Below are positions 1-33,470 of a stretch of 33,470 nucleotides of DNA, one piece after another. The notes under the pieces are model-generated. The model was not told where the DNA came from and made no database searches. It saw nothing but the letters and a program-made list of their open reading frames with translations. Numbering within the stretch: position 1 is the first letter of the stretch; every line of letters begins with the position of its first letter. The translations under genes and the position numbers were made by a program. The stretch lies in NCBI GenBank assembly GCA_902785355.1, contig CACZYF010000029.1, forward strand, positions 1-33,470, in the 5' to 3' direction. Origin of the DNA: an uncultured Ruminococcus sp. Its GTDB lineage: Bacteria; Bacillota; Clostridia; Oscillospirales; Acutalibacteraceae.

Positions 1-1
1 C

Positions 2-886
2 AAAGGCTACCTCAGCAAGAAGGGTATGGAGAAGATGCGCAGCGTGCTCACCAACGATATTTTCCGCGGTGAAATGTTCCGTATGTTCACGGATCAGACT
101 CAATTGCGCGACCGTTTGAAGAGCGAAGTCAACGATTTATTGGAAGAAACTTTGCGCTCCGAAAGCCCTTTTCAGATGTATTATCTTGCGCTTTTGGGAC
201 GGCTTAAAAAGGAATTGGACGGCTGTAAAGGCAAGAAGGTTTACGGTTATTTGCCGAAGAAAGTGAAGCGCTTTGTCGACTATGCTGTCGCTCAGTTTGC
301 CAACGATCCGAGCATCAAAGAGCTGTATCAAAAGTGGTGTGAAGTCAACCGCCAGAAGCTGAGTATGTACCACGACAGTCTGCGGGAAGACGACGTTCCT
401 CTCGAGGATAACAGCGCGTTTCGTTCGCTGAAAAACGCCGTGATCCAAGCGGCTTTGGAGATGGATTTCACGCAGTTGCCGACCGAAAATTACAGCAACA
501 TCGGCGGATTATTATCTCAGCTTGCGAAGCAGATCGCGCACAGTTCCGTAAAAAAGCTCGACGCTCTTGATAAGAAAACCGCTCGCGGAGAAAAGAAAGA
601 ACAGCAGAAGATCAATGAAAAGAAGCTCGCCCACGGATTGAAACCGGGAGGAGCTTCTGAGAAAGAAGAGGAAGAGCCGACCGAGAACTTTTCGCTTGAA
701 CCGCTCCTTGATACCATTGATATCATCCTGCTGAATAAAAAGCCCACCAAGCTCCGCCGTGTTCATGTGCCGTCCGAGGAGAAAATCCAAGAGGATTATG
801 AAGCATATCTCAGAGAGAAATACGGCGACGATTATGACGAAGACTTTGATGAAGAGGAAGGTCAGGGCTGGGGTCAGTCGATGTAA
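2..886 (+). CDS. MobP3/MobL-type relaxase, C-terminal part (cut by window edge)
   Basis: The frame is open to the first bases of the window, so the ATG at 26 is internal and the N-terminal catalytic domain lies outside. The visible part begins KGYLSKKG and continues with a helical stretch, then GKKVYGYLPKKVK and a region rich in W, Y and L (LYQKWCEVNRQKLSMY). I recognise this layout from the C-terminal half of the MobP3/MobL relaxases of Firmicutes conjugative elements, where GYLTKQG closes the nuclease domain and a GYL motif follows. Such proteins nick the oriT of the element and pilot the strand during transfer. The last 60 residues are very acidic. The next gene is convergent. The assignment rests on recalled family resemblance; the catalytic histidines are not in view, so activity cannot be judged. 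Confidence 0.7.
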   Translation, partial: KGYLSKKGMEKMRSVLTNDIFRGEMFRMFTDQTQLRDRLKSEVNDLLEETLRSESPFQMYYLALLGRLKKELDGCKGKKVYGYLPKKVKRFVDYAVAQFANDPSIKELYQKWCEVNRQKLSMYHDSLREDDVPLEDNSAFRSLKNAVIQAALEMDFTQLPTENYSNIGGLLSQLAKQIAHSSVKKLDALDKKTARGEKKEQQKINEKKLAHGLKPGGASEKEEEEPTENFSLEPLLDTIDIILLNKKPTKLRRVHVPSEEKIQEDYEAYLREKYGDDYDEDFDEEEGQGWGQSM

Positions 887-910
887 TGCTGTCCGGATTA
901 ACTGGGTGTA

Positions 911-937
911 AAAAGAAAAGCCGTCCCGAAGGACGGC
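911..937 (-). terminator. Rho-independent terminator of the dockerin gene
   Basis: A perfect 7 bp stem (GCCGTCC/GGACGGC) with a four-base loop is followed on the minus strand by TTTTCTTTT. It lies 17 bp beyond the stop of the minus-strand dockerin gene. The plus-strand side has no good T run, so it probably does not serve the relaxase gene. Confidence 0.85.
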
Positions 938-953
938 AAATCTTATGGATTTA

Positions 954-2063
954 TTAATATTTATATTCCTTGATGATACACAACTCACCCTGCACATCGT
1001 AGCGCATGGTGCAGTCATCGTACTCGACCAGGCAAGCACAGTGACCGCCCGGTACGGCGGTATTGGCATACAGATTATATGTAATGATATGGCGGTCACA
1101 GTGCTGGGTTGCTTCACCGCCCGGATAGAGAAGCATGGATTCCAAGCCTAAATCTCTGGCGGCGAAGGCGGTCAGAACCGCTCCCTCAACGCACATGATC
1201 TGTTCATATGTATAGTGATCCCGAATATATTCGGCGAAGGCTTTCATCTTTTCTCTGTCGGTCATGGACGAAGTCCAGCATGCTTTCTCTGCCGATCGAG
1301 CGACACTTAATGTCTTTTCAATATCATCGGGAGCACGATCAACGTCGACATTGACATTCACTCGGCGGATCAGCTCGCCCTTGTAATACAGCTCGATCGG
1401 GAAGATTCCGTGCGCTTCTCGGATACAGCTGATTGTCGTCTGGAAAGGAAAGTACAGTCCGCTTCTGCAGTGAGCGTAAACATATGCGAGAGGATTATCC
1501 TCTCTGTCGGTCACTTCACAATCATAACCGTGAAGGATTCCGTTCTCCTTTTCGATCAGGTAACTCTCCTTGAAACGGCTGTCGGTGTAGTCAATTTGAT
1601 TTATGTAGTGACCGTTATTGACCACTGTCGTGATATCGTGCGGATCGATCTCGCACTTTGGTATGAGCATCAAGGTAATGCTTTTATCGGCAAGCGTGAC
1701 TTCCGACGGAACCTTCTTCAAATCGAAGGTGACGCCCTCGACCGTAACATACCGATCGGTCGGTGACGGTTCATAGACGGGCTTCGAAATCGGATAGCTG
1801 TCTGATACATTCACCAACCGGCGTTGCAGGTGTGAAGCGTCCATCACGGTCACGGCGTGATCGCCATCAATGTCGGCAACAGAAGAAGTAACGGCGACAG
1901 GCGTTTGGATCCCGACCGTGTACCGCTGAATGACCGTTGCGTCGGTGATAGTGATCTCACCGTCACCATCGGCGTCACCTAACATTCTACTCTCGGCTCT
2001 GACGGATACAGACATCATCATCGCCATACAAAGCGATAAAGACAAAACAGATTTGATTTTCAT
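954..2063 (-). CDS. Exported dockerin protein with transglutaminase-like C-terminal domain
   Basis: This 369-residue protein has a cleavable signal peptide (MKIKSVLSLSL... up to about residue 23). It is followed at once by a type I dockerin pair: DADGDGEITITDATVIQRY and DIDGDHAVTVMDASHLQRR, both with the calcium-loop aspartates. The C-terminal third has a possible Cys-His-Asp set (MCVEGAVLTAF, GGHCACLVEYDD, MRYDVQG), as in transglutaminase-like cysteine peptidases. Dockerins bind cohesins on scaffoldins or on the cell wall; a role in cell-surface or polysaccharide assemblies is inferred. The start was placed at ATG 2063 because AAGGAGGT stands 7 bases before it; an in-frame ATG at 2081 has no such site. 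A dockerin right behind the signal peptide is unusual, since most sit at the C terminus. It has its own promoter and terminator. Confidence 0.75.
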   Translation of the reverse strand: MKIKSVLSLSLCMAMMMSVSVRAESRMLGDADGDGEITITDATVIQRYTVGIQTPVAVTSSVADIDGDHAVTVMDASHLQRRLVNVSDSYPISKPVYEPSPTDRYVTVEGVTFDLKKVPSEVTLADKSITLMLIPKCEIDPHDITTVVNNGHYINQIDYTDSRFKESYLIEKENGILHGYDCEVTDREDNPLAYVYAHCRSGLYFPFQTTISCIREAHGIFPIELYYKGELIRRVNVNVDVDRAPDDIEKTLSVARSAEKACWTSSMTDREKMKAFAEYIRDHYTYEQIMCVEGAVLTAFAARDLGLESMLLYPGGEATQHCDRHIITYNLYANTAVPGGHCACLVEYDDCTMRYDVQGELCIIKEYKY

Positions 2064-2091
2064 AACAGAAACCTCCTTCACGGTTTGGTGT

Positions 2092-2120
2092 ATTTTAGCT
2101 TAGGTTAGGAGGTTTTACAA
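2092..2120 (-). promoter_or_regulatory. Sigma-A-type promoter of the dockerin gene
   Basis: On the minus strand TTGTAA is followed after 17 bp by TAAAAT, about 30 bp before the ATG at 2063. The match is fair and the position is right; this is a sequence prediction only. Confidence 0.55.
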
Positions 2121-2158
2121 GTAGAAAAACGCACAGATTATTCGTGCAATCCGACGGA

Positions 2159-2186
2159 AAAATTTACCCTGCATTATCAATGAAAA
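2159..2186. repeat. Left copy of a 28 bp imperfect direct repeat bracketing the integrase/dynamin block
   Basis: AAAATTTACC starts and CAATGAAAA ends a 28 bp stretch that recurs at 8811-8838 with 25 of 28 bases identical. This copy lies 60 bp before the first integrase gene. The other copy overlaps the stop codon of the second dynamin-like gene. I read the pair as candidate attachment sites or module ends. Confidence 0.55.
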
Positions 2187-2245
2187 AGCTGGATATTTCA
2201 ATCGTTATGTGGTATGTTGTTTGACTTAGAAAGGGGGATTGTCAT

Positions 2246-3397
2246 ATGGCAAAGCGCAGACCGAGCGGAGACGGTACCGTCCGCAAGCGCGTCGACGGAC
2301 GCTGGGAAGGGCGCATCATCATCGGACAGATCCTGACCGCCAAAACGCAGAAGGAGCTCGTCGACCGAATTCACCGCGCACAGGATGAGTACGACGGCGT
2401 CGATCTCAGCGAGAAGAGCGACATGACCCTCGAGGAATGGTGCGAGCGCTGGCTGAACGATTACGCAAAGCCCAATCTGAGACCGGGGACGGTAAGCGCA
2501 TACAGCGGTGTCGTCTACCGCCATATTATCCCGAACCTCGGCACGAAGGTGATCCGCTTCATCAAGAGCTCAGACATACGCCGATTTTATGCGAACGAGA
2601 AGGCAAACGGCAGACAAAGGTGCCGTCACACTAAAGGCAAAGGCTTGTCCGATACATCGGTACGCAAGATACACATGCTTCTGCATGAGATCCTCGAATC
2701 AGCCGTCAGAGCGCACCTGATCCCGTCCAATCCCTGCGACGGCGTGGCGATTCCGAAGACCGGCTACGCGCCGAAGAAGATCCTCACCGAAGCGGAGCTT
2801 GACCGCTTCATGAAAGCAATCGCGGAAGAACCGCTCTGGTATGACTTCTTCTATACCGAAGCGACAACAGGACTGCGCAGGGGAGAGATCTGCGGTCTGA
2901 AATGGGAGGACATCGACTTTGATTCAGGCAGGCTGAGCGTTCGCAGAAACGTCACCAAGCGCACCTCAAAAGTTATGCTCGTCGGTGAGACAAAAACGAA
3001 CACAGGCAAGCGCACTATCCTGCTTCCGCCCGGCACGCTCCACCTGCTGAAAAGGCGCCGTGAGAAGATCGCCTCCGAATGGGTGTTCCCCGACTTCTTT
3101 GACAACGCCGTGCCTGTCGCGCCGTACAGCGCTTATCATAAACTCAAGACGATCCTGAAAAAGGCTGACCTGCCCGACATCCGCTTCCACGATCTCAGAC
3201 ACACCTTCGCTACCCACGCGCTGGCAAGCGGAGTGGACGCGAAAACGCTGTCGGGCATCCTCGGACACACCGATCCGAGCTTCACGCTCGATACCTATAC
3301 CCATGTCACCAGCGATATGCACCAGAGAGCGAAGGACATCGTCGGGAGCTTTCTCGATGACTTAACGGGAGGAGAAGAAGATGGCGAAGAAACGTAA
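2246..3397 (+). CDS. Tyrosine recombinase/integrase (first of an overlapping pair)
   Basis: This 383-residue phage-type integrase catalyses site-specific strand exchange through a covalent 3'-phosphotyrosine. It has an N-terminal AP2-like arm-binding domain (residues 5-50, with DGRWEGRIIIG), a SAM-like core-binding domain (about 60-165), and a C-terminal catalytic domain. The catalytic set is complete: R211 (TTGLRRGE), a lysine near 250 (ETKTNTGKR), H315 and R318 (HDLRHTFATHA), H341 (LGHTDPS) and the nucleophile Y351 (LDTYTH). The ATG at 2246 follows AAGGGGG. The last 17 bp overlap the second integrase gene, so the two are probably translated together. The N termini of the two proteins are closely alike (GRWEGRIIIG in both), suggesting an old tandem duplication that then diverged. 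Confidence 0.95.
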   Translation: MAKRRPSGDGTVRKRVDGRWEGRIIIGQILTAKTQKELVDRIHRAQDEYDGVDLSEKSDMTLEEWCERWLNDYAKPNLRPGTVSAYSGVVYRHIIPNLGTKVIRFIKSSDIRRFYANEKANGRQRCRHTKGKGLSDTSVRKIHMLLHEILESAVRAHLIPSNPCDGVAIPKTGYAPKKILTEAELDRFMKAIAEEPLWYDFFYTEATTGLRRGEICGLKWEDIDFDSGRLSVRRNVTKRTSKVMLVGETKTNTGKRTILLPPGTLHLLKRRREKIASEWVFPDFFDNAVPVAPYSAYHKLKTILKKADLPDIRFHDLRHTFATHALASGVDAKTLSGILGHTDPSFTLDTYTHVTSDMHQRAKDIVGSFLDDLTGGEEDGEET

Positions 3398-4829
3398 GGA
3401 CGGCGAAGGAACCCTCCGGCTGAGAAAAGACGGCAGATGGGAAGGGCGTATCATCATCGGCTACGATGAAAAGGATAAGGCAATCACCAAGACCGTAACG
3501 GCACGCTCCAAGCGCGCGTGTGAGACGAAGCTCAAGGAATTAAGGACGAAACACGCTCCCGCGATCGGCGTCTCCAGACGGCAGGCAAAACCCGATATGA
3601 AGCTCGCCGACTGGCTCGATATGTGGTACAAGCTGTATGTCAAGCCAAAGTCAAAGCCGGGCACACACGCGCAGTATGAGACCTTCATCTATCAGCACAT
3701 CAATCCGCAGATAGGGGAGATCCCGCTCTCAAAGCTCACCCAGGAGGATATCCAGACCTTCCTCAGCAACGAGAAGAAAAACGGCAGGCTCACCCTGCGC
3801 GATGTATTCGGCGCGGGAATGTCTGATGCCTCTGTCCGCAAGATGGGGATCATCATCAGCTCCGCCCTGAGGAAAGCGACAGAGCAGAAGCTCCTGCGTT
3901 CCAATCCCGCGAAAGGTACCAAGCTCCCGCCGAAGAAACAGGCAGAGATACACATCCTCACACATGAGCAGTTCAGAAATCTGCTGTTACAGGCAAAGGA
4001 AGACGGCGCGTATGAGATCGTCCTGCTCGAGCTGAGCACAGGCGTCAGGCGCGGAGAGCTCTGCGGTCTGAAATGGGACGACCTCAATTTCTCCACGGGT
4101 GCGCTCCGCATCAGCCGACAGATCATCCGTACCGAAAATGGGCTTGAGGAATCCTCGCTCAAGACGAAGGAGAGCAAGCGGACGGTTTACCTGCCCGATA
4201 CTGTTCTGCAGGTCATGCGGGAGCTGAAAGAAAAGACCGACTCGCCGTGGATCTTCCCCTCGCCGAGGAACGGCGCGAAACCGCGCGATCCGAAATCGCT
4301 TCGCAAAAAGGTCATCAACGTGATGGAACACGCAGGTATCACAGGCGTGCGCTTCCATGATCTCAGACACACCTTCGCTACCTACGCCCTCGAGTACGGC
4401 ATGGACGTCAAAACGGTGTCGATGATTATCGGCCATTCCTCTGTCGCGACCACGCTCAACACCTACAGCCACATCACGAGCGAGATGGAGAAGAAAGCAG
4501 CCGAGAAGATCGAGGGCGGTATCGGTACGAGCGACGCGTTCGAAGAGCATGAAGCAAAGCTCCCCGAGCCCGAAAAGCGGGAAAGGCTAAAGCCGTTCAA
4601 GCCCTATAAAAGAAAATACCGCCGATCGGGAACCGGCGGTATCTACAAGCTGAACGATCACCTCTACGAGGGACGCTATACGCCCACCAACGCGCAAGGC
4701 GAGCGCGAACCCCACAACGTCTACGCCCAAACCTACGAGGAGTGTGAGCAAAAGCTCAACGCCATGATCGAAGAGGTAAAAGCGAGGATCAAGGCGGAAA
4801 AGGAGCAACAGAATTCATCGAAACAATAA
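3381..4829 (+). CDS. Tyrosine recombinase/integrase with a second, C-terminal AP2-like domain
   Basis: This 482-residue integrase overlaps the preceding one by 17 bp and is preceded by GGGAGGAG. Its order is AP2-like arm-binding domain (about 7-52), core-binding domain, then catalytic domain with intact STGVRRGELCGL, HDLRHTFATYAL, GHSSVATTLNTYSH and the nucleophilic tyrosine in the last motif. About 100 residues continue beyond the tyrosine. From residue 417, GTGGIYKLNDHLYEGRY...YEECEQKLNAM repeats the pattern of the N-terminal domain (GTLRLRKDGRWEGR...RACETKLKEL). It therefore seems to carry a DNA-binding domain at each end. Paired recombinases may share one reaction or control its direction; which applies here cannot be told from sequence. 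Confidence 0.93.
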   Translation: MAKKRKDGEGTLRLRKDGRWEGRIIIGYDEKDKAITKTVTARSKRACETKLKELRTKHAPAIGVSRRQAKPDMKLADWLDMWYKLYVKPKSKPGTHAQYETFIYQHINPQIGEIPLSKLTQEDIQTFLSNEKKNGRLTLRDVFGAGMSDASVRKMGIIISSALRKATEQKLLRSNPAKGTKLPPKKQAEIHILTHEQFRNLLLQAKEDGAYEIVLLELSTGVRRGELCGLKWDDLNFSTGALRISRQIIRTENGLEESSLKTKESKRTVYLPDTVLQVMRELKEKTDSPWIFPSPRNGAKPRDPKSLRKKVINVMEHAGITGVRFHDLRHTFATYALEYGMDVKTVSMIIGHSSVATTLNTYSHITSEMEKKAAEKIEGGIGTSDAFEEHEAKLPEPEKRERLKPFKPYKRKYRRSGTGGIYKLNDHLYEGRYTPTNAQGEREPHNVYAQTYEECEQKLNAMIEEVKARIKAEKEQQNSSKQ

Positions 4830-4900
4830 GTGCATTTCAATCAATACATTGTGATTATGTATATCACTTATGCATTGTGTCTAAAAATCATAGAAGAGTT

Positions 4901-4929
4901 TTGTATACATAGCAAAACAATAATATGAT
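4901..4929 (+). promoter_or_regulatory. Promoter of the dynamin-like gene pair
   Basis: TTGTAT and TATGAT are separated by 17 bp, about 90 bp before the ATG at 5018, in the AT-rich gap between integrase and dynamin genes. No terminator hairpin is visible after the integrase, so read-through from upstream is possible as well. Confidence 0.5.
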
Positions 4930-5017
4930 ATAATTGAACATATTAGTTGAAAAACAATGAATAAACCCTTGTATAGCAGATTAACAATCAGTATGGTTTG
5001 TTCCTGAGGTGGGGCAC

Positions 5018-7123
5018 ATGAAAAAGCATGATTTAAACGCTGTATTAAAAGAGTGTAAAAAAAGCGCTTCTGCCGGATATAGAATCGCAACGAAACAGCA
5101 TAGGGAATTAAAGAATACCTTAGCTGAAGCGAAGGAAGAGATTAAGAATACACTGATAGAGTTTCAGACTTCTCAGTGTTATTTTTCGGGTGCAACAGAA
5201 ATGCTCTCCGACCAATTAACAGAAATAAGCAACTCCTTCGATACAGTTTCTTTTGCCTTTACTGAAGATTTACAAAACCTTCATGAAAAACTATCCAAGT
5301 TCTCCATAACATTATTTGGAAGAACAATGGCAGGGAAGTCAACTCTGATGGAGATCCTTACACACGGAGACGGTGCATCGATCGGAAAAGGGGCTCAAAG
5401 AACAACTCGTGATATCAGAACTTACATCTGGAAAGATCTGGAGATAACAGACGTTCCCGGGGTAGGTGCTTTTGGTGGCGAAGATGACGAGAACGTTGCG
5501 TACGAAGCAGCAAAAAGATCTGATCTAATTCTTTTCCTGATAACGGATGATGCACCTCAGGCTGTAGAAGCGGAATGTTTCGGAAGACTCGTTGATCTCG
5601 GAAAACCAATGATATGTTTGATGAATGTCAAAGTTGCAATGCCCGAAGGAAAGAATCAGAAACTCATCATCAGGGACATCAATAAGCGTTTTGACACCGA
5701 ACGTCTTGACGTGATACGCCGCCAGTTTTTACAGTATGGTCAGCAACTCGGTCAGGATTGGGATTCTGTACCGTTTGTATATGTTCATTTGAAAGCGGCT
5801 TATTTGGCACAGCAAACAAAAGATCGTGATCTGGCAGATGGCTTGAATACCGTCAGTCGGATCGACGACCTGAAAAATATGATAATTGAACAGGTCAGAG
5901 AAAAAGGAGCTTTTTACAGAGAAAAGACTTTCCTTGATTCTATCTCTGTTCCGATCCTTAGATCCATGGAAAGCCTTCTTGATCAGAGCTTGCTGAATAG
6001 TCAACAGGGCCGCATTATCCTTTCAAAAAAAAGACAGCTGAATCAATGGAAAAAAGACTTTCATCGTGACGGAAAAAAGCGCATCGAATCATTGCTGATT
6101 AACATTCGAAGTCAGTTGAATTCCGAGATAGCTGCATTTGCGGAGGAGCATTATGATGATTCTAAGGCGGATAAAGCATGGAATCGTGTCATAAGACAGC
6201 ACGATGTCAGCGGACAATGTCAGGATCTGTTATTTGAGCTTGAAGAGAGATGCAACAGCAAGATCATGGAGGTATCCAGAGAAATAACGAGCGAATTGAA
6301 TTATATCTCCGCTGTCAGTGCGGACAAGACGCTTCGTATGAATCATATTATTGATGAAAAGAAGATATGGAATTGGGCGGCAGTTTTAATAGGAGGAGGA
6401 TTATCCATAGCAGCCGCTATAGCAGGGCTGTTTGGAGCAACTGCGGCAGTGGCACCTCTCGGCGTTGCTGCGGGTTTGGTTGCAGGCGTTGCAGTTGTAG
6501 GAGATATCTTTTTCTCTAAGCGTTCCAAAAAAGAACATGAGGCAAGAAAACGGCTTGAAAGGAAATTGCAGGAAAATGTAAATAAGGTATGTGATAAGAT
6601 CAACAAGGACAGCAATGATTATCTGGATGCTCTGATTACAAAGAGGATGGATGCTCTTATCATGGAAATGAGCAGAATTGATTCAGTCGTATTTCGTTTG
6701 GCGGATACTCAAAGAGAACTTGCGTGGAAACTGAATGATCATTTGTTGGATCTGAATTACAAAACAGCATCGGAAGCGATGAGGTTTATCGGTGTTGAGG
6801 ATTCGGAATACAGTATAATGAGCGTTGCACGTATTCCCGGAACCGAAAATATCTTATGCTTAGATAACGATAGAACATTTTCTGAAGACCTAACGAAACA
6901 GATGGCAGAGTTGATGTCAGAGAGAATCAGCACAATAGATCGTGCCGATAAAAAAGAGATAATGATTTCAAGAGTGATAGGGAATGAAGCAGACATAAGA
7001 TCTGTTTCTATCGAGGAAAAGATCGGAGTTGCTCATATAAAAACAGAGAACGGATCTCCTTATCTGAAGAACAAAATCAGAATGGCACAGCAATTAACTC
7101 AGATAGCGATAACCGATGAATGA
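5018..7123 (+). CDS. Dynamin-like large GTPase (first of a pair)
   Basis: This 701-residue protein has a G domain after an N-terminal helical part: G1 is GRTMAGKST (residues 101-109), G2 lies around QRTTRDI, G3 is DVPG (145-148) and a G4-like LMNVK follows. A long helical, coiled-coil-rich middle leads to a glycine/alanine-rich hydrophobic hairpin near residues 450-500 (WAAVLIGGGLSIAAAIAGLF and onward), the membrane-inserting paddle position of bacterial dynamins. Dynamin-like proteins hydrolyse GTP to remodel or tether membranes, and paired bacterial ones can form mixed complexes. ATG 5018 was chosen because GAGGTG precedes it by 6 bases; a GTG at 5009 is inside that site. It lies 9 bp from the second GTPase gene, so the two form an operon behind the integrases. 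Base use is more AT-rich than in the chromosomal core. Confidence 0.85.
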   Translation: MKKHDLNAVLKECKKSASAGYRIATKQHRELKNTLAEAKEEIKNTLIEFQTSQCYFSGATEMLSDQLTEISNSFDTVSFAFTEDLQNLHEKLSKFSITLFGRTMAGKSTLMEILTHGDGASIGKGAQRTTRDIRTYIWKDLEITDVPGVGAFGGEDDENVAYEAAKRSDLILFLITDDAPQAVEAECFGRLVDLGKPMICLMNVKVAMPEGKNQKLIIRDINKRFDTERLDVIRRQFLQYGQQLGQDWDSVPFVYVHLKAAYLAQQTKDRDLADGLNTVSRIDDLKNMIIEQVREKGAFYREKTFLDSISVPILRSMESLLDQSLLNSQQGRIILSKKRQLNQWKKDFHRDGKKRIESLLINIRSQLNSEIAAFAEEHYDDSKADKAWNRVIRQHDVSGQCQDLLFELEERCNSKIMEVSREITSELNYISAVSADKTLRMNHIIDEKKIWNWAAVLIGGGLSIAAAIAGLFGATAAVAPLGVAAGLVAGVAVVGDIFFSKRSKKEHEARKRLERKLQENVNKVCDKINKDSNDYLDALITKRMDALIMEMSRIDSVVFRLADTQRELAWKLNDHLLDLNYKTASEAMRFIGVEDSEYSIMSVARIPGTENILCLDNDRTFSEDLTKQMAELMSERISTIDRADKKEIMISRVIGNEADIRSVSIEEKIGVAHIKTENGSPYLKNKIRMAQQLTQIAITDE

Positions 7124-7132
7124 GGTGACATT

Positions 7133-8812
7133 ATGTTTATCATTGCAGAGTATTCAAAAAAAGGCGAAGAATTAAAGGAGCGGACAAAACAGCTTTTTGA
7201 AGAGGCGAATATGGATTTTACGGAATCTGATGAAGACACAGATATCATCAGACTGGCTTTTGCAGGACAGTACAGCGCCGGTAAGTCGTCTATCATTAAG
7301 ATGTTGACGGGACGTTCGGATATTTCCGTCGGTGCCGGTATTACAACACAGGATGTCCACACCTATGAATGGAGCGGGATGGAAGTAATCGACACCCCCG
7401 GTATCGGAACAGGAATCCGCTATGATCATGACGAAATATCCTACAGAGCTTTTGCCGGTGCGGATATGATCGTATATGTTGTTACCAATGAGCTGTTCGA
7501 TTCTTTTTTGGCAGAACATTTCAGAAATCTCGCTATTGAAAAAGACAAGGCGGGAGAAATGATACTGGTAGTCAACAAAATGGAGAGAACCTCAGAAGGA
7601 AATACGAAAGAACAGCAGGATATTATTCGTGAAGATCTGCGAGATGTTCTTGCTCCTTATTCTCCCGAACAATTGAATCTATGCTTTCTTGATGCGGAAT
7701 CCTATCTCGAAACGGACGATGAAGATGACCCTGAAATAGTGAATGAACTGGTGGAAAGAAGCGGATTCTCTCACTTTATTGAGATATTAAATCACTTTGT
7801 TTCTGAAAAAAGTCTTTCCGCTAAACTGACGACCGGACTTTACATTCTTGATAAAAAGTTAGAGAAGGCGATTGAAGAGCTGAGACCGAAGTCATCTGAT
7901 GCGGATATAGATGCACTGGAGGAGAACTATTTACAGCAACGTCATGTTTTTGTAGATGCACGCGTAAGGATAGAGCAGGAAGTGAAAGATATCTTTTCTA
8001 ATGCTGCGTCCGAAGTTCGTAATCTAGGGCTTGAATCCGCTAATCTCATATATGAGGGGTGTAAAAAAGAAGAAGTTGAGTTTGAACTTGAAAATAATGT
8101 GCGTCAATCAAATGAGATAATAGAAAAGTGTCAGCAGGATGCCGCGTTATTGATTGAAACGAGATTGACTGCAATGGGTCAGGAAATTGAAGAAATGGAA
8201 AACTCAGTTTTTTCAAGAGAATTGAAAATGCGTTTGAGCGGCAAATTTGACGGTCTTCCTGAAAATGTCAAAAAAATGTTTGGTGCAGCCGTACCCGAAA
8301 TACAGAAGGCAGGACAAGCTCTGGTGAATAACGCGTATAAGGCCGGAGCTGAAGGAGGTTTGAAACTTGCGAATTTCGCAGGTGGAAATGTTCATGATAT
8401 TGTTTTGAAAGCAGGAAAGATGATCGGCTATAAGTTCAAACCTTGGCAGGCCGTAAAAATTGCAAAAGGGGTTGCAGTAGGAGGACATATTCTTGGCATC
8501 GTCGGTGTAGGTTTAAATGTTTTTATGCAGATAAAAGAAGATGTTGACACCGATCGGATCCGTATAGATATGAGAAACAACCGCCAAAATATCAGAAGCC
8601 AATTTAACTCGGCAGCAAATGAACTGGAAGATTTCGGCCGCGGTTTTGTTCAGAATTCAATTGAGAAATCTCTGGCAGAGCCTATTTCGGATTTGGATAA
8701 TAAGATTCGAGATATTCGCGAGTCTCGTTCAAATCGAAGTGCTGTATGTAATAAAATGGAATTACTTCAAAGGGAATGTCAAACCCTTATACACGATATT
8801 CATAATATGTAA
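7133..8812 (+). CDS. Dynamin-like GTPase (second of a pair)
   Basis: This 559-residue protein has its G domain near the N terminus: G1 GQYSAGKSS (45-53), a threonine-rich G2 (GAGITTQDV), G3 DTPG (87-90) and G4 VVNKME. A long helical region follows. A glycine-rich hydrophobic stretch near 435-460 (GVAVGGHILGIVGVGLNVFM) could be its membrane-contact segment. It starts 9 bp after its partner, behind GAGGTG. The partners share the fold but little plain sequence, which fits a heteromeric pair such as those described in Campylobacter and in the Leo proteins of E. coli. The adjacent integrases make a mobile, possibly anti-phage, cargo role likely, but that is inference. A bidirectional terminator follows directly. 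Confidence 0.85.
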   Translation: MFIIAEYSKKGEELKERTKQLFEEANMDFTESDEDTDIIRLAFAGQYSAGKSSIIKMLTGRSDISVGAGITTQDVHTYEWSGMEVIDTPGIGTGIRYDHDEISYRAFAGADMIVYVVTNELFDSFLAEHFRNLAIEKDKAGEMILVVNKMERTSEGNTKEQQDIIREDLRDVLAPYSPEQLNLCFLDAESYLETDDEDDPEIVNELVERSGFSHFIEILNHFVSEKSLSAKLTTGLYILDKKLEKAIEELRPKSSDADIDALEENYLQQRHVFVDARVRIEQEVKDIFSNAASEVRNLGLESANLIYEGCKKEEVEFELENNVRQSNEIIEKCQQDAALLIETRLTAMGQEIEEMENSVFSRELKMRLSGKFDGLPENVKKMFGAAVPEIQKAGQALVNNAYKAGAEGGLKLANFAGGNVHDIVLKAGKMIGYKFKPWQAVKIAKGVAVGGHILGIVGVGLNVFMQIKEDVDTDRIRIDMRNNRQNIRSQFNSAANELEDFGRGFVQNSIEKSLAEPISDLDNKIRDIRESRSNRSAVCNKMELLQRECQTLIHDIHNM

Positions 8813-8838
8813 AATTTACCTTGCCTTAACAATGAAAA
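8811..8838. repeat. Right copy of the 28 bp imperfect direct repeat
   Basis: This is the partner of 2159-2186 (25 of 28 bases identical, same orientation). It overlaps the TAA stop of the second dynamin-like gene and runs into the left arm of the terminator hairpin. Confidence 0.55.
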
Positions 8839-8871
8839 CAGCCGTCAAGCACCAAACTTGACGGCTGTTTT
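8835..8871. terminator. Bidirectional terminator between convergent genes
   Basis: AAAACAGCCGTCAAG pairs with CTTGACGGCTGTTTT across a 7-base loop. A runs on one side and T runs on the other let it stop both the dynamin operon (plus) and the RloC-like gene (minus). Confidence 0.9.
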
Positions 8872-8895
8872 GGTCGAAATACAGAGTACGATATT

Positions 8896-10098
8896 TTATT
8901 CATCTATTGAAGGCATAACGTCGATTACCTCACCAAATAAATGATATTCATCATAATCTATAATTTCTATATTGGGGTACTTTTGATTGGTGGAAACAAG
9001 TAACACTCCGTTTTTGGTCTGTACGACTTTTTTGCAGTAACATACACCTTTATACCAAGCTATTCCCTTATGGGCGTTTGGAATCTCCTCACATTCTTTC
9101 ACTAATGCGATTGAACCATCACAAATATCTGGTTCCATACTATCTCCGGATATTTTTACTGCGAAAGAACAGTTTGGGTTATTAACCTCAAATTCATCTG
9201 AAATGAGATTGTTATCCAGATAGTCACCGTATCCTGCAGAAGCCGCCATTTTGTATAAAGAAACTTTAAAAGTCTTAGGACGTATTATTTCTACAGCTTT
9301 TCCCTCTTCTTGGTAAAGTGGATCACATAGAGCGGCCAAAGTATTATAGTGCGTTTCATCATGAAGTTTTATAAATTCGAGTAGATTTAGCAGAATATCA
9401 GGAAGTGCTACTATTGTATCAATATCATCCGAATTATCGTTGTCTGTAATAATTCTCAGATGAGAACGGTTATTCAGTAATCTTAATACCGCCCTACCTG
9501 CTGCAGTATTATTATCTTTTTCTATCTCGAGAACTTTATCAATCATAGTGCGGTTACCGCTGGGATATGGAAGTTTAAAAGTTAAAAATGCTTCTAATAA
9601 TCGACGAGCCATATTTGGGTATTGTAAATAGTCAGTCGTGTTTTTGGGCGGATCTTTTACGAAATCGTATATTTTTTTAAATAAATAAGCATATTCATCG
9701 TGAAATTGGTTGATGAGGCTGTCCTCGTTAACGAGCTGGGGAGCATTTTGAACACGTTTAATTGTATAGCGATTCGTATTATCTTTAAACATTAATGAAT
9801 AGTCTTTATAAAGAGAAAACTTGTGTGTGAAAACAAAGGTTTGACCTGCTAGGTCGGATTTCTCTTTTATATAACTGATTGCATTGTAATAGAAATTGGA
9901 ATCAAAACTTGAAATCGGATCATCTAAAACAATTATTGTATTATTAATGTCTGAATCTACGTCTAACAGAGAGTTAAAGAAGTATATTAGAGCGATGGCA
10001 TTTTCTTCTCCGGTGCTGAGGTTAGTAGCTCTTTTTCCGTTTCTGGTAATCTTGTATCCTAAATCTGTGTTCTCGAATACCAACTCTGATCGTCCCAT
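8896..10098 (-). CDS. RloC-like ATPase/nuclease, C-terminal part fused to an S24 peptidase domain
   Basis: This is the second half of a gene split by a -1 frame change. The frame is open back to 10242, and the ATG at 10098 lies inside conserved sequence without a ribosome site. Counting from that ATG: ABC signature NLSTGEENA (26-34), Walker B IIVLDDPISSFD (55-66), then a putative anticodon-nuclease triad R165-x3-E169 and H213, spaced much as in PrrC/RloC proteins. From about 275 to 400 it reads like the S24 half of a Firmicutes XRE/S24 repressor: possible Ala-Gly cleavage bond in ASAGYGDYLD (A288-G289), SGDSMEP with Ser320, and a lysine at 356 or 357 (CYCKKVV). S24 domains cleave themselves on RecA filaments or bind as dimers. 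Fusing one to an RloC-like protein could tie the nuclease to DNA damage or phage signals; that is my inference. Confidence 0.75.
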   Translation of the reverse strand: MGRSELVFENTDLGYKITRNGKRATNLSTGEENAIALIYFFNSLLDVDSDINNTIIVLDDPISSFDSNFYYNAISYIKEKSDLAGQTFVFTHKFSLYKDYSLMFKDNTNRYTIKRVQNAPQLVNEDSLINQFHDEYAYLFKKIYDFVKDPPKNTTDYLQYPNMARRLLEAFLTFKLPYPSGNRTMIDKVLEIEKDNNTAAGRAVLRLLNNRSHLRIITDNDNSDDIDTIVALPDILLNLLEFIKLHDETHYNTLAALCDPLYQEEGKAVEIIRPKTFKVSLYKMAASAGYGDYLDNNLISDEFEVNNPNCSFAVKISGDSMEPDICDGSIALVKECEEIPNAHKGIAWYKGVCYCKKVVQTKNGVLLVSTNQKYPNIEIIDYDEYHLFGEVIDVMPSIDE

Positions 10099-10211
10099 TA
10101 TGAACGCAATATCTTTGTTTATCTCATCAGCAGAAATTTGAGAATTTTTGATTTCTTGCTCCAGTTTTATGATACCTTGTGTCGAAGAAATGATACTATT
10201 ATTCAGTACGT

Positions 10212-10243
10212 CTATTTCTTTTCCCTTTTTTCTATTTCTTCTT
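10212..10243 (-). other. Frameshift site joining the two halves of the RloC-like gene
   Basis: The upstream frame stops at TAG 10214-10212; the downstream frame is closed by TGA at 10245-10243. The two frames overlap only here. The overlap holds a run of six A then three G (minus strand, 10231-10223) and shorter A runs. A -1 slip or a one-base loss in the run joins both frames into about 880 residues. Confidence 0.7.
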
Positions 10244-11546
10244 CAAATGTAATTATGCTGTCCGAAAAGTTGGAAAGGTAATGAATTTCAATTTTATGCT
10301 GAGCTTCACGGATGCTTTCTTGGAATCTTTCTGTTATTTCATTATGCTTTTTAATGATATCATTTATTTTATTGAAAACGGAATAGTCAAATGATAATTC
10401 ATTAACGCACATTGCAAATACGTTTAAATATGAAAGGTTTATTATATCACTTTTTTTGTTTTTTAGTATTTCAATAATCTGTAGTATTGCATTAATGTAT
10501 TTGTCACAAATCTCAATAGCGTTGGATTGAAGCAAAATGTACTCACCTTTCAGTTCAGGATAGAATAATGCACTATCAGGTAAGCTGGTTTTTGAAATTT
10601 CAAACTCGTTAATCTTATTATTCAGTAGATTGATAGTATTATCTATTCTGTCACAAAGGTCTTTGTAAGATTTATTAAAGTGTGCGCGTAATTGATCAAA
10701 TCGCTGATTAGATATCTGATTACCGCAAAATAGACAAATATTTGATTGGCGTTGTGCGTGGAGAGATAACCCCTGTTCAAGCCATTTGCTTTGTTCATAG
10801 TCATTTTTTAAAGAATCGATTGTTTTGTTGGTGGGAGTTTCGGATAGAATATCACTAACATACCCTTCAACAGTGGATTGAATGAAATCAGCACGAATAG
10901 TATTAATAGGTTCACGTTTTTCGGCATGTACAGAGGAGAGAACTCTTTTATATTCTTCTTCAGTTAAAGTTTGTTTATCTTTCAGCTTTTTAAATGAATC
11001 ATAGAACTTGTTTTTGTTATAGGAACTATTATAGCTTACAGTATCTTTGATAAGTTTTGCTTTTTCGGCTTTAAATTTTTCAAATTCACCCTTTTTGGCA
11101 GATAAATCGTTCTGTAAACTCTTTAACCGAGAACTTTGTTTTCTAACTTCTTCCTTTAGTTCTTTAACCTCAATTATTCTATCAGTTTGCTCTTTGCCTA
11201 CGGAAAAAATATGCTTTACATGATCAACTGCTGAAATATTATCTCGTATATAATTATGGTGAAAAACGCAAATTCTATAAGGAATGGTTTCTAACTGATT
11301 CTTATTGATTGGTTTGAATTCATGACTATCAGTGTCTTCAAATAATAACGAAAAACGAATCTCGTCACTTAATGCTGTTTGGTCCACAAGTGCTTTGAGA
11401 AAATCACATAGAGTAGTTTTTCCGCTTCCGTTCCATCCATAGATAATGTTGTTCTCCGCAAAAAGCTTGCAATTGCTCTCATCCCATTTAAATCTCTGAA
11501 AAAAACGGTATCCATTTAACTCCTTTATTTTGCGTAGTTGATACAT
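10212..11546 (-). CDS. RloC/PrrC-like ABC ATPase, N-terminal part with zinc hook
   Basis: This 444-residue half starts at an ATG behind TAGGAGGATAATA. It has an ABC-type P-loop GWNGSGKTT (37-45), then long charged helices typical of coiled coils. A zinc-hook-like CLFCGN (C271, C274) sits between the two coiled-coil arms. The returning arm runs to the TAG at 10212. This is the AAA_13/RloC arrangement, in which an SMC-like ATPase controls an anticodon nuclease that shuts down translation during phage attack. The signature and Walker B needed for ATPase function are in the shifted frame, so this half alone should not work. The gene starts about 20 bp behind the terminator-like hairpin of tRNA-Pro and has no clear promoter of its own. 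Whether the shift is real, programmed or a sequencing error is open. Confidence 0.8.
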   Translation of the reverse strand: MYQLRKIKELNGYRFFQRFKWDESNCKLFAENNIIYGWNGSGKTTLCDFLKALVDQTALSDEIRFSLLFEDTDSHEFKPINKNQLETIPYRICVFHHNYIRDNISAVDHVKHIFSVGKEQTDRIIEVKELKEEVRKQSSRLKSLQNDLSAKKGEFEKFKAEKAKLIKDTVSYNSSYNKNKFYDSFKKLKDKQTLTEEEYKRVLSSVHAEKREPINTIRADFIQSTVEGYVSDILSETPTNKTIDSLKNDYEQSKWLEQGLSLHAQRQSNICLFCGNQISNQRFDQLRAHFNKSYKDLCDRIDNTINLLNNKINEFEISKTSLPDSALFYPELKGEYILLQSNAIEICDKYINAILQIIEILKNKKSDIINLSYLNVFAMCVNELSFDYSVFNKINDIIKKHNEITERFQESIREAQHKIEIHYLSNFSDSIITFEEEIEKREKK

Positions 11547-11570
11547 TATTATCCTCCTATAAGCTTAAAA

Positions 11571-11600
11571 ACAGCCGCAGGAAATAAACCCTGCGGCTGT
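11571..11600 (-). terminator. Terminator-like hairpin behind tRNA-Pro
   Basis: An 11 bp stem (ACAGCCGCAGG with CCTGCGGCTGT) is followed on the minus strand by TTTTAAG. It lies 24 bp after the tRNA 3' end and about 14 bp before the ribosome site of the RloC-like gene, so it separates tRNA transcription from that gene. Confidence 0.75.
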
Positions 11601-11623
11601 TTGTGTGCGGTCATAGCCGCATT

Positions 11624-11699
11624 TGGTCGGAGTGAAGGGATTTGAACCCCCGACATCCTGCTCCCAAAGCAGGCGCGCTACCAACTGCGCTACACCCCG
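11624..11699 (-). tRNA. tRNA-Pro (anticodon UGG)
   Basis: This is a 76-base cloverleaf with encoded CCA. The acceptor stem is CGGGGTG/CACTCCG (one G-T pair), the anticodon arm CCTGCTTTGGGAGCAGG has TGG in the loop, and the T arm contains GTTCAAAT. Its 5' 39 bases are repeated exactly at 11838-11876. It marks the right end of the left accessory region. Confidence 0.95.
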
Positions 11700-11723
11700 A
11701 AATTTTTATGAAACTGTTCTGTT

Positions 11724-11743
11724 TGTGGTCATCGTTGTGGTCA
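11724..11743. repeat. TGTGGTCA direct repeat pair, 12 bp apart, beside tRNA-Pro
   Basis: TGTGGTCA occurs at 11724-11731 and 11736-11743, in the 138 bp between the intact tRNA-Pro and its 5' copy. Closely spaced short repeats beside an attachment site resemble integrase arm-binding sites. The rest of 11700-11837 shows no gene. Confidence 0.4.
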
Positions 11744-11837
11744 AGCGAAGTTTTGCCGAACTTGAACTCTTGAAAGAACCCACTGTTTAAGCGAATATTC
11801 GGAGCCGTTCGGCGGAAAAGTCGGTAAAAGCTCCTTA

Positions 11838-11876
11838 CTCCCAAAGCAGGCGCGCTACCAACTGCGCTACACCCCG
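11838..11876 (-). pseudogene. Truncated tRNA-Pro (5' half only)
   Basis: An exact 39-base copy of tRNA-Pro runs from its first base through the anticodon loop and ends in GGGAG; after that the sequence is unrelated. It cannot fold into a tRNA. It is the first thing transcribed from the tRNA promoter at 11958-11986, which marks it as the original 5' half cut by recombination in the anticodon loop. Confidence 0.85.
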
Positions 11877-11957
11877 GTATTCTGTTTTATATATTTCGGA
11901 CAAACGGCGGCGGTGCGTAATGGCGCACATCGCTGCTCGGACTCGGTGAACATGACT

Positions 11958-11986
11958 ATTATAACCGAAGAAAAAAATATTGTCAA
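11958..11986 (-). promoter_or_regulatory. Consensus sigma-A promoter of tRNA-Pro
   Basis: On the minus strand there is a perfect TTGACA, 17 bp, and a perfect TATAAT. It faces the truncated tRNA, then the intact tRNA-Pro, then the RloC-like gene. Confidence 0.85.
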
Positions 11987-12000
11987 CACGAAAAAACCTA

Positions 12001-12029
12001 TTGTCTTTTGTCAAAAAAAGGGATATAAT
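12001..12029 (+). promoter_or_regulatory. Promoter of the membrane protein at 12150
   Basis: TTGTCT and TATAAT are 17 bp apart, about 120 bp before the start codon. It stands back-to-back with the tRNA-Pro promoter. Confidence 0.6.
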
Positions 12030-12149
12030 ACTTTTTGCAATAAGCTGAGGGGCTTGTTGAAGCGGGCTGCAAGCGGTATCAGAGCCGTTTGGACTGCGTA
12101 GATCGCCGGTAGGAGTATCGGTGGGGATTACATGCAGAGGAGGGTATAT

Positions 12150-13346
12150 ATGCGCGTGCGTTGGCTGAGGCTTGCGGCGATTATTTGTGCTGTCGTCGTA
12201 GCGATCTGCTGTTTTGTGCTGCCTGCGGCGGCGTTGGACGCAACCTATACCTTCAGCGATTTCGGCATGTCGGTCAAGTTCCCGAAGGAGTTCAACGTCA
12301 TTACCCGCGATACCAACCGTACCGATCCTGTTTTTGAGGCGACGGGTCTGGATTATGACCAGACTATGACGGCGTTCCATGCGGCGAGTATTTACCTGCG
12401 TGCTTACGAACCCGAGAATACATACCAGATCAGTCTGACTGTAACGAAGAACGAGAGCAGTGAGGCAGTCAACAACTATGCCGACCTTAACGCGGCGCAG
12501 CGCAAGTCGATCTCCGACGCGCTGGCGGCTGACGAGAGCGTGAGTTCCGCAGTGGAGGTCAAGCATAATAACATCATCTTCATCGATTCGGAGCGTGAGC
12601 TCAAGTCGGGCGACGACAGCGTTTATCTGAACCAGAGCAATACCATCGTCAACGGACTGCAGATCGACCTTGTCCTGCAGAAGGAGAAGGAACCGATCAC
12701 GACGGATGAGGCGAAGGTTCTGGCGGCTGCGGCGAATTCGCTGAGCTTCGACAACATCAAGCGTTCCGAGTCCGGACCTAAGTTCGACTGGTGGCGGCTG
12801 CTGCTGTGGGTAGGGCTTTTGGTCGTGATTTCCGTAGCGGTCTCGATCCTTTACAAGCGCCGCAACGACGCGCAGAAGCGCAAGATGGAGGAGCGCAGGC
12901 GCAGACATGCCGCGTCATCCGGCATGACCTTCGGTAAGATCGACGCGGATGAGAGCGCCGAGCCTGAGGAAGCGTGGCAGATGTCCTTTGAGGAATCGCT
13001 CGGCTATCGTGACGACGAGGAATTTACCTCGCGCGCGGCGGCTGACGAGATGGCGGGCTACGACATCAAGGTGCGCGACCGCGATCCCAACAAGGGCGTG
13101 GCGTTCTTTGAGGACGGAGGCGACGGCATCGACGACGGTTCCGATTACTTCGATACCTACTTCAAGGAGCCTACCGAGGAGCGTACCGCCATGCAGCGCA
13201 TGGCGAGCACGGTGAACGCTTATTCGCAGATCGCCGTGAACCATACCGGCGACTTCTTCAAGAACCTGTTCAAGAAGCTGAAGAAGTGGTTCAAGAAGCT
13301 GTTCGGTAAGATCAGGAAGCTTTTCGGCGGCGGTAAAAAGAAATAA
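12150..13346 (+). CDS. Membrane-anchored protein of unknown function
   Basis: I do not recognise the family. The 398-residue product has a signal peptide (MRVRWLRL, then a hydrophobic core to about PAAALDA). An exported domain of about 190 residues follows (TYTFSDFGMSVKFPKEFNV...), which looks like a soluble beta-rich lipoprotein or PsbP-like fold. One membrane segment lies near 220-238 (LLLWVGLLVVISVAVSILY). The cytoplasmic tail is highly charged, with an acidic stretch and a very lysine-rich end (repeated LFKKLKKWFKKLFGK-like helices). The start at 12150 was chosen for GAGGAGGG just before it; the ATG at 12132 includes that site in its coding sequence. It is a single-gene unit with its own promoter and terminator. 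Confidence 0.75.
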   Translation: MRVRWLRLAAIICAVVVAICCFVLPAAALDATYTFSDFGMSVKFPKEFNVITRDTNRTDPVFEATGLDYDQTMTAFHAASIYLRAYEPENTYQISLTVTKNESSEAVNNYADLNAAQRKSISDALAADESVSSAVEVKHNNIIFIDSERELKSGDDSVYLNQSNTIVNGLQIDLVLQKEKEPITTDEAKVLAAAANSLSFDNIKRSESGPKFDWWRLLLWVGLLVVISVAVSILYKRRNDAQKRKMEERRRRHAASSGMTFGKIDADESAEPEEAWQMSFEESLGYRDDEEFTSRAAADEMAGYDIKVRDRDPNKGVAFFEDGGDGIDDGSDYFDTYFKEPTEERTAMQRMASTVNAYSQIAVNHTGDFFKNLFKKLKKWFKKLFGKIRKLFGGGKKK

Positions 13347-13351
13347 TGACG

Positions 13352-13380
13352 GCGGACGGGTCAGCTCGTCCGCTTTTTTT
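13352..13380 (+). terminator. Rho-independent terminator
   Basis: GCGGACG pairs with CGTCCGC over an 8-base loop and is followed by seven T. It lies 6 bp after the stop of the membrane protein gene. Confidence 0.9.
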
Positions 13381-13392
13381 ATCATAAGAATA

Positions 13393-13421
13393 TTGTTTCG
13401 TTTGAAATACTGTGTTATAAT
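13393..13421 (+). promoter_or_regulatory. Promoter of the methyltransferase/acetyltransferase unit
   Basis: TTGTTT and TATAAT are 17 bp apart, ending about 30 bp before the ATG at 13453. Confidence 0.6.
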
Positions 13422-13452
13422 CAGCGAAAAGTCGAACAGAGGAGGCGACGGA

Positions 13453-14241
13453 ATGAAGATAAACGGCATCGATCGGGAGCGTGATTTCGATTTCGGCAGG
13501 GTTTCCGCCGATTACGCGACGTTTCGCGATATCTACCCGCAGAGCATGTACGATAAGCTCGTCATGCTGGGGATCGGCAGAGAGGGTCAGCAGATCCTCG
13601 ACCTCGGCAGCGGCACGGCTGTTCTGCCCGTCCGCCTCAGCCGCACGGGAGCGATCTTTACCGCGACGGATATCTCCGCCGAACAGGTGAAGGTCGGCGA
13701 ACGGCGGGTAAGGGAGCGGGGGATCGATAACATCCGTTTCAAGGTCTGCGCTGCTGAGGATACGGGTTTTGCCGACAACAGCTTCGACGTCGTGACGGCG
13801 GTGCAGTGCTTTCAGTATTTCGACGCGGAGAAGGCGGCTCGGGAGATCAGGCGTGTGTTAAGACCCGACGGGCACTTCTGCAAGATCTTCATGGACTGGC
13901 TGCCCTATGAGGATGAGGTCATCGCCGAAATGGAGCGGCTCGTCCTGTCGTATAATCCCGCATGGAACGGCGGCGGTTTCAAGACCTACGATTACAGCTA
14001 TCCTGCATGGGCGCAGGGACGCTTCGAGATCGAGACCATCCATTCCTACAACGCGATGCTTGAGTTTACCAAGGAAGGGTGGCTCGGCAGAATCAAAACC
14101 TGCCGCGGCGTCGGCGCAAGCCTTCCCGAGGACAGAATACGGGCGTTCGAGCACGAATACCGCTCGATGCTCGAGAAGTACGGCGAGCCCCTGCGACTGA
14201 AGCACCAAATCCACATCGAGCTCTATCGGGTGCTCAAATAA
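13453..14241 (+). CDS. Class I SAM-dependent methyltransferase
   Basis: This 262-residue soluble enzyme has a Rossmann-type SAM site: motif I ILDLGSGTAVLP near residue 47, acidic TATDIS after strand 2, and FDVVTAVQCFQYF with VLRPDGHF as in the UbiE/Methyltransf_11 group. The substrate cannot be told; a small molecule is usual for this group. The ATG at 13453 follows AGAGGAGG; an upstream in-frame ATG at 13393 lies on the promoter and is not used. The stop is 24 bp before the GNAT-ASCH gene and no terminator lies between, so the two are probably co-transcribed. Confidence 0.85.
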   Translation: MKINGIDRERDFDFGRVSADYATFRDIYPQSMYDKLVMLGIGREGQQILDLGSGTAVLPVRLSRTGAIFTATDISAEQVKVGERRVRERGIDNIRFKVCAAEDTGFADNSFDVVTAVQCFQYFDAEKAAREIRRVLRPDGHFCKIFMDWLPYEDEVIAEMERLVLSYNPAWNGGGFKTYDYSYPAWAQGRFEIETIHSYNAMLEFTKEGWLGRIKTCRGVGASLPEDRIRAFEHEYRSMLEKYGEPLRLKHQIHIELYRVLK

Positions 14242-14265
14242 TGATTGACGGAAAGGACTGATACG

Positions 14266-15177
14266 ATGAATCATCTCGGAACAAAGACCTTGGAGACCGA
14301 AAGGCTGATTTTAAGAAAGACGCTCGAGACCGATTATAAGCCGATGTTCCGTAACTGGGCGAACGACGAGCGGGTGACGCGCTACCTGACATGGGCGCCG
14401 TACGAGAGCGCCGAACAGCTGAAAACGACCTATCACCGGTATCTGCTCGACAGTCAGGAGAAAGCGGATTTTTACGACTGGAAGATCGTGTGGAAAGAAA
14501 CGGGCGAGCCCATCGGGTCGATCGGCGCCGTCAGCCTGAGGGAGAATATCTCAGAGGTCGAGATCGGCTATTGTCTCGGCTTTGCGTGGTGGCACAAGGG
14601 GATCATGACCGAGGCGTTCTCCCGGGTGATCCGATTCCTCTTTGATGAAGTCGGCGTGAATCGCATCACAGCCACGCACGACCCGCGTAATCCTCATTCG
14701 GGAGACGTGATGAAGAAATGCGGCCTTCAATACGAGGGCACGTCCCGTCAGGCGGGGCGGAACATGCAGGGAATCTGCGACGTAGCCCGCTACGCGATCC
14801 TTAAGGAGGATTACGGGAAGGATGACAGCATGAAGCATGCGATGAAGCTGCATCCCGAGCCCTTTTCCATGATACGCAGCGGTCAAAAGACGATAGAGCT
14901 GCGGCTGAATGATGAAAAGCGGCGGGACATCAAGGTGGGCGATCGGATCGAGTTTACGCAGACCGAAACGGGAGAAAAGCTTTCGGCTGAGGTCGTCAGG
15001 CTGCATCGTTTCGATTCATTCGCCGAATTGTACCGCGCATTACCGCTACTGAAATGCGGCTATACTGATCGGGATATCGCCGACGCGAAGCCGGAGGATA
15101 TGGAGCTGTATTATTCACCTGCGCAACAGGCAAAATACGGTGTGCTCGGCATCGAGATCAAAACATTAGCGATATAA
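14266..15177 (+). CDS. GNAT N-acetyltransferase fused to an ASCH domain
   Basis: The 303-residue protein has two parts. Residues 1 to about 178 are a RimJ/RimL-type GNAT acetyltransferase (TLETERLILRK, GSIGAVSL, VEIGYCLGFAWWHKGIMTEA with the acetyl-CoA loop, NRITATHDPRNPHS). From about 185 on there is an ASCH (PUA-like) domain: MKLHPEPFSMIRSGQKTIELRLNDEKRR and VGDRIEFTQ. ASCH domains bind RNA or hydrolyse N4-acetylcytidine in the YqfB group, so a nucleic-acid or modified-base substrate is possible. ATG 14266 was chosen because GGAAAGGA precedes it. A GAAGGA-ATG pair at 14817-14832 falls exactly at the domain border, so this may be a young fusion of two once separate genes. Confidence 0.85.
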   Translation: MNHLGTKTLETERLILRKTLETDYKPMFRNWANDERVTRYLTWAPYESAEQLKTTYHRYLLDSQEKADFYDWKIVWKETGEPIGSIGAVSLRENISEVEIGYCLGFAWWHKGIMTEAFSRVIRFLFDEVGVNRITATHDPRNPHSGDVMKKCGLQYEGTSRQAGRNMQGICDVARYAILKEDYGKDDSMKHAMKLHPEPFSMIRSGQKTIELRLNDEKRRDIKVGDRIEFTQTETGEKLSAEVVRLHRFDSFAELYRALPLLKCGYTDRDIADAKPEDMELYYSPAQQAKYGVLGIEIKTLAI

Positions 15178-15218
15178 AAAGCGGCGTTCCGGAGTATGAC
15201 CCCGGAACGTCGCTTTTA
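15176..15218. terminator. Bidirectional terminator between convergent units
   Basis: AAAAAGCGGCGTTCCGG pairs with CCGGAACGTCGCTTTT with one mismatch. A and T runs lie on the two sides, so it can stop both the GNAT-ASCH gene and the threonine synthase-like gene. Confidence 0.85.
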
Positions 15219-15256
15219 TATACCAAAAGGCAGACTTATTTCATGTGGATTTAGTA

Positions 15257-16483
15257 TTAAAATAGACCGAATTTGCTTTCAAACTCGCTCAGGTCGTTTT
15301 TGCAGTGTACGGGCTCGCCGACGGACTTGATCGCCGAGTCGATATCCTTGAGACCGTTGCCGGTGACGATGGATACGATCGTCGCGTCCTTCGGCAGCCT
15401 GCCTTCGCGGCTGAGCTTCAACAGCCCCGCCGTCGCGGTAACGCCCGCAGGCTCGCCGAACACGCCGGTCTTCTTCGCCAGATACCGCTGGGCGGCGCGG
15501 ATCTCGTCGTCGCTGACATTCACGCAGATACCGTCGCTGTCCTTGATGGCGTTGATCGCCTTATCGGGATTGCGCGGCACGCCTACGGCGATGCTGTCTG
15601 CGTAGGTGTTCTCCTCCTGCGGCTGCCACGGCTCTCCGCTCATGACGGCGGTGTTGATCGGGCAGCAGCCCTCCGCCTGTACGCTGATGATGCGCGGGAG
15701 CTTGTCGATGAGTCCGACCATGTACATGTCGTACAGCCCCTTGTACACACCCGCCACGGTACAGCCGTCGCCGACGGATACCGCGACGTAGTCGGGCGCG
15801 ATAAAGTCGAGCTGTTCGCATATCTCGTGCGCGACGGTCTTTTTGCCCTCGCCGAGATAGGGGTTGATGGCGGCGTTGCGGTTGTACCAGCCGTACTTGT
15901 CGATCGCCGCCTTTGATAGCTCAAAGGTCTCCTCGTAGCTGCCGTCAACGGCGGTGAGGTTCGCGCCGAACATCATGAGCTGGGCGATCTTACCCTTCGG
16001 CGCTCTTGCGGGGACGAAGATATAGGTTTTCAGCCCCGCCTTGGCGGCGTTGCCCGCGAGGGAAGAGGCGGCGTTGCCGGTGGAGGAGCAGGCGATGGTG
16101 TCATAGCCCGCCTCGATCGCCTTGGTGACCGCCATCGCCGAGGCGCGATCCTTGAGGGACGCGGTGGGATTCACGCCGTCGTCCTTGATGTACAGCTTCC
16201 CGATGCCGAGATCGGCGGCGACAGCGGGTGCCTCATACAGCGGCGACATCCCGACCCTCAGCCCCGCCGGCTCGGTTTCCTCCTCGATCGGCAGCAGCTC
16301 GCGGTAGCGCCACATGGTAGACTCGGTGCGTTTTTTCAGCACTTCTTTATTGAGCTTTGTTTTGATATATTCGTAGTCGTAGATCACGTCGAGGATACCG
16401 CCGCATTCACAGGCGGTGATATCCGGCTTTGCGGGGTACTCGCGCCCGCATTTGACGCATCTGCAGTTGATGACGTTTTTCAT
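15257..16483 (-). CDS. thrC: Threonine synthase-like PLP enzyme
   Basis: The 408-residue protein starts with a zinc ribbon (CRCVKCG...CECGG), common in archaeal-type threonine synthases. It continues with a fold-type II PLP domain: the PLP lysine in NPTASLKDRAS, phosphate loop CSSTGNAASS, and a glycine-rich GDGCTVAGVYKG. The textbook reaction converts O-phosphohomoserine to threonine. Its start lies 3 bp after the stop of ygeY, so the two share a transcript. That context hints at a role in degrading an amino acid, for instance as an ammonia-lyase-like enzyme standing in for YgeX. The family is certain; the in vivo substrate is not. Confidence 0.85.
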   Translation of the reverse strand: MKNVINCRCVKCGREYPAKPDITACECGGILDVIYDYEYIKTKLNKEVLKKRTESTMWRYRELLPIEEETEPAGLRVGMSPLYEAPAVAADLGIGKLYIKDDGVNPTASLKDRASAMAVTKAIEAGYDTIACSSTGNAASSLAGNAAKAGLKTYIFVPARAPKGKIAQLMMFGANLTAVDGSYEETFELSKAAIDKYGWYNRNAAINPYLGEGKKTVAHEICEQLDFIAPDYVAVSVGDGCTVAGVYKGLYDMYMVGLIDKLPRIISVQAEGCCPINTAVMSGEPWQPQEENTYADSIAVGVPRNPDKAINAIKDSDGICVNVSDDEIRAAQRYLAKKTGVFGEPAGVTATAGLLKLSREGRLPKDATIVSIVTGNGLKDIDSAIKSVGEPVHCKNDLSEFESKFGLF

Positions 16484-16486
16484 GGC

Positions 16487-17689
16487 TTATTTCTCTTCGG
16501 CATAATTCATCGGAACAGCGGCGTACACGGCGGCACAGCGGACGAGGTCCTCTTTCCAGGTGATCTCGTTGGGCGCGTGAGCCTGCGCTTCGGCGCCGGG
16601 GCCGAAGCCGATGCACGGGATGCCGTAGCGGCCCATGATGGAGACGCCGTTGGTCGAGAAGGTCCACTTGTCGACTCTCGGCTCGCCGTACATGCCCTTG
16701 TGAGAGGCGACCATCGCCTTGCACGCGGGATGATCCTCGGGGATGACCCAGGTGGGGAAGAAGCACTCGGTCGGATAGACGAGCCCCGTCCACGAGGGAC
16801 GCTCATAGGTGTACATGCTGACCTCTGCGCCGTACTTCTGTACGGAGGGCAGCGCGCGAACCTCTTCGAGCGCGGATTCCCAGGTCTCGCCGTGAGTCAG
16901 ACGGCGGTCGAGCGAGATCGCCGCGAAGTCCGCGACCGCACAGCGGGAGGGGGAGTTGTAGAACTGCTGAGATACCGTAACGGTACCCTTGCCGAGGAAG
17001 GGGTCATAGTGCAGGCGTTCGTTGAGCGCCTTGACGTCGAGCACGATCTCAGCCATCTTGTAGATCGCGTTATCGCCGCGCTCGGGAGCGGAGCCGTGGC
17101 AGGATACGCCCTTGACCTCGACGCGTATCTCCATACGACCGCGCTGACCGCGGTAGATGCCCTTGTCGGTCGGCTCGGTGATGACGACGAACTCGGGGGT
17201 GATGTCCATCTCGTTGTGGATGTACTGCCAGCATAAGCCGTCGCAGTCCTCCTCCTGAACGGTACCGGTGACCAGCACCCTGTAGCCGTCGGGGATCAGC
17301 CCGAGATCCTTCATGATCTTCGCGCCGTAAACGGCGGATACGACGCCGCCTGTCTGGTCGGAGGAACCGCGTCCGCCGATCTCGGTATCGGTCTCGTAGC
17401 CCTTATAGGGGTCGAACTTCCAGTTCGAGAGCTCGCCGAGTCCGACGGTGTCGATATGACCGTCAAAGGCGATGATCTTCTCGCCCGTACCCATCACGCC
17501 ATGGACGTTGCCCATCGGGTCGGTGAACGCCTCATCGAAGCCAAGCTTCTCCATCTCGGCGACGATGCGCTTCGCGACGCCCTCCTCCTCGGCGCTCTCG
17601 CTCGGTATCGCGATCAGCTCGCGCAGGAAAGCGGTCATGTCCTTCTCGTAGCCTTCGGCAGCCTTTTTGATAGCCTCATAATTCATCAT
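16487..17689 (-). CDS. ygeY: YgeY family M20-type metallohydrolase
   Basis: This 400-residue enzyme is of the ArgE/DapE/carboxypeptidase M20 family. The metal-site motifs are [21 protein letters not shown] and TVQEEDCDG, with a further EPTDKG and a late histidine region ([15 protein letters not shown]). YgeY proteins occur with YgeW and carbamate kinase in anaerobe gene sets tied to selenium-dependent purine breakdown; the name selenium metabolism-linked hydrolase comes from that context. They probably split an N-acyl or N-carbamoyl amino acid. ATG 17689 was chosen because AAGGAGG stands 7 bases before it; a further in-frame start at 17746 has no such site. It is the first gene of a two-gene operon with its own promoter. 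Confidence 0.9.
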
Positions 17690-17737
17690 GTCGATTCCTC
17701 CTTTTGCGTGTTCGACAGGGTTATTTCCCTTACTTCT

Positions 17738-17765
17738 ATTATACACCGGTAAGGAGTGCTGTCAA
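17738..17765 (-). promoter_or_regulatory. Promoter of ygeY
   Basis: On the minus strand TTGACA and TATAAT are 16 bp apart, about 50 bp before the ATG at 17689. Both boxes are perfect. Confidence 0.8.
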
Positions 17766-17793
17766 ATAAAATTTTCGGTTTTCTGACAAATTT

Positions 17794-18636
17794 TTAGGAG
17801 CTTTTCAGCTCGCGGAGCCTCTCGTAATATTCGTAGGGGATGGAGAGGTTGCCGTAGCCCTTGCCGAGCGCGATCTTCGGCTTGTTCGCGCCGTGGAAAT
17901 CGCTGCCGCCGCTTGCCTGTAAGCCGAATCGCTCGCATACCTTCTTCGCCTTCTCGGTCGTTTCCTCATCGTACATACTGTACAGCACCTCCATGCCTTG
18001 TAAGCCCGCGTCGATCGCGTGGGGGAGGAAGGCGTCCGCCTGATCGAAGTTCATGTGGATGTACGGATGCGCCCATACCGCGACCGCGCCGATCGAGCGG
18101 ATGAAGCGGATGGTATCGAGGCTCGACAGCCTCTCGGGCGGCTCGTACAGCCCGTAATCCTTGTGTAGGATGGTGTCGAAGCCCTCGCTGATGCTCGAGA
18201 GATAGCCCTTCTTGACCAGCTCGGCGGCGATATTCGCGCGGTTGACGTGACCCTTGGAATTCTCGAGGATCTCGACGTAGGTGATGTCGTAGCCGCGTTC
18301 GCGGAGCTTCTTGACCAGCTTGTAGTTGCTCTCCTCCTTGAGGGTGGAGGCGCGGTCGAGGTAATCGTTGATCCTGCCGTGACTTTCCGGCGGGATGAAC
18401 AGCCCGAGGATATGCAGCTCGGTACCCTCGTAGGCGGTGGTGAACTCGATCCCGGGGACAATGTCAATCGGCTTGCCCTGTGCGGCGGAGGTAAAGTCGT
18501 GAAGTCCCGATACGGTATTGTGATCCGTCATCGCGAGCGCGCTCAGCCCCGCGCCGATCGCTTCATCGATCAGCTCCGCCGGAGTGAAGGTGCCGTCGGA
18601 GTAGACGGAGTGGGTATGCAGATCGCAGGTTTTCAT
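17794..18636 (-). CDS. PHP-domain phosphoesterase
   Basis: This 280-residue protein has the full set of PHP metal ligands: DLHTHSVYSDG at the N terminus, MTDHNT, a glutamate in VPGIEFTT, HPYIHM in the middle and GGSDFHG near the end. It is like YciV/RnmAM and the 3',5'-nucleoside bisphosphate phosphatases, which remove the 3' phosphate of nucleotides such as pAp or trim 5' ends of small RNAs. It has an AAAGGAG site before ATG 18636. It precedes ygeY on the same strand, but a strong promoter lies between them, so a functional link is not shown. Confidence 0.88.
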   Translation of the reverse strand: MKTCDLHTHSVYSDGTFTPAELIDEAIGAGLSALAMTDHNTVSGLHDFTSAAQGKPIDIVPGIEFTTAYEGTELHILGLFIPPESHGRINDYLDRASTLKEESNYKLVKKLRERGYDITYVEILENSKGHVNRANIAAELVKKGYLSSISEGFDTILHKDYGLYEPPERLSSLDTIRFIRSIGAVAVWAHPYIHMNFDQADAFLPHAIDAGLQGMEVLYSMYDEETTEKAKKVCERFGLQASGGSDFHGANKPKIALGKGYGNLSIPYEYYERLRELKSS

Positions 18637-18961
18637 AGCTCGGACTCCTTTGATATCATTCTATGGTATAATCAGCCATCGCCCGTTGTCGCAAAGCGAC
18701 AAACCGGGCGGGCATATAAATCTGTATATAAATCTGTATAATAACCGGATATGGTCATTATACCACTTATCATAAAATAATAAAAGTTCAATCTGCCTGA
18801 TTTTTCAAAAATATTTGTGAAATTTGCTGAAAAATTGCCCTGAAAGCATTGATAATTACGGCGTAATGGTTTACAATATAAATAATTATTAGCTGACCAA
18901 AATATTTTTTATCGATTTTTCGCCCTACGACGATCGCAACCCATCAAAAGAAGGTGATACC
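18637..18961. other. Divergent intergenic region between the PHP gene and the regulator
   Basis: These 325 bp hold no gene. A strong hairpin (GCCCGTTGTCGC with GCGACAAACCGGGC, 18681-18709) is next to a tandem TATAAATCTG repeat (18714-18735). The regulator promoter lies at 18849-18877. A weak minus-strand promoter for the PHP gene may be present near 18670. The repeats could be operator sites, but nothing shows this. Confidence 0.5.
18849..18877 (+). promoter_or_regulatory. Promoter of the YheO-like regulator and catabolic operon
   Basis: TTGATA and TACAAT are 17 bp apart, about 85 bp before the ATG at 18962. Confidence 0.6.
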
Positions 18962-19612
18962 ATGCTTGATGAACAGTTGAAGAAAAGCCTGTGCGCCCTG
19001 GCGCACGCGGTAGCCCTGCATTACGGCAGGAACTGTGAGGTCGCGGTGCATGACCTGACCGGTGAGAACGCCGCCGACAGCTCGATCATCTATATCGAGA
19101 ACGGCGATGTGACCGGACGTAAGGTCGGCGACGGCGCCTCGGCGGTCGTGCTCGAGGAGCTGACCGGCGCACATGAGAGCCGTGAGGATCGGATCGGCTA
19201 TTTTACCAAGACCTCCGACGGCAAGGTGCTCAAGTCGTCTACCGTGTTCATTCGCGGCGAGAAGGGCAAGGCGGTCGCGATCTTCTCGATCAACCACGAT
19301 ATCACCGCGCTGAGCGTGGCTTCCGCCGCCTTGAGCGAGCTGACCTCTCCGTCGGTAGCCGACGAGCCCGAGAAGATCACCCCGCATGTCGAGGAGCTGC
19401 TCGACGAGCTCTTATGGAAGTCGACCGAGCTGATCGGCAAGCCCGTCTCGCTGATGAATAAGGAGGATAAACAGCGCGCCATCCGCTATCTGAACAGCAA
19501 GGGCGCTCTGCTGATCACAAAATCCGGCGATAAGATCGCCCGCTACTTCGGTATCTCGAAGTTCACCCTGTATTCGTACATCGATGAAACAGATAAAGAA
19601 CAGAATCCGTGA
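18962..19612 (+). CDS. YheO/DauR-like PAS-HTH transcriptional regulator
   Basis: This 216-residue protein has an N-terminal PAS-like domain of the YheO family (LCALAHAVALHYGRNCEVAVHDL and IFSINHDITAL) and a C-terminal HTH (GALLITKSGDKIARYFGISKFTLYSYI). DauR, the best-known relative, represses D-arginine catabolism genes. As first gene of the plus-strand run it probably controls the PLP enzyme, ygeW and carbamate kinase behind it, and perhaps the divergent ygeY unit. Its site is AAGAAGGTG 7 bases before the ATG. The effector is unknown. Confidence 0.85.
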   Translation: MLDEQLKKSLCALAHAVALHYGRNCEVAVHDLTGENAADSSIIYIENGDVTGRKVGDGASAVVLEELTGAHESREDRIGYFTKTSDGKVLKSSTVFIRGEKGKAVAIFSINHDITALSVASAALSELTSPSVADEPEKITPHVEELLDELLWKSTELIGKPVSLMNKEDKQRAIRYLNSKGALLITKSGDKIARYFGISKFTLYSYIDETDKEQNP

Positions 19613-19671
19613 ATGAAGAATCAAGGACGGCTGATGAACTGATGTATTTTTTAAAATCACTATAGAAGGGT

Positions 19672-19715
19672 GAGGGCGAAGCCCTCCCATCACTATTCAC
19701 CATTCACCATTCACC
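19672..19715. repeat. Dispersed repeat: GC hairpin plus ATTCACC heptamers, copy 1
   Basis: A perfect hairpin (GAGGGC/GCCCTC, 19672-19686) is followed by three exact tandem ATTCACC units (19695-19715). It stands just before the ribosome site of the PLP enzyme gene. A related copy lies between ygeW and the carbamate kinase gene. Confidence 0.7.
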
Positions 19716-19735
19716 AATACTCAGGAGGAATTGAC

Positions 19736-21211
19736 ATGATTGATTTTACCGTCAACAAAGAAGGCTTACGGCACAATATCGAGAAAGCGCGTGAGAACGG
19801 CATCATCATCCCTACCATCAGGCAGATGCAGAATCCCGAGCTCATCCCCGAGAATATCCGCGAGAAGCTGAAGAAGACCGGACTCTGGGACGTCGACCCG
19901 GTCAACCTGTTCCGTATCACCTGGAAGAACGAGCCTAAGGAGAGCGGAGGACTCTTCCGCAAGAGCCCGAACGTCATCGAGCTGCCCTCCGCCCTTACCG
20001 GCGTGAAGGCACGTATCTTCGCGATGGTCGGCAAGTGGTTCCCCACGGGCTGCCATAAGGTCGGCGCGTCTTTCGGATGCCTCGCGCCCCGTCTGGTGAC
20101 CGGTCAGTTCGATACGACCGTACATAAGGCGGTGTGGCCGTCTACCGGCAACTACTGCCGCGGCGGCGCGTTCAACTCGAAGCTCCTGTCCTGTGACAGT
20201 ATCGCGATCCTCCCCGCCGAGATGAGCCGCGAACGCTTTGAGTGGCTCAGCAAGATCGCCGGCGAGGTCATCGCGACCCCCGGCTGTGAGAGTAATGTAA
20301 AAGAGATCTTCGATAAGACGTGGGAGCTGCGTCAGCGCCCCGACGTCATGATCTTCAACCAGTTTGAAGAGATGGGCAATCCGCTGTGGCACTACAACGT
20401 CACCGGCTACGCCTTGAAGGACGCCTTCGAGGCGATCAAGAGCGAGGGCGACCGCTTCGCAGGCGCATGCTTCACCTCCGGCTCGGCGGGTACCATGAGC
20501 GCCGGCGATTATCTGAAGGAGCAGTATCCCGGCTTGAAGCTCGCTGTCGGCGAGGCGCTCCAGTGCTCGACCATTCTCGACAACGGCTTCGGCGGCCATC
20601 GTATCGAGGGTATCGGCGACAAGCATATCCCGTGGATCCATAACGTCAAAAACACCGATATGGTCATCGATATCGACGACGAGGACAGCCAGCGCCTGCT
20701 GCGCCTGTTCAATACCGACGCGGGTAAGCAGTACCTGATCAAGACCGTCGGTCTGGACGCCGAGTTCGTCGAGACCCTCTCCTACCTCGGCATCAGCGGC
20801 ATCGCCAACGTCCTCTGCTGTATCAAGATGGCGAAGTACTACGAGCTGACCGAGCACGATATCGTCGGCACCGTACTGACCGACAGCGCCGTGATGTATC
20901 AGAGCCGTATCGAGGAGCTCTCCGAGATGTACGGCGACTACTCCGAGACCGCCGCGGAGCTCGACCACAACCTGCATATCCTCGCCCTCAAGGACGACAA
21001 CATGCTCGAGCTCGGCTATAAGGATCGCAAGCGTATCCATAACCTCAAGTACTATACCTGGATTGAACAGCAGGGCAGGACGGTCGAGGAGCTCGACGCG
21101 CTGTGGTACGATTCCGAGGGTACCTGGGACGCCGTGCATAAGCAGGCGGCTCAGCTCGACGAGTATATCGAGGCATTCAACAGGGAAGTACAAAAAGGCT
21201 CCCTTTCCTAA
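19736..21211 (+). CDS. Fold-type II PLP-dependent enzyme of unknown substrate
   Basis: This 491-residue enzyme is related to the cysteine synthase/threonine synthase/diaminopropionate lyase superfamily. The likely PLP lysine is in PTGCHKVGASFG, and the phosphate-binding loop is in PSTGNYCRGGAF. It is longer than cysteine synthase and has a distinct C-terminal helical part. It lies directly before ygeW and carbamate kinase, so it may release ammonia from an amino acid or make the substrate for carbamoyl transfer. It occupies the place where other clusters hold ygeX (2,3-diaminopropionate ammonia-lyase), but I would not call it ygeX from sequence. ATG 19736 follows CAGGAGG; the upstream in-frame ATG at 19670 lies in repeat DNA. 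Confidence 0.8.
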   Translation: MIDFTVNKEGLRHNIEKARENGIIIPTIRQMQNPELIPENIREKLKKTGLWDVDPVNLFRITWKNEPKESGGLFRKSPNVIELPSALTGVKARIFAMVGKWFPTGCHKVGASFGCLAPRLVTGQFDTTVHKAVWPSTGNYCRGGAFNSKLLSCDSIAILPAEMSRERFEWLSKIAGEVIATPGCESNVKEIFDKTWELRQRPDVMIFNQFEEMGNPLWHYNVTGYALKDAFEAIKSEGDRFAGACFTSGSAGTMSAGDYLKEQYPGLKLAVGEALQCSTILDNGFGGHRIEGIGDKHIPWIHNVKNTDMVIDIDDEDSQRLLRLFNTDAGKQYLIKTVGLDAEFVETLSYLGISGIANVLCCIKMAKYYELTEHDIVGTVLTDSAVMYQSRIEELSEMYGDYSETAAELDHNLHILALKDDNMLELGYKDRKRIHNLKYYTWIEQQGRTVEELDALWYDSEGTWDAVHKQAAQLDEYIEAFNREVQKGSLS

Positions 21212-21236
21212 GGGAAGCAAGAAAAAGGAGCATACC

Positions 21237-22430
21237 ATGAGCAAAACTGCTGAATTTGCCGCCAAGCTGCGCGGCTTGCATATCGAGAACATGTACGAGA
21301 ACGACTTCTTCCTGACATGGGACAAGACCGACGACGAGATCGCCGCGGTCTTTGCGGTCGCCGACGCCCTCCGCGACCTCAGGGAGAGGAATATTTCCAC
21401 GAAAATCTTTGATTCGGGCTTAGGAATCAACAACTTCCGCGACAATTCCACCCGTACCCGCTTCTCCTTCGCCTCCGCCTGCAATCTGCTGGGTCTGGAG
21501 GTACAGGATCTGGACGAGGGCAAGAGCCAGATTGCTCACGGCGAGACCGTCCGCGAGACCGCGAACATGATCAGCTTCATGGCTGACGTCGTCGGCATTC
21601 GCGACGATATGTACATCGGTAAGGGTCATACTTACCAGAAGAAGGTCAGCGACGCGCTGAAGGAGGGCTTCGAGGACGGCGTTCTGGAGCAGAAGCCGAC
21701 GCTCGTGAATCTGCAGTGCGACATCGACCATCCGACCCAGACCCTCGCCGACCTCGACCACGTCATCCACTACTTCGGCGGCGTCGAGAATCTCAAGGGC
21801 AAGAAGGTCGCCATGACTTGGGCGTATTCGCCGAGCTACGGCAAGCCGCTGTCCGTCCCCCAGGGCGTGATCGGTCTGTTCACCCGCTTCGGGATGGACG
21901 TCGTGCTCGCTCACCCCGAGGGCTACGACGTGATGCCCGAGGTCGAGGCGATCGCCCGTGAGAACGCCGCGAAGAACGGCGGCAGCTTTAAAAAGACCAA
22001 CGATATGAAAGAGGCGTTCCGCGACGCCGATATCGTCTATCCCAAGAGCTGGGCGTCCTTCTCGGCGATGGAGAGGCGCACCGACCTCTACGGCAAGGGC
22101 GATTTCGACGGCATCGATAAACTGGAGCAAGAGCTCCTCGCCGAGAACGCGCTCCACAAGGACTGGGAGTGTACCGAGGAGATGATGTCGCTGACGAAGG
22201 ACGGCAAGGCGCTGTATCTGCACTGTCTGCCCGCCGATATCACCGACGTTTCCTGCAAGGCGGGCGAGGTCGCCGCGAGCGTGTTCGACCGTTACCGCGC
22301 GCCGCTGTATAAGGAGGCTTCCTACAAGCCATACGTCATCGCGGCGATGATCTTCCTCGCGAAGGTCAAGGATCCCGCAAAGGCGCTGGAGGAGCTGGAA
22401 GCGAGAGCACGGAGCAGAAAAGAGTATTGA
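21237..22430 (+). CDS. ygeW: Knotted carbamoyltransferase YgeW
   Basis: This 397-residue member of the aspartate/ornithine carbamoyltransferase superfamily has the carbamoyl-phosphate motif as FRDNSTRTRFSF and the second-domain motif HCLPADI. The length and sequence fit the YgeW group, whose natural substrate remains uncertain. Next to a carbamate kinase it most likely runs backwards, splitting a carbamoylated amino compound with phosphate to give carbamoyl phosphate. AAAAAGGAG precedes the ATG at 21237 by 6 bases. It starts 25 bp after the PLP enzyme gene and is followed by an inverted-repeat spacer before the kinase. Confidence 0.9.
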   Translation: MSKTAEFAAKLRGLHIENMYENDFFLTWDKTDDEIAAVFAVADALRDLRERNISTKIFDSGLGINNFRDNSTRTRFSFASACNLLGLEVQDLDEGKSQIAHGETVRETANMISFMADVVGIRDDMYIGKGHTYQKKVSDALKEGFEDGVLEQKPTLVNLQCDIDHPTQTLADLDHVIHYFGGVENLKGKKVAMTWAYSPSYGKPLSVPQGVIGLFTRFGMDVVLAHPEGYDVMPEVEAIARENAAKNGGSFKKTNDMKEAFRDADIVYPKSWASFSAMERRTDLYGKGDFDGIDKLEQELLAENALHKDWECTEEMMSLTKDGKALYLHCLPADITDVSCKAGEVAASVFDRYRAPLYKEASYKPYVIAAMIFLAKVKDPAKALEELEARARSRKEY

Positions 22431-22433
22431 TTT

Positions 22434-22544
22434 GGTGAATGGTGAATGAATAATGGTGAATGGCGTCGGGAAACGCTGACGTGTTTTTGATTTTCATAAT
22501 CGGGTGAGGGCGGCAGCTCTCCATCAACCATTCACTATTCACCC
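22434..22544. repeat. Dispersed repeat with inverted GGTGAAT/ATTCACC arms, copy 2
   Basis: The left arm has GGTGAAT units at 22434, 22441 and 22455. The right arm has ATTCACT and ATTCACC at 22530-22543. The arms can pair to make a long stem around an internal part that resembles the hairpin region of copy 1. It fills the ygeW-carbamate kinase gap and ends just before the kinase ribosome site. Confidence 0.65.
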
Positions 22545-22560
22545 GAAGGGTATTCAGATT

Positions 22561-23499
22561 ATGAAACGAAAAATAGTCGTCGCCTTAGGCGGGAACGCCC
22601 TGGGCAAAAGCTTAACCGAACAGCTCGCGGCGGTCAAGACGACTGCCCGCGCGATCGCCGACCTGATCGAGGACGGCAACGAGGTCGTCATCACCCACGG
22701 CAACGGCCCTCAGGTGGGGCGGATCGACAGCGCGATGGCGGCATTGTGCCGCGAGGACAGCGCTGTCGAGCGCACGCCGCTGTCGATGTGCGTGGCGATG
22801 AGCCAGGCGTATATCGGCTACGATATCCAGAACGCCCTGCGCGAGGAGCTGCTCTCCCGCGGGATCCGCAAGCCCGTCGCGACCATCGTGACCCAGGTGC
22901 TGGTCGACGGCGATGATCCCGCCCTGCTGAATCCGACCAAGCCCATCGGCAAGTTCATGACCGCCGAGCAGGCGGAGGCTGAGCATGAGAAGCTCGGCTT
23001 CACCATGCGTGAGGACGCGGGCCGCGGCTGGCGCAGGGTCGTGCCCTCTCCCGAGCCGAAGAAGATCGTCGAGCTCGACGCGATTCGCGCGTCTGTGGAG
23101 GACGGCTCCGTCGTTATCTGCTGCGGAGGCGGCGGCATCCCCGTGAAGAAGGTCGGAAACTTCCATAAGGGCGTCGGCGCGGTGATCGACAAGGATAATG
23201 TCTCCGCTCTGCTCGCCGATAACCTGAACGCCGATATTCTGATGATCCTGACCGCGGTCGATAAGGTGAAGATCAATTACGGTACGCCCAAAGAACTCTC
23301 GCTCGACAGTATGACCCTCGAGGACGTGCGCCGCTATATCGCCGAGGGACAGTTCGCCCCCGGCAGCATGCTCCCCAAGGTCGAGGCGGCGGCGCGGTTT
23401 GTCGCGGGCGGCTACGGCAGAGTCGCCGTGATCGCTGAGCTTTTACAGGCGGGCGACGCCGTGAAGGGCAAGGCAGGCACCGTGATCTTCGGTGACTGA
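22561..23499 (+). CDS. arcC: Carbamate kinase
   Basis: This 312-residue amino-acid-kinase-fold enzyme has ALGGNALGKS, THGNGPQVG, a middle loop with PTKPIGKFM, CCGGGGIPV and VIDKDNVSALLA; length and motifs are complete. It makes ATP from carbamoyl phosphate and ADP, leaving carbamate that falls apart to CO2 and ammonia. Coming after ygeW it is the energy-yielding last step of the pathway. In E. coli the gene in this setting is called yqeA. A moderate site (GAAGGG) lies 10 bases before ATG 22561, directly behind the inverted repeat. A terminator follows. Confidence 0.95.
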   Translation: MKRKIVVALGGNALGKSLTEQLAAVKTTARAIADLIEDGNEVVITHGNGPQVGRIDSAMAALCREDSAVERTPLSMCVAMSQAYIGYDIQNALREELLSRGIRKPVATIVTQVLVDGDDPALLNPTKPIGKFMTAEQAEAEHEKLGFTMREDAGRGWRRVVPSPEPKKIVELDAIRASVEDGSVVICCGGGGIPVKKVGNFHKGVGAVIDKDNVSALLADNLNADILMILTAVDKVKINYGTPKELSLDSMTLEDVRRYIAEGQFAPGSMLPKVEAAARFVAGGYGRVAVIAELLQAGDAVKGKAGTVIFGD

Positions 23500-23518
23500 G
23501 TATTGATAACGTTATGTA

Positions 23519-23544
23519 AGGCTCCCGTGATCGGGAGCCTTTTT
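23519..23544 (+). terminator. Rho-independent terminator of the catabolic operon
   Basis: GGCTCCCG pairs with CGGGAGCC around TGAT and is followed by five T, 20 bp after the carbamate kinase stop. Confidence 0.92.
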
Positions 23545-23796
23545 GCATTATCCGAACCCGCATAAATACTGGATTCCTACCGAGAGTAGAGAGCCTTTTC
23601 TACCCTCGGGATAGTTTGTTTTTCGGCGAGAGAATCAATGTGAGGGACGTGTAGAGAGGGTTTCGAGCTTTGTAGATTGAGTTTTCCGCCTCACATGAGT
23701 ATAGTTAAATTAACAAGGCGGTACTGCTGAACTTCTAACCGATCATCCGAGTTTTGCGATGTTAGCTTTGCCGCCGAATATTCGGAGGAATGAACC
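23545..23796 (+). promoter_or_regulatory. DegV upstream region with promoter
   Basis: There is no gene here. A hairpin (CCGAGAGTAGA with TCTACCCTCGG, one mismatch, 23579-23608) comes first. A promoter TTGAGT-17 bp-TATAGT lies at 23677-23705. The leader between promoter and ATG is about 90 bases and ends in CGGAGGAATGAACC. Confidence 0.5.
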
Positions 23797-24675
23797 ATGA
23801 GCTTTAAGATTCTGACCGATACATCGGCTAATTTACCTACCGCTCTGTTACAGGAGCACCATATCAGCATTATCCCCTTCCACTACTCCATCGGCGACAA
23901 GCAGTATTCCTGCCTGAACACCGAGGGCTTTGACGGCAAGAAGTTCTACAAGGCGATGCGCCTCGGCGCGGATATCAAGACCTCCGCCATCAACCCCCAG
24001 TGCTTCGTCGATTTCTTTGAGGGCTTTTTACTCAAGGGCGAGGATATCCTCTTCATCAGCATGTCGTCCGGCATCAGCAGCTCGTACCACTACTCGGAGG
24101 TGGCGGTAAAGGAGCTGGAGGAGAAGTACCCCGACCGCAAGATCAGGACGATCGACACCCTCGGTGCTTCGCTGGGCGAGGGTATCTTTGTACTCAGGGC
24201 GATCGAGTACCGCGAGCAGGGCATGTCGATCGACGAGACATACAACCGTATTCAAAAGGAGAAGGCGTGCATGTATCAGGTCTTTACCGTTGACGACCTG
24301 ATGTATCTGAAGAAAACCGGCCGCCTGACCGGTTCGGCGGCGATCATCGGCAACATGCTGCAGGTCAAGCCGCTCTTAAAGGGCAACGAGAACGGCGAGA
24401 TCGTCAACTTCTCCAAGGTCATCGGCAGAAAGAAGGCGATCGACGGCATGGCGCAGCGCTACAACATGCTGGTTCAAAATCCCGGGGAACAGGTCGTGGG
24501 TATCGCCCACGCCGACTGTGAGGATGACGCGAATCACCTGATCAGCCTTTTGAATAAGAAGAAGCCGCCGAAGGAGATACTGACCGTGATGTACGAGCCC
24601 GTGACCGGCTCTCACGTAGGCCCCGGTACGCTGGCGCTCTTCTTCCTCGGTGACGATAAAGTCAGATTCAGATAA
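23797..24675 (+). CDS. DegV family fatty acid-binding protein
   Basis: The 292-residue protein has the DegV start (FKILTDTSANLP), the SMSSGISSSY loop that holds the carboxylate head of the lipid, and TVDDLMYLKKTGRLTGSAA in the second domain. DegV/FakB proteins bind a fatty acid and hand it to the kinase FakA for phosphorylation and phospholipid synthesis. No FakA is in the window, which is usual. It has its own promoter and terminator and a GGAGG site before the ATG. Confidence 0.92.
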   Translation: MSFKILTDTSANLPTALLQEHHISIIPFHYSIGDKQYSCLNTEGFDGKKFYKAMRLGADIKTSAINPQCFVDFFEGFLLKGEDILFISMSSGISSSYHYSEVAVKELEEKYPDRKIRTIDTLGASLGEGIFVLRAIEYREQGMSIDETYNRIQKEKACMYQVFTVDDLMYLKKTGRLTGSAAIIGNMLQVKPLLKGNENGEIVNFSKVIGRKKAIDGMAQRYNMLVQNPGEQVVGIAHADCEDDANHLISLLNKKKPPKEILTVMYEPVTGSHVGPGTLALFFLGDDKVRFR

Positions 24676-24681
24676 CATACG

Positions 24682-24712
24682 GCGGGGCGGCACGTACCGT
24701 CCCGCGTTTTTT
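24682..24712 (+). terminator. Rho-independent terminator behind DegV
   Basis: GCGGGGCGG pairs with CCGTCCCGC around CACGTA with one mismatch and is followed by six T. Confidence 0.85.
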
Positions 24713-24770
24713 GCTGTTATAGCTGATACCGTAAGAGTGCAGTATTTTTATTGTAAAAGTGCAAAATCAC

Positions 24771-24799
24771 TTGACAATTAACCTTAACTATGATACACT
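24771..24799 (+). promoter_or_regulatory. Promoter of the tRNA-Ser pair
   Basis: TTGACA is followed after 17 bp by TACACT with an extended TG before it, 14 bp before the first tRNA. Confidence 0.75.
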
Positions 24800-24813
24800 A
24801 TTACTTGCTTTAT

Positions 24814-24902
24814 GGAGAGATGTCCGAGTGGTTTAAGGAGCTAGTCTTGAAAACTAGTGATCCCGCAAGGGACCAAGGGTTCGAATCCCTTTCTCTCCGC
24901 CA
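24814..24902 (+). tRNA. tRNA-Ser (anticodon UGA)
   Basis: This 89-base class II tRNA has acceptor GGAGAGA/TCTCTCC, anticodon arm CTAGT-CTTGAAA-ACTAG with TGA, variable arm TCCCGCAAGGGA, T arm GTTCGAAT and an encoded CCA. Confidence 0.96.
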
Positions 24903-24935
24903 ATTGAATAATAAAGTTATGAACTTTACATACAT

Positions 24936-25022
24936 GGAGGATTACTCAAGTGGTGAAGAGGCTCCCCTGCTAAGGGAGTAGGTCGCTAACGCGGCGCGAG
25001 AGTTCGAATCTCTTGTCCTCCG
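24936..25022 (+). tRNA. tRNA-Ser (anticodon GCU), attachment site of the right accessory region
   Basis: This class II tRNA has acceptor GGAGGAT/GTCCTCC, anticodon stem-loop CTCCC-CTGCTAA-GGGAG with GCT, and T arm GTTCGAAT. No CCA follows the discriminator G at 25022. Instead the last 20 bases of the tRNA are repeated once, in tandem, and that second copy ends in CCA at 25045. The 3' end recurs at 25240 and 29410. Confidence 0.93.
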
Positions 25023-25045
25023 TTCGAATCTCTTGTCCTCCGCCA
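25023..25045 (+). repeat. Attachment repeat directly behind tRNA-Ser(GCU)
   Basis: This is an exact tandem copy of the tRNA 3' end (20 bases, from TTCGAATC to CTCCG) plus CCA. It matches 29410-29432 base for base, and the identity runs on to GAAAA. It is a recombination footprint in the tRNA. Confidence 0.85.
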
Positions 25046-25046
25046 G

Positions 25047-25083
25047 AAAAAGGTCTGACGCTTTTGCGTCGGACCTTTTTCTC
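25047..25083 (+). terminator. tRNA-Ser terminator hairpin
   Basis: AAAAAGGTCTGACGC pairs with GCGTCGGACCTTTTT (one T-G pair) and is followed by TTTTTCTC. It is placed directly behind the attachment repeat. Confidence 0.85.
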
Positions 25084-25239
25084 TTGCCGTGGGAAAGATT
25101 CGAGCCGAGAGCCGCGTTCTACGCGGCGTGAGCATTACTGCCGAGCGCGTCCGGTGGACGATAAAGCGAGAGCAGTAATGGTGCAGCGGTCGAAGAAGCC
25201 GAGCGAAAGCGAAGGCTGATTCGGAAACCGCAAACTGAG
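25077..25239. repeat. Structured flank repeat, copy 1
   Basis: The first 40 bp (25077-25116, TTTTCTCTTGCCGTGGGAAA onward) are identical to 29464-29503; weaker likeness continues through CGGCGTGAGC and GAGCGC-TCCGG. Inside are a GCCGCG/CGCGGC hairpin and inverted arms ATTACTGC/GCAGTAAT around 25124 and 25173. No gene is seen. Confidence 0.6.
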
Positions 25240-25260
25240 CGAATCTCTTGTCCTCCGCCA
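25240..25260 (+). repeat. Attachment repeat, left end of the restriction-modification island
   Basis: CGAATCTCTTGTCCTCCGCCA-type sequence of 21 bp matches the tRNA-Ser(GCU) 3' end. With 29410-29432 it encloses the hsdM/hsdS block. Confidence 0.85.
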
Positions 25261-25270
25261 AACCCTGAAG

Positions 25271-25314
25271 GTCTCGAAAATGGCTTTTTAAGCCGTTTTC
25301 GGGACTTTTTCTTT
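25271..25314 (+). terminator. Terminator hairpin behind the attachment repeat
   Basis: GTCTCGAAAATGGCTT pairs with AAGCCGTTTTCGGGAC with G-T pairs and is followed by TTTTTCTTT. The sequence is unlike the hairpin at 25047, although it has the same place relative to the tRNA end. Between it and the next terminator (25315-25458) lie only the TGCTCATA repeats and AT-rich DNA. Confidence 0.8.
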
Positions 25315-25340
25315 GCGAAAAAAGATCCGAACTCTCGTCG

Positions 25341-25360
25341 TGCTCATAGTCTTGCTCATA
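25341..25360. repeat. TGCTCATA direct repeat pair, left island end
   Basis: TGCTCATA lies at 25341-25348 and 25353-25360, 12 bp apart. The same octamer occurs as a pair near the other end of the island (29273-29291). This is the arrangement expected of integrase arm sites. Confidence 0.55.
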
Positions 25361-25458
25361 ATTTCAATTTTACTCTCCTTTCTTTGCGTTCTCAATAGTA
25401 TTATAGAAGATACAAAGAACTAGGAAGGGGTAAAAGAACGTAATGGGAGAATAAGTAT

Positions 25459-25509
25459 AAAAGAAAAAACTTGCCCTACCGATACTCTTGTGTATCGGTA
25501 GGACAAGTT
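25459..25509 (-). terminator. Terminator of the hsdM-hsdS operon
   Basis: On the minus strand AACTTGTCCTACCGATAC pairs with GTATCGGTAGGGCAAGTT around a six-base loop (one mismatch) and is followed by TTTTCTTTT. It lies 27 bp after the hsdS stop. Confidence 0.92.
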
Positions 25510-25536
25510 TCTCTATTGATTAGCAATATAACTACA

Positions 25537-27009
25537 TTATTTTGCAAAAATCACGTCATTATCTATTATTTGTAATGCTTGCTGCTCCATCTTGTATGCC
25601 TCGTATCGCTTCTCGTTGGCTTCAAGAGCAAGGTCATTGATTTGCCGCTGAATGTCCTTGTTTTTCAGAAGTGGGAAAGGAATACTGCTCACATGCGTAT
25701 CGTCGATTTCATCCACAACAGAGCCATAAGTGTAATGCGTAATCAACTTATGCCCATAATCAGATTTAAGAAAGACACTCAAATATCCTGCAATATTCTT
25801 TTCAACAGGAACAATTCGAATTATATGATCCGAGGGAATCCAATGTTCCCAATGTTTAGGAACAAGAACAACTTTTCCTATTGTGCCACTTCTCGTAACC
25901 AGAATAGTATTCTGAGCAACTTCAAGTTTTTTCATCAACTTCTTGTGCTTTGTTCTGGAAAGATACTTTTTCCCCGATGGATCAAGTTCATTGATTTGTT
26001 TACCACCAATCAAAACACTTCCATAACCTTCTTCAACATACACTCTGGCAAATCTCGGAGGTAAAAGCACATCTTTGCTCACGCGACTATCACCGACAGT
26101 CGTAACTTCAGCTGCATATTTCTTCATGTGTTCAACAATCGCATCCACGATAGGAACATGATACGAAGCATCAACACGACCCGCCATCTGACTCAGCTTG
26201 ACGCTGAATGTATCCACGCCTACATTTTTCTTGTAAAGTGCAACATCAAAATCGTGGATGTCTGGCAACTGAAGCTCATTTATCAACAAAGAAGTTGCCT
26301 CATCAATTAAAGCGTTAGATTCATCACGTAACTCGTAAGAACCAACAATCAAATCATTGATACGTTTCTTAATTTCAACAGGCGCATCAGGGATAGGCAC
26401 TGTAGTAAGATGTTCTGGCTCAATGTGTGTAATAACAGCGCCATAACTGTTCGTAAGCAGTATTTTATTTCCTGTTGCGCTCTTCAGATATGCATAGATA
26501 TATCCTGCATCATACGGTACTTTACAATCTATTCTCAGAAGATCATGACTAAAAATCCGATTGTCTAATGTCTTTGAAACAAAAGAAACCTTACCAATAG
26601 TCCCCGAACAAGTCATAAGAACCTGTCCAGCATGAACACGCAAAGCATCAATATCCGTCTGTGTTTTATGAGATAAATACCCATCAGGAGTAGGATATAT
26701 ATCTGTAATTGAAGACGGCTGATAAATGGGAAGGTCGGACTTTTCAAGCCAAATACGCTTAAATCGCCCGCATACATATGAATCGGCAAAACCATTCTCA
26801 CCGCCGACCATCTTCACAGGATACTTCCCGTGTTCAACAGCAGCACGAGCGTGTTTAGCATCTACGTCAAACACGCTAGCCTCTAAACGCTTACCTCTGG
26901 AAACAACATCCGACAGTGTTACAGTGCAGAATTTTAGCGGTGACTCTGCCACTTCAACTTTTTGCACAACATCCTCTTGTAAGGCATATGCTACATTTCC
27001 GCTTACCAT
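25537..27009 (-). CDS. hsdS: Type I restriction-modification specificity subunit (HsdS)
   Basis: This 490-residue specificity subunit has two target-recognition halves, each ending in the conserved contact loop and helix: VLMTCSGTIGKVSFV with YIYAYLKSATG near the first half's end, and ILVTRSGTIGKVVLVP with YLSVFLKSDYG in the second. A coiled-coil spacer follows each (RINDLIVGSYELRDE; QINDLALEANEKRYE). It chooses the DNA site for the methylase/nuclease subunit. ATG 27009 was picked because AGGAGGG stands right before it and the start overlaps the hsdM stop (ATGGTAA); the ATG at 27033 lies before that site and would put it inside the coding sequence. Sequence of the recognition domains predicts no known target by eye. 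Confidence 0.92.
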   Translation of the reverse strand: MVSGNVAYALQEDVVQKVEVAESPLKFCTVTLSDVVSRGKRLEASVFDVDAKHARAAVEHGKYPVKMVGGENGFADSYVCGRFKRIWLEKSDLPIYQPSSITDIYPTPDGYLSHKTQTDIDALRVHAGQVLMTCSGTIGKVSFVSKTLDNRIFSHDLLRIDCKVPYDAGYIYAYLKSATGNKILLTNSYGAVITHIEPEHLTTVPIPDAPVEIKKRINDLIVGSYELRDESNALIDEATSLLINELQLPDIHDFDVALYKKNVGVDTFSVKLSQMAGRVDASYHVPIVDAIVEHMKKYAAEVTTVGDSRVSKDVLLPPRFARVYVEEGYGSVLIGGKQINELDPSGKKYLSRTKHKKLMKKLEVAQNTILVTRSGTIGKVVLVPKHWEHWIPSDHIIRIVPVEKNIAGYLSVFLKSDYGHKLITHYTYGSVVDEIDDTHVSSIPFPLLKNKDIQRQINDLALEANEKRYEAYKMEQQALQIIDNDVIFAK

Positions 27010-29024
27010 GCCAATCCCTCCTGTGCTTTCCACTCAGCAAAGATTGCAGGAACATCAGGTGTCTGGTCATCTTCAACCTTAACCTTCTGCTCATGGGCGA
27101 CCGTTTTGGTTCCCTCACCTGTCTCACCCAAAACGAGAACGTTGTTCTTATCAGGAACAAGAATTTCATTGCCTTCTTTGTCACGCTTGAATAATGGATT
27201 GCCGCGCTTATCATGACCAATCTTTTCAACCATTGCCATGAAAATATTATAATCCGCCATCTGTCCGCTCTTTTCCTCAGCATCCTTTTGGGCTTGAGTT
27301 TTCTTCTGAAGGAACAGTACGGATGTCTGCGTTCCGTTACGAGGCTGGAACGTATCTTGATGCAAGTCAACGCTCGCTACAATACGATGATTCTGAATTA
27401 ACCACTCCCTGATATAACCAAGTCCAGGAGAACCGAGAATAGAATCTGGAAGGACAATACCCAGACGACCGCCAGGAACAAGGAACTGTGTGCAGCGTTC
27501 AATAAATAGAATTTCTGGTGGAACAGAAGACTGAAGTCGCTCCGTCATCGTCCAAGTTCCATTCTTCTTATCATTCTCCCAAATATGAGCAAGGTCAAAT
27601 TGTTCCAAAATGCTCTTGTCCTTAATAGGAATCTTGCTACCAAACGGGGGATTGGTAACAATCACATCAAAGAACTCAATCGACTTATGATTTCTGATAG
27701 AAGATTTCTGAACGCCAAGTGCTTCCGCAAGTCGCGTTCTGAACTCGTCGCTCCATTCGTGAGGCGGAAGCAAAGAGTTTGTCTGAAGAATATTTCCGCT
27801 ACCGTCATTATTCATGACCATGTTCATCTTCGTTGCTTTCACAAGGTCAGGGTTAATATCAAAACCGAAGAAATAAGTACCCGCAACTTCTGAAATCTTA
27901 TCTTGATACGCTCTAATCGTATCTGCATCCCAGTCCTTCTTCGGCACACCAAGTTCGGCAACGAAATTCTTTTCAATCTGGTCAATAACGTGTGTCATCG
28001 CGGTCACAACGAAACCGCCCGTGCCGCACGAAGTATCAACGACACGTTCGTTCAACTTCGGGTTAATCATCTCGACCGTCATCTTCATGACATTACGAGG
28101 CGTAAAAAATTCGCCGCGATCCCCGCGCAGATTCGCGCCAACAATCTCTTCATAGGCTTTGCCTTTAATATCAATGTTTGTATTCAGTAGACTATAACGC
28201 TGAAGTTCACTGACAATATAGGCAAGACTACGAGGAGTAAGTTTAATCTCATCGTTTGCATCAAAAATCTTACCATGACGTTTTTTTACACGCTTGAAAA
28301 TCTTCGATATACGCTTCTTGACGGTCAACTGACCATCAGGATTAGAGCGCTCATCCGATGTTGTATAGAACTCCAAAGGATTAGGAATATTTCTCTCGTC
28401 CTCAATCTTACAGAAGATAACTTTCAGCAATTCAAAGAAAGCTGGCTGTTTCTGCATACCGTCATTCACATAGATGTGGTTATGACAGGTCTTAAACACA
28501 AACAGAAGGTTATCATCTGAAGCATTCTTTAGGCTCTTCCTGGATGGACGGTTAACAACATCCAGATTGCCATCAGCGGACGGAATATCATTATATTCCA
28601 TAAACCCGATATTACCAGATTCATCAACTGTCTTACGGAATACGAACTTCTGAATACTGTTTGTCCACATACCCCATTCACAGTTGGGGCAAACCGACAT
28701 ATAAGACTGTAACTGTCCGATGCCATCCTTTGCATTACGGGCATCCACAGTCTCTTTCTTGCACTCAATAATTATTTTAATGTTGCCTTGTGTCTGATTA
28801 TCTACATCTTTGTCCCAAATAACAATATCTGCACGTGGTTTTCTTGAGCCAATCTGAAGAGTATATTCAATCTTCACTTGAAAAGGAATATACTTATGCT
28901 CATTCACAAGACGCTTTTCAATCGTTTGACGAACATATTCTTCTGGCGTATCTTTACGGAACTTTCCGTCAATATAATCACATATTTTACCATCGGGGAT
29001 AACGACAACTTTTTGATCAACCAT
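27003..29024 (-). CDS. hsdM: N6-adenine methylase subunit with HsdR-type N-terminal nuclease domain
   Basis: The 673-residue protein combines two domains. Residues 30-130 form an HsdR_N-like nuclease fold: RADIVIW with D66, IIIECKK with E87 and K89, and Q104-x3-Y108 in GIGQLQSYM. These are the PD-(D/E)xK residues and the QxxxY motif of type I restriction subunits. From about 270 it is a HsdM methylase: helical N6 domain, SAM motif VVDTSCGTGGFVV (about 325-337) and catalytic NPPFGSK (about 457-463). Carrying cleavage and methylation in one chain with a separate HsdS is the plan of BcgI-type (type IIB) enzymes, so this may be a whole restriction system even though no hsdR is present. It is the first gene of a two-gene operon with its own promoter; AAGGAG precedes ATG 29024. 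Confidence 0.9.
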   Translation of the reverse strand: MVDQKVVVIPDGKICDYIDGKFRKDTPEEYVRQTIEKRLVNEHKYIPFQVKIEYTLQIGSRKPRADIVIWDKDVDNQTQGNIKIIIECKKETVDARNAKDGIGQLQSYMSVCPNCEWGMWTNSIQKFVFRKTVDESGNIGFMEYNDIPSADGNLDVVNRPSRKSLKNASDDNLLFVFKTCHNHIYVNDGMQKQPAFFELLKVIFCKIEDERNIPNPLEFYTTSDERSNPDGQLTVKKRISKIFKRVKKRHGKIFDANDEIKLTPRSLAYIVSELQRYSLLNTNIDIKGKAYEEIVGANLRGDRGEFFTPRNVMKMTVEMINPKLNERVVDTSCGTGGFVVTAMTHVIDQIEKNFVAELGVPKKDWDADTIRAYQDKISEVAGTYFFGFDINPDLVKATKMNMVMNNDGSGNILQTNSLLPPHEWSDEFRTRLAEALGVQKSSIRNHKSIEFFDVIVTNPPFGSKIPIKDKSILEQFDLAHIWENDKKNGTWTMTERLQSSVPPEILFIERCTQFLVPGGRLGIVLPDSILGSPGLGYIREWLIQNHRIVASVDLHQDTFQPRNGTQTSVLFLQKKTQAQKDAEEKSGQMADYNIFMAMVEKIGHDKRGNPLFKRDKEGNEILVPDKNNVLVLGETGEGTKTVAHEQKVKVEDDQTPDVPAIFAEWKAQEGLAW

Positions 29025-29080
29025 TTTCCTTAACTCCTTATAAAACGCTTTATATCAACTGAAAGTGCCTAAACATAATT

Positions 29081-29109
29081 ATTATAGCATCTTCCTTTGC
29101 GTTTGTACA
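29081..29109 (-). promoter_or_regulatory. Promoter of hsdM-hsdS
   Basis: On the minus strand TGTACA, 17 bp, TATAAT with an extended TG element, about 57 bp before the ATG. Confidence 0.65.
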
Positions 29110-29409
29110 GCCTTGTTGTTTAGATTTTTTGCATTGAGAAGCCGAGTATAACACGTTTAATAAAAATGACCCACGATCGTTTGATCTGGGTCATCATCGT
29201 AATTCATCAGCTTATCATCGAACTGCTCAATTACACTTATTTTGTTCTACTGTTGGTGCTTAATCATATTCTTGCTCATAACTTGCTCATAATTTTATGA
29301 GTAAAAATGAAGTAAACTGAAACGATTTGAAATGCTAATTTTTCAAAAACGGCTTGATTATGCGGTTTTTGCACCAAACTGAAATAAAATGACAGGCTGT
29401 TTGGATTAT
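29110..29409. other. Non-coding right end of the restriction island
   Basis: No gene is seen. A hairpin ATGACCCA/TGGGTCAT (29166-29194) and a pair of TGCTCATA octamers 11 bp apart (29273-29280, 29284-29291) are present. The octamers match the pair near the left island end. Confidence 0.55.
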
Positions 29410-29432
29410 TTCGAATCTCTTGTCCTCCGCCA
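29410..29432 (+). repeat. Attachment repeat, right end of the restriction-modification island
   Basis: This is an exact 23 bp match to 25023-25045 (tRNA-Ser(GCU) 3' end with CCA). It closes the 4.1 kb unit that starts at 25240 and opens the next element, which carries fic and the mobilization genes. Confidence 0.85.
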
Positions 29433-29468
29433 GAAAACAGGCTTACGCATCGGCGTGAGCCTGTTTTC
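29433..29468 (+). terminator. Terminator hairpin behind the attachment repeat
   Basis: GAAAACAGGCTTACGC pairs with GCGTGAGCCTGTTTTC (one T-G pair) around ATCG and ends in TTTTCTC. It has the same place as the hairpins at 25047 and 25271 but another stem sequence. Confidence 0.8.
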
Positions 29469-29620
29469 TCTTGCCGTGGGAAAGATTCGAGCCGAGAGCC
29501 GCGAACACTTGTGTCGCGCGGCGTGAGCGTTTTGACCGAGCGCTTCCGGCGGATGAAGATGGGTATTTTCACTTTATTGTCCGTTTTTGTAAACCATAAA
29601 AAGAATATTTGTCGAATTAC
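29464..29620. repeat. Structured flank repeat, copy 2
   Basis: The first 40 bp equal 25077-25116. The likeness then fades through GGCGTGAGCG and GAGCGCTTCCGG. No gene is seen. It leads into the fic promoter region. Confidence 0.55.
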
Positions 29621-29687
29621 TTCATCTATCATTAATCATAATAAAAATGATAGATGAATTGATTTTTGATAGATGAAGTGGTATAAT
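29621..29687 (+). promoter_or_regulatory. fic promoter with inverted and direct operator-like repeats
   Basis: TTGATT (29659-29664), 17 bp, TATAAT (29682-29687). TTCATCTATCAT (29621-29632) faces its exact inverse ATGATAGATGAA (29647-29658), and TGATAGATGAA recurs at 29667-29677 inside the promoter spacer. This suggests control by a dimeric repressor, perhaps the winged-helix end of the Fic protein. Confidence 0.6.
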
Positions 29688-29786
29688 ATCATCATCAATG
29701 ACCGGATGGTGATATGATGCAGAAATATCCTTTTCAGATTACGTATCAAAACAATCTATTCCTCTCTGGCGATAGAGCAGAACACC

Positions 29787-30593
29787 TTGACGCTCGATCA
29801 AGTCACCGCTGTTATCTCCGGCAAGCGAGTCCTTGCGCCGCCGAAAGATATCGCAGAGGTGCAGAACGCGTATGAGATCTATGACCGCCTTGATACGCTG
29901 GATCCTTACTCCGTGGACGATCTTTTGCTTGCTCACGAGGTAATGACACGCGGATTGGTCAATGAATCGGGAGAGTTTCGCTCCGGCTCCGTCGGCGTCG
30001 TCGATAACCACGGCAATGTGCTTCATGTCGGTACACTTCCGGCGTATGTCCCCGGGTTAGTCTCGGAGTTGCTTGACTGGGTCAAAAATGATCCGCGCCA
30101 TATCCTGATCAAAAGCTGTGTGTTCCATTATGAATTTGAGCTGATCCATCCCTTTGCGGACGGTAACGGCAGGATCGGCAGACTGTGGCATACGCTCCTG
30201 CTGTCAAAATGGAACCCGATCTTTGCGTGGCTCCCTATCGAGTCGATGATACATGACAGGCAGGAGGAATACTACCGCGCCTTCAATGCCGCGAATGTTG
30301 CCGTAGACTCAACCGTATTCGTCACCTTTATGTTGGAGGCGATCCGTGATACGATGCTCGAAGTGATCGACGGTTCTGTTTCTGTGAAACACAGCAAGTC
30401 GGAGAAAGCGGCTGCTCGGGAAAATACCGTGATGAATTATCTGCACGAGAATGGCGAGATAACTAACAGCGACGTTCGCGAACTTTTGAATGTTTCTGTT
30501 GCGACCGCAAATCGAATCCTCAACACGATGGTAGAAAAGGGATTGATCATCCGCTTCCGCAGTGGCAGGTCATGGGCATACCGTAAACGATAA
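29787..30593 (+). CDS. fic: Fic family protein with C-terminal HTH, N terminus disrupted
   Basis: The core Fic motif is intact: HPFADGNGRIGR, with the partner features NAYEIYDRL, GEFRSGSVGVVD, KSCVFHYEFEL and the C-terminal winged helix (NSDVRELLNVSVATANRILNTM). Fic enzymes usually transfer AMP from ATP to a protein hydroxyl. The frame has no ATG at its front; the only start here is TTG 29787. Upstream of it the same frame reads TIYSSLAIEQNTL, the expected autoinhibitory helix, but no start codon stands before a stop. In another frame ATG 29714 opens MMQKYPFQI, the usual N terminus of this family. So a deletion with a frame change has removed the segment between. The protein may be dead, or may lack its inhibitory helix. 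It converges on the relaxase gene. Confidence 0.8.
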   Translation: MTLDQVTAVISGKRVLAPPKDIAEVQNAYEIYDRLDTLDPYSVDDLLLAHEVMTRGLVNESGEFRSGSVGVVDNHGNVLHVGTLPAYVPGLVSELLDWVKNDPRHILIKSCVFHYEFELIHPFADGNGRIGRLWHTLLLSKWNPIFAWLPIESMIHDRQEEYYRAFNAANVAVDSTVFVTFMLEAIRDTMLEVIDGSVSVKHSKSEKAAARENTVMNYLHENGEITNSDVRELLNVSVATANRILNTMVEKGLIIRFRSGRSWAYRKR

Positions 30594-30606
30594 AGAGATC
30601 AAGAAG

Positions 30607-31836
30607 TCAATAAGTACAGAGGGCGGTCGAAGGGTCATCTATCCTGATCACTTCTTGCTTTAGGTAAACGACGACGTTGTTCTTTTTTTCGTTGAACAGT
30701 GAACTGATACGCTCAATGAATCGTTGGACTACATCAGGGAAATGTTCTATCCCTCGCAAGAACGGACGGCACTTCTCTGTCAGCTTATCATAGCGCTCTT
30801 GCAATCGATTGAAAGCACTTCGGTATTGATTCGCTTGATCCTGTAAGTGTTTTGCCTTTTTGCGAAGATCATGGATTTTTACTCTGCTTGTTATTCCTTC
30901 TTTAGCGAGCGCAATCAGCTGACCGTAATCATCTTTCGTAACAGAATAATTGCCGGTAAGAGGATTCTTCTTGCCGGCAGTTTCAATTTCCTGAAAAGTT
31001 TTTGAGATACCCTTTACAGGTTCATATTCTATTTTAGCTTTCTGAATATTGCTTTCGATTTTAGCGAGGCGTTCTTTATCCATGTTGATCTGGTGTTGCA
31101 AAGAGGTCAGATGTTCCGCGGTGCTGCCCTCTCTGCCACGGTCAAAGCCCGTGAATCCGTGATCGGTCATATGTCGGAAGAATTCATCCTGTAAGATACT
31201 GTAGGACGGTCGGAACTTCGGCTTGCCGTTCTTTCGCATGACCGTCTCACCGCTTTTGGTCAATAGCGGCTCGCGAGATTCCCACTTCTTTGAGTGGCTG
31301 ATCTGCCGGATGACCTCTTTGACTGTTCCGACCAACGTAGGATCTTTACACCGTTTGCTCCATCGGATCTCTTTCTCAACCACCGGCAGGGCGATCAGAT
31401 GCATATGGTAGTGATAGACCGGATGTCCCAGCTCGTCGCTGACAGCCTTGTTGATCTCATCCGCGTGCATAACGGCAGAAATGATATTTTCCTCACCGTA
31501 TTTTTCACAGGCATAACGGTATGCCTCGGCAAAGAATTCTTTTGCGTATTCATAGCCGCCGTGCTCCTCAAAGTACATGGTGTTCACATCGAAGATGATT
31601 TCGTCGAACAGCACCGCGTCAGCTCTCAGCCCACGGCGTGAGACCTTACCCTCAGCCTCCATATCTTTGAGAATCTGCATATAGGCTTTATCCCCGGGAC
31701 TCTTGAAATGAACGTTCATCGGGATCCTTTCGGGTACAACATTGATGTTGCTGTAGTCGCTGTTCTTTCTTTCGTTATGCTTTTCTGCCGCGCTGATTTT
31801 AGCAGCCGTATAGGTCTGCACTCTGGCACAGCTCAT
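30607..31836 (-). CDS. MobV-type relaxase (plasmid recombination enzyme, Pre/Mob)
   Basis: This 409-residue relaxase has the MobV motif I HNERKN...NINVVPERI and the metal-binding motif III HYHMHLIALPV. A C-terminal coiled-coil part (KERLAKIESNIQKAK; LRKKAKHLQDQANQY) is typical. Such enzymes nick oriT for mobilization by a helper conjugation system. The oriT lies just upstream at 31909-31949. Start choice is open: the ATG at 31836 has no site nearby. The frame runs on upstream as ISKTKIN, with GGAGTG seven bases before an ATA codon at 31857, exactly where relatives start MSKTKIN. It may thus use ATA or have lost its proper start codon. The end converges closely on fic without a terminator. Confidence 0.88.
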   Translation of the reverse strand: MSCARVQTYTAAKISAAEKHNERKNSDYSNINVVPERIPMNVHFKSPGDKAYMQILKDMEAEGKVSRRGLRADAVLFDEIIFDVNTMYFEEHGGYEYAKEFFAEAYRYACEKYGEENIISAVMHADEINKAVSDELGHPVYHYHMHLIALPVVEKEIRWSKRCKDPTLVGTVKEVIRQISHSKKWESREPLLTKSGETVMRKNGKPKFRPSYSILQDEFFRHMTDHGFTGFDRGREGSTAEHLTSLQHQINMDKERLAKIESNIQKAKIEYEPVKGISKTFQEIETAGKKNPLTGNYSVTKDDYGQLIALAKEGITSRVKIHDLRKKAKHLQDQANQYRSAFNRLQERYDKLTEKCRPFLRGIEHFPDVVQRFIERISSLFNEKKNNVVVYLKQEVIRIDDPSTALCTY

Positions 31837-31908
31837 ATTGATTTTTGTTTTAGATATGTGATTTCACTCCATTCATTTTGTATAAATGCGCATGTATGGT
31901 AGCCTTAT

Positions 31909-31949
31909 ACAAGATTCGTTGAATCTGTATAACCCACTATGACACTTTC
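31909..31949 (-). other. Candidate oriT of the MobV element
   Basis: On the minus strand CATAGTGGGTTATAC stands beside an inverted repeat AGATTC-AAC-GAATCT. It resembles the pMV158-type nick region (TAGTGTG/TTA) in sequence and in its place just before the mob gene. The gap 31837-32002 holds no other gene. Confidence 0.75.
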
Positions 31950-32002
31950 AGCGCTGCTGTAAAGATGTCGTGGGCAAGGGCTTTCCTCCCTTGACCCTCC
32001 GC

Positions 32003-33067
32003 TCAGTTTGTTTTGAATTCCGGGTCTGTATAAGATGCTTTGTTGTGCTTTTTTTGATTGGCTGTCGGCAAAGTCCAGTACCAGATCATACCTTCCTTTA
32101 CGGACACAACGCCTGCGTTTTTCTTTGCCTTTTTGATCGTCGATTTCTTGAAGCCTTTGTCTCTCAGAAATCCCTCGCACGCAGTAGCATTCAGCTTACC
32201 GGCTTTCATCAAATCCAAGATGAAGGCTGTAGCCGCTTCACACTCAGCGCTCGGTCTGCCGAGCTTCGGAGCGATTGAGGAAAAGGCTTGCTCCGCTGTC
32301 ATCTCGATCTCGTCAATGAAGGCGATTCCTTTTTCTCCGACCTCAAAGAGGATCGCCGAGCCTGTCGGTGCAAGATTGGATTTCACCTGTACCATCACGC
32401 GCTCGTTCGGATTCTCTTTATTCGGCGTTCTTGTGATCGCCAGAATACTTCGAGCGACGCCGGCAATATCTATCGAGCCGGACGTCCTATAGAGAGGAGA
32501 AGTCTCCCGCATTTTGTTCATGTGAGCAATGACCACGATCGCGCAGCCTGTATCTTTAGCTACCGCAATCAGGTGATTGAACTTGCTGCGCATTTCATTG
32601 GCAGCGTTCAGAGAACAGCCTTCGCCGATATACGAACTCAGAGGGTCGAGGATCAATAACCTTGCTCCCGACTTTTCGATAGCTGATCGGATACGGTCAT
32701 CATCGAAGGTTAGGCTTTTCTCAGTCTCACGGATGAACAGCAGCTTATCCCGGTCGCCGTCTGAGGCAATAAAGCGTGGGACTACAGTATCGTCCGCGTC
32801 ATCCTCGGTCGTCTGATAAATGACCGTCATGGGTTCGTGTGTTTCTTCGTCATCGGCAAAAGGAAATGGCTTGCCCTTTGAGGCAAGAGCCGACAGCGCC
32901 AGCATCAGCTGACTTTTGCCGTCGCCCGGATCACCCTGTAACAGCGTGACCTTGCCGAATGGAATGTACGGGTACCATAGCCATTCCACTGACTTCGGCG
33001 TGATCTCGCTCGCCTTGACGAGCTCCAGTTCTGTCTTCTGTTCTTCCATAGTTTGATTTTGTCTCAA
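32003..33067 (-). CDS. RepA-like RecA-fold ATPase (AAA_25 type)
   Basis: The protein has a Walker A GDPGDGKS, a RecA-like core with YQTTEDDADDTV, Walker B LLILDPLSSY, VVIAHMNKM and a C-terminal winged-helix-like part (AATAFILDLMKAGKLNATACEGFLRDKGFKKSTI). It belongs to the hexameric RepA helicase-like ATPases found beside primases or Mob genes in plasmids and mobilizable elements, where it helps element replication. The frame is open to 33157, but the best start is TTG 33067, which has AAGGAG nine bases before it and overlaps the stop of the small gene upstream (TTGA). An ATG at 33049 is the alternative. The product is 354 residues from the TTG. Confidence 0.85.
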   Translation of the reverse strand: MRQNQTMEEQKTELELVKASEITPKSVEWLWYPYIPFGKVTLLQGDPGDGKSQLMLALSALASKGKPFPFADDEETHEPMTVIYQTTEDDADDTVVPRFIASDGDRDKLLFIRETEKSLTFDDDRIRSAIEKSGARLLILDPLSSYIGEGCSLNAANEMRSKFNHLIAVAKDTGCAIVVIAHMNKMRETSPLYRTSGSIDIAGVARSILAITRTPNKENPNERVMVQVKSNLAPTGSAILFEVGEKGIAFIDEIEMTAEQAFSSIAPKLGRPSAECEAATAFILDLMKAGKLNATACEGFLRDKGFKKSTIKKAKKNAGVVSVKEGMIWYWTLPTANQKKHNKASYTDPEFKTN

Positions 33068-33237
33068 TACTTCTTTCTCCTTTTTGATAAATATAGCGGA
33101 CATTCGATGACAATAGCACGAAAGCTTTGTTTGCAGTCGTGCTCGCATTTGCGACACAGTGTGTTATACGTTCTGCGTCCTTTGTCGTTCAGAAAGAACG
33201 ACCATTCCAACTTTTGCTTTTTTGACATTCGCGGCAT
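33064..33237 (-). CDS. 57-residue putative zinc-finger protein coupled to the RepA-like gene
   Basis: The small frame begins MPRMSKKQKLEWSFFLNDKG and ends in SKRRKKY. It contains C28-x2-C31-x3-C35 and a further C46 (LCRKCEHDCK...IECP), plus strongly basic ends, which fits a zinc-binding, DNA- or RNA-contacting peptide. AGGAGGTG lies five bases before ATG 33237. Its stop TGA overlaps the TTG start of the RepA-like gene, so the two should be translationally coupled. I recall similar short proteins in front of this ATPase in clostridial elements, but know no function for them. Confidence 0.75.
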   Translation of the reverse strand: MPRMSKKQKLEWSFFLNDKGRRTYNTLCRKCEHDCKQSFRAIVIECPLYLSKRRKKY

Positions 33238-33390
33238 TCAGCCACCTCCTGAAAATGTGCTCGACCTCTCGGTCGGCGTTTTATATTACCCAAAAACGCG
33301 CAATAAAATAACGCCTAAAACCTCTCTGAATTGTATCGTTTCGGAGCGGTTTTAAGCGTTTTTCTTTGTCCTGTTAGCGCCCGGTAGAAA

Positions 33391-33451
33391 CGACCAAATC
33401 GGGCTCAGCAAAAATCGCCAAAAACGGTTCAGAAGAAAGCGCCAAACGACG
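33391..33451. repeat. Three iteron-like repeats upstream of the RepA-like operon
   Basis: CGACCAAATCGG (33391), CGCCAAAAACGG (33416) and CGCCAAACGACG (33440) are similar and spaced 25 and 24 bp. They lie in the 33238-33470 stretch, which shows no gene and should hold the promoter and maybe the origin of the element. The match is loose. Confidence 0.35.
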
Positions 33452-33470
33452 ATGTGTATAATCGAAATAA

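What the first reader, a model, noticed from the sequence alone, without database searches (positions are those of the whole stretch)
8896..11546. RloC-like zinc-hook ATPase/anticodon nuclease fused to an S24 self-cleaving domain
P-loop, CxxC zinc hook, ABC signature, Walker B and an RxxxE...H set follow the RloC order. The last 125 residues match the S24 half of XRE/S24 repressors, with the Ser (SGDSMEP), a Lys and a likely Ala-Gly bond. A damage-sensing peptidase tail on a translation-stopping nuclease would link its release to RecA or phage signals. I do not know this architecture from described systems.
Basis: partly seen in the sequence, partly recalled or inferred. Interest (0 to 1): 0.82.

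Follow-up and report, generated by a model that had tools for sequence, protein, structure and literature searches.

The report
RloC-type defence nuclease with self-cutting tail
A gene, split by a frame break in this genome, encodes a predicted DNA-break-sensing, tRNA-cutting defence enzyme that carries a self-cutting tail normally found on gene repressors; whole versions exist in other gut bacteria, which points to an undescribed damage-controlled switch on a toxic enzyme.

Summary
10212-11546(-) carries the P-loop and CxxC hook; an overlapping, shifted frame (8896-10242) carries the ABC signature, Walker B, RloC triad and a C-terminal S24 domain. Together they cover AAA_13 almost end to end: a near-complete gene with one frame break (decay or assembly error most likely). 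The architecture is real: four loci, three from named strains, encode AAA_13 + Peptidase_S24 as one 913-916 aa chain; three of these follow type I hsd genes, the fourth cannot be read upstream. Nine of nine S24-tailed RloC sequences read keep Ser, Lys and the Ala-Gly bond; the tail is under purifying selection in the best-sampled clade. Tailed RloCs fall in two separate RloC clades (one-clade tree rejected), most simply two gains. S24 tails were also met on NsnA/PD-T4-2-like, Nhi/AbiO-like and GajB-like proteins. Likely mechanism: a RloC anticodon nuclease whose lifetime or activity is set by RecA-type self-cleavage of the tail; whether cleavage turns it off or on is undecided. Nine searches of an open-access library showed no description. 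New variant of a known kind.

The parts
8896..11546 (-). RloC-type gene with S24 tail, interrupted by one frame break
10212..11546 (-). first frame, 444 aa: ATPase N half, coil, zinc hook (AAA_13 profile 9-423)
8896..10242 (-). second frame, 448 aa stop to stop: ATPase C half, HEPN nuclease, S24 tail (AAA_13 430-700; Peptidase_S24)
10212..10242 (-). overlap of the two frames, site of the frame break
11412..11438 (-). Walker A / P-loop GWNGSGKTT
10725..10736 (-). CxxC zinc-hook motif CLFC
10003..10020 (-). ABC signature LSTGEE
9901..9936 (-). Walker B / D-loop IIVLDDPISSFD
9460..9606 (-). anticodon-nuclease triad R213-x3-E217-x43-(S)H261 of the HEPN domain
   Evidence: motif as defined in PMC2610378
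8923..9246 (-). Peptidase_S24 domain (residues 333-440 of the second frame)
   Evidence: fold
9232..9237 (-). predicted self-cleavage bond Ala336-Gly337
9139..9141 (-). predicted catalytic Ser368
9031..9033 (-). predicted catalytic Lys404
7133..8812 (+). neighbour: LeoA-like dynamin GTPase
   Evidence: PADLOC LeoA E 1.6e-116
5009..7123 (+). neighbour: LeoBC-like dynamin GTPase
   Evidence: PADLOC LeoBC E 1.4e-96
2246..4829 (+). two tandem tyrosine integrase genes of the island

Best explanation
The locus is an AT-rich, probably horizontally acquired RloC-type gene: Rad50-like ATPase with zinc hook, then a HEPN anticodon nuclease, then a C-terminal S24 self-cleaving tail. By the established behaviour of RloC, the ATPase would sense DNA ends and switch on tRNA cleavage. 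The S24 tail adds a second control: on binding RecA-ssDNA filaments (or another inducer) it would cut the chain after Ala336, separating ATPase-nuclease from tail. Shown here: domains, motifs, conservation, two separate placements on the RloC tree, and purifying selection on the tail in one clade. Inferred: nuclease activity, cleavage, and RecA as trigger. Direction is undecided. I give 0.40 to cleavage as an off-switch (the trimmed nuclease is disposed of), 0.35 to an on-switch (nuclease released), and 0.25 to a tail whose main job is dimerisation or sensing without cutting. In this genome the gene is broken by a frame shift, so this copy is probably inactive unless the break is a sequence error.
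For: AAA_13 in both frames and S24 in the second; RloC triad R-X3-E-X36-52-H with Ser before His (definition); one-frame homologues L088, L090, L091, L093 with AAA_13 and Peptidase_S24; Ser, Lys and Ala-Gly in 9 of 9 S24-tailed RloC rows; S24-tail dN/dS 0.088-0.153 in 10 of 10 pairs among L087 and L090-L093; at least two changes of the tail on the AAA_13 tree, one-clade tree rejected; model of the window's second frame matches LexA and LexA/UmuD/lambda-repressor-RecA complexes (3jsp_A E 3.0e-7, 8trg_I 7.2e-7, 8gmt_A 1.8e-5) and Rad50 (1f2u_B 5.9e-4); RecA and a LexA-sized S24 protein in the same genome; RloC is activated by DNA-break inducers (PMC3874168, passages).
Against: The window's copy is not one frame; of 5 S24-tailed homologues held from N-terminus to C-terminus, 1 (L089) is split too and 4 are whole, and L086 is only a nuclease-end plus S24 piece. 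No assay of tRNA cleavage or self-cleavage exists. S24 proteins can cleave without RecA (IrvR, PMC7101444). The selection figures come from one clade of close relatives, not from the window's. In the window model (mean pLDDT 65.0) the ten-residue block with Ser368 scores 76 and the one with the Ala-Gly bond 59; the full-length homologue model is poor (51.7). L090 also matches the PADLOC PrrC profile weakly (E 6.8e-9 against 5.9e-46 for PDC-S06).
Confidence: 0.6

Rival explanations
1. On-switch: the tail holds the HEPN nuclease silent; RecA-triggered cleavage releases it, as UmuD cleavage activates UmuD (recalled).
For: RloC logic is DNA break -> on (PMC3874168); the tail directly follows the HEPN domain.
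Against: RloC already has an ATPase-based on-switch; autocleavage fragments of LexA-like proteins are targeted for proteolysis (PMC7101444).
Confidence: 0.35
2. Off-switch or built-in alleviation: cleavage exposes a C-terminal end of type -SA and the ATPase-nuclease is degraded by housekeeping proteases, limiting self-harm while a break is under repair.
For: Autocleavage exposes degrons in LexA-like proteins (PMC7101444); S24 tails end other restriction/defence-type enzymes; S24-tailed genes lie downstream of type I hsd genes, whose HsdR is known to be removed after DNA damage (recalled, not from a call).
Against: No degradation data; whether an -SA end is a degron is a guess.
Confidence: 0.4
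3. The tail is a decoy or sensor without a cutting role: it resembles phage/element repressors so as to feel phage antirepressors, or it only dimerises the protein.
For: On the S24 tree the tails lie among S24 domains most of which come from repressor-sized proteins.
Against: Ser, Lys and the Ala-Gly bond are kept in 9 of 9 tailed RloC rows.
Confidence: 0.25
4. The window copy is dead: a frame break in an AT-rich acquired gene beside a tRNA, or an error in a draft assembly.
For: Single break with nothing else lost; G+C 30-37% in 500-base windows across 8501-11500 against 46-59% in those of 11501-14000; 15 of 15 non-S24 relatives placed on the tree are single frames, though these were picked among best hits with a frame of 400 aa or more, which favours whole genes.
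Against: All motifs on both sides of the break are kept, as expected for a very recent break or an error rather than old decay.
Confidence: 0.75
5. The break is read by programmed frameshifting, giving full-length and short products.
For: Two distant S24-tailed genes (window, L089) are each split inside an A-rich stretch with overlapping frames.
Against: The breaks lie at different places of the protein (after the second coil; shortly after the zinc hook), RNA downstream of the window's break folds no better than shuffles (z 0.48; 129 of 200 shuffles fold at least as well), and four S24-tailed homologues need none.
Confidence: 0.07

Closest known systems
RloC anticodon nuclease (Geobacillus kaustophilus, Acinetobacter baylyi; PMC2610378, PMC3874168)
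   Same: ABC motifs, CxxC zinc hook in the coil, R-X3-E-X36-52-(S)H nuclease triad in this order
   Different: described RloC ends after the nuclease domain (recalled; 'S24' occurs 0 times in either paper); here an S24 domain follows. No described RloC sequence was held for a direct alignment
PrrC anticodon nuclease
   Same: ABC ATPase plus HEPN triad; S24-tailed homologues L089, L090, L091 and L093 lie directly downstream of hsdR, as PrrC is tied to a type I system
   Different: PrrC lacks the zinc-hook insert (PMC2610378), which is present here; the window gene has no hsd genes next to it
LexA / UmuD / XRE-S24 repressors
   Same: S24 fold, Ser and Lys, Ala-Gly bond
   Different: no HTH and no polymerase role; the partner is an ATPase-nuclease
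PADLOC PDC-S06 (candidate defence family)
   Same: best PADLOC match of both frames (E 3.9e-78 and 1.3e-70) and of the whole homologues L090 and L088
   Different: the PDC-S06 profiles matched (693-862 positions) leave the S24 part unmatched

Membership tests
RloC | ABC-ATPase motifs (Walker A, signature, Walker B) | tested here: met
   (spread over two frames in the window; one frame in L088, L090, L091, L093)
RloC | CxxC zinc hook in the coiled-coil insert | tested here: met
   CLFC at 10725-10736; CPYC in L087-L091 and L093; zinc binding itself not testable here
RloC | R-X3-E-X36-52-H with Ser often before His | tested here: met
   R213-x3-E217-x43-H261, S260
RloC | one open reading frame | tested here: not met
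   window split at 10212-10242; met in L088, L090, L091, L093. The claim is therefore a broken member, or a sequence error
RloC | wobble-nucleotide excision from tRNA, switched on by linear DNA and ATP | not testable with these tools
   needs protein
S24 (LexA-like) peptidase | profile match and fold | tested here: met
S24 (LexA-like) peptidase | Ser, Lys and Ala-Gly in sequence | tested here: met
   9 of 9 tailed RloC rows; Ser to Lys spacing 36, as S224/K260 of IrvR
S24 (LexA-like) peptidase | Ser-Lys pair close together in a structure | not testable with these tools
   the model came without coordinates
S24 (LexA-like) peptidase | RecA-stimulated self-cleavage | not testable with these tools
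   needs protein
PrrC | no zinc-hook insert; embedded in a type I R-M locus | tested here: not met
   hook present; no hsd gene adjacent in the window
XRE/S24 or LexA repressor | N-terminal HTH | tested here: not met
   no HTH match in either frame

The most novel reading that the evidence does not exclude
The S24 tail is a portable self-destruct module that several unrelated defence enzymes (RloC at least twice, NsnA/PD-T4-2-like, Nhi/AbiO-like and GajB-like proteins) have taken up. For RloC it tells a repairable break from a phage-seized cell: bare DNA ends switch the nuclease on, a RecA filament (repair under way) makes the tail cut itself and ends the nuclease, and phages that block end-processing or RecA leave it on.
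Probability: 0.22. Interest if true: 0.85.

Novelty: new variant of a known kind. Interest (0 to 1): 0.62.

Why it matters
LexA-type self-cleavage is known as a switch for repressors and for a polymerase subunit. Finding its catalytic residues kept on a tRNA-cutting defence enzyme, in two separate branches of that enzyme family, and meeting the same kind of tail on other defence-type enzymes, suggests an undescribed way to couple autotoxic defences to the DNA-damage signal. It makes an open question testable: how RloC-type suicide enzymes are kept from killing cells that can still repair their DNA.

Tried and rejected
Tried without result: single-protein scan of viral contigs (7 stretches, 0 relatives); alignment scan of viral contigs (302 stretches, 5 loci, 5 of 5 matching the S24 region only); phages and plasmids with the window's second frame and with the whole homologue L090. 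No phage (0 of 155 matching) or plasmid record (0 of 149 matching) covers 80% of the window frame; for L090, 4 of 174 matching plasmid records cover at least 80% and all 4 matches end at residue 768-779, before the S24 part, and 0 of 235 phage records do. GmrSD_N-S24 (L099) likewise: 0 of 164 plasmid and 0 of 297 phage records cover 80%. Structure of full-length L090: poor, not used. RNA-structure support for recoding: none. The promoter/terminator scan of 11400-11900 found one promoter-like site on the other strand and no terminator by its rules. Rejected: chance match (E-values); fusion as an annotation artefact (whole frames in four loci); tailed RloCs as one clade (AU p 5.3e-53); PrrC membership (zinc hook).

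Rows dropped: L074 did not match my motif pattern in the tree script and L140 did not match it; neither is on the tree. L086 was left out of the AAA_13 tree because it lacks the ATPase part. The S24 tree (81 rows, 125 columns) has few columns and several long rows, among them the window's own; its grouping of tails (14 rows: 9 RloC tails and 5 others, 82/87) is weak and I use it only as a lead. My S24 extraction kept only domains fitting a hand-made pattern.

Full report
What is in the window. On the minus strand, 10212-11546 is a 444-aa frame and 8896-10242 a 448-aa stop-to-stop frame (400 aa from its first ATG); the two overlap by 31 nt and lie in different frames. Pfam gives AAA_13 in both, profile positions 9-423 (E 2.4e-53) and 430-700 of 713 (E 3.4e-55), and Peptidase_S24 at residues 333-440 of the second frame (E 8.8e-18). 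The motifs follow the RloC order: Walker A, CxxC, ABC signature, Walker B, R-x3-E-x43-(S)H, then S24 with Ala336-Gly337, Ser368 and Lys404. The RloC paper defines the triad as R-X3-E-X36-52-H, Ser often before His (PMC2610378, passages read). Against the single-frame relative L136 the two frames match residues 16-440 and 441-745 without a gap: the gene is otherwise complete and has one frame break.

Is the architecture real? A scan of genome contigs (84,980 species genomes) gave 107 pattern matches and 48 confirmed loci; in 8 of the 48 (L086-L093) the match starts at query residue 208 or earlier, that is, reaches from the S24 tail into the AAA_13 part. Reading all 8: four are whole single frames, L088 (Anaerotignum MAG, 916 aa), L090 (Flavonifractor sp. 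An10, 913), L091 (Evtepia gabavorous, 913) and L093 (Ruminococcaceae bacterium Marseille-P2935, 913); L087 and L092 are single frames cut by contig ends; L089 (Butyricicoccus MAG) is split into two frames at another place; L086 has only the nuclease end plus S24 and no ATPase part in the 16.7 kb held. Pfam confirms AAA_13 plus Peptidase_S24 in one chain for L088, L090, L091 and L093, in the cut frames L087 and L092, and in the second frame of L089. hsdM, hsdS and hsdR matches lie upstream in L090, L091 and L093, and hsdR in L089. The S24-tailed gene begins 29-43 nt after the last hsdR codon, stop codon included, in these four. L088 has under 300 nt upstream and L087 and L092 none, so they cannot be judged.

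Is the tail functional? In the alignment of 23 S24-bearing rows, Ser and Lys are invariant, and all 9 RloC tails have the Ala-Gly bond. Among L087 and L090-L093 the tail's dN/dS is 0.088-0.153 in 10 of 10 pairs; of the 11 pairs with L088 or L089, 7 could be computed, near saturation, at 0.119-0.269, and 4 could not. This concerns one clade and says nothing direct about the window. The model of the window's second frame has mean pLDDT 65.0; of the ten blocks from residue 351 on, eight score 86-94, the one with Ser368 76 and the last 73, while the block with the Ala-Gly bond scores 59. Foldseek finds LexA C-terminal domains and LexA-, UmuD- and lambda-repressor-RecA complexes, and Rad50 for the ATPase part. 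By sequence the PDB search finds only UmuD entries for the second frame (4 sequences) and one weak match (E 0.11) for the first. No coordinates were available, so the Ser-Lys distance is untested. The full-length L090 model was poor.

Origin. Supported branches force at least two changes, and the tree holding all tailed rows together is rejected (AU p 5.3e-53). Two gains are the simplest reading; one gain with several losses is not excluded. 15 of 15 non-S24 relatives on the tree are single frames, though my choice of rows favours whole frames. A tree of 81 S24 domains puts the RloC tails near each other and near tails of two GmrSD_N proteins, with weak support.

The tail is not confined to RloC. 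L095 and L099 join GmrSD_N (PADLOC NsnA and PD-T4-2_A) to S24, L079 an SLFN-type helicase (Nhi/AbiO-like), L080 and L081 UvrD helicase plus HSDR_N_2 (GajB-like by PADLOC), L082 a partial UvrD. These were met while reading long S24 frames, not in a census, and such frames look rare: in the list of S24 matches for 148 genomes of the class, which the tool cut, three rows have frames over 400 aa.

Surroundings. The gene is AT-rich (500-base windows of 30-37% G+C across 8501-11500; 46-59% in those of 11501-14000) and starts 77 nt after a tRNA-Pro gene. Between them is a strong hairpin with a T run (z -6.5) and an AGGAGG before the ATG; the pattern scan named no terminator there and found one promoter-like site, on the other strand. 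Beyond the gene lie LeoA/LeoBC-like dynamins and two tandem integrases. I read this as a defence island by a tRNA. RecA and a LexA-sized S24 protein are elsewhere in the genome.

Mechanism. RloC's nuclease is switched on by DNA-break inducers and by linear DNA with ATP (PMC3874168, passages). Its nuclease domain is a HEPN domain (PMC3710099, passages). LexA-like proteins cut themselves at Ala-Gly and the fragments are targeted for proteolysis; one, IrvR, cuts itself without RecA (PMC7101444, passages). Putting these together, the tail should make the nuclease's activity or lifetime depend on self-cleavage, most likely RecA-stimulated. Nothing here fixes the direction; I lean slightly to off (0.40) over on (0.35). 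AbpAB is a defence system triggered by DNA damage but, by its authors' tests, not through RecA or LexA (PMC10732053, passages), so damage-sensing defences need not use RecA.

The break. Decay or an assembly error explains it best. Programmed frameshifting is unlikely: L089's break is elsewhere in the protein, the RNA downstream of the window's break folds no better than shuffles, and four homologues do without.

Literature. Words searched inside papers: 'S24' 0 times in PMC2610378 and PMC3874168, where 'LexA' and 'SOS' occur only in reference lists; 'S24' and 'LexA' 0 times in PMC3710099, PMC12839542 and PMC10853773. Subscription papers and preprint servers are largely not covered, so this is not proof of novelty.

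Verdict. A real, conserved domain fusion in two branches of the RloC family, found here in a broken copy. It is a new variant of a known kind; the mechanism is plausible and untested.

Noticed in passing
L095 6873-8375, L099 6897-8363, L079 3762-6194, L080 3953-6418, L081 3257-4981, L082 3819-5318: S24 tails on other defence-type proteins: GmrSD_N (NsnA/PD-T4-2_A-like), SLFN-type helicase (Nhi/AbiO-like), UvrD+HSDR_N_2 (GajB-like), partial UvrD.
   Followed up: partly
   Followed up: no
L089 6607-9362: A second S24-tailed RloC gene, downstream of hsdR, also split into two overlapping frames, shortly after the zinc hook.
   Followed up: partly
L086 7938-8690: Orphan piece: HEPN end of RloC plus S24, 41% identical to the window over residues 208-440 and with no ATPase part in the 16.7 kb held; a remnant or a stand-alone nuclease-S24 gene.
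   Followed up: partly
window 11624-11699 and 11838-11876: tRNA-Pro (TGG) just upstream of the gene; a 39-nt copy of its 5' half lies 138 nt further on, like a scar of integration or duplication.
   Followed up: partly
window 11556-11615 (-): Very stable hairpin with T run between the tRNA and the gene's AGGAGG/ATG (z -6.5); expression may depend on read-through.
   Followed up: partly
window 25537-29024 (-), 29787-30593 (+), 30607-31836 (-): Second probable island next to two tRNA-Ser genes: Methylase_S gene, N6_Mtase fused to HSDR_N_2, Fic/DOC protein and Mob_Pre relaxase.
   Followed up: no
window 5009-8812 (+): Adjacent pair of LeoBC/LeoA-like dynamin GTPases, convergent with the RloC-S24 gene.
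   Followed up: no
L083 3581-4993 (-): XRE/S24 protein with about 300 residues without a Pfam match between HTH and S24.
   Followed up: no
L110/L020, contig end (Candidatus Heritagella intestinalis): S24 tail cut by the contig end, closely grouped with the RloC tails of L087 and L090-L093; likely another tailed RloC.
   Followed up: no
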